From Alistipes sp. (GTDB lineage Bacteria > Bacteroidota > Bacteroidia > Bacteroidales > Rikenellaceae), in the NCBI GenBank assembly GCA_017437045.1, contig JAFSBY010000041.1, positions 80,331-144,330 of the forward strand: a DNA stretch of 64,000 bases, read 5' to 3'. Position numbers and translations under genes: made by a program. The notes under the pieces were generated by a model. That model did no database searches. It was not told the origin of the DNA and saw nothing but the letters and a program-made list of their open reading frames with translations. Position 1 is the stretch's first letter. The number at the start of each line of letters is the position of its first letter. Positions 1 to 64,000 of this stretch are shown piece after piece.

Positions 1-191
1 CCGGCGCGACGTGCGCAGAGGTTCTCACAGTCGTAGTAGGCGTAGAGCAGCTTGACCTGCTTGGCATCAGCGCCCGAAATGTGCTCAAGCACCTCGTCGC
101 GGATAGCCTGCGGGTCGAAACCCTTGTGGTCGGCATCGAGCTGGTATTCACGCAGCCCGGCGACCAGGGTGTAATAATTCGAAGCGAACAT
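1..191 (-). CDS. DUF2764 family protein of the V-type ATPase operon (3' part outside window)
   Basis: The reading frame begins with MFASNYYTLVAGLREYQLDA and runs off the window edge, so only the first 63 or so codons are present. This N-terminus (short strand, then AGLREY) fits the DUF2764 family, which in Bacteroidetes sits directly after the V-type ATPase E subunit gene and before subunits A and B. Its start lies 4 bases after the stop of the E subunit gene, so the two are co-transcribed. The biochemical role of the family is not established. The call rests on the motif and the neighbour. Confidence 0.75.
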   Translation of the reverse strand, partial: MFASNYYTLVAGLREYQLDADHKGFDPQAIRDEVLEHISGADAKQVKLLYAYYDCENLCARRA

Positions 192-195
192 CACC

Positions 196-810
196 TTATG
201 CCTTAAAAAGCATGTTGGAAACCTTCTCGCGCAGATACTCCGAGATCAGCGCCTCGATGTCGGCGTCAGCGAACGAGATGTAGTAGCCACCCTCCTTCTG
301 CGAAACGCGGAAACCGCTCTTCACCTCCTTCGAGTAGCCTACCTCGATACCGGCAGCCAGCAACTCCTTGGCAGCCTGCTCAAAGGCGGTGTCGAGCTGC
401 TTGCGCTCGGCCTCCGGCAGCAGGGCCTTCAGCTCCACCTTGCCGCTGGCAGCACCGTTCCAATTCTTGGCTACGGCTACGAGCATCTCCTTGAGGAATG
501 CGGCATCCATCGTGGCAGCCTTCACCCCCTTCGAGGTGGTCTGGGCAACGATCAGCGAGCTGATCTCCGACTTGATGCGGGCCACGGCCTGCTTACCGGC
601 CAGGGTGATCTCCGTCTCGGTGTTCTTGGCCGTATCCTCGGCCTTCATCTCGGCCTGCTTGATGATCTCTTCGGCCTCTTTGCGGGCATCGGCTACGATC
701 TTGGCAGCCTTCTCTTTGGCTTCGGCCACCAGCTTGTCGGCCTCATTGCGACCCTTCTCCAGCCCCTCGTCGTAGAGCTTCTGGGTCAACTGTTGCAGTT
801 TGTTTTCCAT
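196..810 (-). CDS. atpE: V-type ATP synthase subunit E
   Basis: Peripheral-stalk subunit that ties the A3B3 head of the V-type ATPase to the membrane stator. The 204-residue product has a long charged helix at residues 5-75, rich in K, E and A (EGLEKGRNEADKLVAEAKEK), followed by a compact C-terminal domain with GGYYISFADADIEALISEYL near the end. That is the usual E-subunit layout and length. I start it at MENKLQQL rather than at an upstream ATG, because the upstream ATG falls on the promoter -7 box. It is the first gene of an operon that continues leftward out of the window. Confidence 0.9.
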   Translation of the reverse strand: MENKLQQLTQKLYDEGLEKGRNEADKLVAEAKEKAAKIVADARKEAEEIIKQAEMKAEDTAKNTETEITLAGKQAVARIKSEISSLIVAQTTSKGVKAATMDAAFLKEMLVAVAKNWNGAASGKVELKALLPEAERKQLDTAFEQAAKELLAAGIEVGYSKEVKSGFRVSQKEGGYYISFADADIEALISEYLREKVSNMLFKA

Positions 811-863
811 GTGTGAAATTCTATAATGATTGATTATTTGCTTCTTGCTCATTTTAAGGCATG

Positions 864-871
864 CAAAGATA
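864..871 (-). promoter_or_regulatory. Promoter -7 box of the V-type ATPase operon
   Basis: Reads TATCTTTG on the minus strand, a match to the Bacteroidetes TAnnTTTG box, about 55 bases before the atpE start. No clear TTTG -33 element is seen at the usual spacing. Confidence 0.6.
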
Positions 872-1051
872 ATCATTATTTTCGGATATACCTATTTATA
901 TTTAGAATAATTGTGCGTAAAAGGCTCATTGAAACGCTTTTTGGGAAGCATTGGCTGTTTGGGGTGGAAGTTGAGGCGGAGAAATAGGTGGTTCACCCCG
1001 TAAAAAGGGCGTTTGGCCCATCTGTTAGGTGGTTTCTCCGTGAGAATGTGG

Positions 1052-1059
1052 TAATTTTG
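1052..1059 (+). promoter_or_regulatory. Putative -7 box of the outer membrane receptor gene
   Basis: TAATTTTG, 28 bases before the ATG at 1088, fits TAnnTTTG. The remainder of the 811-1087 spacer is AT-rich and shows no gene. Confidence 0.45.
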
Positions 1060-1087
1060 TTACACATTCGAAATCCGCCTATACACG

Positions 1088-3877
1088 ATGAAACGAACCT
1101 GGCTATTGACGCTTACGCTGCTCTGCCTCTATGTGGGGGTGGTCGTTGGACAACCTCGGACAGGTCCGATGAGTGGTTTTGTCTATGAAATGACGACCGA
1201 TCAGTTTCAGCAGCGTCGGCAGGCATTGGTTGGAGCCGTGATCGAGGTCTTTGCGCCGACCGACACGTTGCACACGACGACCGATCTGAATGGTAATTTC
1301 CATCTCAAGCAGGTCCCTTCGGGCGATGTGCGGGTGCGCGTGACCTATTTGGGCTATAAGCCCCATGTGCAGGACTCGGTGCACATTGCTCCCCGTTATG
1401 GGTTGGCGCGTCCGTTGCGCGTGCAGTTGCAACCCGATACGCAGCAGATCGACGAGGTGGTGGTCAGCGGCCGAGCGCAGCTCTCGACCCAGCGCGGTGA
1501 TACGCTCGTGTTCAATGCTGCGGCCGTGCGTACGATGGCCGGTGATGAGGCGGTGCACATCTTGGAACAGATGCCCGGTGTGGAGGTCTCGGAGGATGGG
1601 TCGGTGAGCGTGCAGGGCGAATTGATATCGCGGGTCTATGTCAATGGACGACAGCTCTTTGGCGAGGATCCGAAGGCGGCACTCACCTCGTTGATGGCCT
1701 CCGATATTACCAACTTGGAGGTCTATGACGAAGATACGGACGATGAGCGTCGTGCCGGTCGTCGTTTTGCCGAGAAACAACGTGTGATGAATGTCCGCAC
1801 GAAGCGTGATATTGCCTCCCTGTTTGATGGCTATTTGTTGGCCAGTGCCGGTGCGGATCTCGACCGCGATGTGGAGGGCAAGCGGCAGGGACGCTATGGC
1901 GTGGGACTGACGGCCAACCTCTACTCCGAGAAGTTGCGGCTGACGCTCGATGGCTATACGAACAACATCGGCCGATCGACGAATCGCCTGCGTGCAGTGC
2001 TCAACAATCGCCTCTCGTCGGGTAGCTACAAGGAGCAGCACGCCCTCTATGTGGCAGTCTCGAAATTGTGGGGCAAGAATCGGCGTGAAGGGCAGGTGGT
2101 AGATCTTTCGTACAACTATTCGGATGCCTATACGCGCTCGCAGTCGATGACTCGACGGGACTATTTCCAGACCGAGGTTTCGCCGGCGCGTCTCTATGCC
2201 GATACCACCTCGCAGAGCTCTTCGGGCGGTACACATACGGTCAAACTCTATGGTCTGGTGCACCCCGGAGGCCGTCATCAACTCTCCTCGCGCAACGAAT
2301 TTTCGTACAGCTCGCCCTCGTCGCGTTCGGCCAAGCAGAGTGTCAATGAGTCGGCCGAATTGTACCAGCGTGTCGAGTTGCTGGAGCGATCGTCGGGCCA
2401 TAGCTATACGATCAAAAACAATCTGAATTGGTCGTGGGATAATCCGCGGGTAGTGCGCCCCTACATCTCGCTCAATTCGACCATCAGCCGCTCGGAACGA
2501 GCCGGTTGGCGCGTCGATACGCTCACCCACGAGAAGCGGGTGCTGGAGACCGATTATGTCGGCCCGCGCGAGTCCTACAATGCGGAGTTTTCGTTGCAAC
2601 GCGACATCTACGAAACGGATGGTATGCGTATGGAACTCTTTGCGGCCTATGTCTATGATTATGAGCATAGCAGGACGCATCAGATGGCTCTTAACACCTA
2701 CGATCCGGTGGTCGAAATAGACCCGACAAACACCTACAATTACACCTACAACTACACGACCCATACGGGGCGCATGGCCTATCGCATCAATTCGTCGCTC
2801 TATCGTTTTCATCTGAATTGCGATGTGCGCTCGGCGTCGATGAATAAGGATGAATTTTATCCCGATGAGGTGGCCTATCGGGAGCGATTTGTCTCGGTGC
2901 TGCCCTCCGTCTCGTTTACCTTGATGCGCCACGGACGACGCATTCGCATCTTCAGCTATGCCACCTCGGCTACGCTCCCCTCGGTCGAGCAGTTACGCGA
3001 TCGTATCGACAACAGCAATCCCCTGTTGTTGCAGAGCGGTAATCCCGACCTGAAGCAGAGCGTGCGACACGCCTTTACGTTGAGCTATCCGGGCAAGGTG
3101 AATGCGGCCAATGGTCGCAATATCCTGCTGGAGCTGACAGGTGCTTTTGCAACGAACAGCATCACGCAACGCTCCTACTATTTCACGGAAGATACGATGC
3201 TCGATCAGTGGGACTATGTGGCTCCGGCCGGTAGTACGCTCTACACCTACGAGAATATCGACGGGGCCTATAATCTGGGAGGATTGGCTCGTTTTAGTCA
3301 GCGTATCAATGCCTTGCGATCGACATTCACCCTCGCAGCGCGCTATAGCTACAACTGTCGCCCGACCTTCATTGGCGACGAAAAGAATATCTCGCGTCAG
3401 CAGCAGCCTTCGCTCTCGATCGGGTTGAGCGGCACGCAGTCGGCCGGTGTGCGTCTGGGTATTCATTCGACCACCTCCTATTCGGATGTGCGCAACACGA
3501 TCGGTGAGGATACGCGCTATATTTATGAGACCGCCTCCGCTTCGGCCGATCTGCAACTGTTTCGGGTCTTGTGGATTCAGATGAACTACAACTTAGCCTA
3601 TTGCCACTATTTGACCGATACGGGGCGCAATACGACGACGCAGATGCTCAATGCGATGGTCGGTTGTCAGCTGATGAAGGGGCGCATGTTGTTGGGCATA
3701 GCTGCCTACGATCTGCTCAATCGCGGCTCGTCGTTTACGACGACCACTTATGCCGATTACGAAATGCAGCAGTGGCAACCCTCGTATGGCCGCTATTTCA
3801 CCTTTAATTTGGGCTTCAGATTGAATAAGAATACACCGTCGAAGCGTGGCTATCAAGGCCCCGGTGTGCGACGATAG
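1088..3877 (+). CDS. TonB-dependent receptor-like outer membrane beta-barrel protein
   Basis: The 929-residue product has a signal peptide (MKRTWLLTLTLLCLYVGVVV), a carboxypeptidase-regulatory-like domain at about 45-115 (AVIEVFAPTDT ... DLNGNFHLKQVPSGD), a plug-like segment with DEVVVSGRAQLSTQRGDTL, then a long barrel rich in alternating Tyr/Ser/Thr strands. This is the OMP_b-brl_3 / TonB-receptor architecture of Bacteroidetes. No SusD partner follows, so it is not a SusC of a glycan locus. Related proteins import peptides, metals or unknown substrates. The ligand cannot be told from the sequence. A strong hairpin terminator follows the stop. Confidence 0.8.
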   Translation: MKRTWLLTLTLLCLYVGVVVGQPRTGPMSGFVYEMTTDQFQQRRQALVGAVIEVFAPTDTLHTTTDLNGNFHLKQVPSGDVRVRVTYLGYKPHVQDSVHIAPRYGLARPLRVQLQPDTQQIDEVVVSGRAQLSTQRGDTLVFNAAAVRTMAGDEAVHILEQMPGVEVSEDGSVSVQGELISRVYVNGRQLFGEDPKAALTSLMASDITNLEVYDEDTDDERRAGRRFAEKQRVMNVRTKRDIASLFDGYLLASAGADLDRDVEGKRQGRYGVGLTANLYSEKLRLTLDGYTNNIGRSTNRLRAVLNNRLSSGSYKEQHALYVAVSKLWGKNRREGQVVDLSYNYSDAYTRSQSMTRRDYFQTEVSPARLYADTTSQSSSGGTHTVKLYGLVHPGGRHQLSSRNEFSYSSPSSRSAKQSVNESAELYQRVELLERSSGHSYTIKNNLNWSWDNPRVVRPYISLNSTISRSERAGWRVDTLTHEKRVLETDYVGPRESYNAEFSLQRDIYETDGMRMELFAAYVYDYEHSRTHQMALNTYDPVVEIDPTNTYNYTYNYTTHTGRMAYRINSSLYRFHLNCDVRSASMNKDEFYPDEVAYRERFVSVLPSVSFTLMRHGRRIRIFSYATSATLPSVEQLRDRIDNSNPLLLQSGNPDLKQSVRHAFTLSYPGKVNAANGRNILLELTGAFATNSITQRSYYFTEDTMLDQWDYVAPAGSTLYTYENIDGAYNLGGLARFSQRINALRSTFTLAARYSYNCRPTFIGDEKNISRQQQPSLSIGLSGTQSAGVRLGIHSTTSYSDVRNTIGEDTRYIYETASASADLQLFRVLWIQMNYNLAYCHYLTDTGRNTTTQMLNAMVGCQLMKGRMLLGIAAYDLLNRGSSFTTTTYADYEMQQWQPSYGRYFTFNLGFRLNKNTPSKRGYQGPGVRR

Positions 3878-3964
3878 GGGTGAAACGAAAGTCGGAAGAG
3901 CAGTCGATCCGACGAGGCCTCGAAACGAGGTAAATAGAAGACTGCGTGAAAGTTAATAAAGTCT

Positions 3965-4010
3965 GAGGAGGGTGAGCACGCGATCAATGGGTCGTGTGCT
4001 CCTCTTTTTT
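3965..4010 (+). terminator. Rho-independent terminator after the outer membrane receptor gene
   Basis: GAGCACGCGA pairs with TCGTGTGCTC around an 8-base loop, extended by GAGGAG/CTC and followed by a T run. It overlaps the last codons of the convergent small membrane protein gene. Confidence 0.7.
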
Positions 4011-4256
4011 CTTGCGGCCCTTCCAATGTGCTTTGAGGCGACGGACCCCCTCGACCCCCAAAATGGTCAGTCCGGCATATTGGGTTGTCTTGGCCAACCC
4101 AAACAACACGATCCACAGCACTCCTTTGGTTGAAGCCGAGAAGGGAAGGGCAAATTGCACAAAGGAGAGGATGTAGCAGGGGATACAACAGAGCAATACG
4201 ATCACTCCCGTGCGGAACGAGAGGCGCGAAAGAGTCTGTTTGATGCGTTGGAACAT
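3984..4256 (-). CDS. Small conserved membrane protein, two transmembrane segments
   Basis: The 90-residue product starts MFQRIKQTLSRLSFRTGVIV and has two hydrophobic segments at about 17-37 and 45-66, then a very basic tail (RRLKAHWKGRKKKEE). I recognise the style of a small Bacteroidales inner-membrane protein of unknown function but no named family. The start is fixed by the -7 box: TATCTTTG ends only 4 bases before the ATG, so the longer frame beginning MYLC cannot be transcribed from it. The 3' end carries the terminator of the convergent gene. Function unknown. Confidence 0.65.
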   Translation of the reverse strand: MFQRIKQTLSRLSFRTGVIVLLCCIPCYILSFVQFALPFSASTKGVLWIVLFGLAKTTQYAGLTILGVEGVRRLKAHWKGRKKKEEHTTH

Positions 4257-4260
4257 GGGG

Positions 4261-4268
4261 CAAAGATA
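4261..4268 (-). promoter_or_regulatory. -7 box giving a probable leaderless transcript
   Basis: TATCTTTG on the minus strand followed by CCCC and then ATG. Transcription should begin at or next to the start codon. Confidence 0.6.
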
Positions 4269-4308
4269 CAAAAAAAGCGACGCAGCGTGTTGTAAATTTT
4301 AGGCAAAA

Positions 4309-4349
4309 AAAGAGGCTGTCGCACCTTGTATCGGTTAGACAGCCTCTTT
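4309..4349 (-). terminator. Terminator of the DUF4301 gene (GGCTGTC/GACAGCC type)
   Basis: AAAGAGGCTGTC and GACAGCCTCTTT form a 12-base perfect stem. On the minus strand the stem is followed by a run of seven T. It lies 16 bases after the DUF4301 stop. Confidence 0.85.
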
Positions 4350-4364
4350 CGGTTGATTGTCTCG

Positions 4365-5798
4365 CTATTGGTGTTGCTCGCGGAGCAAATCCTGTACCAC
4401 TTTCACCGGCGAGAAGGTGGTGATGGGCACATCGACAAAGATCGTGTTCCACTTGGCCATGGCACCATTCCACAAGCCCGGCAACTCTTGGGCGCGCAGA
4501 TCACGACCGCCGGCCGACTTCTCGGAGATGAAGCCCGTAGCCGGATCGGTGTAGCCGCGCAGGTCGAATTTCTCGCCCTTCGAGTTCTTGACACCGCAAA
4601 CCAGATCCACCGGATTGAAGTGCGTAGCCGACTTCATCAGCGGCATATCCTCGGGAGCAATCTGGCTCGACTCGGCAATCTGCAACGACTCGGTGCCATC
4701 CTCGTTCTTCACCCAGAAGGGACCGCCTCCCGGCTCGCCCTCGTTGCGTACCATGCCGCAGAGGCGGATCGGGCGGTTGAGAATCGCCTGAAGCAGTGCA
4801 GCATCATACTGCTCGGGCAGTTTGACGCAGAGCTCCTGCTCGATGAAGGCGGCAATCGGCTCGAGTTCGGCACCACCTACGGCCAGGGCCTTCAGGTACT
4901 CGAACGAACGCTCCTGCAGCTGCAGCAACAGACCGGCCAAAATCTTCTTGTAGCGGGTCGTGTCGGCACGACGAGCATCGGTCGTGACGTTGTCGATATT
5001 CTTGATGAAGACCACGTCGGCGTCGATGTCGTTCAGGTTCTCGATCAGCGCACCGTGGCCGGCCGGACGGAACAGCAACGAACCGTCGTCCTGGCGGAAG
5101 GGGGTGTTGTCGGGATTGACAGCGATCGTGTCGGTCGAAGGCTTCTGTACGGAGAACGAAATCTCGTAACGGATGCCGTAGCGCGCCTCATAGAAGGGAA
5201 CCTTCTCGGTGAGCAGGCTCTTGAAACCCTCGATGTGCTCGGGCGATACGGTGAAGTGGATGCGGGCTACACCACCGGCCGTAGCGTAGGCTGCGCCCTC
5301 GGCCAGATGCTCCTCGACGGCCTTACGAGCCCCCTCGGGATAGGCGTGGAAGGTGACCAGACCCTTCGGCTTGGCACCGTAGTTGAGCCCCTCCTTGATG
5401 ATGGCACTCACGAGTTGCGTATCGTCATACTCGGCCGGAAGAACGGCCTTCAGCTCGGGCCAGAAGGCGAACTTCTCGATCTCGTTGATCAGTCGATCGA
5501 TACCCGGCGTACGCTTGCCCTCGCCTACAAACGAGAACAACTCTTTGAACATGCGGGTGGCAGCACCCGAGGCGGGGACGAATTTCACCACCTGGATCTG
5601 CTCCTTGCTGGCCTCATAGCGAGCAATGGCCTTGTCGGCCTCCTCGTCGCTGACGAGTACGACGCCATCACCGGGGGAGGCGGCACGCACGATCCCCAAG
5701 TAGGGGAATCCGCGACGGAAATTTTCGATCTGCAGCTCGACCGCTTCGGGGGTTAGGCCGTGGTCGGCAATTTGTTGAAGGTCTTTGTCGGTAAACAT
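4365..5798 (-). CDS. DUF4301 family protein, nucleotidyltransferase-like
   Basis: A 477-residue cytoplasmic protein that matches the Bacteroidetes family DUF4301 in length and in its N-terminus (TDKDLQQIADHGLTPEAVELQIENF). Three motifs recall the UDP-sugar pyrophosphorylase fold: VPASGAATRMF at 74-84 (nucleotide loop), RPAGHGAL at 244-251 (compare PPGHGD of UTP-glucose-1-phosphate uridylyltransferases) and FIKNIDN at 264-270 (metal/nucleotide DN). The family match is firm. A sugar-nucleotide activity is my inference. The gene is monocistronic, with its own terminator, and divergent from murB with overlapping promoters. Confidence 0.8.
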   Translation of the reverse strand: MFTDKDLQQIADHGLTPEAVELQIENFRRGFPYLGIVRAASPGDGVVLVSDEEADKAIARYEASKEQIQVVKFVPASGAATRMFKELFSFVGEGKRTPGIDRLINEIEKFAFWPELKAVLPAEYDDTQLVSAIIKEGLNYGAKPKGLVTFHAYPEGARKAVEEHLAEGAAYATAGGVARIHFTVSPEHIEGFKSLLTEKVPFYEARYGIRYEISFSVQKPSTDTIAVNPDNTPFRQDDGSLLFRPAGHGALIENLNDIDADVVFIKNIDNVTTDARRADTTRYKKILAGLLLQLQERSFEYLKALAVGGAELEPIAAFIEQELCVKLPEQYDAALLQAILNRPIRLCGMVRNEGEPGGGPFWVKNEDGTESLQIAESSQIAPEDMPLMKSATHFNPVDLVCGVKNSKGEKFDLRGYTDPATGFISEKSAGGRDLRAQELPGLWNGAMAKWNTIFVDVPITTFSPVKVVQDLLREQHQ

Positions 5799-5841
5799 GA
5801 TTTATTAGTTTGTTTTAGTTGGTTCGATCGGAAAATCTCTT

Positions 5842-5849
5842 CAAAGTTA
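5842..5849 (-). promoter_or_regulatory. -7 box of the DUF4301 gene
   Basis: TAACTTTG on the minus strand, 43 bases before the DUF4301 start. It forms an inverted repeat with the murB -7 box 11 bases away. Confidence 0.65.
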
Positions 5850-5860
5850 ATAAAAATTTC

Positions 5861-5868
5861 TAACTTTG
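5861..5868 (+). promoter_or_regulatory. -7 box of murB, probable leaderless start
   Basis: TAACTTTG followed by CACT and the murB ATG. The predicted start site is at or beside the initiation codon. Confidence 0.65.
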
Positions 5869-5872
5869 CACT

Positions 5873-6886
5873 ATGATTCGTCTATTTGAAGCGATAAATT
5901 TAACAGATCGGAACAGTTTTCATGTCCGACAGTCGGCCGAGCGGCTTGTAGAGTTCGATACGGCGGCCGATGTGGCTGCCATTTTCGAGCAGTGGAAACC
6001 CGCGCGGTGGATGGTCCTCTCGGGGGGTAACAACATCCTCTTTACGCGCGATTATGAGGGGTTGTTGCTGACGCCCGTCTCGCAGCAGATTCAGTTGCTT
6101 GAGGAGCAGGATGACGAGGTCGTCGTGCGTGCCGATGCGGGCGTGGAGTGGGACGATCTGGTGGCCTGGGCCGTGGAGCGCGACCTGTGGGGATTGGAGA
6201 ATCTTTCACTCATCCCGGGTAAGGTGGGTGCTGCTCCGGTGCAGAATATCGGAGCCTATGGCGCCGAGGCCAAAGATGCGATCCGCGCCATTCATTGGGT
6301 CGATACGGCCGAAGGATGCCGTGTGCGGGTGATGGCGGTCGAGGAGGCGCAGTTTGGCTACCGAGAGAGTATCTTCAAACACGCCTTGAAGGGGCGAGCC
6401 ATCATCACGGCGGTCGATTTTGCCCTGCACCGCACGCCGCAACCGCGTATCGGCTATGGCGATGTGGAGCGTGAGGTGATGGCCCGGGGCGGGGTTTCGT
6501 TGCACAATATCCGCGAGGCGATTTGTGCCATTCGCCGCTTCAAATTGCCCGATACGGCTGTGTTGGGCAATGCCGGCAGCTTCTTTAAGAATCCGGTTGT
6601 GGAGCGTGCAGTGGCCGAGGCGTTGTTGGCCGAGTGGCCCGAGATGCCGCACTATGCAACGGCCGATCCCGAGCGGGTTAAGTTGGCGGCCGGATGGTTG
6701 ATCGACCGTGCCGGTCTGAAGGGCTATCGCCGCGGGGCTGTGGGTGTGCACGAACGCCAAGCATTGGTGTTGGTGAACCATGGCGGTGCCACCGGTGAGG
6801 AGGTCATCGCGCTGGCTGATTATGTGATTGAACAGGTGCAGGCCCGATTCGGGATTCGGATCGAGCCGGAGGTAAATATCCTATAG
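5873..6886 (+). CDS. murB: UDP-N-acetylenolpyruvoylglucosamine reductase
   Basis: Cytoplasmic FAD enzyme that uses NADPH to reduce UDP-GlcNAc-enolpyruvate to UDP-MurNAc, the second committed peptidoglycan step. The 337-residue product shows the FAD-binding LSGGNNIL at about 49-56, GLENLSLIPGKVGAAPVQNIGAYG at about 105-128 (type I MurB signature), the YRES tyrosine loop, the proton-donor serine in GNAGSFFKNP, and a C-terminal EPEVNIL. Length and motifs fit the E. coli-like type. Its stop is immediately followed by the tilS start. The ATG is fixed by the -7 box 4 bases upstream. Confidence 0.95.
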   Translation: MIRLFEAINLTDRNSFHVRQSAERLVEFDTAADVAAIFEQWKPARWMVLSGGNNILFTRDYEGLLLTPVSQQIQLLEEQDDEVVVRADAGVEWDDLVAWAVERDLWGLENLSLIPGKVGAAPVQNIGAYGAEAKDAIRAIHWVDTAEGCRVRVMAVEEAQFGYRESIFKHALKGRAIITAVDFALHRTPQPRIGYGDVEREVMARGGVSLHNIREAICAIRRFKLPDTAVLGNAGSFFKNPVVERAVAEALLAEWPEMPHYATADPERVKLAAGWLIDRAGLKGYRRGAVGVHERQALVLVNHGGATGEEVIALADYVIEQVQARFGIRIEPEVNIL

Positions 6887-8233
6887 ATGGTGATGTTGCA
6901 GGCTCGTTTTGAGCAATATATTGCGGAGCATAAGCTCTTTACGACCGAGGATCGGCTCTTGCTGACCGTCTCGGGCGGTGTCGATTCGATGGTGATGCTG
7001 GCCCTATTTGTTGAGGCGGGCTATCGGATCGGAGTGGCGCATTGCAATTTCTGCCTGCGCGGTGCCGAGAGCGATGAGGATGAGGAGCTCGTAGCGCGTG
7101 TGGCGGCACAATATGGTGTGCCGCACTACAACCGCCGCTTTGATACCGAGGCCGAAATGGAGCGTACGGGTGAGTCGATGGAGATGGCTGCCCGTCGTTT
7201 GCGCTATGCCTGGTTTGAGGAGTTGTGCGTCACGGAGGGATATACGGCCATAGCAGTGGCACACCATGCCGATGACTCGATCGAGACCTTCTTTATCAAC
7301 CTGCTGCGAGGTACGGGTTTGCGTGGCCTGACGGGTATTTCGCAACAGCGGGGTGCCGTGGTGCGTCCCTTGTTGTTTGCCACGCGCAAGGAGATTCTGG
7401 AGTATGCCGTGGCGCATCATATTCCCTATCGAGAGGACTCCTCGAATCGCTCGACGAAATACCTGCGCAACAAGATCCGATTGGGCTTGGTGCCGCGTAT
7501 TCGGGAGATCAATCCGCGTTTCACCCCCTTGATGTGTCGGAATATTGATCGCCTGACGGAGGCACAACGTTTCATCGGTCAGGCCATCGAAAAGATCCGC
7601 AAGCAGGCCGTTACGCACGATCAGGGGGTCGATACGATCCATTTGGAGCAGATCGATGCCGAGTTTTCGCGGAATTTTGTCCTCTACGAATTGCTCAGCT
7701 CGGCCTATGGCTTCAAAGGGGATGTGATCGATGCGCTTTGCCGCGCCCTCGACGAGGGGGTGTCGGGCCGTCGTTTCTATGCCCGCGATTGGGTGGCCTG
7801 CTCGGATCGCAATCGGGTGGTTGTGAGCCGTATCGAGGAGCAGGATAGCTGCGAGGTGGAGGTCCCGAAGGGGGCTTTGCGCGCCTATTGTGGCAATTCG
7901 GTGCTCTATTTCGAGGAGCAGAATATCGACCTCGTCGAATCGTTGCAGGTGCCGGCTCAGATGGCACTCTTTGATGCCGATAAGTTGCAGTGGCCCTTGC
8001 GGTTGCGTCGCTGGAGGGAGGGCGATTGGTTCGTGCCGTTCGGCATGGCCGGCAAGAAGAAGTTGAGCGATCTGCTGATCGATCAGAAACTCTCGCTCAT
8101 GGAGAAACAACGGCAGTTGGTGTTGCTCTCGGGAGAGGATATTATTTGGGTGGTAGGTCTTCGGACGGATGACCGTTATCGGGTCGATGATCGGACCGAG
8201 CAGGTGCTTTCGATCCATCGCGAAATTGTATAA
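6887..8233 (+). CDS. tilS: tRNA(Ile)-lysidine synthase
   Basis: ATP-dependent enzyme that converts the wobble C of CAU-anticodon tRNA-Ile2 to lysidine, switching decoding from AUG to AUA and charging from Met to Ile. The 448-residue protein has the PP-loop SGGVDS at 29-34, AHHADDSIETFFINLLRGTGLRGLTGI in the N-terminal domain, REDSSNRSTKYLRNKIR, and a C-terminal domain ending RWREGDWFVPFGMAGKKKLSDLLID, all typical of full-length TilS. The start ATG abuts the murB stop; a second ATG two codons on is possible. A candidate substrate tRNA lies at 52102-52178. Confidence 0.95.
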   Translation: MVMLQARFEQYIAEHKLFTTEDRLLLTVSGGVDSMVMLALFVEAGYRIGVAHCNFCLRGAESDEDEELVARVAAQYGVPHYNRRFDTEAEMERTGESMEMAARRLRYAWFEELCVTEGYTAIAVAHHADDSIETFFINLLRGTGLRGLTGISQQRGAVVRPLLFATRKEILEYAVAHHIPYREDSSNRSTKYLRNKIRLGLVPRIREINPRFTPLMCRNIDRLTEAQRFIGQAIEKIRKQAVTHDQGVDTIHLEQIDAEFSRNFVLYELLSSAYGFKGDVIDALCRALDEGVSGRRFYARDWVACSDRNRVVVSRIEEQDSCEVEVPKGALRAYCGNSVLYFEEQNIDLVESLQVPAQMALFDADKLQWPLRLRRWREGDWFVPFGMAGKKKLSDLLIDQKLSLMEKQRQLVLLSGEDIIWVVGLRTDDRYRVDDRTEQVLSIHREIV

Positions 8234-8236
8234 GTC

Positions 8237-9307
8237 ATGGCGAAAAGTGGAGTGAAATTTCGAGACTCGGTAGCCGAGTTTGAACGCCTCAAAGGGCAGA
8301 TTGCAGCGCGATCGTTTGCTCCGATCTACCTATTGATGGGCGAGGAGAGTTATTTTATCGATCGGTTGCAGGAGTTGCTGGCCGACTCGATTCTGAACGA
8401 GGCGGAGCGCGCCTTCAATCAGATCACGGTCTATGGAAAGGATAGCGAGGCCGGCCAGGTGGTCAATCTGTGTCGGCAGCTCCCGATGATGGGCAGCTAT
8501 CAGGTGGTGATCTTGAAGGAGGCACAACAGCTGCGTCAAATCGAGAAGCTCTCCTTCTATACGCAAAATCCGCAGCCTACGACGATTCTGGTGATCTGCC
8601 ACAAAGAGAAGAATGCCGATCGTCGATCGGCATTCTACAAGGGGTGCGCTGCCCATGGTGTGGTCTTCGAGTCGGTGGCTCCGCGCGATTACGAGATCGG
8701 CGGATGGCTCGAACAATTTATCGGCAGTCGGGGGCTGAAGATCGACCGCAAGGCCTTAGCCATGCTGACCGACCACCTCGGTACGTCGATCGCCAAGATA
8801 GCCAACGAGCTGGAGAAACTGACCGTTTCGTTGCCCGAGGGGACGCGACAGATCACCGACGCCGACATCGAGACCCATATCGGCATCTCGAAGGAGTTTA
8901 ACAATTTTGAGCTTTGCAAGGCGGTCGTTACGCGCAACATGGGGCGTTCACTGCAGATTGCCGACCACTTTGCCCGTAACCCGAAGGATAATCCGTTGCT
9001 GGTGACTATCATTGCACTCTTTGGCCAATTCCGAGACCTCTTCACGATCAACTATCTCGGTTGGTTGGCTCGCCATAAGGGGAAACCGATGCCCTCGGAT
9101 CAGGAGCTGATGCGCATCCTGCGTAAGCCGAGTGTTTATATCGTCGGCGAATTGAAACAGCAGGCCGCGTTGTGGCCCAACAAGAAGGTCTTTACGATTC
9201 TGGGGTTGTTGCGCGAGTATGATGCCAAGAGCAAGGGTCTGAATAGCGGTGGCGCCTCGGATGGGGAGCTGCTGCGCGAATTGTTATTGAAAATCTTCCT
9301 TTTGTAA
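8237..9307 (+). CDS. holA: DNA polymerase III subunit delta
   Basis: Clamp-loader subunit that opens the beta sliding clamp. The 356-residue product shows the HolA N-terminal pattern APIYLLMGEESYFIDRLQELL, then VVILKEAQQL, KNADRRSAFYKGC, and the domain III helical region ISKEFNNFELCKAV ... NPLLVTIIALFGQFRDLF. The Walker-A-like site is lost, as is normal for delta. It begins 3 bases after tilS and belongs to the murB-tilS-holA transcription unit. Confidence 0.92.
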   Translation: MAKSGVKFRDSVAEFERLKGQIAARSFAPIYLLMGEESYFIDRLQELLADSILNEAERAFNQITVYGKDSEAGQVVNLCRQLPMMGSYQVVILKEAQQLRQIEKLSFYTQNPQPTTILVICHKEKNADRRSAFYKGCAAHGVVFESVAPRDYEIGGWLEQFIGSRGLKIDRKALAMLTDHLGTSIAKIANELEKLTVSLPEGTRQITDADIETHIGISKEFNNFELCKAVVTRNMGRSLQIADHFARNPKDNPLLVTIIALFGQFRDLFTINYLGWLARHKGKPMPSDQELMRILRKPSVYIVGELKQQAALWPNKKVFTILGLLREYDAKSKGLNSGGASDGELLRELLLKIFLL

Positions 9308-9318
9308 ATCAGTTGTTT

Positions 9319-10038
9319 ATGCAGCCGTCGGCTCTTTTTCAACAGATCCATGTAGCCCACGGACGCCCGCGTCTGGTGGCCGAACATGTAGCCTTGCTGG
9401 AGCGGGCTGCACGGCGGTTGTTTGGGCTGCAAGCTCGTCTCTCTACGGCCGATTTAGAGCGCGAAATTGTGGTTTTTGTAGCTCGGAAAAGGTTACCCGA
9501 TGCCGTTTCGTCGTTTGTGCGCTTGGAGCTGACCGAGGAGGGGCAGACACGTCTGTTGGAGGGGGGTGTCTCGCACTATGCCGGCTATGCCGTGCGTAGC
9601 ATCCGCCCGCAGACCTGCTCGTTGGTCTATGAGCTGCCTCTGGAGGAGTGGACGAGTGTGGCGGCCGAGTCGGTGCACGATTTGATGCGGAGTTATGCGC
9701 ATGGTCGAGGCATGGATGGTGTGGTGCAGGTCGATCGGTTAGATCGTTGCCTTGCGTTGGGCGGAGCGCAGCTGTTTGCCTTCCGCGAAGGGGTGTTGCT
9801 CTGTGCCGTAGAGCCGCAGACAGTCGAGGCCAAACTCTTGGCGTTGGTGGCCGATCGGTTGCATATCGCGTTGGAGGTGGGGGCGTTGGGTCGTGCCGAG
9901 CTGGCGCGTTGCGATGAGTTGTTTGCCGTCGATGTGCAGGGTATCACCTCCGTGGCACGGTGCGATCAGTATTCGTTTATGAGCCTGCGCGTGGAGCGTC
10001 TGGCCGCAGAAATGGAGCGTCTGGTTAGCGCTCGATAA
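9319..10038 (+). CDS. Aminotransferase class IV-like protein, active site apparently degenerate
   Basis: The 239-residue product has the outline of fold-type IV PLP enzymes (branched-chain aminotransferase / aminodeoxychorismate lyase): an N-terminal FQQIHVAHGRPRLVAEHVALLERAARRLFG (in two halves, strand then helix), and a C-terminal part with LALGGAQLFAFREGVLLCAVEPQ and ELFAVDVQGITSVARCDQY. The usual catalytic Lys and the E of the EG(S/T)xxN motif are not visible at their expected places. I therefore call the fold, not an activity. The ATG at 9319 is preferred to an upstream TTG. It follows holA by 11 bases and its 3' end overlaps the convergent DUF6549 gene by 14 bases. Confidence 0.55.
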   Translation: MQPSALFQQIHVAHGRPRLVAEHVALLERAARRLFGLQARLSTADLEREIVVFVARKRLPDAVSSFVRLELTEEGQTRLLEGGVSHYAGYAVRSIRPQTCSLVYELPLEEWTSVAAESVHDLMRSYAHGRGMDGVVQVDRLDRCLALGGAQLFAFREGVLLCAVEPQTVEAKLLALVADRLHIALEVGALGRAELARCDELFAVDVQGITSVARCDQYSFMSLRVERLAAEMERLVSAR

Positions 10039-10627
10039 TCACAAAATCGGAATAGATCAGTTGGGTGTGGGGATTCGAGGAGCGGATCTCCTGGCGAATC
10101 GCCTTGGTGCCCCAACGAAAGAAGAGGAAGCGGTGTGGAATGCGTCGCACGATCTGGTGCAGCGTGTCGATGCTCTCGATGCGGCAGGCGATCGTGTCGC
10201 GGCGCAGCTCCCCCTCGATGCGTACCCAGGGATCATGCCAGCGAAAGCATTGCAGCGAGTCGCGGATCAGCAGCGTGTCTTGTCGCACGATGCGGATCGT
10301 GTCGCGCAGCGGGGCTTGCAGGGTGAGCCGAGTTCCCAAGACCTGTTGCGAAGTGCTTTGCAGTTCGCGCAGACGGAGCCCCAATCGCCGAATCGTGGCG
10401 GCATCTTGTTTGCGTAACTCCCTAAATTCGCGGCAGCGTAACTGCAAGACCTCGATCGAGGCCTCTTGGGTGTGGAGGAGGGTGTCCTGCGCATGGAGCC
10501 GCTCGTAGAGGGCATGTTGATTGGCCGCAAGGCGTTCGTTTTCGCGGTGGCTGCGGTGGAGCCGTGAGCCGACGATCAACAGGGCGGCCGAGACCGCCAG
10601 GGCGTAGAGAAAGAGGTATTTTTTCAT
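10025..10627 (-). CDS. DUF6549-like membrane-anchored coiled-coil protein
   Basis: The 200-residue product has an N-terminal transmembrane anchor (MKKYLFLYALAVSAALLIVG), a coiled coil at about 25-100 (RENERLAANQHALYERLH, LRELRKQD), and a C-terminal part with RFLFFRWGTKAIRQEI and NPHTQLIYSDFVII. This layout matches DUF6549 proteins, common in Bacteroidales prophages and mobile elements, where a spanin-like role is possible. No other phage gene is nearby. Function is unproven. It has its own -7 box and a 3' overlap with the convergent class IV gene. Confidence 0.6.
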   Translation of the reverse strand: MKKYLFLYALAVSAALLIVGSRLHRSHRENERLAANQHALYERLHAQDTLLHTQEASIEVLQLRCREFRELRKQDAATIRRLGLRLRELQSTSQQVLGTRLTLQAPLRDTIRIVRQDTLLIRDSLQCFRWHDPWVRIEGELRRDTIACRIESIDTLHQIVRRIPHRFLFFRWGTKAIRQEIRSSNPHTQLIYSDFVIIER

Positions 10628-10658
10628 GATAAAAAAAGAGAATAAAAGGGTTTTGCGA

Positions 10659-10666
10659 CAAAGATA
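10659..10666 (-). promoter_or_regulatory. -7 box of the DUF6549-like gene
   Basis: TATCTTTG on the minus strand, 31 bases before the start codon. Confidence 0.6.
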
Positions 10667-10733
10667 ACACCTGCGAGGAGCGACATTTTCTATTTTTTAC
10701 AGACAAAATGAGTGGCAATTCCAAAAAGGTTTG

Positions 10734-10741
10734 TATCTTTG
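10734..10741 (+). promoter_or_regulatory. -7 box of coaD, very short leader
   Basis: TATCTTTG with 6 bases (TCACTT) to the coaD ATG. This box rules out upstream in-frame starts. Confidence 0.65.
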
Positions 10742-10747
10742 TCACTT

Positions 10748-11218
10748 ATGGAACGTACTGCCATTTTTCCGGGATCGTTCGATCCCTTTACGCGCGGCCA
10801 TGCCGCGATTGTCGAGGAGTCGCTCAAACTCTTCGATCGGGTGATTATCGGTATTGGTAACAACTCGCTCAAGCAGGGGTTGCTGACCGTGGAGAATCGC
10901 AAACGCCTCATTGACAAGGTCTATGAGGGGAATCCGCGGGTCGAGGTGCAGATCTATCACGGTCTGACGGGCGAATTTGCCGAACAGATGGGTGCGGTCT
11001 CCATCATCCGTGGTGTGCGAAATACGACCGACTTCGAGTATGAGCGGACGATGGAGGCGACGAACCATCGCATCTATCCCGAGCTGACGACCGTCATGCT
11101 GTTTACGCCCGCTCCGGTGGCCGATATCGCCTCTTCGACGGTGCGCGAAGTGCTCTCGTTTGGCCGCTCGGTGGAGGAGTTCCTGCCCGAGGGTATTGAT
11201 ATTGCAGATTATTTATAA
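10748..11218 (+). CDS. coaD: Pantetheine-phosphate adenylyltransferase
   Basis: Transfers AMP from ATP to 4'-phosphopantetheine, giving dephospho-CoA. The 156-residue protein begins MERTAIFPGSFDPFTRGH, with the nucleotidyltransferase TRGH motif at 15-18, and carries the second signature ISSTVREVL-like sequence (ADIASSTVREVLSFG) plus the conserved RGVRNTTDFEYE. Length is typical. The start is fixed by the -7 box. It is followed after 12 bases by lpxD. Confidence 0.95.
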   Translation: MERTAIFPGSFDPFTRGHAAIVEESLKLFDRVIIGIGNNSLKQGLLTVENRKRLIDKVYEGNPRVEVQIYHGLTGEFAEQMGAVSIIRGVRNTTDFEYERTMEATNHRIYPELTTVMLFTPAPVADIASSTVREVLSFGRSVEEFLPEGIDIADYL

Positions 11219-11230
11219 ACGACTATAATT

Positions 11231-12265
11231 ATGGAATTTACAGCAGAAATGATCGCCGGTTTTTTGGGCGGCGAGATCGTGGGTGATAAGCTGGCGGCCG
11301 TCCATACGGTCTCTTCGATCGAGGAGGGTAAAGCCGGTTCGTTGGCCTATCTGACCAATCTGAAATATGAGGAGTTTCTCTACACGACGGGAGCCTCGAT
11401 TGTCCTGGTGGACAAGAGCTTCGAGCCGAAGCAGGAGGTGCCGGCAACGTTGATCAAGGTGGAGAATGCTGCCGAGTGCATCGTGAAACTGTTGCAGATG
11501 TATGCCGCCTCGAAGCCGCGTCGTAAGGGTGTCAGCCCGCGTGCATCGGTCGATGAGTCGGCTACGGTTGAGGGGGATACCTATGTGGGTGATTTTGCCG
11601 TCATTGAGCAGGGTGCCAAGGTGGGTGCCAACTGCCAGATCTATCCGCAGGTCTATATCGGACCGGGTGTGACGGTGGGTGAGGGGACAACCCTCTATCC
11701 CGGTGTGAAGATCTACGAGGGTTGCCATGTCGGTAAGAACTGCATCCTGCATGCCGGTGCAGTGATTGGCGCTGATGGCTTTGGCTTTATGCCGCGCCCC
11801 GATGGCGGTTTTGACAAGATTCCGCAGCTGGGTAATGTGATCATCGAGGACGATGTGGAGATCGGTGCCAACACCTGTATCGACCGCGCCAAGACCGATT
11901 CGACGATCATCCGCCGCGGTGTGAAGCTCGATAACCTGATTCAGATCGGCCACAATGTGCAGATTGGTGAGAATACGGTTTCGTCGGCACAGACCGGTAT
12001 CGCCGGTACGTCGAAGGTGGGCAGCAACTGCTTCCTGGCCGGTCAGGTGGGTATTGCCGACCACGTGACGATCGGTAACCGCGTGATGATCGGCTCGAAG
12101 AGCGGTCTGGATAAGAATGTGCCCGACGGAGAGATCCGTTTCGGTTATCCCGCCCTGCCGGGTATGCAGTATCATCGTGCAGCAGCTGTCTTTAAGCGAC
12201 TGCCCGAGCTGGATCGCACGGTACGCCAATTGGAGAAAGAGTTGAAAACGCTTAAAAACGAATAA
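11231..12265 (+). CDS. lpxD: UDP-3-O-(3-hydroxyacyl)glucosamine N-acyltransferase
   Basis: Third step of lipid A synthesis: transfers a 3-hydroxyacyl chain from ACP to the 2-amino group of UDP-3-O-acylglucosamine. The 344-residue product has the N-terminal uridine-binding domain (FLGGEIVGDK ... SLAYLTN), then a left-handed beta-helix of hexapeptide repeats from about 100 to 310, with the catalytic His at residue 241 (QIGHNVQIGENT) and GADGFGFMPR. The C-terminal helix LDRTVRQLEKELKTL is typical. Likely co-transcribed with coaD and the next gene. Confidence 0.95.
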   Translation: MEFTAEMIAGFLGGEIVGDKLAAVHTVSSIEEGKAGSLAYLTNLKYEEFLYTTGASIVLVDKSFEPKQEVPATLIKVENAAECIVKLLQMYAASKPRRKGVSPRASVDESATVEGDTYVGDFAVIEQGAKVGANCQIYPQVYIGPGVTVGEGTTLYPGVKIYEGCHVGKNCILHAGAVIGADGFGFMPRPDGGFDKIPQLGNVIIEDDVEIGANTCIDRAKTDSTIIRRGVKLDNLIQIGHNVQIGENTVSSAQTGIAGTSKVGSNCFLAGQVGIADHVTIGNRVMIGSKSGLDKNVPDGEIRFGYPALPGMQYHRAAAVFKRLPELDRTVRQLEKELKTLKNE

Positions 12266-12270
12266 CAAAG

Positions 12271-13320
12271 ATGAAAAAGATGATGTGGGCCGCCTTGAGT
12301 GCGGTGGTGATGATGGGTTGTGCACAGCAGCCCCAGTTTACGATTTCGGGCCAGGTGGCCGATATGGATGGTCAGTGGATCTATCTCTGCAACCGCGATG
12401 GTGTGGTTGATTCGACGAAGGTCGAGCAGGGTGCTTTCCGTTTGGAGGGCGTAGTCGATATGCCGCAGGTGCTTTACGTGGCCGATAACAGCGACGTGCG
12501 TGCCGCTTCGGTCGCTGCGATGGCCTTTATCGAGGAGGGCGAGATGACCTTCGAGATGAGCGAGGAGGGTTGCAAGGTGACGGGTACGCCCGCCAATGAT
12601 GCCTACAATGCCGTAACGGCAGCTCAACAGGCTCTCTTTATGGAGTATCGCAATCCCGAGACCTCGGACGAGCGTCGTGCTGCCATCGAGGTGGAGTTTG
12701 ATGCCCTGACCAAGGATGCCTATGCACAGAACAAGACGAACCTCTACGGTGTGGTGCTGTTGCAGAATGAGGCCTATTCGCTCTCGGCCGATGAGATTGA
12801 GGCCGAGATCGCTACCTTCCCCGAGGCTTTGCAGCAGATTGAGATGATGCAGCGCATCGCCGAGATGGCCCAGATGAAGCGCAAGACGGAGGTGGGTCAG
12901 CCCTACATCGACTTTGCACAGAACGACAAGGAGGGTACGGCCATTTCGCTCAAGTCGGTCGTAGAGAATCCGGCCAATAAGTATGTTCTGCTCGACTTCT
13001 GGGCATCGTGGTGCGGTCCCTGCATGGCTGAGGTTCCCCACCTGAAGGAGGCTTATGACACCTACAAGGGCAAGGGCTTCGAGATCTTCGGTGTATCGCT
13101 CGACAACAATGCCGAGGCTTGGCAGAATGCCGTGACGGAGAAGCAGCTCAATTGGCTGCACGTGAGTGACCTGCTGGGTTGGCAGAATGCTGCCGCTGCC
13201 GAGTATGGCGTGCGCTCGATTCCCGCCAACTACCTGATTGACTGCGCAACGGGTCAGATCGTAGCAGTAAATCTGCGTGGTGAGGAGGTGAAGGCCAAGG
13301 TGGCTGAGCTGTTGCAGTAG
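12271..13320 (+). CDS. TlpA-like thioredoxin lipoprotein with DUF4369-type N-terminus
   Basis: A 349-residue predicted lipoprotein (lipobox Cys17, MMGCAQQ) with an N-terminal beta domain (FTISGQVADMDGQWIYLCNRDGVVDSTKVEQGAFRLEG, in two parts) of the DUF4369 type, a helical middle, and a C-terminal thioredoxin domain with WCGPC at 247-251 and the cis-Pro in SIPANYLID. Such proteins act in the periplasm as thiol-disulfide reductases, often in cytochrome or oxidative-stress maturation. The partner here is unknown. Starts 5 bases after lpxD. Confidence 0.85.
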   Translation: MKKMMWAALSAVVMMGCAQQPQFTISGQVADMDGQWIYLCNRDGVVDSTKVEQGAFRLEGVVDMPQVLYVADNSDVRAASVAAMAFIEEGEMTFEMSEEGCKVTGTPANDAYNAVTAAQQALFMEYRNPETSDERRAAIEVEFDALTKDAYAQNKTNLYGVVLLQNEAYSLSADEIEAEIATFPEALQQIEMMQRIAEMAQMKRKTEVGQPYIDFAQNDKEGTAISLKSVVENPANKYVLLDFWASWCGPCMAEVPHLKEAYDTYKGKGFEIFGVSLDNNAEAWQNAVTEKQLNWLHVSDLLGWQNAAAAEYGVRSIPANYLIDCATGQIVAVNLRGEEVKAKVAELLQ

Positions 13321-13378
13321 TCGCAGCGCGATCGGTTTGCGCGAGGAGCATCCGCGAGTTGCAAGGTCGAAAAAGCGT

Positions 13379-13996
13379 ATGGTGAAGGAGGAGAAGTATC
13401 GGATCATGGGCATCGACCCCGGTACCAATTACATGGGTTATGGGGTGCTGGAGGTCGAGGGCCGCACGGTGCGGTCGGTCGTATTGGGCGAAATCGACCT
13501 GCACAAGTTGAGCGATCCGTATGCCAAGTTGCGCTACATCTTTGAGCGGGTCGGGGCTCTTGTCGAGCAATACGCCCCGCGCGAGGTGGCCCTCGAAAGC
13601 CCCTTTTTCGGCGAGAATGTGCAGTCGATGCTCAAGCTGGGTCGGGCACAAGGGGTGGCTATGGCGGCCGCATTGAGCCGCGATAAGCAGGTCTTTGAGT
13701 ATGCCCCGATGCGCATCAAGCAGTCCATCACGGGGCGCGGTTCGGCCTCCAAGGAGCAGGTGGCCGCCATCGTGTGTCGGACGCTTGCTGTCGAGGAACC
13801 GCCCAAACGGCTCGATGCAACGGATGGGATGGCCGTAGCGCTGTGCCACTACTACATGATCTCCAGCCCGATCCACCAAGCACTCTCGAATGAGCGTGCC
13901 AAGGGGTTGGGAGGTGGTAAACGAGCCGCTTCGAAGAGCGGATCGAAGAGTTGGGAGAAATTCCTCTCCGAACACCCCGAGCGAGAGATCAAATAG
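13379..13996 (+). CDS. ruvC: Crossover junction endodeoxyribonuclease RuvC
   Basis: Resolves Holliday junctions with RuvAB. The 205-residue product has the RNase H-fold start IMGIDPGTNYMGYGVLE (first catalytic Asp), the Glu in VALESPFFGENVQSMLKLGRAQGVAMAA, KQSITGRGSASKEQV, and the C-terminal acidic pair in RLDATDGMAVALCHY. The ATG at 13379 is chosen over an upstream TTG; the product is slightly long at the C-terminus, with a basic, Ser/Lys-rich tail. Probably part of the coaD-lpxD transcription unit. Confidence 0.92.
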   Translation: MVKEEKYRIMGIDPGTNYMGYGVLEVEGRTVRSVVLGEIDLHKLSDPYAKLRYIFERVGALVEQYAPREVALESPFFGENVQSMLKLGRAQGVAMAAALSRDKQVFEYAPMRIKQSITGRGSASKEQVAAIVCRTLAVEEPPKRLDATDGMAVALCHYYMISSPIHQALSNERAKGLGGGKRAASKSGSKSWEKFLSEHPEREIK

Positions 13997-14069
13997 AGAC
14001 GCGCAGGTGAAGTGGACGCTTGGCGGAGACTTCGCTGTGAGAGAAATATGCTAATTTATCAATAAATTT

Positions 14070-15776
14070 ATGGAGAATACCTGCCTAAAAAGCGGAACAG
14101 TCTTGCAGGGTGCTACCTATACCTATACGATCGAGAAGATCCTCGGTCAAGGGTCGTTCGGTATCACCTACCTGGCCTCGACAACCGTCAAGGTGGAGGG
14201 CTCATTGGGTACCTTCGATAGTACGATCCGCGTGGCCATCAAGGAGTTCTTTATGCGCGACATCAATGGCCGCGTAGAGAGCACCGTGACCAGCGGTACG
14301 AAGGGCGGCATCTACGACCATTACCGCCGTAAGTTTGCTCGTGAGGCACAGAATCTGAGCAAGTTGCGCCATCCGCATATCATTCGCGTGTTGGAGGCCT
14401 TCGAGGCGAATAATACGGTCTATTACGCGATGGAGTATTGCGAGGGTGGCAGTTTGGACGACCGCATCGTGCGCTCGAAGGGGCTGACCGAACAGGAGAG
14501 CGTGGAGTATACGCGCCAGATCGGTGCCGCTTTGAGCTATATGCACAGCCAGAAGGTGTTGCACCTCGATTTGAAGCCCTCGAATGTGATGTTGCGAGGC
14601 GATGGTTCGCTGGTGCTCATCGACTTCGGCCTCTCGAAACAGTACGATGAGTCGGGAGCCCCCGAGTCGAGTACGACGATCGGTGGTGGTACGCCCGGCT
14701 ACGCTCCGCTCGAGCAGGCCAATTATCGCGAGGGCGGACAGTTCCAGCAGACGATTGATGTCTATTCGCTGGGTGCTACGCTCTATAAGATGCTCACCGG
14801 CAAACGTCCGCCCGAGGCAACCGACATCTTCAACGACGGCTTCCCGTATGGCGAACTGCGCCAGCGTGGCGTGAGTGCGGCATTGACGGCTTGTGTGGAG
14901 CGGGCGATGTCGAGTGCCAAGCGTGATCGCTATCAGTCGGTCGATGACCTGATGGCGGCCTTGGATGGGCTCTCCACGGAGGCAGATATTGAGGCTACGG
15001 TGGTCGAGGAGCTGGTTGAGGTGACGGTGGTTGATGGACCGGCGCGTCGCCGTCAGCCGGTGCATCCGGCAGACTATGAGGACGAACCCAAAACAACGCC
15101 TGTCCTCAAATCCGGATCGGCCAAGTCGAACAGTCCGGAAGAGCCGGAGGAGATCTCCGACGAGGTGCCGCGTCGCCCCATCAAAGAGGTCTATGGCGGC
15201 ATGGCGGTGGCGAGCAACCTGTTTGTAGTCTTGAGCGTGATTTACGGGCTCGTTATGGTCATTGTGAAGGAGAGTGAAGGGGATGAGGATCTGGCGGCAT
15301 TTGCCTTTATGCTGGGTATGCCGGCCTTGATCTTTGAACTGATCATCTGGGGTAAGGTGCGTCGAGCGCTGAAACAGATGGAGGCGCCCCAACTGCCGAT
15401 GGTGATGATGATGGTGCTGGTCACGCTTTGCAATATACTCGAATTTATTGGAGCGATCTGCGGCGATTGGGAGGTTCAGGCAATGGTGTTGGTGCTCGTC
15501 ACCTCACAACCTTCGTTGGTGTTGATCATCCTCTCGTTTGTGAGCGCGCACCGTCTTAAGAGTGATGCGCGGGTGAAAGGTCTGGGGTCAATCTTCCGCG
15601 TGGTGTCGATTTTGTTGATCGTCGGAGTCTTGTTCTCGTTGCTTGTCATGATCGGAGATTATGAGGTGGGTTGCGTATTGCTTTGGTTGGTGAATTGCCT
15701 CCTGACCACGATCCTGTATTGCTGCGGCTTTGCGCGCATGTTCACCTCGAAGAAGATTCTGGTGAAGAGCGAGTAA
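14070..15776 (+). CDS. Membrane-anchored serine/threonine protein kinase (non-RD)
   Basis: A 568-residue protein with an N-terminal kinase domain (about 19-300): glycine loop LGQGSFG at 25-31, ATP-anchoring Lys58 (VAIKEF), catalytic loop HLDLKPSN with Asp167, DFG at 185-187 and GGGTPGYAPLEQ in the activation segment. The Arg of the HRD motif is Leu, so this is a non-RD kinase. A linker with acidic and Pro-rich sequence follows, then about six hydrophobic segments from residue 375 to the end. It probably signals from the inner membrane with the kinase in the cytoplasm. Substrates are unknown. It ends before a strong bidirectional terminator. Confidence 0.85.
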   Translation: MENTCLKSGTVLQGATYTYTIEKILGQGSFGITYLASTTVKVEGSLGTFDSTIRVAIKEFFMRDINGRVESTVTSGTKGGIYDHYRRKFAREAQNLSKLRHPHIIRVLEAFEANNTVYYAMEYCEGGSLDDRIVRSKGLTEQESVEYTRQIGAALSYMHSQKVLHLDLKPSNVMLRGDGSLVLIDFGLSKQYDESGAPESSTTIGGGTPGYAPLEQANYREGGQFQQTIDVYSLGATLYKMLTGKRPPEATDIFNDGFPYGELRQRGVSAALTACVERAMSSAKRDRYQSVDDLMAALDGLSTEADIEATVVEELVEVTVVDGPARRRQPVHPADYEDEPKTTPVLKSGSAKSNSPEEPEEISDEVPRRPIKEVYGGMAVASNLFVVLSVIYGLVMVIVKESEGDEDLAAFAFMLGMPALIFELIIWGKVRRALKQMEAPQLPMVMMMVLVTLCNILEFIGAICGDWEVQAMVLVLVTSQPSLVLIILSFVSAHRLKSDARVKGLGSIFRVVSILLIVGVLFSLLVMIGDYEVGCVLLWLVNCLLTTILYCCGFARMFTSKKILVKSE

Positions 15777-15793
15777 TCGCTTATATACCTTCA

Positions 15794-15835
15794 AACGAAA
15801 CGGGGCTGTCTTGAAAGAGACAGCCCCGTTTCGTT
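15794..15835. terminator. Bidirectional terminator between kinase and asd
   Basis: An 18-base perfect stem, AACGAAACGGGGCTGTCT / AGACAGCCCCGTTTCGTT, with a 6-base loop, between two convergent genes. Confidence 0.85.
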
Positions 15836-15851
15836 GTGGAATCCTCGGCAG

Positions 15852-16847
15852 CTATTGCAGCAACGACTCGAGAATCTGCACGGCATTCAGTGCGGCACCC
15901 TTGCGAATCTGGTCGCTTACGCACCAGAAGGTCAGACCATTCTCGTTGGCTATGTCGCGGCGAATACGGCCCACATAGACCGGATCGCAACCGGCCAGGA
16001 AGAGCGGCATAGGATACTCTTTTTCGGCCGGATTGTCGCAGACCACCACACCGGGGGCTGCGGCAAAGGCGGCACGTGCCTCCTCGACCGAGATCGGACG
16101 CTCGGTCTCGACCCAGATGCTCTCCGAATGGGCACGCATGACCGGCACGCGTACGCAGGTGGCCGATACGCAGATGTCCGAGTGCATGATCTTGCGCGTC
16201 TCGTGGAACATCTTCATCTCCTCCTTCGTGTAGTCGTTGTCGGTGAATACGTCGATATGTGGAATGACATTGTAGGCGAGCTGGAAGGCAAACTTATTGA
16301 CCGTAGGCTCCTTGCCCTCGACCAATTCGCCATGCTGCTGCTCCAACTCGGCCATGCCCGAGGCTCCGGCACCCGAAGCCGACTGATAGGTCGATACATG
16401 CACGCGACGGATGTGCGAAAGTTGCTCGATGGCATTCAGGGCCACTACCATCTGGATCGTCGTGCAATTCGGGTTGGCAATGATGCGGCGCGGGGTATTT
16501 TTGGCATCGGCAGCATTGACCTCGGGAACGACCAATGGCACATCGGCATCCATGCGGAAGGCCGACGAGTTGTCGATCATGATCGTGCCGTATTTGGTAA
16601 TCGTCTCGGCATACTCCTTTGAGGTGGAGGCGCCGGCCGAGGTGAGTGCAAAGTCGATATCCTTGAAATCGTCGTTGTGTTGCAGGAGGCGTACCGTCAG
16701 CTCCTTACCCCGAAAGGTATAGGTCGTGCCGGCACTGCGCGGCGAACCGAACAGGACAAGTTCGTCGATCGGAAGGTCGCGGTGCTCGAGAATACGCAGA
16801 AACTCCTGTCCTACTGCGCCCGAGACACCTACAATGGCTAATTTCAT
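15852..16847 (-). CDS. asd: Aspartate-semialdehyde dehydrogenase
   Basis: NADPH-dependent reduction of aspartyl phosphate to the semialdehyde, the branch point to lysine/diaminopimelate, threonine and methionine. The 331-residue protein starts with [20 protein letters not shown] (NADP fold), has [11 protein letters not shown], the catalytic Cys128 in NPNCTT, and the substrate region [14 protein letters not shown]. It lies 36 bases downstream of the PBP gene and is probably co-transcribed. lysC and dapD of the same pathway are less than 10 kb away. Confidence 0.95.
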
Positions 16848-16883
16848 CGCTCTAAATCTGTTTTTATTAAGTTGTTGTGTCGT

Positions 16884-19292
16884 TTATTCAAAGAAATCAT
16901 CTTCCAGCTGGGGCTCCTCCTCGGCTTGCTCGGGATCGACCGACATCTCGCAGTTGTAGTCGGGCGTGCGCGGCGGTCGCACGAAGAGATCGTTGCGGCT
17001 CACGCCGAGTGATCCGTCATCATAGACCCGTTTGAAGAAGTCGCCGACGATCGGCAGCGCCACGACGCTACCCTCACCGCGGGAGGTGAGGTGCACCTGC
17101 TGATCTTCGCCACCGACCCAGGCTCCGGCCACTAAGCGGGGAGCTACACCGATGAACCAGGCGTCGCGGTTCTCGTTCGAGGTACCGGTCTTACCGCCCA
17201 AATCGACATCGTTGAGGCCGAACATCCACTTCAGACGGCCGGCCGTACCGCTATTGACCACGCGTTTGAGCATCGTGAGCATCGTGTAGGCCGAGCGTTC
17301 GCTGATGGCATCCTGCGACTGCGGGATGAATGAGGCGATCAGGTTGCCCTGACGATCCTCGATGCGCGTGACAAAGATCGGGTCGGTGTGTACACCGCCG
17401 TTGGCGAAGGTCGAGAAGGCGCTGGTCAGCTCGTAGGTGTTCGACTCCGAAGAGCCCACGCAGAGGGCCGGTACGGGGTCAATATAGCTGCGGATACCCA
17501 TGTTGTGGATGAAGTCTGCGACGGCTGCCGGCTCCTTGGCCTGCTTCATGAGCCATGCCGAGTAGTTGTTGCGGCTCAAGGCCAGACCCCACATGAGCGG
17601 ATGCAGTACGCCGTCGTACTCCACCTTGCCGGCCTCCTTGGGTGACCAGGCTTGTCCGTTGGCCGTCTCGATCGTCACGGGCAGGTTCGGAACCATCGTA
17701 CAGGGGGTAAGCCCCAAGTGGTCGATGGCAAAGGTGTAGATGAAGGGCTTGATCGTCGAGCCGATCTGGCGTTTGCCCTGCTTGGCCATGTCGTATTTGA
17801 AGTAGCGGAAGTTCGGGCCGCCGACATAGGCTTTCACGAAGCCCGTGCGGGGATCCATCGCTACGAACGAGGCGCGCAGGATGCGTTTGTGGTGCAGAAT
17901 CGAGTCGCGCGGGGTGAGCAGTGTGTCGCGTTCACCCTTGTAGGTGAAGACCTTCATCGGGCACTTCACGTTGAACGAAGCGAGAATCTGCTGCTCGCTG
18001 AAGCCCGCCTCCTTCATCTCGTAGAAACGATCCGATTGGCGGATGGCGCGGTTGATGATGCGCTCCTGCTCCTCGGGTTCGGTATTGACAAAGAGTACCT
18101 TCGACCAGCGATATTGGGCATCCATCTTGGGTTGAATCTCCACCTCCATTTGGCGTTGTACGGCCTGCTCGGCATAGCTCTGCATGCGCGAGTTGATGGT
18201 CGTGTAGATCTTCAGTCCGTCGCGGTAGATGTTGTAATTCGTGCCGTCGGCCTTCTGGTTCTTGTGACACCAGCCGACGATCGGGTTTTGCTCATACTCC
18301 TTGAGTGCCTGCTCGTAGTCCCATTCGTAGAAGAATTGGTTGCGGCGCGGCTTCTGGGCTGTCAGTGTCAGACGCAGCATCTCGCGGAAGTAGGTGGCCG
18401 TACCCTCGTTGTGTGAGATGGGTTTGTAGTTGAGCACGATCGGCAGGGCCGAAATCGAGTCGCATTGCTCCTGGGTCAAGGCACCGGCTACGGCCATGCG
18501 CGAGAGTACCAGGTTGCGTCGGTTGAGGGCATTCTCGGGGTTGCGGACCGGCGAATAACGGGTCGGAGCATTGACTACGCCGACCAACACGGCCGCCTCC
18601 TGCACGGTCAGATCGCACGGCTCCTTGCCAAAGAAGGTCTGGGCGGCCGATTTGATGCCGTAGGCATTCGAACCATATTCGACCGTGTTCAGATACATCG
18701 TAGCGATCTCCTCCTTGGTGTAGTTGTACTCCAATTTGAGGGCCGTGATCCACTCCTTGAGCTTCGCCACGACCAGCTTGGAGGTCTTGACGATCTTGCC
18801 GCGGTTGCGCACCGTGTCGCGCGGGAAGAGGTTCTTGGCCAACTGCTGCGTAATGGTCGATCCGCCGCCCTGCGACGAGCGTTGCATCATGACGGTCTTG
18901 ATCGCTACGCGGAAGAGCGAGGGGATGTCGATGCCCGAGTGGCTGCGGTAGCGCACATCCTCGGTCGAGATCAGGGCTGCGACAACGGGCGGCACACGAT
19001 ATCCGTCGAGGGTGATGTAGTCGGCCGAATCTCGCGGGAAGAGGTCGGCATATTGCACATAGGAGCGGTTTTGGATGAAGAAGGTGGAGATCACCTTGCC
19101 ATCCTCGGAGTAGATCTCCGTTGCCAAATTCGATTTCGGATTCTCCAACTCCTCGAACGAAGGCATGCGACCGAAGAGCCCCAGCGCAGTCAAGATGAGC
19201 AGCAGTAAGAGCAATACGATCGGGAATAGCACAATTCCCCATAACCACTTAATCGTGCGAGGAGAGACCTCCCACCAATGCTTTTTTGCCAT
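16884..19292 (-). CDS. Class A penicillin-binding protein (PBP1A-like transglycosylase/transpeptidase)
   Basis: An 802-residue inner-membrane enzyme that polymerises and cross-links peptidoglycan. After one transmembrane segment (about 14-40), the glycosyltransferase 51 domain shows STEDVRYRSHSGID with the catalytic Glu, QGGGSTITQQLAKNLFPRD and LEYNYTKEEIATMYLN. The transpeptidase domain has the active-site serine in GSTIKPFIY, the SRNN motif and GGKTGTSNENRDAWFIG. The acidic C-terminal tail follows. Length matches mrcA/ponA-type enzymes. Transcribed from its own -7 box, with asd downstream. Confidence 0.93.
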   Translation of the reverse strand: MAKKHWWEVSPRTIKWLWGIVLFPIVLLLLLLILTALGLFGRMPSFEELENPKSNLATEIYSEDGKVISTFFIQNRSYVQYADLFPRDSADYITLDGYRVPPVVAALISTEDVRYRSHSGIDIPSLFRVAIKTVMMQRSSQGGGSTITQQLAKNLFPRDTVRNRGKIVKTSKLVVAKLKEWITALKLEYNYTKEEIATMYLNTVEYGSNAYGIKSAAQTFFGKEPCDLTVQEAAVLVGVVNAPTRYSPVRNPENALNRRNLVLSRMAVAGALTQEQCDSISALPIVLNYKPISHNEGTATYFREMLRLTLTAQKPRRNQFFYEWDYEQALKEYEQNPIVGWCHKNQKADGTNYNIYRDGLKIYTTINSRMQSYAEQAVQRQMEVEIQPKMDAQYRWSKVLFVNTEPEEQERIINRAIRQSDRFYEMKEAGFSEQQILASFNVKCPMKVFTYKGERDTLLTPRDSILHHKRILRASFVAMDPRTGFVKAYVGGPNFRYFKYDMAKQGKRQIGSTIKPFIYTFAIDHLGLTPCTMVPNLPVTIETANGQAWSPKEAGKVEYDGVLHPLMWGLALSRNNYSAWLMKQAKEPAAVADFIHNMGIRSYIDPVPALCVGSSESNTYELTSAFSTFANGGVHTDPIFVTRIEDRQGNLIASFIPQSQDAISERSAYTMLTMLKRVVNSGTAGRLKWMFGLNDVDLGGKTGTSNENRDAWFIGVAPRLVAGAWVGGEDQQVHLTSRGEGSVVALPIVGDFFKRVYDDGSLGVSRNDLFVRPPRTPDYNCEMSVDPEQAEEEPQLEDDFFE

Positions 19293-19335
19293 ATTTAGCC
19301 TCTTTTATAATCCTGTTTGTTCCGATATAACGGTG

Positions 19336-19343
19336 CAAAGATA
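19336..19343 (-). promoter_or_regulatory. -7 box of the PBP gene
   Basis: TATCTTTG on the minus strand, 43 bases before the PBP start, in the gap after the large OMP gene. Confidence 0.6.
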
Positions 19344-19354
19344 GTTTTTATTTT

Positions 19355-22276
19355 TTAGAACGGCAGCCCCAACGAGGCGGAAATCCACGTATCGCTCTTT
19401 GAAGTGCGGAAACACGAGATCGTCAGCGACGAGGTGGCCGAGTCGGGCATGCGCAGCACATTGAAGTCGAAGGCCAATTCGCCACCGACCGACCAGATCT
19501 GTTGTTTGCGCCCCACATAATCGAATTGGGCGGCGTCGTAGCCCACTCCGAGGCGGACTCGCTTGATGTAGAGCACCGACGGAATACCCCACTCGGGATA
19601 GCACAACGGCAGACGGTAGTTGCCCGAGAAGGAGGCGTACCGCTCGGCATAGATCTCACCACCGGAGAATCCGCGCGGAATGAGTGCCGAGGAGTGGAAG
19701 GTCAGCGGGCGATAGCCCGAGGGGAAACGGTAGCCTCCCGTCGAATTTTGGTAGGAGGCGGCCACCTGAATCGAGTTGTGTGCGCCGAAGCCAGGCAGAT
19801 AGAGCGATCCGTAGAGCGAATAGAGATTCGAGAAGTTTCGATTCGAAGGGTCGAGGGCATAGCCTATCGAGAGTGAGTAACCCAGGCGCGGCAGGAAGTC
19901 TCGGTGGGCCAGGTTGGCCTGATCGGTAAAGGCAACGCCGAACGAGAGCTTATGCAGTCCGTGCTCGTAGCCGATTTGGGCTATGTTGGTGATCTTCTCC
20001 CCCTCGATCTGCATTTGATCCATGCGGGCAACCTGACCGTTGGAGTAGTTGTAGGAGGTCGAGAGTGAGAGCATCTGGGTGTGCGATCCTCGGTCGAAGA
20101 AGAGGGGCAGCGCAGCTCCCAACGTGAAGGAGTAGTAGGTCTCGGCTGCCGGCTGGGGCTGTACGATGGTCTTTTTGGCCTCCTTGTCATAATAGGCCAG
20201 CGAGTAGAACTGCTGGTCGCCTCCATAGCGGCCGTCGAGGCTCAAGACAACGCCCAGACCGTTGTAGCGCACCCCCAAATCGACCACCGAGCCTTCGCGC
20301 TCGTTCCAGCCGTAGGAGGCGTAGCCCTCGGTGTTCGAGAGCAGGTTCTGCGAGAGGATCGTAGCACCTGCGTTGAGGTCGATCTCATGCTCATCAACCG
20401 CTTGGAAGGGGTCGAAGGCGACGGGTGCCCAGCTATGGATGCCGGCCAGGTGCAACCCTTTGCGGTAGCGTTTTGCCGGTGAGGCGGCAGCCTGACGAGT
20501 GGCATCCTCGGCCGTGAAACGTACCGTGTCGAGGTTGATCGTCTGCCAGGTGCGACGCGTGGGATTGACCAGGTTGTGGGGCGTGGAGCGTGGGGTGACA
20601 GGCTCCATCAAGGCCTCGGTGAGTCGGGTGAGGCGATAGCCTCGGCGATCGTAGGTAGTCATCAACAGACCACCGGCTGCGGGTGCCGGGGCAAACGATC
20701 CATATTTGGATTGCGAAAGGCGGTATTCTCGGCGTTGGAGGAGGTCGTAGAGGTGTACCTCGTCACGCCCCGAGTAGATCGAACCAAAGTAGAGCTTGCC
20801 ATCGCGGGCTCGCAGGTCGCTCAAGGTGATGTAGGCCGGTTGGGTGATGGTGTGCAGCCCCTCGCGGTCGATGCGGGCTATCGACATACCCTCATCGGCG
20901 GTGACTAACGTGTAGAAGGCCTGCGTGGTGTTGTCCCACGTCAATCCGTGCAGCTCAACGCCTACGGGCAGCAGGACGTGTTGCTTACCCTCGACCATGA
21001 GGGCATAACGCCCCTCGGGACGATACTCGACCCAGGCTAACCCCTCGTCCGACGAGGTGGGGTAGAGGGCCTGCTTGATGCCCTGCACCTTGCGAGGCCG
21101 TTCGTCTGTCAGATCCATCTGCCAGAGTTGCGAGAAGACCTGCTCCTCGAAGAGCGTCGAACGGCTCAACTCGGTCCAATAGAGGTGTCCGCGGTGCAGT
21201 TCGGGGCGCGAGGTAAGCAGACCGACATGCGCCACCAAGCGCTCGTTGCCCTGCGAGTCGATCGTCACCAGGCGGGCTGTGTGTCCCAGGTCGCTCTTAA
21301 CGGCCAGAATCTCGGCCTCGTTCAAGGCCATCGGCCAGCGATAGGTCGTGTAGTTGGTCGTATCCAGGCTGGTCAGCGTGCGGTTGTTCTCCTCGACACG
21401 TGCCAGCGGTGCCCAATGGGCTTGCAGGTCGTCGAAGGTGGCGTGGAAGAGCTCACGCACCGAGGTGTTGTAGTATCTCTTCAGGCCGACGTGGGTGGCG
21501 GCGATGACGTAGGGGTTGCGGACTCCGTAGCGACCCACCTTGTCCCAGATATTCTCCCCATACCGATCGTAGGCGAAGCTGCTCATCTGGTAGCCCAGCG
21601 CGTAATGGTCGGGAATATGGTCCCGGTAGGAGCCGGAGAACCAACGATCGACATTCTTGCGAGCACGACCGCGGTGGTCGCGGCCGATCTGATCACCCCA
21701 CGCGCGGTAGGCCATCGAGAAGGAGGGTTGCAGGCCGCGGCCGTAGGTGGACATGAGCGTTTCGTTCATCACGGCATCGCCCTCCAAGGCCCACAGCGGC
21801 ATGTAGAGTAGGCCGGTTACTGACCCCTGCTGCCCCAAAAACCAACTCAAGACACGCGGCACACCGCGGTTGAGGTTGTTGTACTGCACGGCGTGGCGAT
21901 ATTCGTGGGCCACGAGCTGCTTGTTCCAGGGCATCGAGTAGCTCTCGATGGCAGGCATGGCGAGGAACTCGACACGCTTGGGCAGGTACATCACCAGGCC
22001 GTTGGCGTCGGCATTCTGGGGGTGCAGCACAAAGGGAATCTCCATCGGGCCATAGCGAAAGCCCTCACCGATGGTGGGTTGCACGGCGTGGATGTAGTGA
22101 AGTGTACGGGCCGCGAGCTGGGAGGTGGTGTCTGGGGCAATGATGCGGACATTGTTGCCCTCGCGTTGTTGCCACTTCATGGGGGCATCCGAGCCCCAGG
22201 TGTAATATTGTGCTTCGGCCTCTACGATAGTGCAGAGAGTTGCCAGCAGCGCGATCAGTCGGTGGAGTTGTTTCAT
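19355..22276 (-). CDS. Large outer membrane protein with HExxH peptidase-like domain, beta-propeller-like middle and C-terminal barrel
   Basis: A 973-residue protein with a signal peptide (MKQLHRLIALLATLCTIVEAEA). Residues 110-180 hold H124-E-Y-R-H128 and ALEGDAVMNE, which is the arrangement of a zinc gluzincin (HExxH plus a downstream Glu, here Glu165). Residues about 340-640 resemble TolB-type blades (repeated WVEYRPEGRYALMVEG-like strands). The rest, from about 690, has alternating aromatic strands ending in LGLPF, typical of an outer membrane barrel. Bacteroidetes have related proteins, mostly annotated hypothetical. I start it at MKQLHRL, since the longer frame is Arg-rich and lacks a signal sequence. 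It follows the SUI1 gene by 55 bases. Confidence 0.7.
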   Translation of the reverse strand: MKQLHRLIALLATLCTIVEAEAQYYTWGSDAPMKWQQREGNNVRIIAPDTTSQLAARTLHYIHAVQPTIGEGFRYGPMEIPFVLHPQNADANGLVMYLPKRVEFLAMPAIESYSMPWNKQLVAHEYRHAVQYNNLNRGVPRVLSWFLGQQGSVTGLLYMPLWALEGDAVMNETLMSTYGRGLQPSFSMAYRAWGDQIGRDHRGRARKNVDRWFSGSYRDHIPDHYALGYQMSSFAYDRYGENIWDKVGRYGVRNPYVIAATHVGLKRYYNTSVRELFHATFDDLQAHWAPLARVEENNRTLTSLDTTNYTTYRWPMALNEAEILAVKSDLGHTARLVTIDSQGNERLVAHVGLLTSRPELHRGHLYWTELSRSTLFEEQVFSQLWQMDLTDERPRKVQGIKQALYPTSSDEGLAWVEYRPEGRYALMVEGKQHVLLPVGVELHGLTWDNTTQAFYTLVTADEGMSIARIDREGLHTITQPAYITLSDLRARDGKLYFGSIYSGRDEVHLYDLLQRREYRLSQSKYGSFAPAPAAGGLLMTTYDRRGYRLTRLTEALMEPVTPRSTPHNLVNPTRRTWQTINLDTVRFTAEDATRQAAASPAKRYRKGLHLAGIHSWAPVAFDPFQAVDEHEIDLNAGATILSQNLLSNTEGYASYGWNEREGSVVDLGVRYNGLGVVLSLDGRYGGDQQFYSLAYYDKEAKKTIVQPQPAAETYYSFTLGAALPLFFDRGSHTQMLSLSTSYNYSNGQVARMDQMQIEGEKITNIAQIGYEHGLHKLSFGVAFTDQANLAHRDFLPRLGYSLSIGYALDPSNRNFSNLYSLYGSLYLPGFGAHNSIQVAASYQNSTGGYRFPSGYRPLTFHSSALIPRGFSGGEIYAERYASFSGNYRLPLCYPEWGIPSVLYIKRVRLGVGYDAAQFDYVGRKQQIWSVGGELAFDFNVLRMPDSATSSLTISCFRTSKSDTWISASLGLPF

Positions 22277-22331
22277 GATGGATGGAGTTTGGATAAGGTG
22301 TGACGAATGGGGCTTTCGGGCATCGGGGCGA

Positions 22332-22679
22332 TCATCCGCCGGCCTTCTTGCAACCGTAACCACTGCGGGTGAGGATCTCGATGACGCGGTCGCGGTGGTC
22401 GCCCTGGATGAGGATCTCCCCCTCCTTGGCGGCACCGCCTACGCCGCATCGGGTTTTGAGCAGGCGGGCCAGCTCTTGCAGGTCGGCCTCACGCCCTACA
22501 AACCCCTTGACGAGGGTCACCACCTTGCCGCCCCGTTGCTTGCGGTCTAACCACACGCGCAGTTGTTGTTGTGCGGCGGGAAGGGTCTCGGGCTCCTCCT
22601 CTTCGTCGGTTGTATATTGAAAGTCGGGATTGGTCGAATAGACCATGCCCAAGCGGGCTTTCCAATCGTTGTCTGCCAT
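22332..22679 (-). CDS. SUI1/YciH family translation factor
   Basis: A 115-residue protein. The C-terminal half has the eIF1/SUI1 fold signature RKQRGGKVVTLVKGFVG and KTRCGVGGAAKEGEILIQGDHRDRVIEIL (in parts), with the N-terminal acidic linker typical of bacterial YciH homologues. In bacteria the family is linked to initiation fidelity, but the role is not settled. The start at MADNDW is chosen because upstream sequence holds the -7 box. Divergent from the DUF4435 gene. Confidence 0.88.
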   Translation of the reverse strand: MADNDWKARLGMVYSTNPDFQYTTDEEEEPETLPAAQQQLRVWLDRKQRGGKVVTLVKGFVGREADLQELARLLKTRCGVGGAAKEGEILIQGDHRDRVIEILTRSGYGCKKAGG

Positions 22680-22730
22680 GTTGTTTGTCGTTTTGTGGCG
22701 AAAAGTTGTGTGCTTGTTCACCAATTTGTG

Positions 22731-22738
22731 CAAATGTA
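22731..22738 (-). promoter_or_regulatory. -7 box of the SUI1-family gene
   Basis: TACATTTG on the minus strand, 10 bases from the oppositely oriented TATCTTTG of the DUF4435 gene. Confidence 0.55.
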
Positions 22739-22748
22739 CGAAAAATAT

Positions 22749-22756
22749 TATCTTTG
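22749..22756 (+). promoter_or_regulatory. -7 box of the DUF4435 gene, very short leader
   Basis: TATCTTTG, 8 bases before the ATG at 22765. Upstream in-frame ATG codons precede the box and are therefore unlikely starts. Confidence 0.65.
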
Positions 22757-22764
22757 TACGAACT

Positions 22765-23802
22765 ATGGCCAACAACTTTACCAAAAAATTAAAGCGGCTG
22801 AACCCCTTCGGGAAGCCAGACCCCAATCCGGGGTTGCCGATGCCGTTGCCCGATACGTCGGATAAACGGCTCGTGAAGGTCTATGTCGAGGGCTATGAGG
22901 ATGTCGCCTTCTGGCGGGCCATCTTTGACCATTTCCGGAATCCCTACATACGGTTTGAGATCTCGGTGCCCGAGCGCGGTGATCTGCCGAAGGGCAAGAA
23001 GGTGATCTTGAGCATGATCCCGCAATCGTCTGAGGAGTTGCTGCTGTGTGTCGATTCGGACTTCGACTATCTGTTCAACGGCTCGACCGAGACGGCGCGT
23101 CAGGTCAATGAATCGCCCTTTCTGTTTCACACCTACGCCTACGCTACGGAGAACTACCTCTGCTATGCCCCCTCGCTGCATAACGTCTGCGTCAAGGCGA
23201 CCAAAAACGATACGCGCATCTTCGATTTTGTGCGTTTCATGGAGGGCTATTCGCGGACGATCTATCCGCTCTTTGTCTGGTATGCCTACTCGGCACAACT
23301 CTCCAAGGAGCACATCTTCCCGTTGGCCGATTTTCGGGCTGCGGTGCGTTTGGGCTATCTCGATCTGTCGGAGCATGGCGACAATACGCTGTTGTGGCTG
23401 GGGCGCAATGTGATGCGTCGGGAGCGCATGCTGCGCGAGAAATATCCCGAGAAGGTGGCCGGCATGGCCCAATTCGAGCAGCTGTTGGCGGCCCGTGGCG
23501 TGCGTCCCGAGACAACCTACCTCTATATGCACGGCCACACGTTGATGGACAATGTGGTGATGGTCTGCCTCGAGACCGTGTGTCAGAAGCTGCGTGAACT
23601 CTCGATAGCCCGTATTCGTGCCTCCGAGAAACAGGGGTTGGCTCTCAAAAACGAATTGGCCAACTACAACAACTCGCTGCGTTCGATCCGCGATGTGTTG
23701 CTCGACAACGAGAATTATACGGAGTGTCCGCTCTACGAACGGCTGCGGGGTGATATTGAGCAATATCTGCAACGGGCCATTGCGAAGATACGCCAAGCCT
23801 AA
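22765..23802 (+). CDS. DUF4435 domain protein, TOPRIM-like
   Basis: A 345-residue protein. VYVEGYEDVAFWRAIF (Glu42) and LLCVDSDFDYLF (Asp97, Asp99, Asp101) match the Glu and DxD metal-binding motifs of TOPRIM domains, and ATENYLC (127-133) is the DUF4435 hallmark. DUF4435 occurs in the AriB nuclease of the PARIS phage-defence system and in OLD-like proteins. Here no AAA ATPase (AriA-like) gene is adjacent, so a defence role is only a possibility. It is monocistronic, with its own promoter and terminator. Confidence 0.75.
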   Translation: MANNFTKKLKRLNPFGKPDPNPGLPMPLPDTSDKRLVKVYVEGYEDVAFWRAIFDHFRNPYIRFEISVPERGDLPKGKKVILSMIPQSSEELLLCVDSDFDYLFNGSTETARQVNESPFLFHTYAYATENYLCYAPSLHNVCVKATKNDTRIFDFVRFMEGYSRTIYPLFVWYAYSAQLSKEHIFPLADFRAAVRLGYLDLSEHGDNTLLWLGRNVMRRERMLREKYPEKVAGMAQFEQLLAARGVRPETTYLYMHGHTLMDNVVMVCLETVCQKLRELSIARIRASEKQGLALKNELANYNNSLRSIRDVLLDNENYTECPLYERLRGDIEQYLQRAIAKIRQA

Positions 23803-23836
23803 AGCCTATTCGTTTTGAACGATCACTACCCAAAAT

Positions 23837-23871
23837 AAGGGGCTGCCGAACGATTTGTTGGACAGCCCCTT
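23837..23871. terminator. Bidirectional terminator between the DUF4435 gene and dapD
   Basis: AAGGGGCTG pairs with CAGCCCCTT; the right arm carries GTTGGACAGCCCC as in the terminator at 31363. It lies between convergent gene ends. Confidence 0.8.
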
Positions 23872-23894
23872 GCTGATTGTGTCTTGGCCTCTTT

Positions 23895-24716
23895 TTAGCT
23901 GATATTGAAATCGCGCAGCGTGTCGTTCAGCGAGGTCTTCTTGTCGGTCGATTCCTTGCGTTTGCCGATGATCAGGGCACACGAAACGCTGTACTCGCCG
24001 GCCGAGAACTGCTTGCGGTAGCTGCCCGGAATGACTACCGAGCGAGCCGGTACGTAGCCCTTGTAGGTGATCGGCTCCGGCCCCGTGACGTCGATGATGT
24101 GGGTCGAGCCGGTGATCACCGTATTCGATCCGAGCACCGCCTCGCGGCAGACGTGAGCCCCCTCGACGACGATCGAGCGCGAACCGATGAAACAGTGGTC
24201 CTCGATGATGACCGGTGCCGCCTGCACGGGCTCTAATACGCCGCCGATGCCGACACCTCCCGAGAGGTGGACATGCTTGCCGATCTGGGCACACGAGCCG
24301 ACCGTAGCCCATGTATCGACCATCGTACCCGTATCGACATAGGCTCCGATATTGACATACGAAGGCATCAGAATGGCTCCCGGAGCGATGTAGGCTCCGT
24401 AACGTGCCACGGCCGAGGGAACGGCGCGAACGCCCAACTCGTCATAGCCGTGTTTGAGCTCCATCTTATCGTACCATTCGATCTCGCCCCCTTGCATCTT
24501 GCGCATGGGTTGGATCGGGAAATAGAGCAGGATCGCCTTCTTGACCCACTCGTTGACCTGCCAGAGGCTCTGCTCGAGGTCCGTAGGCTCGGCCGTGCGC
24601 AACTCGCCGGCATCGACCCGGCGGACAACCTCGCGGATGGCCTCGATCGTGGCACTCTCTTTCAGCAGGGCTCGCTCCTGCCAGGCGGCTTCGATTATTT
24701 TGCGTAAATGTTCCAT
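23895..24716 (-). CDS. dapD: 2,3,4,5-tetrahydropyridine-2,6-dicarboxylate N-succinyltransferase
   Basis: Succinylates tetrahydrodipicolinate in the diaminopimelate/lysine pathway. The 273-residue protein has an N-terminal helical domain (LRKIIEAAWQERALL), then left-handed beta-helix repeats (GAYIAPGAILMPSYVNIGAYV, VGIGGVLEPVQAAPVIIEDH in parts) and the C-terminal KRKESTDKKTSLNDTLRDF. The start MEHLRKI is preferred; the longer frame reaches into the promoter. Divergent from lysC, the first enzyme of the same pathway. Confidence 0.95.
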   Translation of the reverse strand: MEHLRKIIEAAWQERALLKESATIEAIREVVRRVDAGELRTAEPTDLEQSLWQVNEWVKKAILLYFPIQPMRKMQGGEIEWYDKMELKHGYDELGVRAVPSAVARYGAYIAPGAILMPSYVNIGAYVDTGTMVDTWATVGSCAQIGKHVHLSGGVGIGGVLEPVQAAPVIIEDHCFIGSRSIVVEGAHVCREAVLGSNTVITGSTHIIDVTGPEPITYKGYVPARSVVIPGSYRKQFSAGEYSVSCALIIGKRKESTDKKTSLNDTLRDFNIS

Positions 24717-24743
24717 AACGATCAGTTTTTGAATTTGAATTAC

Positions 24744-24751
24744 CAAAGGTA
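24744..24751 (-). promoter_or_regulatory. -7 box of dapD
   Basis: TACCTTTG on the minus strand, 27 bases before the dapD start and 13 bases from the lysC -7 box on the other strand. Confidence 0.6.
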
Positions 24752-24764
24752 ATCATTTTTTTCG

Positions 24765-24772
24765 TAACTTTG
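24765..24772 (+). promoter_or_regulatory. -7 box of lysC
   Basis: TAACTTTG, 20 bases before the lysC ATG. The leader is too short to hold a lysine riboswitch. Confidence 0.6.
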
Positions 24773-24792
24773 TCCGCGTAAAAATAAAAACA

Positions 24793-26049
24793 ATGAAAGT
24801 ATATAAATTCGGTGGTGCGTCGGTCAAGAATGCCGACGGGGTGCGAAACCTGCGCAAGATTATCGACGATGAACAGCAACTTTTCATCATCGTCTCGGCT
24901 ATGGGTAAGACAACCAACGCGTTAGAGCGTGTCTTTATGGCTGCGCAACAACACGACGCCAAGGCTGCTTTGGCCGAGATCGCCTCGATTCGGGAGCAGC
25001 ATGCCGTGATCATCGAGGAGTTGTGGCACAAACCGCATACCATCGAGCGCGTTGAGGAGCTTTTTGCCGATTTGGAGCAGTTTGTCACCGCAACGGTCTA
25101 CGATCCGGCCGAAGCCGAGGCGTGGTACGACCGCATCGTGGCCTATGGCGAGTTGGTCTCGACGACGATCATCTCCGAGTACCTGAACTATGCCGGGCTG
25201 CCCAATACGTGGATCGACATGCGCCGAGCGATTCGTACCGAGCAGCGTCACAAAGATGCCGAGGTCGATATCGAGGCCTCGACGCCCTTGCTGCGTGCCG
25301 CTGTTGAGGAGGCTCCGACGACGATCTTCGTGGGACAGGGCTTTATCGGTGGGGCACCGGATGGAACGACCACCACGCTCGGTCGTGAGGGATCGGACTA
25401 CTCGGCGGCCGTCGTAGCCCACATTCTCGATGCCGAGTCGATGGCCGTGTGGAAGGATGTCGATGGCGTGCTCAATGCCGACCCGAAGATCTTCCCCGAT
25501 GCGGTGCAGATTGCCGAGCTGAACTACCTCGATACGATCGAGTTGGCCTATAGCGGTGCACAGATCATCCACCCGCGCACGATCAAGCCGCTGCAGAACA
25601 AGAATATTCCGCTTTACGTGCGTCCGTTTGGCGATAAGCGCAAGCCGGGCACGGTGATTCGCGGTATGTCGGCCAAGGTCGATGTGCCGATCTTGATCCT
25701 CAAACGCGACCAGGTGCTGCTCACGATCCGCTCGCGCGACCTGTCGTTCGTCTTGGAGGAGAAGTTTGCGAAGATCTTCGCGTTGCTCGAGCAGTTCCGC
25801 ATCAAGGCCAATTTGGTGCACAACTCGGCCGTCAATTTGAGCCTCTGCGTCGATCGCAATTGGCACATTGACGAGGCGGTGGCTGCCCTGCGCAAGGCGG
25901 GCTTCGATGTGATGAAGACCGAGGAGATGGAGCTGCTGACGATCCGTGGCTATACGGACGAGTTGTGGCGCAAATATGCCCGTTCGCCCAAGGTCTTTAT
26001 CAAGCAATCGACCCAGACGACCGTGCGCATCGTCCGCAAGAAGAACTAA
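24793..26049 (+). CDS. lysC: Aspartate kinase (monofunctional)
   Basis: Phosphorylates aspartate, the entry to the Lys/Thr/Met family. The 418-residue protein begins MKVYKFGGASVKNADGVRN (KFGG motif), has VSAMGKTTNAL, the substrate and ATP region TTTTLGREGSDYSAAVVA and VWKDVDGVLNADP, and a C-terminal regulatory part with VDVPILILKRDQVLLTIRSRD (weak ACT-like repeats). No homoserine dehydrogenase is fused. The gene is followed after 14 bases by the NUDIX gene. Confidence 0.94.
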   Translation: MKVYKFGGASVKNADGVRNLRKIIDDEQQLFIIVSAMGKTTNALERVFMAAQQHDAKAALAEIASIREQHAVIIEELWHKPHTIERVEELFADLEQFVTATVYDPAEAEAWYDRIVAYGELVSTTIISEYLNYAGLPNTWIDMRRAIRTEQRHKDAEVDIEASTPLLRAAVEEAPTTIFVGQGFIGGAPDGTTTTLGREGSDYSAAVVAHILDAESMAVWKDVDGVLNADPKIFPDAVQIAELNYLDTIELAYSGAQIIHPRTIKPLQNKNIPLYVRPFGDKRKPGTVIRGMSAKVDVPILILKRDQVLLTIRSRDLSFVLEEKFAKIFALLEQFRIKANLVHNSAVNLSLCVDRNWHIDEAVAALRKAGFDVMKTEEMELLTIRGYTDELWRKYARSPKVFIKQSTQTTVRIVRKKN

Positions 26050-26063
26050 ACCCTGCGCCCGAG

Positions 26064-26615
26064 ATGGTCAAGCCTCCTGTTCATCGCCCCTGGCGGGTGC
26101 TCCGCAGTGAATATCTGAGCCGCCGCCCCTGGTTTACGGTGCGCCGTGAAGAGGTGCAGCTGCCGTCGGGTGTGGTGGTGCCCGAGTGGTATATTTTTGA
26201 GTTTCCGGATTGGGTCAATGTCATTGCCCGCACGAAGGAGGGGCGTTATGTGATGATCTCACAATATCGCCATGCCATCGGTCAGACGCGCTACGAGTTG
26301 GTGGCCGGATGTTGCGAGGCAGGGGAGAGCCCCGAGGAGAGTGCCCGCCGTGAATTGCTCGAGGAGACGGGCTATGGCGGGGGTGTGTGGCGCGAATGGA
26401 TGGTCACCTCACCCAACCCGACCAACCATACGAATCGTTGCTACACCTTTTTAGCCGAGGGGGTCGAGCCGATTGCAGCGCAACAGGCCGAGCCGAGCGA
26501 AGATATTGAAATCCACCTGATGGAGGAGCATGAGGTACGCGATTTGCTGGAGCGGGATGAAATTTTGCAATGCCTCCATGCAGCCCCTTTGTGGAAGTAT
26601 TTTGCCACCCGATAG
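26064..26615 (+). CDS. NUDIX hydrolase
   Basis: A 183-residue protein with a perfect Nudix box (Gx5Ex7REUxEExGU) at residues 82-104: G, CCEAG, E, SPEESAR, RELLEETGY. The surrounding sequence (EWYIFEFPDWVNVIARTKEGRYVMISQYRHAI) resembles ADP-ribose/ADP-sugar pyrophosphatases of the NudF type. The exact nucleotide substrate cannot be told. The ATG at 26064 avoids overlap with lysC. Probably in the lysC-NUDIX-birA unit. Confidence 0.88.
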   Translation: MVKPPVHRPWRVLRSEYLSRRPWFTVRREEVQLPSGVVVPEWYIFEFPDWVNVIARTKEGRYVMISQYRHAIGQTRYELVAGCCEAGESPEESARRELLEETGYGGGVWREWMVTSPNPTNHTNRCYTFLAEGVEPIAAQQAEPSEDIEIHLMEEHEVRDLLERDEILQCLHAAPLWKYFATR

Positions 26616-26624
26616 AACCGAGCG

Positions 26625-27356
26625 ATGATCTACCGATTTGATATGCTCACCTCGACCAACGACGAGGCGCGCGCCGAGCACTACCGCCACGGCGATCTGA
26701 TCGTGGCAGAGCAGCAAAGTGCCGGCCGCGGACAGCGAGGCCATACGTGGCTCAGCCCCGAGGGGGAGAATCTGACCTTCACGTTGGTCACCGAGCCGAC
26801 CTTCCTGGCCGCACGCGACCAATTTCTGCTCTCGGAGGCGATCTCGGTGGCTCTCTGCGACTGCTTTGCCCACTTCGGGATCGTGTCCCGCATCAAGTGG
26901 ACGAACGACATCTACCACGAAGATCGCAAATTGGTCGGGATGCTGATCGAACACTTCTATTCGGGCGACCGATTGCGTCGTACGTTGGTCGGCATTGGCA
27001 TCAATGTCAATCAACAACAATTCGACAGTTCGCTGCCCAATCCGATCTCGATGAGCCTGATCAAGGCGCAGCATTTCGATCGCAAGGAGGTGTTGCACAC
27101 CTTTGAGGAGCATTTTCGGTTGCGTTATGCGCAGTTGGAGGCGGGCGATCAGCATGCCTTGCAAGAGGCCTATCGCAAGCGGATGTATCGCTTGGGTCAG
27201 GAGCAGACCTTCCGGTTGCCCGATGGCGAGCTGTTGGTGGCGACGATTGAGGGGGTAGAGCCGGGGGGTGCTCTGGTGTTGCGCCATGCCGACGGTTCGC
27301 GCCATAGCTACCAATTCAAAGAGGTTGAATTTGTGATTGATAAAACCACGCTATAG
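26625..27356 (+). CDS. birA: Biotin-[acetyl-CoA-carboxylase] ligase
   Basis: Activates biotin with ATP and attaches it to biotin carrier lysines. The 243-residue protein has the short form: no N-terminal helix-turn-helix, so no repressor function. Motifs are STNDEA near the start, QQSAGRGQRGHTWLS (biotinyl-AMP loop) and KWTNDIYHEDRKLVGMLIE, then a C-terminal SH3-like domain. It starts 9 bases after the NUDIX gene. Confidence 0.92.
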   Translation: MIYRFDMLTSTNDEARAEHYRHGDLIVAEQQSAGRGQRGHTWLSPEGENLTFTLVTEPTFLAARDQFLLSEAISVALCDCFAHFGIVSRIKWTNDIYHEDRKLVGMLIEHFYSGDRLRRTLVGIGINVNQQQFDSSLPNPISMSLIKAQHFDRKEVLHTFEEHFRLRYAQLEAGDQHALQEAYRKRMYRLGQEQTFRLPDGELLVATIEGVEPGGALVLRHADGSRHSYQFKEVEFVIDKTTL

Positions 27357-27388
27357 TGGGTGATGAGATAGACCCAAAGAAAGTTGCT

Positions 27389-29800
27389 ATGAAGACAATC
27401 AAAATATTTTTGGCATCGAGTGAAGAACTAGAGATCGATCGCGCCCGTTTTGGTAATCTGGTGCGTCGGCTCGACCGCATCTATCGTAAACGTGGCATCA
27501 GCCTCGATCTGATCATGTGGGAGGATCTGGATGCCGCTTACAACGGTGAGCGTAAGCAGTCGGAATACAATCGGTATATCCGTGCCTGTGATATGTTTCT
27601 GGCCGTATTCCATCAGAAAGCCGGAAAATACACGATCGAGGAGTTTGATGTCGCCTCCGATGCCTTCAAGCAGCAAGCCTCGCCCAAGATCTATACCTAT
27701 TTCAAGGACCTGGCCGAGGGCGAGCAGGAGAGTAAGGAGCTGGTTGAGTTCAAGCAACGCCTGTTCGATGAGTTGGAGCACTATTGGTGTCGCTATGGCA
27801 ATACCGATACGATGCAGCTGCACTTTGTCATGCAGTTGCAGCTGGTCGAGAGCGATATGCCGCTCAAAATGGAGTTGCAGGGCGAACAGATCATGCTGGG
27901 CGACAACGTCATTGCCCGTATGGATAACCTGCCCTTTGCCGCCTGCAATGAGGACTATTTGCGTCTGCGGGAAGCCGTTAGCGCGATGGAGGAGGAGTTT
28001 GAGAAGGCGCAGAAGCGTGCCTCGCGCTATCCGGACGATGAGGAGTTTCAGGAGGAGGCCAAGAAGAAGCAGGCGGCTCTGGAACAAGCCAAGCGTAAAT
28101 ATGCCAATTATGGCAACACGTTGTTCGAGACGGCGCAAAAGATGGCCACCTTCCGCATGCACCATATCACCGAACGCAAGAGCCGTGCCATCGAGGCCTT
28201 TGAGCGAGGTGCCTTTCGCGAGGCTTTGGCGATTTTGGCCGAGGCGGAGCACGATGCCGAAGAGTCGATCAATCAATACAAACGCGCGGTCGAATTGACG
28301 GATGAGTGCCGCAAGGGGGTCTATGTCTCGATCGATGAATTGAAGGTCAAGGTGAGCATTCAGATTGCGAATCGCCCGGTTGAGTCATGGAAGGCTGAAG
28401 AGGAGTTAGAACCCTATGAGGAGTGGATAAAGAATACTCCCGAACCTTCCAAAGATTGGGACAAGGAGGTCTATAAACCCTGGTTTGAAGAGATTGTGGC
28501 GTTGTATGGTCGCCTGAGCGAGATGGCTTTGACGCTGGATGATAAGGATCTCTATTTCCAATTGCAGACCGAGTACGACCGTTTCTTGCAGAATGAGGGT
28601 TATAATGCCAACGATGTGGATCCCATAATCCTGTCCATCAAGCTAAATGAGCAGTTGTTAGTCTTTGCGGAGGAATATTTCGGCAAGGAGTCCTATCCGG
28701 TGGTGGAGCGTTATATGGCTCTGGCTGATGCATATAATACATATAGTGGATTTGAACGCGACGATGGACAAGCGGGATTCGATGCAATCCGAGAGTCAGT
28801 TATTGCGATTGTAAAGGCTGACGGGGAGCAGACGTATCGAGAACTTGATAAACATTGTTTCGATGCCTATGATGAAATCTGTTGGGAGGAGGGCTACCGT
28901 GAAGATCATGTTACCTTTGGGTATAGTGAATATACAGAAACGGCTGCACTACTGACCTATCAGAAGGCGTTGGCTTTGTTGGAGCAATTAAGCGAGGGGG
29001 CGGAGCGTGTAAAGGCTCAATTGTGTGAGGAGATTGCTGCTGTGTACCAGAGTTTGAATACGCACGGTCTCTTCCGTGATAAGCGCGAGGAGGGTCTGCA
29101 GTTGTATGAGCGAGGGTTGCAGTATGCGATGAAGGATGTGTTGGCCAATTATGGGGCCGAATCGCGCGAAATGTGCGATCTCTACCGTCGCTATGCCGGA
29201 TTCTACGAAGAGGAAGAGGTGGAGTATCTGCAAAAGGCCTTGCAGATTGCCGAGCGGTTGGAACTGCCGGAGCTCGTTGCCGATATTTGTGATGAGCTGG
29301 CCTGTACGTTGCCCTGCGAGGAGGCCTTAGAATACAATCTGAAGGGGCTGGAGTCGATGAAGGGTACACGCTTGGAGTCTGATTTCTGTTTATCGCGGGC
29401 GCGCCTCTATATAGAGTGCGATCGGTGGGAGGAGGCGGCTGAATATGCCCAAATGGCTCTCGATCGGTTTATCTCCGATGAGGGATATGAGCGATTATGG
29501 TACACCGGCGATGCATGCCGATTGTGCCGCATCTACGAATGCCTTACCGAGATTGCGGAGAAGCGGGGCGATTGGCAGGCGGTGATAGACCTCGGCCAAG
29601 CGGGGCTTGACCGAGTCCATGCCTTGTGTGTTCGTGAGGTCGAGGAGGAGGTGCTGGGCTGTAATACACGTCTGGAGGATCTTCCGGCTGAAAAGCAAGC
29701 GCTCATAAAGGAGTTTGTTGAGTCGGAGTTTGAATCTTGCAAACGCTCTGTTCCCGGCATGATCGTGCGTATGGAACGAGCCAAAGAACATTTCTTGTAA
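27389..29800 (+). CDS. TIR/DUF4062-like N-terminal domain plus long helical (TPR-like) repeat protein
   Basis: An 803-residue protein without signal peptide. Residues 1-115 (MKTIKIFLASSEELEIDRAR, YNRYIRACDMFLAVFHQKAGKYTIEEF) form a Rossmann-like alternation of strands and helices resembling DUF4062/TIR-type effector domains. Residues 190-300 are a charged coiled coil, and 300-800 are helical repeats with TPR-like spacing. Similar proteins occur in gut Bacteroides, usually annotated tetratricopeptide repeat proteins. A sensing or defence role is inference. Codon use in about 28600-28970 is clearly more AT-rich than in the rest. The ATG at 27389 is chosen as the first giving the SSEELE domain directly. 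Confidence 0.65.
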   Translation: MKTIKIFLASSEELEIDRARFGNLVRRLDRIYRKRGISLDLIMWEDLDAAYNGERKQSEYNRYIRACDMFLAVFHQKAGKYTIEEFDVASDAFKQQASPKIYTYFKDLAEGEQESKELVEFKQRLFDELEHYWCRYGNTDTMQLHFVMQLQLVESDMPLKMELQGEQIMLGDNVIARMDNLPFAACNEDYLRLREAVSAMEEEFEKAQKRASRYPDDEEFQEEAKKKQAALEQAKRKYANYGNTLFETAQKMATFRMHHITERKSRAIEAFERGAFREALAILAEAEHDAEESINQYKRAVELTDECRKGVYVSIDELKVKVSIQIANRPVESWKAEEELEPYEEWIKNTPEPSKDWDKEVYKPWFEEIVALYGRLSEMALTLDDKDLYFQLQTEYDRFLQNEGYNANDVDPIILSIKLNEQLLVFAEEYFGKESYPVVERYMALADAYNTYSGFERDDGQAGFDAIRESVIAIVKADGEQTYRELDKHCFDAYDEICWEEGYREDHVTFGYSEYTETAALLTYQKALALLEQLSEGAERVKAQLCEEIAAVYQSLNTHGLFRDKREEGLQLYERGLQYAMKDVLANYGAESREMCDLYRRYAGFYEEEEVEYLQKALQIAERLELPELVADICDELACTLPCEEALEYNLKGLESMKGTRLESDFCLSRARLYIECDRWEEAAEYAQMALDRFISDEGYERLWYTGDACRLCRIYECLTEIAEKRGDWQAVIDLGQAGLDRVHALCVREVEEEVLGCNTRLEDLPAEKQALIKEFVESEFESCKRSVPGMIVRMERAKEHFL

Positions 29801-29818
29801 AAATTTGGCATCGTTTTA

Positions 29819-29848
29819 TTGCTGTTAGAAAAATAACAATTATCTTTG
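29819..29848 (+). promoter_or_regulatory. gcvH promoter (TTG - 19 bp - TATCTTTG)
   Basis: TTG at 29819-29821 and TATCTTTG at 29841-29848, separated by exactly 19 bases, 37 bases before the gcvH ATG. Confidence 0.75.
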
Positions 29849-29885
29849 TGGCTGATTCATACACAACGCTTAAAACAGAACGATT

Positions 29886-30266
29886 ATGAGCAATGTACCG
29901 GCTAATTTGAAGTATTCGAACGACCATGAGTGGTGCCTCGTTGAGGGCGATGTAGCCACGGTGGGTATTACCGATTTTGCACAGAGCCAGCTGGGCGACA
30001 TCGTATTTGTCGATGTGCCGACCGTGGGCGAGACGATCGCTGCCGGTGAGGTCTTCGGCTCGATTGAGGCGGTGAAGACCGTCAGCGATGCCTTCCTGCC
30101 GATGGGTGGTGAGGTGGTTGAGTTCAACGAGGCGGTCGATGCCGATCCGTCGTTGGTCAATAAGGATCCCTATGGCGAGGGCTGGTTGGTGAAGGTGAAG
30201 ATCTCGGACCCCGCAGAGTGGGATGCCCTGCTCACGGCCGAGCAGTATGCCGAGCTGATCGGTTAA
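29886..30266 (+). CDS. gcvH: Glycine cleavage system H protein
   Basis: Lipoyl carrier that shuttles the aminomethyl group between the P, T and L proteins. The 126-residue product has the lipoyl-lysine at residue 64 in SIEAVKTVSD, flanked by the usual DIVFVDVPTVGETI and GWLVKVKISDPAEWD. Length is typical. The other gcv genes are not in the window. Own promoter; mdh follows after 114 bases. Confidence 0.95.
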   Translation: MSNVPANLKYSNDHEWCLVEGDVATVGITDFAQSQLGDIVFVDVPTVGETIAAGEVFGSIEAVKTVSDAFLPMGGEVVEFNEAVDADPSLVNKDPYGEGWLVKVKISDPAEWDALLTAEQYAELIG

Positions 30267-30380
30267 TCGGTCGAAAAGGAGTTGCTTGAAGCTGTTTCGC
30301 ATCGGATGGTGTGGAGGGGCTTTGAGCGTATGTAGATGGATGAGTGAAGTTTATCAATAAAAAGTTAAGAAAAACAAACT

Positions 30381-31337
30381 ATGGCAACAAAAGTAACAGT
30401 GGTTGGCGCAGGTGCAGTGGGTGCAACGTGTGCCAATGTATTGGCTGCCCGCGGCATTGCCAGCGAGGTGGTTTTGGTTGATATCAAGGAGGGCCTCTCG
30501 GAGGGTAAGATGCTTGATATGTTCCAGGCTGCAGCAACGTGCGGCTATAAGACGAAGCTGACGGGTGTAACGGCTACCGATGCCGAGGGCTACAAGCCGA
30601 CGGCCGGTTCGGACGTGATCGTCATTACGTCGGGTATTCCCCGCAAGCCGGGTATGACGCGCGAGGAGCTGATCGGCATCAACGCCAATATCGTCAAGAG
30701 CGTAGTGGCCAATGCCTCGAAGTGGTCGCCCGAGGCGATCTTCGTGATCATCTCGAACCCGATGGATACGATGACCTACCTGACGCTGAAGGCTACGGGT
30801 CTGCCGAAGAGCCGTGTGATCGGTATGGGTGGTGCGCTCGATTCGTCGCGTTTCCGCTGCTACCTGTCGAAGGCTACGGGCGTGGGTATTCAGGATATCG
30901 ACGGCATGGTGATCGGTGGCCACGGTGATACGACGATGCTGCCGCTCTTGTCGAAGGCCTCGATCAAGGGTGTGCCCGCTACGCAGTTCCTCTCGAAGGA
31001 GGAGCTGGAGCAGGTGGCTGCCGATACGATGGTGGGTGGTGCTACGCTCACGAAGCTGCTCGGCACGTCGGCTTGGTATGCCCCGGGTGCTGCCGGAGCA
31101 TCGGTCGTAGATGCTATTATCAATGACACGAAGGCTGTCGTTCCCTGCTCGGTTTATCTGGAGGGCGAGTATGGCCAGGAGGATATCTGCATCGGCGTTC
31201 CCGTTGTGTTGGGCAAGGAGGGTGTCGAGAAGATCGTGAAGGTGGAGCTGACGGCCGAGGAGGCTGAGAAGTTCGCTGCTTCGGCCGATGCCGTTCGCAA
31301 GGTCAATGGCGCACTCTACGAGATTGGTGCTTTGTAG
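30381..31337 (+). CDS. mdh: Malate dehydrogenase
   Basis: NAD-dependent interconversion of malate and oxaloacetate. The 318-residue protein has the Rossmann motif GAGAVG at 9-14 with Asp34 for NAD specificity, the substrate loop GIPRKPGMTREEL (Arg88, Arg94), Arg157 and the catalytic His181 in GGHGDTTM. The residue pattern (Arg rather than Gln in the loop) indicates malate rather than lactate dehydrogenase. Followed by a bidirectional terminator. Confidence 0.95.
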   Translation: MATKVTVVGAGAVGATCANVLAARGIASEVVLVDIKEGLSEGKMLDMFQAAATCGYKTKLTGVTATDAEGYKPTAGSDVIVITSGIPRKPGMTREELIGINANIVKSVVANASKWSPEAIFVIISNPMDTMTYLTLKATGLPKSRVIGMGGALDSSRFRCYLSKATGVGIQDIDGMVIGGHGDTTMLPLLSKASIKGVPATQFLSKEELEQVAADTMVGGATLTKLLGTSAWYAPGAAGASVVDAIINDTKAVVPCSVYLEGEYGQEDICIGVPVVLGKEGVEKIVKVELTAEEAEKFAASADAVRKVNGALYEIGAL

Positions 31338-31362
31338 GAATTTGTTATACGACCTCAAACCA

Positions 31363-31399
31363 AAATGGGCTGTTCAACATCGTGTTGGACAGCCCATTT
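31363..31399. terminator. Bidirectional terminator between mdh and DUF3127 gene
   Basis: AAATGGGCTGTTCAAC pairs with GTTGGACAGCCCATTT (one mismatch) around 5 bases. Confidence 0.85.
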
Positions 31400-31417
31400 A
31401 CTTTTTTCTGCGGTGCT

Positions 31418-31801
31418 TTAGAACGGCAGGTCATCGACCTCTTGTGCCGGCGACGGAGCGGCATAGCTCGGTTCGGCAGCCAGCGGCGGCAGATCGGGCA
31501 TTGCCGGTGCGGCAGCGGGTGCCTCGGCCTGCTTGGGCTGCAGACGCCATGCGCGGATGTCGGTGTACCAACGGCCGTTGTATTCGCGCGATTCGATGTT
31601 TACCGAGACCTGATAGGTTGCACCCTCGCGCAGCTTGGCTACATCGTCCGGGCGGTTGAAAAAGGTGACGCAGATCTTGCGTGTAAAGTTGCCTCCGCCG
31701 TCGTTGTAGTCGAACACAACATCCTGACGCTGCCAGGGACCACGTGCCGATTCACCTTGCGTGAGCGGCATGATTCTATATACGGTTCCTTCAAATTCCA
31801 T
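31418..31801 (-). CDS. DUF3127 protein, OB-fold-like with SSB-type acidic tip
   Basis: A 127-residue protein. Residues 1-90 (EFEGTVYRIMPLTQGESARG, QDVVFDYNDGGGNFTRKICV) match DUF3127, a Bacteroidetes family of predicted OB fold. Residues 90-120 are a Pro/Ala linker, and the last residues are EVDDLPF, close to the DDxIPF tip by which SSB recruits repair and replication proteins. The call of the family is firm; an SSB-like hub function is inference. Own -7 box; convergent with mdh. Confidence 0.85.
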   Translation of the reverse strand: MEFEGTVYRIMPLTQGESARGPWQRQDVVFDYNDGGGNFTRKICVTFFNRPDDVAKLREGATYQVSVNIESREYNGRWYTDIRAWRLQPKQAEAPAAAPAMPDLPPLAAEPSYAAPSPAQEVDDLPF

Positions 31802-31834
31802 AATTGTACTGTTTTATTGTTAATTCATTTGGGG

Positions 31835-31842
31835 CAAAGGTA
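31835..31842 (-). promoter_or_regulatory. -7 box of the DUF3127 gene
   Basis: TACCTTTG on the minus strand, 34 bases before the start codon. Confidence 0.6.
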
Positions 31843-31996
31843 GTTAAATTTAGCGGTAAAACACGATAATTGGGTGCGAAAAATTGTTTGAAAGGAGAAA
31901 AAATATGCAAGATGGCTTGTACTGCTCTCTATGGGGTGGAATCTGTTGGATTGGGCGAAATGGATGCTTTTTGGGGGTGAAATGACTGCTTTATAT

Positions 31997-32027
31997 TTTG
32001 TGGTCTAAATAATTAGAGGTATCTTTG
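31997..32027 (+). promoter_or_regulatory. Promoter of the nine-gene SusC/D-LRR-protease operon
   Basis: TTTG ending at 32000, then 19 bases, then TATCTTTG at 32020-32027. This is the only strong promoter seen before the 15.6 kb block. No ECF-sigma/anti-sigma or hybrid two-component gene is adjacent. Confidence 0.75.
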
Positions 32028-32091
32028 CGCCCGGATTTTTTATGCAATGAAATTGGCGCAAGCCAAAAAAGCTATTTTTATACAACAGTCT

Positions 32092-35037
32092 ATGCAACGA
32101 TTTATGAGAAAGTATCTGCTCGCAGTGGTGTGGCTGCTCGCTCCGTTGGCTCTTTGGGCCCAGGGGGAGAAGGTTACTGTGAGTGGTGTGGTAATTTCGG
32201 CCGAGGATAAGCTGCCGCTTATCGGTGTGGCCGTAGTTACGGAGGCGATGACCGGTGTAACCACGTCGATCGATGGTGATTATACGATCGAGGCTGCAGC
32301 CGGTACGACGCTGACCTTCCAGTATGTCGGCTTCCAGACGGCACAATGGGTGGTGCCGACGGGCCAGACGGCTGTGACCTACAACCTCGAGCTGCTGCCC
32401 GAGGCACAGGAGGTCGAGGAGGTGGTCGTGATCGCCTATGGTGTCCGCAAGAAGGGCACGGTGGCCGGATCGGTTTCGACGGTCAAGGCCGAGAAGATCG
32501 AGAATACCCCGACGGCCGCCTTCGACCAGGCTCTGCAGGGTCAGGTGCCGGGTCTGACGGTGCTCTCGAATACGGGTGAGCCGAGTGCATCGGCCACGAT
32601 GACCATTCGTGGTACGAACTCGATCAACTCGGGTACGGCACCGCTCTACATCATGGACGGTGTGCCCATTTCGAGCTCGGATTTCAACACGATTAACCCG
32701 GCCGATATCGAGTCGATCTCGGTCCTGAAGGATGCCTCCTCGACCTCGATCTATGGTGCGCGTGCCGCCAACGGTGTGATCGTGATCACGACCAAGCGTG
32801 GTCGTATGGCCGATCGCCCGAATGTGGAGTATCGCATGCAGATCGGTATTTCGCAGGTGGCCGGTGACAACTGGGACCTGATGAATACGGCCGAGCGCAT
32901 CCAGTATGAGAAGGAGATCGGGCTGACGGCCGGACAGAACTACAATGTCTTGAGCCAGACCGATGTCAATTGGATGGATGTGGTCTTCAATTCGGCCGCC
33001 TTGCTGCAAAGCCACGAGTTGTCGATCTCGGGTGCTGACGAGAAGACGAACTACTACCTCTCGGCCGGTTATTACAGCCAGGAGGGTACGGCGCTCGGAT
33101 CGTTGTTCGATCGCTACTCGATGCGTGCCAATGTGGAGCGTCGCGCTACCGACTGGCTTAAGATCGGTACGCAGACGATGCTCAACTACCAGGAGATTCA
33201 GCAGGCCGACGAGGGTAGTTATACGCTCGTGACGCCGATCTCGGCTGCTCGATTCATGATGCCCTATTGGGATCCCTACAAGGCCGACGGCTCGATCGCC
33301 TCGATCGAGGATGGTTCGTGGAAGGGTACGGGTCAGAACCCATTAGAGTGGCTGGAGAATAACCCGGTGGAGTATAAGAAGTATAAGTTGATCTCGACCC
33401 TCTTTGCCGAGGCAACGCCGATCGAGGGGCTGACGATTCGTTCGCAGTTCAGCCTCGATTATGGCCACACGACCGGTTTCGGTAAGTCCTACCCGAGCTA
33501 CTATCCCAACCAGGGCGATGGCTCGGCCTCGCGCAGTTCGACCGACAGCTACACGCTGACCGTCACGAACACGATCAACTACCGTTTCATGAAGGGGAAC
33601 AAACATTCGTTCAACTTCATGGTCGGTCAGGAGGGTATCGACTACCACTACGAGGCCTTCTCGCTCATGACCAAGGGGCAGAATAACGACCGCCTGACCA
33701 ACATCTCGACCGGTACGCGTGCCACCTCGTGGAGTGATACGACCGACTCGGACTACGGATTCCTCTCCTTCTTCGGTCGCGGTGAGTACAACTACGATAA
33801 CCGCTACTATGTCGAGGCGGCTGTGCGTGCCGATGCTTCGTCGCGTTTCGGTGCTTCGCGCCGCTGGGCCGGCTTCTGGTCGGTGGGTTTCATGTGGAAT
33901 CTGCGCAACGAGCGTTTCATGGAGTCTTCGTCGCGTTGGCTGACCAACATGCAGCTCTCGATCTCGACCGGTACGTCGGGTAACTCGTCGATTCCGAACT
34001 ACGAGCACCTGGCACTCGTCGGTGGCGGTTTGGACTATATCGGCAATGCCGGTATCTCGCTCATGCAGCCCGGTAATGAGGATCTGGGTTGGGAGAAACC
34101 CTGGACTTCGAACTTGGCTTTGAAGTTGGGTTTCTGGAATCGCCTCAATGTCGATCTGGAGCTCTACTACAAGCGTACGTCAGATATGTTGATGGAGGTA
34201 CCGCAGCCCACCTCGGATAAGGGTTATGGCTACTACTGGGACAACGTCGGTGAGATGGTCAATAAGGGCTTCGAGGTCAATGTGATGGGTACGCTCATCC
34301 AGAACGAGAAGTTCCTGTGGACGGTCAATGCCAATGTCTCGTATAACAAGAATGAGATCACGGAGCTCTACAACGGCGTGCAGGAGTATGAGCGTTCGAA
34401 TACGAACACGAAGCTCGTCGTGGGTCACCCGCTCGGTGAGTTCTACATCAACCGCTATGCCGGTGTCAATGCCGCCAATGGTGATGCCTTGTGGTACACG
34501 AAGGAGGGTGAGCTGACCAACGAACTGAAGGATAGCGACAAGGTGCTGGTCGGCAAGAGCTACATCGCCCCCTGGCAGGGTGGTTTCGGTACGACGCTCA
34601 GCTGGCAGGGGCTCTCGCTCTCGGCACAGTTTAGCTGGGTGGCAGACCGCTGGATGCTCAACAACGACCGCTATTTCGACGAGTCGAACGGCCGATTCCA
34701 GTCCTACAACCAGTCGAATCGTCTGTTGAATCGTTGGAAGCAGCCGGGTGATCAGACTGATATCCCGCGTCATGGCGTCTATACGGAGTTTGACAGCCGT
34801 CTGTTGGAGGATGCCTCGTTCCTGCGCCTGAAGAACCTCATGTTGAGCTACTCGGTACCCGAAAAGTGGATCCGCAAGACGCGTGTATTCTCGGGTGCCC
34901 GCATCTATGTGCAGGGTCAGAACCTGCTGACCTTCACGAAGTTCTCGGGATTGGATCCGGAGGGTACGACGAACATCTATGCGGCGCAGTATCCCATGTC
35001 GCGCCAATATACCGTAGGTCTTGATCTTAAATTCTAA
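32092..35037 (+). CDS. SusC/RagA-family TonB-linked outer membrane protein
   Basis: TonB-dependent transporter that forms a lidded channel with SusD. The product from this start is 981 residues: signal peptide (MQRFMRKYLLAVVWLLAPLA), carboxypeptidase-like domain (VSGVVISAEDKLPLIGVAVV), SusC box EVEEVVVIAYGVRKKGTVAG, plug with GTAPLYIMDGVPI and ISVLKDASSTSIYGARAANG, and a barrel ending LDLKF. There is no STN domain, so no FecR-type signalling. Starts at 32047 and 32104 are also possible. susD follows after 9 bases. The absence of glycoside hydrolases and the presence of a protease suggest a peptide substrate. Confidence 0.9.
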   Translation: MQRFMRKYLLAVVWLLAPLALWAQGEKVTVSGVVISAEDKLPLIGVAVVTEAMTGVTTSIDGDYTIEAAAGTTLTFQYVGFQTAQWVVPTGQTAVTYNLELLPEAQEVEEVVVIAYGVRKKGTVAGSVSTVKAEKIENTPTAAFDQALQGQVPGLTVLSNTGEPSASATMTIRGTNSINSGTAPLYIMDGVPISSSDFNTINPADIESISVLKDASSTSIYGARAANGVIVITTKRGRMADRPNVEYRMQIGISQVAGDNWDLMNTAERIQYEKEIGLTAGQNYNVLSQTDVNWMDVVFNSAALLQSHELSISGADEKTNYYLSAGYYSQEGTALGSLFDRYSMRANVERRATDWLKIGTQTMLNYQEIQQADEGSYTLVTPISAARFMMPYWDPYKADGSIASIEDGSWKGTGQNPLEWLENNPVEYKKYKLISTLFAEATPIEGLTIRSQFSLDYGHTTGFGKSYPSYYPNQGDGSASRSSTDSYTLTVTNTINYRFMKGNKHSFNFMVGQEGIDYHYEAFSLMTKGQNNDRLTNISTGTRATSWSDTTDSDYGFLSFFGRGEYNYDNRYYVEAAVRADASSRFGASRRWAGFWSVGFMWNLRNERFMESSSRWLTNMQLSISTGTSGNSSIPNYEHLALVGGGLDYIGNAGISLMQPGNEDLGWEKPWTSNLALKLGFWNRLNVDLELYYKRTSDMLMEVPQPTSDKGYGYYWDNVGEMVNKGFEVNVMGTLIQNEKFLWTVNANVSYNKNEITELYNGVQEYERSNTNTKLVVGHPLGEFYINRYAGVNAANGDALWYTKEGELTNELKDSDKVLVGKSYIAPWQGGFGTTLSWQGLSLSAQFSWVADRWMLNNDRYFDESNGRFQSYNQSNRLLNRWKQPGDQTDIPRHGVYTEFDSRLLEDASFLRLKNLMLSYSVPEKWIRKTRVFSGARIYVQGQNLLTFTKFSGLDPEGTTNIYAAQYPMSRQYTVGLDLKF

Positions 35038-35046
35038 CCAAAGACT

Positions 35047-36588
35047 ATGATGACTCTTTTACGCAATACAAAACTCTATACGATGGTGGTGGCTGTCAGC
35101 TTCAGCCTCACCGCGTGTCTGGATAAGGTGCCCGAGTCGGCAATTCTCGAGGAGGATGCGTTGCACACCTATCAGGAGGCCGAACAGTTCCTGTCGGGTA
35201 TCTATGCCGAGATGATGGGGGGTGCCTTGTGGAGCGGCTACCTGACCCTGGCTCCCGATATTCAGGCCGATTTGGTCTATGCCGTGGATGGTTACTCGAA
35301 CACCTATGGCAACATCTGGCAGTGGCAGATCCGTCCGACCAATGCCGAGATCGGGGCGGTCTATGGTGCGCTCTATTCGGTGATTGCCAAGTGTAACTTC
35401 TTCCTGGAGCGTATCGACGGCGTGATTGCCGATCAGACAATCGATGCCAATATCGAGGCCCTGGACTACTACAAAGGCGAGGTCTATACGATTCGCGCCC
35501 TCTGCTACTCGGAGCTGATCAAGTGCTATTGCAAGGCGTATGACCCTGCTACGGCCCAAAACGAGCTGGGTGTGGTGATCCGCACGAAGTATAGCGAGCC
35601 GGAGGGATCGCATCGTTCATCGCTCTACGACTCCTATCAGTTTGTGCTGTCGGATCTGGCCGAGGCCGAGCGGTTACTCGATACCGAGAATGATGGCTAT
35701 ACGAATCCGTGGATGACCCAGGCGGCAGCTTATGCGCTGCATGCCCGTGTGGCCCTGCACATGCAGGATTGGGAGGAGGCTATCCGCTACTCGTCGAAGG
35801 TGATCGACCACCCGAAGAAGGCCTTCCGCCTGTCGAGTGCCTCGGAGGCCTATACCTCGTCGATGAGCTACTTCGATTATATGTGGAACTACGACCTGGC
35901 TACGGAGATCATCTGGACGATTGGCTTTACGACTACATCGTATGGTGGCGCGCTGGGTCAGCACTTCCTGAACTTCAACAACGATTATACCTATTATTAT
36001 CCGGACTATGTGCCGGCACAGTGGGTGTTGAATCTCTACCAATCGACCGACCTGCGCTATGCGAGCTATTTTACACAGTTGCAGACCGGTTATGACCATG
36101 GTCTGGTTTGGCCGTTGCTGACCAAGTATTATGGCAATCAGGAGTTCATCTCGAGCATGATCTTCCACGTCTCGCAGCCGAAGCCCTTCCGCTTGGCCGA
36201 GCAGTATCTGATCCGTGCCGAGGCCTACTGCCGTCAGGCTACGCCCAACTACTCGAAGGCGTCGGCCGATCTGACGACGCTGCGCCGTGCCCGCTTCATG
36301 GCCGGTGGTGGCAGCATTTCGCTGACGGCTGACAATTATATCCAGCAGATTGCCGACGAGCGTGTCCGCGAGCTCTATATGGAGGGCTTCCGTCTGTGGG
36401 ACCTGAAGCGTTGGGGCAATCTGTATAACAATGGAAAAGGCTTTACCCGCCAGCCGCAGACCAGCTCGCTGGCCGAGGGTAGCTCGCTCACGGTGACGAT
36501 GGAGAATCCGCTCTTCGTATGGCCGATTCCGCAGCATGAGATCGAGTCGCCGGGATCGAACGTAGAGCCGAATGACAGCAACCTTTAG
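35047..36588 (+). CDS. RagB/SusD-family nutrient-binding lipoprotein
   Basis: Surface lipoprotein that closes the SusC channel and binds the oligomer. The 513-residue product has a lipobox Cys24 (LTACLDK), the SusD N-terminal pattern YQEAEQFLSGIYAEMM, TPR-like helices (KGEVYTIRALCYSELIKCYC) and the C-terminal SusD signature IADERVRELYMEGFRLWDLKRWG, ending with FVWPIPQHEIE. Part of the operon started by the preceding susC. Confidence 0.92.
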   Translation: MMTLLRNTKLYTMVVAVSFSLTACLDKVPESAILEEDALHTYQEAEQFLSGIYAEMMGGALWSGYLTLAPDIQADLVYAVDGYSNTYGNIWQWQIRPTNAEIGAVYGALYSVIAKCNFFLERIDGVIADQTIDANIEALDYYKGEVYTIRALCYSELIKCYCKAYDPATAQNELGVVIRTKYSEPEGSHRSSLYDSYQFVLSDLAEAERLLDTENDGYTNPWMTQAAAYALHARVALHMQDWEEAIRYSSKVIDHPKKAFRLSSASEAYTSSMSYFDYMWNYDLATEIIWTIGFTTTSYGGALGQHFLNFNNDYTYYYPDYVPAQWVLNLYQSTDLRYASYFTQLQTGYDHGLVWPLLTKYYGNQEFISSMIFHVSQPKPFRLAEQYLIRAEAYCRQATPNYSKASADLTTLRRARFMAGGGSISLTADNYIQQIADERVRELYMEGFRLWDLKRWGNLYNNGKGFTRQPQTSSLAEGSSLTVTMENPLFVWPIPQHEIESPGSNVEPNDSNL

Positions 36589-36603
36589 TAAATGGATAAA
36601 CGC

Positions 36604-37527
36604 ATGAAGAAGATGATCAAATATATCTTGACGGCTATCAGCGCATTGGCCTTCGGCTTTGTGGCTACCTCGTGTGACGAGGAGTACACGACCTATTCCG
36701 ATGCCGAATATGTGATGTTTGCCGATACGCTCTCGACCCACATGGTGGTGAGCGATGCCGAGTATTTCTCGGTTCCTGTGGCCTCGACGGTTGCTTGTGA
36801 TTACGATCGTACGTTCGGTGTGGAGGTGATCGATCGCGGGAGCAACGCCATCGAGGGGAAACACTACCGTCTCTTGTCGAATACGGTGACCATTCCGGCC
36901 GGCAAGCAGGCTACGGAGGTGAAGATTAAGGGCTTCTATGATCAGATCGAAGCTACCGACTCGCTCGGGTTCGTTCTTCGCCTGGTCATGCCCGAGCAGC
37001 TGGAGTGGGATCTCTATAAGGAGTATAACCAGACGAAGGTGGTGATGTATAAAGCGTGTCCGTTCGACATCAACAACTTTGTCGGACCGTGTATCCTCAC
37101 CTCGTTGCTGTTGTATAGCTATCCGGGTGAGAATATGAGCTATCAGCGACTGATTCGCAGCGAACGTCACCCCTCGGAGGAGAATATGGTGATCCTGCGC
37201 AATGCCTTCTTCGATGGCTACGACGTCACCTTGACCTTCGATCCGGCTGATCCGGCACGCCCGCTGGTGACGATGGACAAGGATCAGGTGCTCTCCGATT
37301 CGGGTTCGATCTTCGGCATGATCCACGGAGACAACAAGGTGCTGGTGACACACAGCCCCTACAACCCCTCTTATTTTAACGCTTGCCAGCGTTTTGTAGA
37401 GTTATGGATCTATGTCTATGTCGAGAATCTGGGCGCCTCGGTTGGTACGGTTGGCAACTTCTATAACATCCTCGAGTGGATCAGCGAGGAGGAGGCCGAT
37501 CGTCTGGAGCGCGAGGAGGGCATGTAA
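36604..37527 (+). CDS. Surface lipoprotein, DUF4843/DUF4984-like
   Basis: A lipoprotein of 307 residues (Cys24, ATSCDEEY). Residues about 35-130 look like a Calx-beta/DUF4843-type beta domain (EYFSVPVASTVACDYDRTFG, IPAGKQATEVKIKGF). Residues about 150-300 (CPFDINNFVGPCILTSLLL, FELWIY-like VELWIYVYVENLGASVG) recall DUF4984, an accessory domain of SusCD loci; I am only moderately sure of that name. The acidic residues after Cys are a surface export signal. No enzyme motif seen. Gene starts 15 bases after susD. Confidence 0.6.
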   Translation: MKKMIKYILTAISALAFGFVATSCDEEYTTYSDAEYVMFADTLSTHMVVSDAEYFSVPVASTVACDYDRTFGVEVIDRGSNAIEGKHYRLLSNTVTIPAGKQATEVKIKGFYDQIEATDSLGFVLRLVMPEQLEWDLYKEYNQTKVVMYKACPFDINNFVGPCILTSLLLYSYPGENMSYQRLIRSERHPSEENMVILRNAFFDGYDVTLTFDPADPARPLVTMDKDQVLSDSGSIFGMIHGDNKVLVTHSPYNPSYFNACQRFVELWIYVYVENLGASVGTVGNFYNILEWISEEEADRLEREEGM

Positions 37528-37551
37528 CGAAAAATGATGAGATTGATGCTT

Positions 37552-40008
37552 ATGAAAACGAATATATTCCGCATGCTGGGTGTGCTGACGTTGTTGAGCG
37601 GGGTGATGATTGCCTGCTCGGACGACGAGACAACGCCCGAGGTGGCTCCCACCTTCCCCGATCCGGTGTCGGCCGAGGTGGCAGCCGGTGATACCTATAC
37701 CTTTACGATTTCGCCTTCGACGGATTGGACGCTGGGCTTGAGTGACAGCTCGGTGAGCTATTTTAGCCTCCTCGATGGCGAGATGGCAGCCTATCGCATG
37801 TATGGCGAAGCCGGCACCCATCAGATCACGGTGCAAGTCTCCGAGTTTGAGGAGTTTGACACAGATCGTCGTTGCGAGGTGTGGCTGACGCAAGGCACAG
37901 GTACGCTGCAAGAGACGCGCACGATCCTTACCCTGACGCGTCGCAGCATGACGCGCGAGTTGAGCCTCTATATGGCACAATATGACGCCGATGCAACTGA
38001 TCCGGATTTTGTGCGTGACGAGGATAGCAACCTGCTCTATGAGGCGGAAGCCGCCTCGGAGATGGACTATATCTACGACAGCTACAACCAGATCTATCTG
38101 CAGCGATTTGCCATCGACGCGAACCTCGCATGGTCGTTTACGGAGCTGCCCGCTTGGTTCGGCACGAACGAGGTGCGAGGTGGCGAGGTGGGTCGCACGG
38201 AGATCTTCTCACGTGTCAATAGCACGGCCCATCCTTTTGAGGATACGACCTTCGATTTGGGATTTATTGATGTGAGCAATGCCAATGCTCCGAAGGTGTT
38301 GGATACCAAAGTGCGTGTCTCGCTGCCGGGCTGTGATGCCTTCTGCGCTGTGGATCGTCTGGCCGCAACGGTCGCCTTTACGGCTGCCGGCGAGTATGAC
38401 AACAACGGAGCGTTGGTCGAGACCGGAGCGGTTGGTACGTTCAATGCCCCGATGGGTGCCCGCCTGCTGGTAGCTGCCAAAGTGGGGGATCGCTACCTGT
38501 TCGATGCCGATCGTGTAGATTGGGTGACACTGACGATGGAGGAGCTGCCGGAGGCCTCGACCGAGTGTGGTATCTGGTCGCGTTCGTTCACGGTGACGGT
38601 GGCGGCCAATAGCGAGGCGGCTCGTTCGGCCGTAGTGATTGCTGTGCCGCAGTCGATTGCCCGCACGATCAGCGATCCTTCGGAGTTGCTGACCGAGGAG
38701 GGTACGGCATTGATTGAGGGGGCTACGTTGGTCTCGACACTGAATCAGGCAAGTGGCCTTCCGGAGGATTTTGAGGCGATCCAGGCGGTAGATCCCGCAA
38801 CCCTGAAGGGTTGGAATATCACCTTTGGCGAGTTGGCAAAGGGTAGTTGGCCCTGGATGAATGATTGGGCTTCGATCCCCTATGCCTATACGTTGAATTA
38901 TACCTCGACAGAGGCTGTCGGTGAGTTCTTCGTGCAGGTGGATTACGCCTCGTACCGCATCTTCGGCTTCGACGGTCCGGATGAGGAGTACACCGATCTG
39001 GAGAGTTGCTGGATTGCCTTAGAGGAGGGTGCGCAGACTGGCTCGAAGCGTGTTACGATGCGTCTCGGCGAGCAGTATACGGCTGCCGATGGTTCGACCA
39101 AGACGTACGAGAATCCGTTGGCCGGCGATGGTGGCGAAAATGAGGCTACGATCGTCTTCTACGACCGTGATGGCGTGGCCCTGACGATGCTCTATTGCTC
39201 GCTGACGAAGGGCTCGACGCCCGGTGGTGGTGAGGTGGATGAGAATGCCGTGTCGTTTGTCGATGCCGAGGCCGCGGCCGCTGCAGGCGTTTACCTCAAG
39301 CCGATGGTCCAGACGGATGCTGATTACAGCCATGAGTTGGCCTATATGGAGGTGCCGCAGTATTACGTGATCTTTACCAAACCGGCCAGCGTGGCACTCA
39401 ATGTTCCGAGTTACATCTACGGTCACTCGTACAACACCTCGTGGATGAATGTCGAGCAGAGCTCCGAGACGGTGGCGACGCTGGTTGCTACGGAGACCTC
39501 GGCCGGTACGAAGAGTGCTGTGACGCTCTACGCCTCGATGGGGTTGGAGGGAGCCACGTCGGCTGCCCAGCTGACCTGTCTCTACGATCCGTCGTATGTT
39601 GATGAGGGTGCAGGTGATGATGAGGAGCCGACCACGCCGCCGTATGATCCGCACGGAGCCATTACGTTTGTCGATATGGCTGCTGCCGAGGCGTTGGGAG
39701 CAACGCTCTACGCGCTGCCGGAAACCGACGACATGTATAGCTTCGACCTGGAGTACGTTGCCGTTCCGCAGTTCCGCCTGACACTCAAGCAGCCGGGCAG
39801 TATCACCTTGCGTGTGCCGGCCTACTACTTCGGTTTCCAATATTCGAGTGGCTGGCTCAGCTTTAGCCCCGATTGGATGGAGAATACGACCGAGGTGACC
39901 ATTACGATGACCTCGACCGGTACGACGGAGCAGCAAACCTCCCTCTCTCTCTATGTCGATATGGAGACGCAAGCAGCACAGATCCATTGTGTGTTGCTCA
40001 ATGAGTAA
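37552..40008 (+). CDS. Large surface lipoprotein with two tandem C-terminal beta domains, unknown function
   Basis: An 818-residue lipoprotein (Cys22, CSDDE acidic surface signal). I do not recognise a named family for the main body, which is beta-rich, with a BACON-like segment at about 40-120 (AGDTYTFTISPSTDWTLGLS). The last 250 residues are two copies of a domain of about 115 residues: first copy begins VSFVDAEAAAAAGVYLKPM and holds MEVPQYYVIFTKPASVALNVP; second copy begins ITFVDMAAAEALGATLYAL and holds VAVPQFRLTLKQPGSITLRVP. They are joined by acidic, Pro/Thr-rich linkers. Binding, not catalysis, is the likely role. Confidence 0.6.
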   Translation: MKTNIFRMLGVLTLLSGVMIACSDDETTPEVAPTFPDPVSAEVAAGDTYTFTISPSTDWTLGLSDSSVSYFSLLDGEMAAYRMYGEAGTHQITVQVSEFEEFDTDRRCEVWLTQGTGTLQETRTILTLTRRSMTRELSLYMAQYDADATDPDFVRDEDSNLLYEAEAASEMDYIYDSYNQIYLQRFAIDANLAWSFTELPAWFGTNEVRGGEVGRTEIFSRVNSTAHPFEDTTFDLGFIDVSNANAPKVLDTKVRVSLPGCDAFCAVDRLAATVAFTAAGEYDNNGALVETGAVGTFNAPMGARLLVAAKVGDRYLFDADRVDWVTLTMEELPEASTECGIWSRSFTVTVAANSEAARSAVVIAVPQSIARTISDPSELLTEEGTALIEGATLVSTLNQASGLPEDFEAIQAVDPATLKGWNITFGELAKGSWPWMNDWASIPYAYTLNYTSTEAVGEFFVQVDYASYRIFGFDGPDEEYTDLESCWIALEEGAQTGSKRVTMRLGEQYTAADGSTKTYENPLAGDGGENEATIVFYDRDGVALTMLYCSLTKGSTPGGGEVDENAVSFVDAEAAAAAGVYLKPMVQTDADYSHELAYMEVPQYYVIFTKPASVALNVPSYIYGHSYNTSWMNVEQSSETVATLVATETSAGTKSAVTLYASMGLEGATSAAQLTCLYDPSYVDEGAGDDEEPTTPPYDPHGAITFVDMAAAEALGATLYALPETDDMYSFDLEYVAVPQFRLTLKQPGSITLRVPAYYFGFQYSSGWLSFSPDWMENTTEVTITMTSTGTTEQQTSLSLYVDMETQAAQIHCVLLNE

Positions 40009-40046
40009 GTGAAGAATAAACGAGTATTACAGAATAAATACGAACG

Positions 40047-42698
40047 ATGAAACTTTACCGATTTTCCGTATATGTGATGCTGACGCTCATGTCGGCGCTC
40101 TTGGCTGTCGGCTGCTCGGATGATGAGCAGATCGACAACCGCGAGTTGGACTACGGATATGTTCAATTCAAATTGTATAAGGAGGCTTCGTATACCCCCG
40201 CTTCGCGTGCCGTGCAACTGCCGTTGGAGTATCTGGCCGATGCCGAGAAGGTTCGCGTGGTGCTCGCCTATGGCGAGACGACGCTGTCGCAGACCCTTTC
40301 GTTGCAAGCCGTTGATGGAGCCAATGCCGAGTATGGCCTGCGCAGCGATAAGCTCAAGCTGCAGGTAGGTAACTACCGTGTGCTCTCCTATACGCTCTAT
40401 GGGGTGGAGGATGAGCCGATCTACAACGGTACGATCGAGGGCGAGAGTGCGTTTGAGGTCGTAGGTGGAGGCCTTTCCGTACACGATTTGACGGTCGAGG
40501 TGGCCGCACGCGGTCAGTTGAGCCTGACGCTCACGAAGGATTTCTCGGATTTCAGCCGAGCTGTCGAGCGTGCTTATACCTTTGATGAGATCGCTACGGC
40601 AACCATCTCGGTGCGCCATAAGGCAACGAATCGCACCTTGACCTTCGAGAAGTTGCCGACCACCTTCTCGATCCATTTCGACGAGGGCGACCAGACGGGC
40701 TTTGGCTATCAGACCTCGTCGATCGTCTGCGATACGTTGCTCTCGGTTCCGGCCGGTGAATATGCCTTGCTCTCGTATACAGTCTTCGATTCCTCGAAGG
40801 TTTTGTTGGAGAACAATACGAATCCCACGAAGACCGAATTTACGGTGGCCGATAACGCCAAGAGTGAGGTGAAGATTCCGGTGAAACTCTATGAGGCAGA
40901 TGAGTATATCAAGGATTACTATGCCCTCTATGAGATTTGGAAGGGGCTCGATGGTGAGCATTGGTATTACGTAGGCGATAATTATCCTGCCGGCACGAAT
41001 TGGGATTTCAACAAGGATGTCGATCTGTGGGGCGCACAGCCCGGCGTGCAGGTTCACTCGAATGGCCGTATTGCGCGTCTCGATTTGAGCAACTTTGCCA
41101 TCCGTGGTCATATGCCCGAGGCGTTGGGTCAGCTGACCGAGTTGGTGGAGCTCTATCTGGGTACGCACAACGATACGAATCTGATGAGCTACGATCCGAC
41201 ACTCGACAGCCGCAAGTCGATTGCAGACCGTAAGGCCAACCGCATGGAGTATCACAAGCAGTATCTGGCGACGCTGCATCCGGGCCCGCAGTTCTCGGAG
41301 CCGTGTGCTCGCGCGCTGAAGGAGCACCAGATCTCGATCCCCGCCACGCGCCTCTATGAGACGATGAGCGAGGGTGAGATCTTCGACATGAAGAGTGGTG
41401 CGCAGCGTTCGTTCCGTCTCTACGATACCAATCCGGGTACGTTGTGCAATGGCCTGAAGAGTCTGCCGAAGTCGATTGGTAAGCTCAAGAAGCTCGAATA
41501 TCTCTATATTGCCCACGGTGAGATAGAGTGTCTGCCTGATGAACTGGCGGAGCTGACCTCGTGTACCGATGTGGAGATCTACAACTGCCCGAAGATGACC
41601 TCCTTCCCGATGGTGCTGACGCAGATGCCGGAGCTCATTTCGCTCAACCTGTCGAACAATACGCAGTGGTCGGCCGAGGAGATCTACAAGGGGCTGGAGG
41701 GGCTGGCAACGGGTCCTTCGCGTGAGAAGGTGCAGATCCTCTATGCGCGTGAGAACAACCTGGAGGCTCTGCCCGAATCGTTTGCCAACATGCAGAAGAT
41801 TGGTCTGTTGGATCTGGCTTACAACAAGATCTCGAAGGTGCACGCGCTGGGTAAGAACTTCTCGCCCGTACAACTCTATCTGGATCACAACCAGATCGAG
41901 CATCTGCCGGCCGATCAAGAGGGTTTCTTCTGCGGCTATGCCGATTCGGAGGCCTTCTCGGTAAGTTTCAATCGGCTGAAGAAGTTCCCCAATATCTTCT
42001 CGGCAAAGGCCAACTCGACGATGAAGTCGGTGGACTTCTCGGGCAATGATATCCGTTCGTTCGAGGGCGAGGAGGATGGCTCTTATCGCGGTATCAAGGT
42101 CGAACAACTTTCGTTGTCGCAAAATCCCAACTTGAAGCGTTATCCGACAGCCTTTGCGAAGACCAATTCGTTGGTATCGTATATCATTCTGCGCGCCTGC
42201 GGTTTGGAGGAGGTCCCCGGAGAGGCATTCACCTATGCCGGTTATACGAATATTGTCAATCTGATGTCGCTCGATCTGTCGTATAACAATCTGACCGATC
42301 TTCCGCGCGATTTCCATGCCGGCAATATGCCCTATCTGTATGGCGTGGAGCTATCGTTCAACTCATTCAGCAAGTTCCCTTACGAACCGCTCGATGCGGC
42401 TGGATTGACCGTCTTTGCCATTCGTTCGCAGCGTGATGCCAATGGTCGTCGCTGCCTGCGCGAGTGGCCTACGGGTATCTATCAGCATGTTGGTCTGCGT
42501 GGTTTGTATCTCGGATCGAACGATTTGCGCGAGATCAACGATACGATCTCGACGCTCTGCTATTACCTCGATATCAGCGATAACCCGAATATCATCTTCG
42601 ATGCTTCGGATATCTGCTATGCTTGGCAGCTGGGTGCTTATATCCTGATCTACGATAAATCGCAGCAGATTTTGAATTGTGATTTGATGCTCGAATAA
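40047..42698 (+). CDS. DUF4458 and leucine-rich-repeat surface lipoprotein
   Basis: An 883-residue lipoprotein (Cys23, CSDDEQID). Residues about 30-290 form beta-rich domains of the DUF4458 type (FKLYKEASYTPASRAVQLPL). From about 335 there are leucine-rich repeats: RIARLDLSNFAIRGHMPEAL, KLEYLYIAHGEIECLPDELA, KIGLLDLAYNKISKVHALG, VNLMSLDLSYNNLTDLPRDF, with LxxLxLxxNxL spacing. No catalytic motif. LRR arcs usually bind proteins, so a protein-ligand receptor at the cell surface is likely. Followed after 21 bases by another LRR lipoprotein gene. Confidence 0.8.
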   Translation: MKLYRFSVYVMLTLMSALLAVGCSDDEQIDNRELDYGYVQFKLYKEASYTPASRAVQLPLEYLADAEKVRVVLAYGETTLSQTLSLQAVDGANAEYGLRSDKLKLQVGNYRVLSYTLYGVEDEPIYNGTIEGESAFEVVGGGLSVHDLTVEVAARGQLSLTLTKDFSDFSRAVERAYTFDEIATATISVRHKATNRTLTFEKLPTTFSIHFDEGDQTGFGYQTSSIVCDTLLSVPAGEYALLSYTVFDSSKVLLENNTNPTKTEFTVADNAKSEVKIPVKLYEADEYIKDYYALYEIWKGLDGEHWYYVGDNYPAGTNWDFNKDVDLWGAQPGVQVHSNGRIARLDLSNFAIRGHMPEALGQLTELVELYLGTHNDTNLMSYDPTLDSRKSIADRKANRMEYHKQYLATLHPGPQFSEPCARALKEHQISIPATRLYETMSEGEIFDMKSGAQRSFRLYDTNPGTLCNGLKSLPKSIGKLKKLEYLYIAHGEIECLPDELAELTSCTDVEIYNCPKMTSFPMVLTQMPELISLNLSNNTQWSAEEIYKGLEGLATGPSREKVQILYARENNLEALPESFANMQKIGLLDLAYNKISKVHALGKNFSPVQLYLDHNQIEHLPADQEGFFCGYADSEAFSVSFNRLKKFPNIFSAKANSTMKSVDFSGNDIRSFEGEEDGSYRGIKVEQLSLSQNPNLKRYPTAFAKTNSLVSYIILRACGLEEVPGEAFTYAGYTNIVNLMSLDLSYNNLTDLPRDFHAGNMPYLYGVELSFNSFSKFPYEPLDAAGLTVFAIRSQRDANGRRCLREWPTGIYQHVGLRGLYLGSNDLREINDTISTLCYYLDISDNPNIIFDASDICYAWQLGAYILIYDKSQQILNCDLMLE

Positions 42699-42719
42699 TC
42701 TAAAGTGCAGATTTTGACT

Positions 42720-44372
42720 ATGAAACAGATGAAATATATTGCAGTAGCACTGCTCCTGGCGGCTATCACAGCCTGCTCGGATGACTCCACAACGCCTGAC
42801 TTTGCCATCGATCGCGATCAGCTCGAGATCGGGGCTGTGGGTGGCTCGGAGCGTGTCTTGGTCAGCTCGGGTGACGAGTGGGTGGCTTCGACCGATCATA
42901 CGTGGATCACGGTTTCTCCGGCCAATGGTCGTGGTTCGACCCCCTGCCAATTCATCATCGACTCGGCTCTTTCGGTTGAGCCGCGTCGCGGTGTGGTGCG
43001 TGTGGAGAACCTGCGTACGCACCAGAAACGGGATATTGTGGTCGAGCAGGCCGGTTTCCCCTATACGATCGAATTGCTGGAGTCCAATTTGGTCGAGGTG
43101 GGTAACTACGACGCCTACGATAAACGCCATTTCGAGGTGCGCGTACGCTCGAACATTGACTTCAACGTAGATATTCCGAAGGAGGCTTCGTGGCTGACCA
43201 ACAAACGTTATCAGCTCAATCTAACCAAAGGTGTACGCCCGCGTGAGGTGACGATTCGCTTTGATTGGAACATCAATACGGCGCCCAACGAACGTCTGGC
43301 CGAGGTGCTCTTTACCCCGAAAGAGACGGTCGAGTTGGCCCGTCAGGATAAGTTGCAGGTGAAGCAGCAGGCGGCCGAGCCGATCGAGGAGGGTACGCGC
43401 GCCGGCGACTCGGTGGCACTGCTCAGCATTTCGCGCTCGCTCAATCTGCTCAGTGGCGGTTGGGATCCGACCACACCGATGAATACCTGGAGCGGTGTAC
43501 AGCTCTGGGAGGAGGGCATGGAGGGCTATCTCCCGGAGAATGAGGGCCGTGTGAAGTATGTTGAGTTTATGCTCTACAACTACAAGGAGGGCCTTCCGTT
43601 CGAGTTCCGCTACCTGACGGCAGCCGAGGAGATCTACCTGTTTGGTAATACGAATACCTTCTTGCTGAACCTGAATCCGGGTGAGTACATCACCGAACTG
43701 ACGCAACTTAAGCGACTGACGATCGGTGCTCATGGTCTGACCAGTCTGCCATCGAACTTTAAGAATCTGAAGAATCTTGAGTCGTTGAATATCTGTGCCA
43801 ACAACTTCCAGACGGTGCCGGATATTCTCACAAAGGAGAACTTCCCGAAACTGCGTACGCTGATTATGAATGCCAACCAGCGTGCGGTGGTCTACGACTT
43901 GAGCAATACGGCTCGTACGGATTTGGGCGGTTTTATCGAAGAGCCGGAGTTCCCGACTGATTTGATCAAGTGGGATTTGGATACGCTGGTGCTCTCGGTG
44001 AACTATCTGCAGGGTACGCTGCCGACCTTCGAGGAGGATGATACGGTGCCTTATTATACGCAGGAGGAGATCGACGCGGTCGATTCGTTGCCGCAGTTCT
44101 TGGTGGATCATAAGATCAAGAAGGTGATGCCTTCGACCAAACGTTTTGCTATCAATCTGAACCGTCTCTCCGGCTCGCTGCCCGATTGGCTGTTGTACCA
44201 CCCGGCACTCGATTGGTGGTATCCCTATAGTCTGGTATTTCCGCAGGAGGGTCGTGCGAAGAATGGCACACAGGCCAAATTTGACAACGAACCGGTTAGC
44301 TTGAGCTACTATTACGATATTTATACCACGAAGGCGCGTCCGACCGATGAGGAGGAGAGCACGGAGGAGTAG
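42720..44372 (+). CDS. BACON-domain and leucine-rich-repeat surface lipoprotein
   Basis: A 550-residue lipoprotein (Cys19, CSDDSTTPDF). Residues about 25-110 match a BACON domain (LEIGAVGGSERVLVSSGDEW, DHTWITVSPANGRG, RDIVVEQAGF) and a second beta domain follows to about 215. Residues 300-480 carry leucine-rich repeats (LKRLTIGAHGLTSLPSNFKN, LESLNICANNFQTVPDIL). BACON domains often bind glycan or mucin. The ATG is preferred to a GTG five codons upstream. It probably works with the preceding LRR protein. Confidence 0.78.
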   Translation: MKQMKYIAVALLLAAITACSDDSTTPDFAIDRDQLEIGAVGGSERVLVSSGDEWVASTDHTWITVSPANGRGSTPCQFIIDSALSVEPRRGVVRVENLRTHQKRDIVVEQAGFPYTIELLESNLVEVGNYDAYDKRHFEVRVRSNIDFNVDIPKEASWLTNKRYQLNLTKGVRPREVTIRFDWNINTAPNERLAEVLFTPKETVELARQDKLQVKQQAAEPIEEGTRAGDSVALLSISRSLNLLSGGWDPTTPMNTWSGVQLWEEGMEGYLPENEGRVKYVEFMLYNYKEGLPFEFRYLTAAEEIYLFGNTNTFLLNLNPGEYITELTQLKRLTIGAHGLTSLPSNFKNLKNLESLNICANNFQTVPDILTKENFPKLRTLIMNANQRAVVYDLSNTARTDLGGFIEEPEFPTDLIKWDLDTLVLSVNYLQGTLPTFEEDDTVPYYTQEEIDAVDSLPQFLVDHKIKKVMPSTKRFAINLNRLSGSLPDWLLYHPALDWWYPYSLVFPQEGRAKNGTQAKFDNEPVSLSYYYDIYTTKARPTDEEESTEE

Positions 44373-44393
44373 GTTTTGAAACGATTGAGGATT

Positions 44394-46418
44394 ATGAAGA
44401 AGACGATTTTATATGGATTGCTGCTGTTGGCGGTGCTCGGTATGGGCAGTTGCGCTAAGCAGGAGATAGTTGATCCGCAGACCGACCCTGTGGTCGATGA
44501 ACCGGCCTATGAGGAGGGAATGCTGCTGGTGAAGTTTACGCCCGAAGTGACCGCCATGCTCGAGGAGGCCGGCGTGACGCGTGCAGCCGTGAGCCGTTCC
44601 GGCTCGCTGGCCCTCGACGAGGTGCTGGCGCTGGTAGGTGGCTATGAGTTGGAGCGTGTCTTCCCGGTGAATAAACGCACCGAGGCCTTGACGCGCGAGC
44701 AGGGACTGCACCAGTGGTTTGTGGTGCGTTTCGGTGAGCAGTTTACGGCCAAAGAGGTGGCTGATCGCCTGTCGGCACTCGGTGAGGTGCAACGCATCAA
44801 CTTCAACCATACGATCAAGCGTGCCTACACGGGGAAGGCAATGCCGCTCAAGCGAGAGGCTCTGGAGGCGTTGATTGCCTCGCGTGGCGTGTCGAACAAC
44901 GATCCGTTGCTGCCCGTGCAGTGGAACCTGATCAACCGTGGCGACCTCTTCCTGCAGGATGGCGTTGTCAAGGGGGTGAAAGATGCCGACGTGCAGTGTG
45001 AGCAGGCCTGGGAGATGAGCCGTGGAGATGAGCAGATCATCGTGGCGGTGCTCGATGAGGGTGTCTGTGTCGATCATCCCGATCTGCGTGCCAATATGTG
45101 GGTCAATACGGATGAGATTGCCGGCTCGAAGGTCGATAACGATGGAAATGGCTATGTGGGTGATATCCACGGATACAATTTTATCAAGGATATGCCGAGC
45201 ATCACGACCAACGACATCAACGATACGGGTCACGGCTCGCACGTGGCCGGTGTGATCGCTGCCGTGAACAACAACGGCGAGGGTATCAGCTCGATTGCTG
45301 GCGGATCGGATACGAAGCCGGGTGTGAAGATCATGTCGTGCCAGCTCTTCTCGGGTGCCATGTCGGGCACCTCGTTGCAGGTGGTGCGTGCTGTGAAATA
45401 TGCTGCCGATAACGGTGCTGTGGTGCTGCAGTGCAGCTGGGGCTTTACGTCGGGTGCGGCCAATAGCTACGATTGGGGTGCCGCAGGCCCGGCTACGCAA
45501 GAGCAGTTTGAGGCCTATGCCCCGCTCGAGAAGGCTGCTTTGGATTACTTCGTGCACTATGCCGGTTCGCCCAATGGCCCGATCGAGGGCGGTATTGCCG
45601 TCTTTGCCGGTGGTAACGAGTCTGCTCCGATGGCCGGTTATCCGGGTGCTGATGAGAAGTATATCTCGGTAGCAGGTACGGCCGCCGATTTTACGGCTGC
45701 TGTCTATACGAACTATGGCCCGGGTACCGATATTTCGGCTCCGGGTGGTGATCAGGACTACTACTACGAGTATGTCGATGCTACGCATAACTATGGTGAG
45801 CTGGGCTGCATCCTCTCTACATTGCCCTATCATGTCAGCGAGACGGGTTATGGCTACATGGAGGGAACGTCGATGGCCTGCCCGCATGTTTCGGGTGTGG
45901 TGGCATTGGCACTTTCGTACCTCTCCGAGCAGCGCTTGCATATCAAGGCCGAGCAACTGCGCGAGTTGGTCGGTCAGACGGCCACGCCGATTGACCAATA
46001 CCAGACGGGTATCAAGAAGTATTGCCGCTATGTGGCCGATCTGGGTCCGATTCGTCCCATGCAGATGAATCTGAGCGATTATAGCGGTGGTATGGGTGCC
46101 GGTCAGATCAATGCTACACAACTCTTGGCAGCCCTGGATGGGGTGAGCGTGGAGGTGCGTTTCCCGAACCTCTATCTGAAAGAGGGTGGTGCCGAGGTGC
46201 TCGATCCGGCCCGTTATTTCAAGCAGGGTGACGGCCTGTCGTACATGGTTTCGATTGTCGATCCGACGATTGCCGGTTGCGATATGTTCCAGGGTCGTTG
46301 CTACTTCAAGGGATACAAGACGGGCACGACGGCTGCAACGGTGACGGCCTCGAACGGCGAGCAACAGTCGTTCTCGATCACGGTGCGTAAGGGTGCCGGC
46401 GGTAACGGCTGGTTGTAA
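44394..46418 (+). CDS. Subtilisin-like (S8) serine protease lipoprotein
   Basis: A 674-residue lipoprotein (Cys20, GMGSCAKQE). Residues 30-150 form an inhibitor-like propeptide (EEGMLLVKFTPEVTAML). The catalytic triad is Asp221 (VAVLDEGVCVDHPDL), His280 (DTGHGSHVAGVIAA) and Ser493 (GTSMACPHVSG), with the oxyanion Asn in FAGGNESAP. The residue after Asp221 is Glu where most subtilases have Ser/Thr. A C-terminal beta domain follows. The position of the only enzyme in the operon makes it the probable depolymerase that feeds SusC/D with peptides. Confidence 0.9.
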   Translation: MKKTILYGLLLLAVLGMGSCAKQEIVDPQTDPVVDEPAYEEGMLLVKFTPEVTAMLEEAGVTRAAVSRSGSLALDEVLALVGGYELERVFPVNKRTEALTREQGLHQWFVVRFGEQFTAKEVADRLSALGEVQRINFNHTIKRAYTGKAMPLKREALEALIASRGVSNNDPLLPVQWNLINRGDLFLQDGVVKGVKDADVQCEQAWEMSRGDEQIIVAVLDEGVCVDHPDLRANMWVNTDEIAGSKVDNDGNGYVGDIHGYNFIKDMPSITTNDINDTGHGSHVAGVIAAVNNNGEGISSIAGGSDTKPGVKIMSCQLFSGAMSGTSLQVVRAVKYAADNGAVVLQCSWGFTSGAANSYDWGAAGPATQEQFEAYAPLEKAALDYFVHYAGSPNGPIEGGIAVFAGGNESAPMAGYPGADEKYISVAGTAADFTAAVYTNYGPGTDISAPGGDQDYYYEYVDATHNYGELGCILSTLPYHVSETGYGYMEGTSMACPHVSGVVALALSYLSEQRLHIKAEQLRELVGQTATPIDQYQTGIKKYCRYVADLGPIRPMQMNLSDYSGGMGAGQINATQLLAALDGVSVEVRFPNLYLKEGGAEVLDPARYFKQGDGLSYMVSIVDPTIAGCDMFQGRCYFKGYKTGTTAATVTASNGEQQSFSITVRKGAGGNGWL

Positions 46419-46439
46419 CCAAAACGGAGGCTGGAGCGG

Positions 46440-47219
46440 ATGTTGCTGCGTGCAGGGTGGTTTGTGGTGTTGGTCGGGTCGATCTCGACGCTGGTCGGAC
46501 AGATCCGTACGATCCCGCAACAGCTGCGCGACAGTGTAGCCCATCCGGCCCTTGTCGAGCAAGCTCCGCTCGTGTTGGAGCATCCGGTCATTGATCTGGG
46601 GACGATCGACGAGGATCAAGGCCCCTGGCGCGGGACGGTTGTAGCGCGCAATGTGGGGCGAGAACCCCTCTTGATTGAGCGCACGACGACCACTTGCGGT
46701 TGTCTGCAAGCCACCTGGGAGCACCGACCGCTTCTGCCCGGCGAACAGATCACCTTGCAGGTGGCCTACCGCCCGCTGGGACATCCGGGAACGGTCCATC
46801 AACGGCTCTTTCTCTATACGAACTGCTCGAAACGGTTGCCTACGGCTGTGCTGACCCTGCGCGGGGTGGTGCGTCCTTCGCAGCAGAGCGGATTGAGATA
46901 CCCCTACGTGCATGGGGCTTTGCAGCTGCGTCGTGAGCGTGTGAACTTTGATCGGCGCGAGGGGATACAACAGACGCGCATTGCTGTCCGCAACGGGGGG
47001 CGGCGCAGCGTGACGATCCAGACCGATACGTTGCTCTCTTCGTCGGGCGTGCGTCTTTGGAGTGAGCCCCGCAGCCTGGCAGCCGGCCAGGAGGGTGATT
47101 TGGTCGTTGAGTATGAGGCCGAACGATGTGGTGATGCCGCACCGCGGCTCTATTGGCAGGGGATACCTCTCCCTCCGCGTGAGCGAAAAATAGAGGTGAC
47201 GATAGCAGAAACAAAGTGA
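46440..47219 (+). CDS. DUF1573 domain protein, exported
   Basis: A 259-residue protein with a hydrophobic N-terminal signal (LLRAGWFVVLVGSISTLVG) and no lipobox. Residues about 45-150 match DUF1573 (LEHPVIDLGTIDEDQGPWRG, LLIERTTTTCGCLQATWE, VAYRPLGHPG), an Ig-like beta fold, and a second similar domain follows at 165-255. Function of the family is unknown. Its place 21 bases after the protease gene suggests a periplasmic or surface accessory role. Confidence 0.8.
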   Translation: MLLRAGWFVVLVGSISTLVGQIRTIPQQLRDSVAHPALVEQAPLVLEHPVIDLGTIDEDQGPWRGTVVARNVGREPLLIERTTTTCGCLQATWEHRPLLPGEQITLQVAYRPLGHPGTVHQRLFLYTNCSKRLPTAVLTLRGVVRPSQQSGLRYPYVHGALQLRRERVNFDRREGIQQTRIAVRNGGRRSVTIQTDTLLSSSGVRLWSEPRSLAAGQEGDLVVEYEAERCGDAAPRLYWQGIPLPPRERKIEVTIAETK

Positions 47220-47245
47220 TAAAAAATACGAAAAAAACAGATACG

Positions 47246-47698
47246 ATGAAGAAGTGGTTCTATTTAACCTGTATGACGATGCTTGTGGCGGTTTGTGGTG
47301 GCTGCTCGAGCGATGATGAGTATGTTGAGCCGCAGCTGGATGTGACGCCCCACAATATCAGTGGTGAGTGGCAGTTGGCCTCTTGGCATCAGGGCCTGAA
47401 GCCGGCTGAGGGTACCTATGTCTATCTCAGCTTCGAGCGCAAGGATTCGCGTTTTACGATCTATCAGAACATTGATAGCTTCCAGGCGCATATCGCTACG
47501 GGACAATTTGCCATTGAGCTGGATCCCGAGTTAGGTGCTGTGATTCGTGGTCAGTATGACTACGATGGTGGCGATTGGGCACATCGCTATCTGGTCAAGA
47601 GCTTGACGGCCAAGGAGATGGTCTGGGTGGCCAAGGATGATGCCACGGATGTCTCGGTCTATGTTCGCACGGAGATTCCGGCGTCGGTGCGTCCGTAG
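47246..47698 (+). CDS. Small lipocalin-like lipoprotein
   Basis: A 150-residue lipoprotein (Cys20, CGGCSSDDEY, acidic surface signal). NISGEWQLASWHQGLKP followed by alternating strands (YVYLSFERKDSRFTIYQ, AVIRGQYDYDGGDWAHRYLV) resembles Bacteroidetes lipocalin-like/DUF5004-type domains. The exact family is uncertain. The ATG at 47246 is taken because it opens the signal peptide. Last gene of the operon; a terminator follows 17 bases later. Confidence 0.65.
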   Translation: MKKWFYLTCMTMLVAVCGGCSSDDEYVEPQLDVTPHNISGEWQLASWHQGLKPAEGTYVYLSFERKDSRFTIYQNIDSFQAHIATGQFAIELDPELGAVIRGQYDYDGGDWAHRYLVKSLTAKEMVWVAKDDATDVSVYVRTEIPASVRP

Positions 47699-47715
47699 CG
47701 TGGGCCTAACAAGAA

Positions 47716-47754
47716 AACAGCGGGTGCTCAACCAATGGTTGGACACCCGCTGTT
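47716..47754. terminator. Bidirectional terminator between the operon and tdk
   Basis: AACAGCGGGTG pairs with CACCCGCTGTT, with inner CAACC/GGTTG, between convergent genes. Confidence 0.85.
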
Positions 47755-47781
47755 GGCTTTGTGATCGAGCCTGGGAGCCGA

Positions 47782-48354
47782 TTATTTGCGTTCCTGCATC
47801 AGTTCGTTGAAGCAGTGGCGGCAAATGGGCTCGTAGCTATCCTGCGCACCGAGCAAGACCTGCTTCTGATCGGCTGTCAGACGGTGCGAGTGGTGGGCCA
47901 GGTTGCCACAACGTACGCAGATGGCGTGTACCTTCGAGACGTGTTCGGCCGTGGCCATCAGCGTCGGCATCGGGCCGAAGGGCTTGCCCATGTAGTCCAT
48001 ATCCAGACCGGCTACGATGACACGCACCCCACTATTGGCCAACTGGCGGCAGACATCGACCAAACTATCATCGAAGAACTGCGCCTCGTCGATACCGACC
48101 ACATCGACATCGGAGGTCATCAGCAGGATGTTCTGCGGCGACTCGACCGGTGTGGAACGGATGGCATTCGAGTCGTGCGAGACGACCTCCTCCTCCGAAT
48201 AACGGACGTCAATTTTGGGTTTGAAAATCTCCACCTTCAGGTGGGCAAATTGGGCGCGTTTGAGGCGGCGGATCAGCTCCTCGGTCTTTCCCGAGAACAT
48301 CGAGCCGCAGACCACCTCGATCCAGCCCTTCTTATTCGCATTCTCTAAAAACAT
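47782..48354 (-). CDS. tdk: Thymidine kinase
   Basis: Phosphorylates thymidine with ATP in pyrimidine salvage. The 190-residue protein has the P-loop [11 protein letters not shown] at about 17-27, the DEAQFFDD motif, and the structural zinc cysteines CVRCG and CRHC near the C-terminus; all typical of type II thymidine kinases. Separated from murA by 40 bases on the same strand. Confidence 0.95.
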
Positions 48355-48394
48355 GGTTTTTGCTCTATCAATTTTTGGATTCTAATCACGTGTA

Positions 48395-49705
48395 TTACTC
48401 GTCTAAACGGGTGATGCGGGCACCGAGGGCATTCAGGCGGCCGTCGATGTCGCGGTAACCGCGGTCGATCTGGTCGATGTTCTGGATCGTCGAGACCCCC
48501 TCGGCCGACAGGGCCGCAATGAGCAGGGCTACGCCGGCACGAATATCGGGCGACGACATCTTCGTGGCACGCAGGCGACGCTGGTGGTCGTGGCCGATGA
48601 CCGTTGCACGGTGCGGATCGCAGAGGATGATCTGTGCCCCCATGTCGATCAGCTTATCGACAAAGAAGAGGCGGCTCTCGAACATCTTCTGGTGGATCAA
48701 GACGGCACCTTTAGCTTGTGTGGCGACGACCAGGAATACCGACAGCAGGTCGGGGGTCAAACCCGGCCACGGGGCATCGGCCACGGTGAGGATCGAGCCG
48801 TCGAGGAAGGTGTCGATGCGGTAGTGATCCTGCTGCGGAATGTAAATGTCGTCACCGCGCTGCTCGAATTGAATACCCAGGCGGGCAAATTGAGCCGGGA
48901 TGATGCCCAGATTCTCGAACGAAACATCCTTGATCGTCAGTTCGGACTGCGTCATGGCGGCCATGCCGATAAACGAGCCCACCTCGATCATGTCGGGCAG
49001 CATCGTATGTTCGGTGCCACCCAACGACTCAACGCCGTCGATGGTCAGCAGGTTTGACCCGATACCCGAGATTTTGGCTCCCATGCGGTTGAGCATCTTG
49101 CACAACTGCTGCAGGTAGGGTTCGCAGGCGGCATTATAGATCGTCGTGCGTCCTTTGGCCAAGACGGCAGCCATCACGATGTTGGCTGTACCGGTCACCG
49201 ATGCCTCGTCTAATAACATATAGGTACCGCGCAACTCGTCAGCCTCAATGGCATAGACCTCTTCGCCGAGGTCGAAGTTGAATTTGGCCCCCAATTTCTG
49301 GAATCCCAGGAAGTGGGTATCCAGGCGGCGACGGCCGATCTTGTCACCTCAGGGCTTGGGGATGTAGGCCACACCAAAGCGAGCCAACATGGGCCCCATG
49401 AGCATCACCGAGCCACGCAGTTTGGTGCCCCGACGACGGTAGTCCTCGCTACGCAGATAGTCGAAGTTGATCTCGCGCGCACAGAAGGCGTAGCTTTCGG
49501 GGCCGAGCTTCTCGACCTCGACACCCATGCGGCGCAACAATTCGATCAGATTGGCGATGTCAAGAATCTGCGGTACGTTGTGTACCGTCACGCGCTCCGA
49601 GGTGAGCAACGTGGCACAGAGGATCTGCAAGGCTTCGTTTTTAGCACCTTGCGGGGTGATCGAACCGTGGAGGCGATGTCCGCCTTCGACTTGGAAGATA
49701 GCCAT
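48395..49705 (-). pseudogene. murA: UDP-N-acetylglucosamine 1-carboxyvinyltransferase, interrupted by in-frame TGA
   Basis: First committed step of peptidoglycan synthesis. Residues 1-118 (MAIFQVEGGHRLHGSITPQG ... ARFGVAYIPKP) end at a TGA at 49349-49351, and the same frame then continues with GDKIGRRRLDTHFLGFQKLG and the rest of a normal MurA to 48395. Apart from that codon the gene would encode 436 residues. The family has PGG before the active-site residue, so the TGA stands in place of a Gly codon (GGA to TGA is one change). The active-site position normally held by Cys is Asp, a fosfomycin-resistant form. A true nonsense mutation, a sequence error, or a read-through remain possible. Confidence 0.85.
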
Positions 49706-49786
49706 AACGCGTAGTTTTTGGGGTTATCGGGAGCATACACCAGCCGCAGAACAACCCAAAAAGGCCTCTTGAGGTGGCTCCCAGGA

Positions 49787-49794
49787 CAAAGATA
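49787..49794 (-). promoter_or_regulatory. -7 box of murA
   Basis: TATCTTTG on the minus strand, 81 bases before the murA start. Confidence 0.55.
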
Positions 49795-49847
49795 GCAAGA
49801 TTTCCACGCTTTTTAGCCGTTAAATGAAAATAATTTTACGAAAAATT

Positions 49848-49877
49848 TTTGTGAATAAGTTTTTTGTTGTACTTTTG
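49848..49877 (+). promoter_or_regulatory. rpmH promoter
   Basis: TTTG at 49848-49851 and TACTTTTG at 49870-49877, followed by CATTCCG, the same initial sequence as at the tRNA-tuf promoter (59496). Confidence 0.7.
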
Positions 49878-49917
49878 CATTCCGTAAAAAAGTCTAAAAC
49901 AATAAAACGATACAGCT

Positions 49918-50082
49918 ATGGCAATGAAGAGAACTTATCAGCCCTCGCGTCGCAAGCGTGTAAACAAGCATGGTTTCCGTGCTCGTATGGCTACGGCTAA
50001 CGGCCGCAAGGTATTGGCTGCGCGTCGCGCAAAGGGTCGCAAGAAGTTGACGGTTTCGGACGAATCGACGTTCAAGTACTAA
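49918..50082 (+). CDS. rpmH: 50S ribosomal protein L34
   Basis: A 54-residue very basic protein: [20 protein letters not shown], then [20 protein letters not shown], a complete L34 signature. A start two codons later (MKRTYQPS) is equally possible. A hairpin terminator follows. dnaA and rnpA are not next to it. Confidence 0.95.
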
Positions 50083-50110
50083 TCGACTTCGCATTTGCGA
50101 GAAGAAATAG

Positions 50111-50137
50111 GACCGGTAAGACCGGTCTTTTTCTTTT
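50111..50137 (+). terminator. Terminator of rpmH
   Basis: GACCGGT, loop AAG, ACCGGTC, then TTTTTCTTTTT. Confidence 0.85.
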
Positions 50138-50152
50138 TGCAACCATTTAGCA

Positions 50153-50210
50153 CGGCTCTTTTCGTATCTTGCTTGCTCGCAAAATCCTCACATACGAGAG
50201 TATGCTGCGG
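50153..50210. repeat. Intergenic hairpin repeat, copy A
   Basis: 58 bases, about 85-90 percent identical to the copy at 50281. It contains a short hairpin CATAC-gaga-GTATG at 50191-50204, nested within GCAAAA (50179-50184) and TTTTGC (50211-50216). The whole 50083-50505 gap holds these repeats and no convincing gene. Confidence 0.8.
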
Positions 50211-50280
50211 TTTTGCTCGCGGCGACAATCTCCAAAAATAGCTCGTGCTAAATAGCTGCAAAGCGCAAGATCGTCCAGCT

Positions 50281-50338
50281 CGGCTCTTTTCGTATCTTGC
50301 TTGCGTGCAAAATTGGCACATACGAGAGTATGCTGCGG
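50281..50338. repeat. Intergenic hairpin repeat, copy B
   Basis: Second copy in the same orientation, 128 bases after copy A; its hairpin CATAC-gaga-GTATG lies at 50319-50332. Confidence 0.8.
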
Positions 50339-50351
50339 GAGGGATGTGTCT

Positions 50352-50416
50352 AAAACGGTGATTTCTGCGTTACGCTTGCCCTCGAAATACTCATTTACAT
50401 GCGTAAACTCCGTTTT
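50352..50416. repeat. Third hairpin element of the same design
   Basis: TTTAC-atgc-GTAAA at 50394-50407 (again 5-base stem, 4-base loop) between outer arms AAAACGG (50352-50358) and CCGTTTT (50410-50416). The sequence differs from copies A and B. Confidence 0.6.
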
Positions 50417-50505
50417 CTCGGGCTGCGCAAGCCTTGAAATCCCACCTTTTATACACATCCTTATAGGAGGTTGTTTATTGTCTATTATGGATAACCAAAA
50501 AACGT

Positions 50506-51000
50506 ATGATCACCATTTGTCCTGCTACATTGGCTGATGTGGACCTCATCCGCCGACTGGCCGAGGTGGCCTTTCCTGCTACCTATCGCCCTATTTTGAG
50601 CGAAGCGCAGATCGCGTATATGATGCAGTGGATGTATGCTCCCGAACGTCTCGTGGAGCAAATACATGCCGGACACCACTATCTGCTGGCTGCGTGGAAC
50701 GGGGAGCCGTGCGGTTATTGCTCGATCGAGCGCGAAGGCGCAGGGCGATACCACCTGCATAAGATCTACCTCCTGCCCGAGGCACAAGGCAAGGGGATCG
50801 GAAAGGCGTTGTGGCAAGCGGCCTTGATCTATGCGCGCTCCTTTGGCGAGCCGCGGGCTACGCTTGAATTGCGGGTCAATCGAGCCAATCCGGCCCTGGG
50901 GTTCTATCGCCACATGGGGATGCAGATCCTGCGGAGTGAGGACCTGCCGATCGGGGAGGGTTTCTCGATGAACGATTACATCATGGGGATGGAGTTATAG
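50506..51000 (+). CDS. GNAT family N-acetyltransferase
   Basis: A 164-residue protein with the GNAT fold: MITICPATLADVDLIRRLAE at the N-terminus, the acetyl-CoA loop LLPEAQGKGIGKALWQ (QxxGxG), LRVNRANPALGFYRHMGM and the C-terminal MNDYIMGMEL. The substrate (small molecule or protein N-terminus) cannot be told. Its 3' end faces the AraC-type gene. Confidence 0.85.
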   Translation: MITICPATLADVDLIRRLAEVAFPATYRPILSEAQIAYMMQWMYAPERLVEQIHAGHHYLLAAWNGEPCGYCSIEREGAGRYHLHKIYLLPEAQGKGIGKALWQAALIYARSFGEPRATLELRVNRANPALGFYRHMGMQILRSEDLPIGEGFSMNDYIMGMEL

Positions 51001-51034
51001 CCTCGCGGGTCGCATCTGCCGGATGCGGCCCTCT

Positions 51035-51889
51035 TTATGCCTGCTCCTCCGTTGTTTTGTGGCCGGCGCGGAGCTGCGTCGGGGTACATCCGAAGAATTT
51101 GCGACAGAAACTGCTCAAATGGCCGGGGTTGGAGAAGCCGTAACGTGCGGCAATCTCGCCAATCGAGAGGTCGCTCTCGCAAATCACCTTGCGAATCTCG
51201 TGGCTGCGCTGTTCCTGCATCCATGCGTAAGGGGTAATCCCCTGGAAATGTTTGCGGAAGAGCACGTTGAAAACCGAGATCTCGTAGCCGCACAAAGCCG
51301 CCAACTCGTTGAGTGTCTTGGCCTTTGCGCAGTTGTTTTGCACCAGCGTACGGAACGATAGGTCGTTGTTGAGCAGGTTGTAGAAGAGGCGCAGCAACGT
51401 CTTGGGCTTATAATAAAAGCGGAAGATGACGAACAACTGCTGGATGGCGGCATAGTGCAGATGCTTGCAGGCGATGCCATCTTCGAGGTAACGGTGCATC
51501 ACATGAAGGAACTCGCGGAGCGGTTCGTTGAAGGGCGTCGTGGTAAATTCATACCGAAACGACCGCTGACGTTTGTGGAGTTGTGTGAGGGTCGTCAGGT
51601 CGCAAGCGGCCCCTAACGTCGTGAAGTAGGCCCCCAGGAGGGTGACGCTGCTGAGGGGCTGCAACTCATAGTGGTAGCCGGAGTAGCAGAAAAAGAATGA
51701 CCCCTCGCTGATGTGGTAGTCGTGCCGCTCCTCGGAGTTCAGGACGGCCTCGCCGTAGAGCAGGAAGATGATTTGGTGTTGATGTCCCGCTTCTATGGTG
51801 AAGGTCTCGCCGACTTGGCAGTTGCGCAGGAAAAATCCCGCTTCGGGGTGGCTGAGGGCCATGCACGATGGAGGGCACGTGTGATTCAT
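51035..51889 (-). CDS. AraC family transcriptional regulator
   Basis: A 284-residue protein. The N-terminal half is a cupin-like sensing domain (FTIEAGHQHQIIFLLYGEAV, ISEGSFFFCYSGYHYEL). The C-terminal 95 residues hold the two helix-turn-helix motifs (LNELAALCGYEISVFNVLFR; IGEIAARYGFSNPGHLSSFC) with the AraC signature RKFFGCTPTQLR. The target is unknown; neither neighbour is an obvious regulon. The upstream 200 bases are AT-rich. Confidence 0.88.
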   Translation of the reverse strand: MNHTCPPSCMALSHPEAGFFLRNCQVGETFTIEAGHQHQIIFLLYGEAVLNSEERHDYHISEGSFFFCYSGYHYELQPLSSVTLLGAYFTTLGAACDLTTLTQLHKRQRSFRYEFTTTPFNEPLREFLHVMHRYLEDGIACKHLHYAAIQQLFVIFRFYYKPKTLLRLFYNLLNNDLSFRTLVQNNCAKAKTLNELAALCGYEISVFNVLFRKHFQGITPYAWMQEQRSHEIRKVICESDLSIGEIAARYGFSNPGHLSSFCRKFFGCTPTQLRAGHKTTEEQA

Positions 51890-52053
51890 AATGATTATTC
51901 TCTCTTTGTATGGGGCTAATTTTATAAATCAGAGCCGTTGCTCTATGGACAAATTTATAAAATAAATAGAAATAAAGCAACTATCATTGTGAGAAATTAG
52001 CAGAATGAAAGTGTAGCGGTGTGCGGAAATGCCTTGGAATGAGCGAGTTGCTG

Positions 52054-52092
52054 CAAAAAAAGGACGATACATTTTTTTTTGTGTATCGTCCT
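52054..52092 (-). terminator. Terminator of the CAU tRNA gene
   Basis: AGGACGATACA pairs with TGTATCGTCCT; on the minus strand the stem is followed by seven T. It lies 9 bases after the CCA end of the tRNA. Confidence 0.85.
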
Positions 52093-52101
52093 GCTGGTGG
52101 T

Positions 52102-52178
52102 TGGTGGGCCCAGAGGGGCATGATCCCACGACCTTCGGATTATGAGTCCGCTGCTCTGACCAACTGAGCTATGGGCCC
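52102..52178 (-). tRNA. tRNA with CAU anticodon, probably tRNA-Ile2 (lysidine type); elongator Met is the alternative
   Basis: Acceptor stem GGGCCCA/TGGGCCC, D-arm GCTCAGTTGGTCAGAGC, anticodon loop CTCATAA, encoded CCA. The acceptor C4-G69 and C5-G68 pairs match the tRNA-Ile2 determinants for TilS, whereas elongator Met usually differs there. The T-loop reads ATCATGC instead of the canonical TTCRANY, with A54 and T58 in place of T54 and A58, and the T-stem has one T-T mismatch. Own promoter and terminator. Confidence 0.75.
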
Positions 52179-52199
52179 TGCAAAATGAGTTTGCGAGCG

Positions 52200-52207
52200 C
52201 AAAGGTA
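52200..52207 (-). promoter_or_regulatory. -7 box of the CAU tRNA gene
   Basis: TACCTTTG on the minus strand, 22 bases before the mature 5' end. Confidence 0.65.
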
Positions 52208-52292
52208 GCATAAATCCACTGAAAAAAGCAACTTTCAAATTGAAAAAATCGGGAGAAGTGTGATTTTTGTAGCGAAAAAGCGATGCAAAGCG

Positions 52293-52322
52293 TTGCAAAT
52301 TGAAAAATTATGGCTACCTTTG
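52293..52322 (+). promoter_or_regulatory. rpmE promoter
   Basis: TTG at 52293-52295, 19 bases, TACCTTTG at 52315-52322. Confidence 0.75.
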
Positions 52323-52358
52323 CCCCGCAATTAGTACTAATTATTAACAAAAACACAA

Positions 52359-52628
52359 ATGAAAAAAGGTATTCATCCCGAAAATTATCGTTTGGTGGCA
52401 TTCAAGGACATGTCCAATGACCACGTGTTTTTGTGCCGGTCCGCCGTTTCGACCAAAGAGACCATCGAAGTGAACGGCGAAACCTATCCCGTGTATAAGA
52501 TGGAGATCTCGAACACGTCGCACCCGTTCTATACGGGTAAGATGAAGCTCGTGGATACCGCCGGTCGCGTCGATAAGTTTATGAGCCGCTACGCAAAACG
52601 CTACGATAAGAAGAACGCTGCGAAATAA
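52359..52628 (+). CDS. rpmE2: 50S ribosomal protein L31, type B
   Basis: An 89-residue protein beginning MKKGIHPENYRLVAFKDMSN with SHPFYTGKMKLVDTAGRVDKF (in part) and the basic C-terminus. It lacks the CxxC zinc pair of type A L31, so it is the zinc-independent form. Own promoter; terminator 23 bases after the stop. Confidence 0.95.
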   Translation: MKKGIHPENYRLVAFKDMSNDHVFLCRSAVSTKETIEVNGETYPVYKMEISNTSHPFYTGKMKLVDTAGRVDKFMSRYAKRYDKKNAAK

Positions 52629-52650
52629 TCGCGGACTCGTAAGCAAAAAC

Positions 52651-52693
52651 AGGAGGGGAGATCAGCTGCAAGTTGGGAATCCCCTCCTTTTTT
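52651..52693 (+). terminator. Terminator of the L31 gene
   Basis: AGGAGGGGA pairs with TCCCCTCCT, followed by a T run. Confidence 0.85.
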
Positions 52694-52694
52694 A

Positions 52695-52726
52695 TTTGCT
52701 CTTTTGGAGGGGAATAGCTATCTTTG
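52695..52726 (+). promoter_or_regulatory. Promoter of the coiled-coil lipoprotein gene
   Basis: TTTG at 52695-52698, 20 bases, TATCTTTG at 52719-52726. Confidence 0.65.
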
Positions 52727-52749
52727 TAATGACAAATTACTTAAACACC

Positions 52750-53616
52750 ATGAAAAAAATACTCTATTGCGCGGCCGTAGTGGCGCTGTTTTGCTCGGCT
52801 TGCGGTAATCAGCAGGTTTTGGATCAGGCAAATGCTGATCGGGATTCGTTGGAGCGTGTTGTAGCGGCTAAGGATTCGCTCATTGAGGCGGTTTTTGCCG
52901 ATATCAATGCTATTACGGAGAACCTGGCACGTGTCAAGGCACATGAAAACATCATCACGTCGGCCGAACAGGAGGGTTTTGCCCGCCCGGTCGATCAGAT
53001 CAATAGCGATATTGCGGCCATTGAGGAGCTGATGGAGGAGAATCGTCAGAAGATTGCCGACCTGCAGCGTGCAGCTGCTCGGCTGCGTCGTGCCAACCTC
53101 AAGATTGGCGAGTTGGAGAAGCTCATCGCGGAGCTGAATGGTCGCATTGAGACGCAAGACGAGCAACTCTCGCAGCTGCGTACCGAGCTGGCCGAGCGCA
53201 CGATCGAGGTGCAGCAGCTCAATCAGCAGGTTGAGGCCATGGAGGCGTCGCACCGCAATACGGTCGATTCGCTGACCCGCTCGAATCTCTCGCTCGACGA
53301 GTCGTTGCATGCCGTCTATTATGTCGTCGGCGAGGAGAAGATGCTGCGCGAGGCCTCGATTGTCGAGAAGCAGGGCTTCATTGGCCGCACGTTGGTCCCC
53401 TCGAAGCAAAACAATCTGGAATTCTTCATGCGTGCCGATGCCCGTGAGCTGGTGGAGGTGCCGATCGGTAAGAAGAAGGCCCAGGTGATCACGAACCATC
53501 CCGAGGGAACGTATGAACTGATCACGGACGACGACGGCGTGGTGCTGAAACTCGTCATTTCGGATCCGACCCGTTTCTGGGAGGCATCGCGGATGCTGAT
53601 CGTCAGCCATAAGTAG
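52750..53616 (+). CDS. Coiled-coil lipoprotein of unknown function
   Basis: A 288-residue lipoprotein (Cys18, FCSACGNQ). Residues 20-190 are a near-continuous coiled coil (DSLERVVAAKDSLIEAVFAD; LEKLIAELNGRIETQDEQLS). The C-terminal 95 residues are a compact beta domain (EASIVEKQGFIGRTLVPSKQ, VPIGKKKAQVITNHPEGTYE). Similar proteins in Bacteroidetes are unnamed. It may act as a periplasmic tether or scaffold; that is inference. The ATG is fixed by the signal peptide and the -7 box. Confidence 0.7.
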   Translation: MKKILYCAAVVALFCSACGNQQVLDQANADRDSLERVVAAKDSLIEAVFADINAITENLARVKAHENIITSAEQEGFARPVDQINSDIAAIEELMEENRQKIADLQRAAARLRRANLKIGELEKLIAELNGRIETQDEQLSQLRTELAERTIEVQQLNQQVEAMEASHRNTVDSLTRSNLSLDESLHAVYYVVGEEKMLREASIVEKQGFIGRTLVPSKQNNLEFFMRADARELVEVPIGKKKAQVITNHPEGTYELITDDDGVVLKLVISDPTRFWEASRMLIVSHK

Positions 53617-53668
53617 TCTCCCTTTGATCGGATAAAATACCTTATATAATAATTAAACGAAACGAAGG

Positions 53669-53707
53669 GCCCGCCTGACCAAATGGGTGTCAGACGGGCT
53701 CTTTTTT
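53669..53707 (+). terminator. Terminator after the coiled-coil lipoprotein gene
   Basis: GCCCGCCTGAC pairs with GTCAGACGGGC (one mismatch), then CTCTTTTTT. Confidence 0.8.
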
Positions 53708-53766
53708 CTAACATTTTTAGTAAGATTGGACTTAAAAAGTGAAAAAAAGCGCAAAAAAAAGGAGTA

Positions 53767-53801
53767 TTTGTGCTGAGAATCAAAAAAAGTGATTATCTTT
53801 G
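53767..53801 (+). promoter_or_regulatory. Promoter of the second SusC/SusD pair
   Basis: TATCTTTG at 53794-53801; the nearest TTTG (53767-53770) is 23 bases upstream, longer than usual. The leader is about 70 bases. Confidence 0.6.
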
Positions 53802-53874
53802 TTATGAGAAAAAGCCCCGATCCACAATCGGGAATAGCAAACAAAACCAACTTTATTAACCTATTTATTCTATT

Positions 53875-56800
53875 ATGAAGAACTTTTCTCTCAAGTTTGT
53901 CCTGACCGTAGTGTTGGGATGGAGCCTGGCTTTTGCAGCTGAGGCTCAAACGTTGAGGGGGGGGGTCAAGGACGCTAAGGGCGAGCCGGTTATCGGCGCG
54001 GCTGTGGTTGTCGCAGGAACCTCTCTCGGTACAAGTACAGGTGTGGACGGCTCGTTCACGCTGAATGTGCCCGATGCAAAGAACAACTCGCTGGTTGTTT
54101 CGTACATCGGTATGAAGACGCAAACGGTGCCCGTGAATGGTCGCACGGAGATCCAGGTTGTCCTGGAGGAGGATGCAACCGGCATCGAGGACGTCGTTGT
54201 GGTCGGTTATGGTACGGTGAAACGCCGCGATTTGACCGGTTCGGTTGCTTCGGTTTCGGGTGAGAAACTCGCTGCTAACCCCGTATCGAACGTGGCTCAG
54301 GCCTTGCAGGGCCAGCTGCCGGGTGTGCAGGTGACCTCGCAGGACGGTCGTCCGGGCGCTTCGATGTCGATCCGCGTACGTGGTGGTGGTTCGATTACGC
54401 AGTCGAATGACCCGCTCTTCATCGTGGACGGTATTCAGGTGAGCGATATCTCGGATATTCCGGCCGACAACATCGAGTCGATCGACGTGCTGAAGGATGC
54501 CGCTTCGACGGCTATCTATGGTGCATCGGGTGCTAATGGTGTTATCTTGATCACGACCAAGAGCGGTCAGAAGGATCAGAAGACCACCGTTCGCTACAAC
54601 ATGTACTATCAGATCAAGGCGAAGCCCGAGATCCTCGACGTGATGGACGCTTACGACTATGTGCTCTACACGTGGTCTCAGGGTATGGAGACCGGTGCAG
54701 CTTATGCTGACGGTGTTGCTGAGTATTTCGGCCTCGGTTCGAAGTATGGTAACCACCTGAACGACTACAAGAAAGTGAAGGCTCACAACTACATGGAGGA
54801 CGTTCTTCGTCAGGCTTACTCGCAGAGCCACGATATCTCGATGTCGACCGGCAACGAGAAGTCGCAGCTCTATGCTACGGTGAACTACGTGGACGATGAG
54901 GGTTCGCGCATCAACTCGGGTTACCGTCGTTGGGGTGCCAACATCAAGTTCTCGCACAAGCTGGCCAAAACGCTGACCTTTGACGCTGACCTCCGTTACT
55001 CGGATACGAAGCTCGAGGGTACGAAGTATGACGTGGCTACTTCGGCTTATAAGTATCGTCCGATCGACGAGCCGATGGGTAACGACAATGAGGCGTTGAT
55101 GTTCCAGGGTGGTGACGGCGTTGCTACGTCGAAGAATCCGGTGGATGTGATCAACAACTATGAGAATATTACGACCCGCCAGCGCCTGCGCGCACGTGGT
55201 GGTCTGACGTGGCAGCCGATTACGGGCCTGACGGCTAAGTCGGAGCTTTCGCTCAGCCGCAACTGGTCGCAGACCGAGTACTGGGATGAGGGTACGGCCG
55301 CTTCGGACAACGCTTACAACGAGGCTCGTCTGACCAAGCAGGATGGCTATGGCATCCGCTGGGCTACGACCGTGAACTATGAGATTCAGGGTCTGGGTGA
55401 GGACCACTCGCTGTCGGTATTGGCCGGTAATGAGGTATTGGCTTCGAAGTCGAACAAGTCGGAGTTCCGCGGTTTCGGCTATCCGACCGGTTTCTCGAAG
55501 GATGATGCATTTGGTATGATGAACATGTACGACGACAATGTGAAGCCGTCGTCGTTCTCGAACACGATCGGTACGCCCGACCACACTACCTCGTGGTTCG
55601 GCCGTGTAAACTACGGTTATAAGGGTAAGTACCTCTTCACGGCTACGTTCCGTGCCGATGGTTCGTCGAAGTTTGCCGAGAACAACCAGTGGGGTTACTT
55701 CCCCGCAGCTGCTGTGGCTTGGCGTATTTCGGATGAGGCCTTCATGGAGGGTGCTCGTGATTGGCTCGACAACTTGAAGCTCCGTGTATCGTATGGTACG
55801 TCGGGTGCCGATAACATTGACTCGTCGCTCTGGAAGGGTACGTGGAAGACCTCGACCAATGCTGCCGGTGAGACCGTTTACGTTCCCGGTGACATGCAGC
55901 CGAATCCCGACCTGAAGTGGGAGACCACGACCTCGCGTAACATCGGTATTGATTTCAGCCTCTGGAATGGTCGCCTGCGTGGTAGCATCGACGGTTACTG
56001 GAACTCGACCGACGACATCCTGATGAAGGTTCCGACCGACGCATCGTCGGGTTACTCGTATCAGTTCCGCAACGTGGCCGAGACCTCGAACAAGGGTATC
56101 GAGATCGCGTTGGGTGCTGACATCATCCGCAAGAAGGATTTCAACTTGAGCTTCAACATGACGTACAGCTACAACAAGAACAACATCGAGGCTATCGATG
56201 ATAAGGCTTTGGCTGATACGCACACCGGTTGGGGTTCGACGGCTCGCTTCCCGAACTACGACTACGTGATCCGCGAGGGTCAGCCCGTAGGTACGGTAAT
56301 GGGCTTCATCGCTGATGGTTTCTACACGACCGCTGACTTTGACTATGCAAATGGCATCTATACGCTGAAGGACGGTGTGCCCGATATCACCGCATCGCTG
56401 GTATCGTACAATAGCACGGAGATGAAGCAGCACGTGGCTGATGGTCAGCTGGCTTATCCCGGTATGCCGAAGTTCAAGGATCTCGACGGTAATGGCGTTC
56501 TCGACCTGTCGGACGAGACGATCGTAGGTGAGATGATGGCCAACCATTCGGGTGGTTTCTCGCTGAGCGGTAACTGGAAGAACATCGATTTCTCGGCTGC
56601 GTTCACCTACCAGATTGGTGGTAAGGTTTACAACGCCAACGCTATGCAGTCGTTGTGGGGTAACAAGGATAATAACCTTGGTTCGAACCATTTGGCTTTG
56701 ACGGCTGATTGCTATCAGATTTATGGTGTAGACGGCAATGGCGACCTGGGCCTGGTATGGGATCCCTCGCAGCTCGACGCTATGAACAAGGATGCAAAGC

Positions 56801-57111
56801 AGCCGATGGCTCACTCGCAGTTCGCTCTCGTTTCGTCGGACTTCATCGAGGATGCTTCGTACCTGCGTCTGCAGAACCTGACCGTAGGTTACACGCTGCC
56901 CAAGAAGTGGACGAGCAAGGTGAAGATCGAGAAGGTTCGCGTATACTTCACGGGTTCGAACCTCTTCTGCCTGTCGGGCTACTCGGGTCTTGATCCGGAG
57001 GTGAACACCAACTTCAACGCTGGTGGTGACGGCTTCCCGACTCCGAACTACGACTACAACGCTTATCCCAAGACCAGCACCTACACGTTCGGTCTGAATG
57101 TAACGTTCTAA
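53875..57111 (+). CDS. SusC/RagA-family TonB-linked outer membrane protein
   Basis: A 1078-residue transporter: signal peptide (MKNFSLKFVLTVVLGWSLAF), carboxypeptidase-like domain (GEPVIGAAVVVAGTSLGTST), SusC box GIEDVVVVGYGTVKRRDLTG, plug with NDPLFIVDGIQV and IDVLKDAASTAIYGASGANG, barrel ending GLNVTF. No STN domain. Codon choice (GCT, GTA, GGT, AAC, TCG) resembles tuf and the ribosomal genes nearby, so high expression is likely. A run of nine G lies at codons 28-31. No regulator or degradative enzyme is adjacent, so the substrate is unknown. Confidence 0.92.
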   Translation: MKNFSLKFVLTVVLGWSLAFAAEAQTLRGGVKDAKGEPVIGAAVVVAGTSLGTSTGVDGSFTLNVPDAKNNSLVVSYIGMKTQTVPVNGRTEIQVVLEEDATGIEDVVVVGYGTVKRRDLTGSVASVSGEKLAANPVSNVAQALQGQLPGVQVTSQDGRPGASMSIRVRGGGSITQSNDPLFIVDGIQVSDISDIPADNIESIDVLKDAASTAIYGASGANGVILITTKSGQKDQKTTVRYNMYYQIKAKPEILDVMDAYDYVLYTWSQGMETGAAYADGVAEYFGLGSKYGNHLNDYKKVKAHNYMEDVLRQAYSQSHDISMSTGNEKSQLYATVNYVDDEGSRINSGYRRWGANIKFSHKLAKTLTFDADLRYSDTKLEGTKYDVATSAYKYRPIDEPMGNDNEALMFQGGDGVATSKNPVDVINNYENITTRQRLRARGGLTWQPITGLTAKSELSLSRNWSQTEYWDEGTAASDNAYNEARLTKQDGYGIRWATTVNYEIQGLGEDHSLSVLAGNEVLASKSNKSEFRGFGYPTGFSKDDAFGMMNMYDDNVKPSSFSNTIGTPDHTTSWFGRVNYGYKGKYLFTATFRADGSSKFAENNQWGYFPAAAVAWRISDEAFMEGARDWLDNLKLRVSYGTSGADNIDSSLWKGTWKTSTNAAGETVYVPGDMQPNPDLKWETTTSRNIGIDFSLWNGRLRGSIDGYWNSTDDILMKVPTDASSGYSYQFRNVAETSNKGIEIALGADIIRKKDFNLSFNMTYSYNKNNIEAIDDKALADTHTGWGSTARFPNYDYVIREGQPVGTVMGFIADGFYTTADFDYANGIYTLKDGVPDITASLVSYNSTEMKQHVADGQLAYPGMPKFKDLDGNGVLDLSDETIVGEMMANHSGGFSLSGNWKNIDFSAAFTYQIGGKVYNANAMQSLWGNKDNNLGSNHLALTADCYQIYGVDGNGDLGLVWDPSQLDAMNKDAKQPMAHSQFALVSSDFIEDASYLRLQNLTVGYTLPKKWTSKVKIEKVRVYFTGSNLFCLSGYSGLDPEVNTNFNAGGDGFPTPNYDYNAYPKTSTYTFGLNVTF
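53957..53965 (+). repeat. Nine-G tract inside the second susC
   Basis: AGG GGG GGG G is read as Arg-Gly-Gly-Val just after the signal peptide. Gain or loss of one G would shift the frame. It is by far the longest G run in the window (others are six or fewer as far as I noticed). Confidence 0.8.
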
Positions 57112-57132
57112 TCCTAAAACGAGAAAAAGATT

Positions 57133-59268
57133 ATGAAAAAGATATTTTATTCTGCACTTTGTGTAGCTTTTGCCGCCAGCTCGTGCAGTGATTTTCTGGA
57201 GACCGAATCGCCCTCGGTTGTCGATGGTGACTTCGTCTTCTCGAACATGACGACGGCTCGCGCGGCGATGGACGGTACCTATGAGGCCTTCCGCGACGCC
57301 ATTCAGAACGACCTGTTCGGTGATGGTTTCTACTATGCTATGGATGTTACGGGCTCGGATATCGAGCGTCACCCTGAGGCTTATGGTGCTCAGCTGCCGC
57401 GTCACGAACCAGAGTGTTTCTATGTAAATGGTACGGTAACCTCGAGCTATGTGGCTACGGGTTATCAGAAGGAGTCGCCCTCGAACGGTTATGCTCGTTC
57501 GTTCAAGACGATTTCGAATGCCAATGCCGTAATTTCGGCTATGGAGGCTATGCCGGGCTTCGAGGAGGAGATCGCAGCCGGCGTTCCGACCGACATTCTG
57601 AACCTCTACGGTGAGGCTGTTGCCATCCGCGCTACGGCTTATCGTGAGCTGATTAAGTACTACGGTGATGTTCCCTACAACGATACGTTTGGTGAGCCGG
57701 CCGGTGGTCTGGTAGGTCGTGACTCGATCTTCGAGGCATGTATCGCTGACCTGATCCGCGTGGAGCCGATCATGTATCGTCTGGGTGAGAAGGGTACGGA
57801 CAAGGATCAGATTTCGCGTACCTATGTACAGGGTCTGATTGGTCGTATGGCTATGGAGGCCGGTGGTTACCACACGCGTCGCTCGGATATCGTTTACCGT
57901 GATATCGAGGGTAACGAGATCGCGTTCGAGACGAAGGGTAAGCCCAATGCAAATGCCGCTAATGCTGTCTATGGCCGTCGTTCGGACTATAAGAAGTTCT
58001 ATGAGATTGCCAAGACCTACTTCAAGGCTTGCTTGGACAACTCGGGAACGGCTCAGCTGCTGCTGACCGATCCGCGTGCCAATGTCGGCAACCCCTATCA
58101 GTACTTCTTTGAGGAGATGCATATGGGTGACGAGCACTATGCAACGGAGTCGATCTATGAGATCCCGATGACGATGGGTTCGGGTAATGACGCTCGTCCC
58201 TACTCGTTTGGTCGTCCGTCGGCCGGTGGTAGCAGCTTGAAGGCTAACGCCGGTATGCCGTGTAAGAACTACGGTCAGGGCCGTATCAACCCCGCTTTCT
58301 ACTATGGTATGTTCGATCCGAACGACATGCGTCGTGACGTTTCGGTTGCCGTAACGGGTAGCAAGGGTGATGGTTCGGAGCAGCTGCTTCCGTTCGTTCC
58401 CGGTTCGCAGACCAAGGGTGGTGGCCTTTCGCTCAACAAGTGGGATGAGAACCGCCAGACGTTGCCTTATGCTAAGCAGCGTAAGTCGGGTATCAATGCT
58501 CCCTATATGCGTATGGCTGAGATCTATCTGGGCTATGCAGAGGCTTGCGCCATGACGGGCGACGAGGCTACGGCTAAGCAGTACATGAAGATCATCCGCG
58601 AGCGTTCGTTCCCCGCAGGTAAGGCTAACACCGATGCATTCATCGCTTCGCGCGGTTCGCTGGTTGAGGCTATTATCGACGAGCGTGGCTTTGAGTATGC
58701 CGGTGAGGGTGACCGTCGTTACACGCTGATCCGTTCGGGCTTCATTGCCGAGAAGATCAAGGCTACGAAGGAGCTGACGAAGAAGATGATCGATGGTCTG
58801 CGTGCCAACGGTAAGTATGAGTTCGAGAACGGTAACGTGATTTCGGACTATATTTACACGAAGCTCGTAGATGGAAAGAAGGTATTGGGTTATCGTCTGA
58901 CGACCGAGCCTACGGCTGAGGAGTTGGCAGATCCGGCCAAGAAGGAGTTGGTTTACCCCGCTTGGCGTGGTCAGCACAACGATTGGGAGTCGGTATGTCA
59001 AGCCGGTGGTTTTGAGTTCACCGGTGCAAAAGAACTGACCAACCTTGCTATCCAAGGCCTCTTCGAGGAGGTGGATGGTGCCGCTTTGGAGGCTGCCGGT
59101 TATACGAAGGAAAAGTGGGGTATCGCTCTCGTAGAAAACGAGGAGGACTACCACAACAAGTACTTCAACGGCTACGACTATCAGTCGGCTCCGATCTATC
59201 TGTGGCCCTTCACGCCGAACGTAGTTGCTACGGGTGGCTTCACGAACGGCTATGGTTTCCAGAACTAA
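57133..59268 (+). CDS. RagB/SusD-family lipoprotein, large form
   Basis: A 711-residue lipoprotein (Cys18, ASSCSDFLETESPS), partner of the preceding SusC. It has the SusD N-terminal MTTARAAMDGTYEAFRDA, the EAVAIRATAYRELIKYYGDVPY helix, and the C-terminal signature IIDERGFEYAGEGDRRYTLI, then ends YLWPFTP. It is about 150-200 residues longer than most SusD proteins, the extra lying after residue 550 (KELTKKMIDGLRANGKYEFE onward). Lies 21 bases after susC and shares its codon bias. Confidence 0.9.
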   Translation: MKKIFYSALCVAFAASSCSDFLETESPSVVDGDFVFSNMTTARAAMDGTYEAFRDAIQNDLFGDGFYYAMDVTGSDIERHPEAYGAQLPRHEPECFYVNGTVTSSYVATGYQKESPSNGYARSFKTISNANAVISAMEAMPGFEEEIAAGVPTDILNLYGEAVAIRATAYRELIKYYGDVPYNDTFGEPAGGLVGRDSIFEACIADLIRVEPIMYRLGEKGTDKDQISRTYVQGLIGRMAMEAGGYHTRRSDIVYRDIEGNEIAFETKGKPNANAANAVYGRRSDYKKFYEIAKTYFKACLDNSGTAQLLLTDPRANVGNPYQYFFEEMHMGDEHYATESIYEIPMTMGSGNDARPYSFGRPSAGGSSLKANAGMPCKNYGQGRINPAFYYGMFDPNDMRRDVSVAVTGSKGDGSEQLLPFVPGSQTKGGGLSLNKWDENRQTLPYAKQRKSGINAPYMRMAEIYLGYAEACAMTGDEATAKQYMKIIRERSFPAGKANTDAFIASRGSLVEAIIDERGFEYAGEGDRRYTLIRSGFIAEKIKATKELTKKMIDGLRANGKYEFENGNVISDYIYTKLVDGKKVLGYRLTTEPTAEELADPAKKELVYPAWRGQHNDWESVCQAGGFEFTGAKELTNLAIQGLFEEVDGAALEAAGYTKEKWGIALVENEEDYHNKYFNGYDYQSAPIYLWPFTPNVVATGGFTNGYGFQN

Positions 59269-59291
59269 TCGTTCGATACCTATATAATATT

Positions 59292-59328
59292 AGAGAGGGC
59301 TCCTGCGGGGGCCTTCTCTTTTTTTTGG
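59292..59328 (+). terminator. Terminator of the second SusC/SusD pair
   Basis: AGAGAGGGC pairs imperfectly with GCCTTCTCT-type right arm, followed by eight T. Confidence 0.75.
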
Positions 59329-59358
59329 GTGTCGTGTGAAAAAAAAGTGTTCGGGTGC

Positions 59359-59388
59359 TTGTATATTCGCAAAACTTAAGTATCTTTG
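59359..59388 (+). promoter_or_regulatory. Upstream promoter of the tRNA-tuf operon
   Basis: TTG at 59359-59361, 19 bases, TATCTTTG at 59381-59388. About 137 bases before tRNA-Thr; nothing codes in between. Confidence 0.6.
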
Positions 59389-59472
59389 CACCCGATTTCC
59401 CTCCCTTCGTTTGAGGCGTTGGAGATCAGAGCTCTTTGAGTTTAGGTTTTTGAAAAATTTATCCCGAAAAAT

Positions 59473-59503
59473 TTTGTTGGTAAATTTTTTATACCTACCT
59501 TTG
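59473..59503 (+). promoter_or_regulatory. Proximal promoter of the tRNA-tuf operon
   Basis: TTTG at 59473-59476, 19 bases, TACCTTTG at 59496-59503, then CATTCCG as at rpmH. 22 bases before the tRNA-Thr 5' end. Confidence 0.75.
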
Positions 59504-59525
59504 CATTCCGAAACGGTTAGAAAAT

Positions 59526-59598
59526 GCCGATGTAGCTCAGTTGGCAGAGCACTTGATTTGTAATCAGGCGGCCGTGGGTTCGAGTCCCTCCATCGGCT
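59526..59598 (+). tRNA. tRNA-Thr (TGT)
   Basis: Acceptor GCCGATG/CATCGGC, D-arm GCTCAGTTGGCAGAGC, anticodon loop TTTGTAA, T-loop TTCGAGT. CCA is not encoded. Confidence 0.95.
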
Positions 59599-59669
59599 CA
59601 AGATCGAGAGGGGCGAGATTTGAGAGAACGACGAAAGGGGTCGTGGTTCTTGAGGTCGAGCAAAGATTT

Positions 59670-59752
59670 GGGAAGTTACCAGAGTGGCCAAATGGGGCAG
59701 ACTGTAAATCTGCTGGTTTTTACCTTCGGTGGTTCGAATCCATCACTTCCCA
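59670..59752 (+). tRNA. tRNA-Tyr (GTA)
   Basis: Acceptor GGGAAGT/ACTTCCC, anticodon GTA in CTGTAAA, long variable arm (class II), T-loop TTCGAAT. CCA not encoded. Confidence 0.95.
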
Positions 59753-59869
59753 CTTTTGAGAAACGGAATGCCGGTTGGGGTTGTGAAACTCGCCGCAGCA
59801 AAGAGGGGTCCTCGGGGGCGCCTTTATGTTGTTGATGGCGGGTGGGGTGCCTCGATGCGGTATGTTTTT

Positions 59870-59942
59870 GCGGAAGTAGCTCAGTTGATAGAGCATTAGC
59901 CTTCCAAGCTAAGGGTCGCGAGTTTGAGCCTCGTCTTCCGCT
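59870..59942 (+). tRNA. tRNA-Gly (TCC)
   Basis: Acceptor GCGGAAG/CTTCCGC, D-arm GCTCAGTTGATAGAGC, anticodon loop CTTCCAA, T-loop TTTGAGC. CCA not encoded. Confidence 0.95.
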
Positions 59943-60027
59943 CAAAGGGGCCGGGTGCAAGCTCGGTCCATAAAAAGAAAAAAAGAGTAAAGTAACAAAC
60001 AATTATACTTTAAAACTTAATACAACT

Positions 60028-61215
60028 ATGGCAAAAGAAAAATTTGACCGTTCCAAACCGCACGTAAACATCGGTACTATCGGTCACGTAGACCACGGTA
60101 AGACGACCTTGACGGCCGCCATCACCACCGTTCTGGCTAAGAATGGTCTGTCGGAGCTCCGCTCGTTTGATTCGATCGACAACGCCCCCGAGGAGAAGGA
60201 GCGTGGTATCACGATCAACACCTCGCACGTAGAGTATCAGACGGCTAACCGTCACTATGCTCACGTTGACTGCCCGGGTCACGCCGACTACGTTAAGAAC
60301 ATGGTAACGGGTGCTGCCCAGATGGACGGTGCCATCCTCGTAGTAGCTGCAACGGACGGTCCGATGCCCCAGACGAACGAGCACGTTCTGCTTGCAAAGC
60401 AGGTGAACGTTCCCCGCATCGTTGTATTCCTGAACAAGTGCGATATGGTTGACGATCCCGAGATGCTCGACCTCGTTGAGATGGAGGTTCGCGACCTGCT
60501 TTCGAAGTATGACTTCGACGGTGACAACGCTCCTATCATCCGTGGTTCGGCTCTTGGTGGTCTGAACGGCGAGCCCACCTGGGAGGAGAAGATCATGGAG
60601 CTCATGAACGCTGTTGACGAGTACGTACCCATCCCGGCACGTGAGAACGAGAAGCCGTTCCTGATGCCTGTTGAGGACGTGTTCTCGATCACGGGTCGTG
60701 GTACCGTAGTAACGGGTCGTATCGAGACCGGTATCATCCACGTAGGTGATCCCGTTGAGATCATCGGTCTGGGTGAGAAGTCGCTCAACTCGACCTGTAC
60801 GGGTGTTGAGATGTTCCGCAAGCTCCTCGATGAGGGTGAGGCTGGTGATAACGTAGGTCTGCTGCTCCGCGGTATCGACAAGAAGGAGGTTAAGCGCGGT
60901 ATGGTAGTTGCCAAGCCGGGTTCGATCAAGCCCCACACGGAGTTCAAGGCTGAGGTCTACATCCTGAAGAAGGAGGAGGGTGGCCGTCACACGCCGTTCC
61001 ACAACAAGTATCGTCCCCAGTTCTATCTGCGTACGATGGACGTAACCGGTGAGGTTTCGTTGCCCGCAGGTGTAGACATGGTGATGCCGGGTGACCACAT
61101 CACGATCACCGTGAAGCTGATCTACCCCGTTGCTCTGAACGCCGGTCTGCGTTTCGCAATCCGCGAGGGTGGCCGTACGGTAGGTGCAGGTCAGATCCTG
61201 GAGATCGTTGAGTAA
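60028..61215 (+). CDS. tuf: Elongation factor Tu
   Basis: GTPase that delivers aminoacyl-tRNA to the ribosome. The 395-residue protein has the P-loop [30 protein letters not shown] and domain II/III sequences ([39 protein letters not shown]). The order tRNA-Thr-Tyr-Gly-tuf-Trp-secE-nusG-rplKAJL is ancient and also found, with variations, in E. coli. Extreme codon bias fits very high expression. Confidence 0.98.
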
Positions 61216-61232
61216 TACACTCGACAACAATA

Positions 61233-61261
61233 GAGAAGCGGTGTAAACCGCACCGCTTCTC
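61233..61261 (+). terminator. Hairpin between tuf and tRNA-Trp (partial terminator or processing site)
   Basis: GAGAAGCGGTG and CACCGCTTCTC form an 11-base perfect stem, followed by only ACTTTT and then tRNA-Trp 6 bases on. The weak T tract suggests partial termination or an RNA cleavage site. Confidence 0.6.
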
Positions 61262-61267
61262 ACTTTT

Positions 61268-61341
61268 AGGAGCATAGTTCAAGGGTAGAATAGCGGTCTC
61301 CAAAACCGTTGATGGGAGTTCGAATCTCTCTGCTCCTGCCA
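61268..61341 (+). tRNA. tRNA-Trp (CCA)
   Basis: Acceptor AGGAGCA/TGCTCCT, anticodon CCA in TCTCCAAAA context, T-loop TTCGAAT, discriminator G, encoded CCA end. Confidence 0.95.
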
Positions 61342-61361
61342 GTTAAAAAAGTAAAAGAGAT

Positions 61362-61559
61362 ATGTTGAAATACATCAAAGAGTCCTATAATGAGCTGGTG
61401 AACAAGGTTTCGTGGCCTTCGTTCCCGCAGTTGCAGAGCTCGACGGTAGTGGTGATGGTAGCCTCGGCTATCTTCGCCGTTGTCGTTTTGGCTATGGACC
61501 TCACGTTCGAGAACGTGATGGAGTTTGTTTATAACACGTTGGGTAACCTGGGTCGTTAA
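61362..61559 (+). CDS. secE: Preprotein translocase subunit SecE
   Basis: A 65-residue single-span inner-membrane subunit that stabilises SecY. It has the amphipathic KYIKESYNELVNKVSWPSFP before the membrane segment VVVMVASAIFAVVVLAMDL. Length fits the short one-helix form. Followed by nusG after 18 bases. Confidence 0.95.
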   Translation: MLKYIKESYNELVNKVSWPSFPQLQSSTVVVMVASAIFAVVVLAMDLTFENVMEFVYNTLGNLGR

Positions 61560-61577
61560 TTGATTCATTGCTGAACA

Positions 61578-62138
61578 ATGAGCGAGATTAAGAAGGAGTG
61601 GTATGTAGTACGCGCTGTGGGCGGCAAAGAGGGAAAGGTGAAGGAGTACCTCGATAAAGAGATCCGTCTGAGCAAACTGGAGGACTACATTTCACAGGTG
61701 TTGATCCCGACGGAGAAATATTATACAATCCGTAATGGTAAGAAGGTCTCCAAAGAGAAGGTCTCCTATCCGGGTTATGTCCTGGTAGAGGCAGCTCTTG
61801 TAGGCCAGATTCCTATGATAATTCGTAATATCCCCAATGTATTGGGTTTCTTGGGCGAGACCAAGGAAGATAGTCGCAAGATGGTGGCAGCACCCCTTCG
61901 TCCACAGGAGGTTGCGCGTATTCTGGGTCGCGTCGATGAGATCAATGCAATGGAGGAGGAAAACGAAGAACCATTCGTCGTTGGCGAGACCGTCAAGGTC
62001 ACCGATGGTCCTTTCTCAAGCTTCCAGGGAACTATCGAGGCTGTCGACAATGAGCGCAAGAAGCTCACGGTATCGGTGAAGATATTCGGGCGCAAAACTC
62101 CGATGGAGTTGAGCTTCACGCAAGTAGAAAAAGAATAA
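61578..62138 (+). CDS. nusG: Transcription termination/antitermination protein NusG
   Basis: Couples RNA polymerase to the ribosome and to Rho. The 186-residue protein has the NGN domain (EWYVVRAVGGKEGKVKEYLD; YPGYVLVEAALVG) and the KOW domain (VGETVKVTDGPFSSFQGTIE). Typical length and place between secE and rplK. Confidence 0.96.
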   Translation: MSEIKKEWYVVRAVGGKEGKVKEYLDKEIRLSKLEDYISQVLIPTEKYYTIRNGKKVSKEKVSYPGYVLVEAALVGQIPMIIRNIPNVLGFLGETKEDSRKMVAAPLRPQEVARILGRVDEINAMEEENEEPFVVGETVKVTDGPFSSFQGTIEAVDNERKKLTVSVKIFGRKTPMELSFTQVEKE

Positions 62139-62154
62139 TTAACAAAGGAAAACT

Positions 62155-62595
62155 ATGGCAAAAGAGGTTGCTGCATTTATTAAATTGCAGATCAAAGGTG
62201 GTGCCGCCAATCCTTCGCCTCCGGTAGGTCCGGCATTGGGTTCTAAGGGAGTCAACATTATGGACTTCTGCAAGCAGTTCAATGCACGTACACAGGATAA
62301 GGCAGGCAAGGTTCTTCCGGTCATCATCACCGTTTACAGCGATAAGTCGTTCGACTTTGTTGTAAAACAGCCGCCTGTAGCTATTCAGCTTAAGCAAGCA
62401 GCCAATGTTCAGACGGGTTCTGCACAGCCTAACCGCGAGAAGGTCGGTCAGGTAACGTGGGATCAGGTTCGTGAGATTGCTCAGGACAAGATGCCTGACA
62501 TGAACTGCTTCACGATTGAGGCTGCAATGCGTATGGTTGCCGGTACTGCACGCAGTATGGGTATCAAAGTCGTGGGTGAATTTCCTAACAACTAA
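62155..62595 (+). CDS. rplK: 50S ribosomal protein L11
   Basis: A 146-residue protein of the GTPase-associated center: [40 protein letters not shown]-terminal RNA-binding domain with [20 protein letters not shown]. Complete. Confidence 0.98.
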
Positions 62596-62602
62596 GTAAG
62601 AG

Positions 62603-63301
62603 ATGAGTAAGTTGACGAAAAACCAAAAGATTGCCATCGCAAAGGTGGAGGCCGGTAAGGCCTACAAGCTCTCGGAGGCTGCCGCTCTTCTGAAGGAGAT
62701 CACGTTCACGAAATTTGATGCTTCGGTAGATGTTGACGTACGTCTGGGTGTAGATCCGCGCAAGGCTAACCAAATGGTTCGTGGCGTGGTTACGCTGCCC
62801 CATGGTACGGGTAAGGTTGTTCGCGTACTTGTACTTTGTACCCCCGAGAAGGAAGCTGAGGCTCAGGCTGCAGGTGCCGATTTCGTAGGTCTTGACGAGT
62901 ATGTAGATAAGATCAAGAGCGGTTGGACCGATGTAGACGTGATCATCTGTACGCCGAACGTAATGGGTAAGGTAGGTGCGCTGGGTCGTATCCTGGGTCC
63001 TCGTGGCTTGATGCCGAACCCCAAGACCGGTACGGTAACGATGGACGTTGCAAAGGCCGTGAAGGATGTGAAGGCCGGTAAGATCGACTTCAAGGTTGAT
63101 AAGTTCGGTATCGTTCACACGTCGGTAGGTAAGATTTCGTTCTCGGTAGATCAGATCGTGGATAACGCGAAGGAGGTACTGAATACGATTATCAAGCTGA
63201 AGCCGTCTGCAGCCAAGGGTACGTATGTGAAGAGCATCTATCTCTCGACTACGATGAGCCCGGGTGTGCAGATTGATCCGAAATCAGTAGAAACTAAATA
63301 A
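62603..63301 (+). CDS. rplA: 50S ribosomal protein L1
   Basis: A 232-residue L1-stalk protein with [39 protein letters not shown] and the C-terminal [20 protein letters not shown]. In other bacteria L1 represses the L11-L1 mRNA; a site is not evident here. Starts 7 bases after rplK. Confidence 0.98.
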
Positions 63302-63303
63302 TC

Positions 63304-63310
63304 AGGAGGA
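63304..63310 (+). promoter_or_regulatory. Strong Shine-Dalgarno sequence before rplJ
   Basis: AGGAGGA ends 8 bases before the rplJ ATG. Other starts in the window lack such a site, as is usual for Bacteroidia. Confidence 0.65.
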
Positions 63311-63318
63311 AGTTAGAG

Positions 63319-63843
63319 ATGACAAAGGAAGAAAAACTGGTTGTAATTAACAGCCTCGCCGAGCAGCTCGAAGCTTATCCTCACTTCTACATCACCAACA
63401 TCGAGGCCTTGAACGCCGAGCAGACCGCTACGCTGCGTCGCAAGTGCTTCGAGAGCGAGGTGAAGCTCGTAGTCGTAAAGAATACGCTCTTCGCCAAGGC
63501 TCTGGAGAAGGTAGAGAAGGCTGATGCTGATTTGGTAAAGACGCTGGAAGGTCCTACCTCGATCATGTTCACCAACGTAGCCAAGGCTCCGGCGGTGTTG
63601 ATCAAGGAGTTCCGCAAGAAGTCGGATAAGCCGGTTCTGAAGGCCGCATTCGCAGAGGGTTGCGTATATGTAGGTGATGAGCAGCTCGACGCTCTGTGCA
63701 ACATCAAGTCGCAGAAGGAGCTGGTTGCCGATATCGTGGCTCTGCTCCAGTCGCCGGCCAAGAATGTTATTTCGGCTCTGCAGGGTGCCGCTGGTCAGAA
63801 GATCGCCGGCCTCGTAAAGACGCTCGAGGAGCGCAACAACTAA
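63319..63843 (+). CDS. rplJ: 50S ribosomal protein L10
   Basis: A 174-residue stalk-base protein that carries the L7/L12 dimers. N-terminal part EEKLVVINSLAEQLEAYPHF, VKNTLFAKALEKVEKADADL, LEGPTSIMF; the C-terminal helix binds L12. The start is marked by an unusually good ribosome binding site. Confidence 0.97.
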   Translation: MTKEEKLVVINSLAEQLEAYPHFYITNIEALNAEQTATLRRKCFESEVKLVVVKNTLFAKALEKVEKADADLVKTLEGPTSIMFTNVAKAPAVLIKEFRKKSDKPVLKAAFAEGCVYVGDEQLDALCNIKSQKELVADIVALLQSPAKNVISALQGAAGQKIAGLVKTLEERNN

Positions 63844-63885
63844 TTTTACACAAGAAACAAAACAAAATTTTAATAATCTACTACT

Positions 63886-64000
63886 ATGGCAGATATCAAG
63901 AAACTTGCTGAAGAACTGGTTAACCTGAAGGTTACCGAGGTAAACGAACTGGCTCAGATCCTCAAGGAGGAGTATGGCATTGAGCCCGCTGCTGCTGCTG
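63886..64000 (+). CDS. rplL: 50S ribosomal protein L7/L12 (5' part; cut by window end)
   Basis: The first 38 codons read [20 protein letters not shown] and then [18 protein letters not shown], the N-terminal dimerisation helices and start of the Ala-rich hinge of L7/L12. The frame is open to the edge. rpoB would be expected next. Confidence 0.95.

Follow-up and report, generated by a model that had tools for sequence, protein, structure and literature searches.

The nine-gene locus described here, which lies within a window of 64,000 nucleotides of Alistipes sp. DNA, probably encodes, as judged from sequence, a surface complex that captures and cuts protein and that works with a TonB-dependent importer of peptides resembling RagAB. 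All nine open reading frames lie on the + strand, in the same direction, at the positions given for them in an earlier, sequence-only reading of the same DNA, and the features of the locus are as follows.

31997..32027, + strand: Bacteroidetes-type promoter, TTTG-N19-TATCTTTG, sole pattern match inside the locus
32047..35037, + strand: SusC/RagA TonB-linked outer membrane protein (TIGR04056, 786 bits, cut-off 368)
35047..36588, + strand: SusD/RagB surface lipoprotein (PF07980, 76.5 bits, cut-off 23.1)
36592..37527, + strand: DUF4984 lipoprotein, DUF4843-like at the N-terminus (PF16372, 150 bits; PF16132, 28.5 bits against a cut-off of 34.5)
37534..40008, + strand: fourth-gene lipoprotein, a predicted chain of Ig-like beta domains (no Pfam match; from a structure model)
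40047..42698, + strand: DUF4458-LRR lipoprotein, ortholog of B. thetaiotaomicron BT_0210 (PDB 4ECN)
42705..44372, + strand: BACON-LRR lipoprotein (PF13004 and LRR_8, both under cut-off)
44376..46418, + strand: S8 subtilase lipoprotein with a Peptidase_S8_N region (PF00082, 138 bits; PF16361, 106 bits; triad D227/H286/S499)
46440..47219, + strand: DUF1573 (HYDIN/VesB-like Ig) protein (PF07610, 77.9 bits; signal peptide by eye, no lipobox)
47216..47698, + strand: small lipocalin-like lipoprotein (PF13648, Lipocalin_4, 18.3 bits, under its cut-off of 22.4)

The true start of SusC is probably the ATG at 32104, as judged by eye. The set had been described as tightly spaced and served by a single promoter, and both descriptions hold. 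Successive genes are separated by 9, 3, 6, 38, 6, 3, 21 and -4 bases, the 9-base gap placing the SusD/RagB gene directly downstream of SusC, and between 31997 and 47698 only the promoter at the head of the locus matches TTTG-N17-23-TAnnTTTG, in a window that holds seven matches against 0.39 expected by chance. Inside the operon, neither sigma-70 promoters nor terminators were more numerous than in shuffled sequence. The gene names were likewise upheld by Pfam and NCBIfam, with some models falling under their curated cut-offs, namely BACON (23.3 bits against 25), the LRR models in the BACON-LRR protein and Lipocalin_4. Internal Bacteroidetes-type promoters in relatives were considered and dropped. 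In 1.2 Mb of relatives' DNA there are 20 strict matches to the promoter pattern: eight lie at the very start of the operon, in its first 1%, one lies at 3%, and the remaining eleven are dispersed deeper inside, with a single position shared, by L070 and L073. With 33 of 87 loci carrying the strict pattern upstream of SusC, it cannot serve as a universal mark of the locus.

Comparison with other Bacteroidales, a check suggested alongside the sequence-only reading, revealed the same gene order. Eighty loci were taken, of which 25 had too little flanking DNA and were left uncounted; the exact nine-gene order is kept in 53 of the 55 counted, the exceptions being L100, in which the last two genes are swapped, and L102, in which gene 4 has no match. 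All nine genes are present also in L018 and L019, one locus each from two other families of the order. Because the order is conserved in relatives, chance or artefact is ruled out as the origin of the gene set, and the nine genes form a real, conserved unit. SusC and SusD are kept in all 55 of these main-clade loci, as are the BACON-LRR gene at its place and a match to the lipocalin-like gene, the latter having exchanged places with DUF1573 in one. The DUF4984, gene 4, DUF4458-LRR and BACON-LRR lipoproteins, two of which carry LRRs, make up a nearly constant core. A match to the LRR protein was absent from 31 of the 101 genomes of the genus sample and present in 136 of 250 family genomes, nine of these matches being weak (E 1e-10 to 4e-4). 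Of 295 genomes sampled from the order, 7 have DUF4458 over its cut-off, and of 395 from the phylum, 3 do, the window's own genome being included in each, so the domain is uncommon outside the family. Among the uncounted loci, none of genes 1 to 4 is matched in the 4.9 kb that precede the LRR gene of L059, and the last two genes of L098 are swapped.

Most studied SusCD systems import glycans, and uptake of a polysaccharide or of glycoprotein glycans, with the carbohydrate enzymes encoded elsewhere in the genome, was weighed as an alternative. No glycoside hydrolase or other carbohydrate enzyme family was found by Pfam in the nine order-conserved proteins, as had been claimed, and the orthologous loci do not as a rule stand beside glycoside hydrolases. 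This was judged from 78 of 142 listed flanking ORFs, selected for length and spread and including some antisense frames; among the first 25 of the 93 families found none has more than six members, and glycosidase families are present in the flanks of some loci (GH2_C, 3 members; NAGidase, 2; GH20b, 2; Bgal_small_N, 2). Glycosidase neighbours were accordingly dropped as a recurrent feature of the locus. SusD matches a putative sugar-binding protein (3kez, 66.6 bits) about as well as RagB (65.5 bits). The match to the former, the 13 SusD matches over cut-off in the window's genome and the flanking glycosidase families would be compatible with glycan uptake. Against it stand the absence of recognised carbohydrate enzymes from the nine proteins, the protease as the only recognised enzyme, with its invariant triad, and the likeness of SusC to RagA, and we regard it as improbable.

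That likeness is one of bit scores rather than of position in a tree. Compared with solved proteins, the window SusC matches RagA best (605 bits), the next being the SusC homolog 8aa4 (395 bits), which, like 5t3r, we take to be a glycan importer. A SusC ortholog from a protease-less locus behaves in the same way (599 bits for RagA against 410), whereas the ranking is reversed for two control SusCs (232 against 417 bits and 299 against 421 bits). The similarity to RagA may follow descent rather than cargo.

The DUF4458-LRR protein is orthologous to BT_0210, a solved protein: its profile scores 970 bits against 4ECN over profile positions 29-876, identity is 34 to 38%, and Foldseek returns the same structure at E 8.9e-63. 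Among the proteins that the LRR arc resembles are LRR proteins that bind proteins and peptides. A conserved concave surface as the mark of one ligand was considered and dropped, given that the excess of conservation at concave LRR positions over the rest was not significant (258 of 2000 random draws were as low). Of the nine proteins, that of gene 4 is the least conserved, with a median identity of 27% across 54 loci. The window's copy has no Pfam match, its structure model has a mean pLDDT of 89.6 and a pTM of 0.57, and a fold search with it gave only common Ig-like matches with low TM-scores and no functional hint; a sister-clade copy matches DUF5003 (PF16394) with 158 bits and BACON weakly. 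A phmmer search of the PDB with the DUF4984 protein gave nothing up to E 0.1.

The S8 protease appears, as had been proposed, to be the only enzyme among the nine proteins, with its catalytic triad intact. The triad is invariant in 97 of 97 copies, as counted by alignment, and the lipoprotein is the only S8 match in the window's genome, which is 93% complete. Of 102 S8 entries, six shorter than 600 aa, truncated at contig ends or by misread starts, were dropped. Mutation of BT_0212, which occupies the S8 position in B. thetaiotaomicron, left EspB cleavage intact (PMC6282197), a point against the favoured reading.

A lipobox was recognised by eye in seven of the nine proteins, SusC and DUF1573 being the exceptions. 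Six had been said to combine a lipobox with following acidic residues, and this stands clearly for five: the DUF4984, gene 4, both LRR and lipocalin-like proteins have at least two acidic residues among the five after the cysteine. It is weak for SusD and S8, which have one. In relatives the acid-rich signal is present in about half or fewer of the copies with a lipobox (for example 57 of 97 for DUF4458-LRR, 46 of 104 for BACON-LRR and 20 of 87 for SusD, counts in which start calling misread some genes). That the signal is not detected in every relative counts against the favoured reading.

In the favoured reading, the two LRR, the Ig-rod and the DUF4984 lipoproteins on the exterior of the outer membrane would hold a protein substrate, which the lipid-anchored S8 protease would then cut; SusD would close over the fragments, and SusC would import them with TonB energy. 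The same surface lipoproteins could instead strip a carrier protein of metal, haem or a vitamin, the cargo being taken by the TonB-dependent channel. For vitamin B12 and iron, Bacteroides surface lipoproteins that accompany TonB-dependent transporters have been described (PMC10404256, PMC13142918), and an iron-depletion study includes the counterpart genes of B. thetaiotaomicron in one of its tables, but with P values of 0.084 to 0.57 for their changes (PMC10434189). Nor was a metal- or haem-binding family noticed among the Pfam and NCBIfam matches, and such piracy seems highly improbable. As regards the substrate, a host protein, as suggested, would be one candidate: 56 of the 80 record titles of relatives name a ruminant or horse, the hindgut of which contains dietary, microbial and host protein.

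Loci lacking one or other part of the set were also found. In the sister clade, for which 23 loci with enough flank were read, picked from about 36 listed genomes, eight are without SusC and SusD and keep the other genes, including the protease. To explain the absence, the S8 tree needs a minimum of three changes, and its starred branches force three. The repeated loss of SusCD with retention of the lipoprotein and protease part is a new observation. Six of the eight genomes have no SusC match at E 1e-90 to a sister-clade SusC query, the remaining two have a match of 31 to 32% identity to it, and the best match to the window SusC, sought in three of the genomes, is 36%. Completeness of the eight genomes ranges from 78 to 98%, so some may hold a SusC that was not assembled. 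In L104, L130 and L131 the DUF4984 gene is 217 to 311 bases from a divergent hdr-like gene, which in seven intact loci is 258 to 315 bases from SusC; because the hdr-like genes of L105 are in another orientation and none was found in L108, L126, L128 or L136, this same-site argument is limited to three of the eight. All eight have a -7 promoter element in the 250 bases preceding the DUF4984 gene. It is present there in 12.6% of shuffles and in none of 92 intact loci, whose DNA at this position codes for SusD. Four SusCD-less pairs give S8 dN/dS values of 0.07 to 0.13, and four pairs with SusCD give 0.10 to 0.13; these values, rough because dS is often above 1, suggest that purifying selection on the protease continues in the SusCD-less loci. 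Loci of another type (L020-L022 and L129) have SusCD, the LRR pair and a further LRR lipoprotein, with no S8 match at the locus.

Import via an own SusCD is thus not required in the SusCD-less loci. With the core nearly constant, and SusCD or the protease missing in some relatives, the core and protease probably do useful work also where their importer has been lost, perhaps feeding other transporters. The claim that the locus captures, cuts and imports protein is consequently retained in part: the gene set, the RagA-like SusC, the intact protease and the LRR proteins are consistent with it, but the SusCD-less loci and those without S8 argue against an obligate chain. The SusCD-less loci also favour a receptor-protease that stands on its own at the cell surface and there processes or removes proteins, be they the cell's own, a competitor's or a host's, with SusCD as an added partner. 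To the repeated absence of SusCD, the lack of a close SusC elsewhere in those genomes, the position of DUF4984 beside the hdr-like gene, the -7 element and the continuing selection must be opposed the retention of SusC and SusD in every main-clade locus counted, the incomplete assemblies, the confinement of the same-site argument to three loci and the possible entry of protein fragments by other transporters, and we consider this account rather unlikely. Tentative, and on balance unlikely, is the idea of a modular surface receptor, formed by the two LRR, Ig-rod and DUF4984 lipoproteins, to which a protease, an importer or both are added and which could act on specific outside proteins even without an importer; as it would work importer-less, the locus would then be a receptor-protease system and not a usual nutrient locus.

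SusCD loci in the literature mostly concern glycans, and the present locus has no recognised carbohydrate enzyme, keeps one order across Rikenellaceae and is present in other Bacteroidales. A counterpart exists in a tractable model strain with one protein solved, so protein feeding or processing at the Bacteroidales surface is directly testable, and the repeated loss of SusCD provides natural experiments on the role of each part.

No study of the locus was among the literature matches listed, which are open-licence papers. A table in PMC10434189 includes B. thetaiotaomicron SusD and DUF4984 genes at BT0207-08 and BACON, S8 and DUF1573 genes at BT0211-13, so that five gene names from BT_0207 to BT_0213 fit the order of the window locus. 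From order alone, we would guess SusC to be BT_0206, gene 4 BT_0209 and the lipocalin-like gene BT_0214. B. thetaiotaomicron BT_2261-2264, reportedly observed with bound peptide, resembles the window locus in joining SusCD to extra lipoproteins, of which it has two; it differs in the low similarity of its SusC (5fq6, 115 bits) and in that the DUF4984 protein has no PDB match up to E 0.1. The rag locus is not known to carry genes other than ragA and ragB, and works with separate gingipains. The likeness to Porphyromonas gingivalis RagAB is that RagA is the best solved match of SusC and that SusD matches RagB; RagAB has been implicated in protein uptake (PMC11817032) and is described as an oligopeptide transporter. 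Unlike RagAB, the window operon itself includes a protease and putative binding lipoproteins. SusCD utilisomes comprise glycan-binding proteins and glycoside hydrolases. The window locus shares with them the association of SusCD with further surface lipoproteins, as portrayed in PMC7618045, and differs from them in having LRR proteins and a protease.

The source genome (2.2 Mb, 93% complete) carries at this locus a set of consecutive genes downstream of a promoter that is the sole one of its kind within the locus:

31997-32027: Bacteroidetes-type promoter
32047-47698, forward strand: nine consecutive ORFs

Matches in Pfam and NCBIfam identify the products, in order, as SusC, SusD, a DUF4984 protein, a protein without a match (gene 4), a DUF4458-LRR protein, a protein with weak BACON and LRR matches, an S8 peptidase that includes a Peptidase_S8_N region, a DUF1573 protein and a weakly matched lipocalin-like protein. 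The sequence-only reading, which had described a nine-gene SusC/SusD, LRR and S8 set at 31997-47698, was thus correct, since all of the ORFs and the promoter are present. A lipobox was recognised by eye in seven of the nine proteins, and the acid-rich stretch regarded in Bacteroidetes as a putative surface-export signal is clear by eye in five; among relatives it is seen in approximately half of the copies or fewer. Elsewhere in the window are a second SusC/SusD pair (53875-59268; 1078 and 711 aa), an 814-aa protein without a Pfam match at E 0.001 (27356-29800), the N-terminus of which resembles conflict-system proteins by eye only, and a DUF4435 protein (22645-23802), a 65% identical copy of which lies immediately upstream of SusC in a related locus (L102:3066-4106).

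Scanning of named genomes with an alignment of the DUF4458-LRR protein revealed 244 relatives, the best 80 of which were kept. The best matches are Alistipes and Rikenellaceae records, their herbivore sources including water deer and buffalo; a ruminant or horse is named in 56 of the 80 titles. Gene order was counted in the 55 of these 80 loci in which the LRR gene is preceded by at least 9 kb and followed by at least 6 kb of sequence; the exact order of the window is kept in 53, the exceptions being one locus with the last two genes swapped and one without a gene 4 match. Since all nine genes are also matched in loci belonging to two further families of this order (L018 and L019), and the flanking genes vary among the loci examined, the nine genes form a conserved unit. 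Its distribution is patchy, with an LRR-protein match in 70 of 101 genus-sample genomes and 136 of 250 family-sample genomes (nine of the 136 being weak).

The window SusC scores 605 bits against P. gingivalis RagA, versus 395 for the next SusC, 8aa4, and the ortholog from a protease-less locus behaves similarly (599 and 410 bits). Conversely, 8aa4 is preferred over RagA both by a control SusC beside a further related locus, L059 (417 versus 232 bits), and by the second SusC of the window (421 versus 299 bits). SusD comparisons do not separate RagB-like from other SusD matches. Since the window SusC is RagA-like, peptide is its likely cargo, as judged from sequence. The S8 peptidase, the only S8 match in the source genome, has a triad (D227/H286/S499) that is unchanged in 97 of 97 aligned copies, including those of eight loci lacking SusCD, and dN/dS values of 0.07 to 0.13 in eight pairs, which are rough given that dS is often >1.

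Those eight loci belong to a sister clade, in which the LRR protein is ∼38 to 44% identical to that of the window; 23 loci were read from ∼36 such genomes listed, and SusC and SusD are present in 15 and missing from the following eight, in each of which at least 6.9 kb was read upstream of the DUF4984 gene:

L104, L105, L108, L126, L128, L130, L131, L136: loci without SusC and SusD

The remaining seven genes are found in order in all eight. A tenth gene is matched in all 23 loci, these eight included, and also in L018 (1742-3658); it lies downstream of the lipocalin-like gene and in L106 (17110-19524) encodes 804 aa without a Pfam match. The rest of the eight genomes (78 to 98% complete) yielded no close SusC. 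On the S8 tree the presence or absence of SusCD needs three changes, and the starred branches force three; one of these could be a regain. A divergent gene, called hdr-like by eye, adjoins SusC in seven intact loci, and this gene is also the neighbour of the first gene in three of the eight loci; the hdr-like genes of L105 are in reversed orientation, and none was found in the stretch read for the other four. The 250 bases preceding the DUF4984 gene contain a TAnnTTTG element in all eight loci, compared with none of 92 intact loci, where these bases are part of a coding sequence, and with 12.6% of shuffled sequences. The element is TATATTTG at -44 to -47 in L104, L130 and L131, and TATATTTG precedes SusC at -40 to -47 in the four intact loci displayed. 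It would seem, then, that SusCD was deleted without the operon losing its original promoter. In L108 the region upstream of the locus (87-7009) contains ORFs judged by eye to be phage-like and one that resembles a recombinase gene, and the loss of SusCD there may therefore be linked to an insertion.

The protease can also be missing from the locus. Loci L020, L021, L022 and L129 have SusCD, the LRR pair and an extra LRR lipoprotein, with no S8 match at the locus; L129 also has a DUF1573 match, on the opposite strand. Genome G459 has two better-than-weak copies of the LRR protein, one of which (37% identical) is in L129, the locus with a third LRR lipoprotein and no protease. Nearly constant across the loci are DUF4984, gene 4, DUF4458-LRR and BACON-LRR. 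For gene 4, BLAST gave no match in loci L020 to L022 or L102, a BACON protein taking its place in L021, and neither gene 3 nor gene 4 is matched in L059. Unrelated ORFs occupy the expected place of genes 1 to 4 in the latter (1-4920), and its LRR, BACON-LRR, S8, DUF1573 and lipocalin-like genes are matched.

Gene 4 is the least conserved of the nine, with a median identity to the window of 27% (54 loci), compared with 34% for DUF1573 and 74% for SusC (55 loci). Its model, of high per-residue confidence (mean pLDDT 89.6, pTM 0.57), is a chain of Ig-like beta domains, and its structural matches are ordinary Ig-like sandwiches; such divergence would be compatible with a surface arm touching variable partners. 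The modelled LRR protein has a fold like 4ECN, the solved B. thetaiotaomicron ortholog BT_0210, and its arc is similar to several protein- and peptide-binding LRR proteins, a likeness that, in the model, reflects a common fold and does not imply a ligand.

The earlier proposal that the operon captures, cuts and imports protein stands as the best guess for the window, with import reduced to an optional step by the sister-clade loci lacking SusCD. No functional study of the locus was found in a search of open-licence literature, and a counterpart is recognisable by annotation in B. thetaiotaomicron. Among SusCD systems the locus is a new variant, with protein as its probable substrate.
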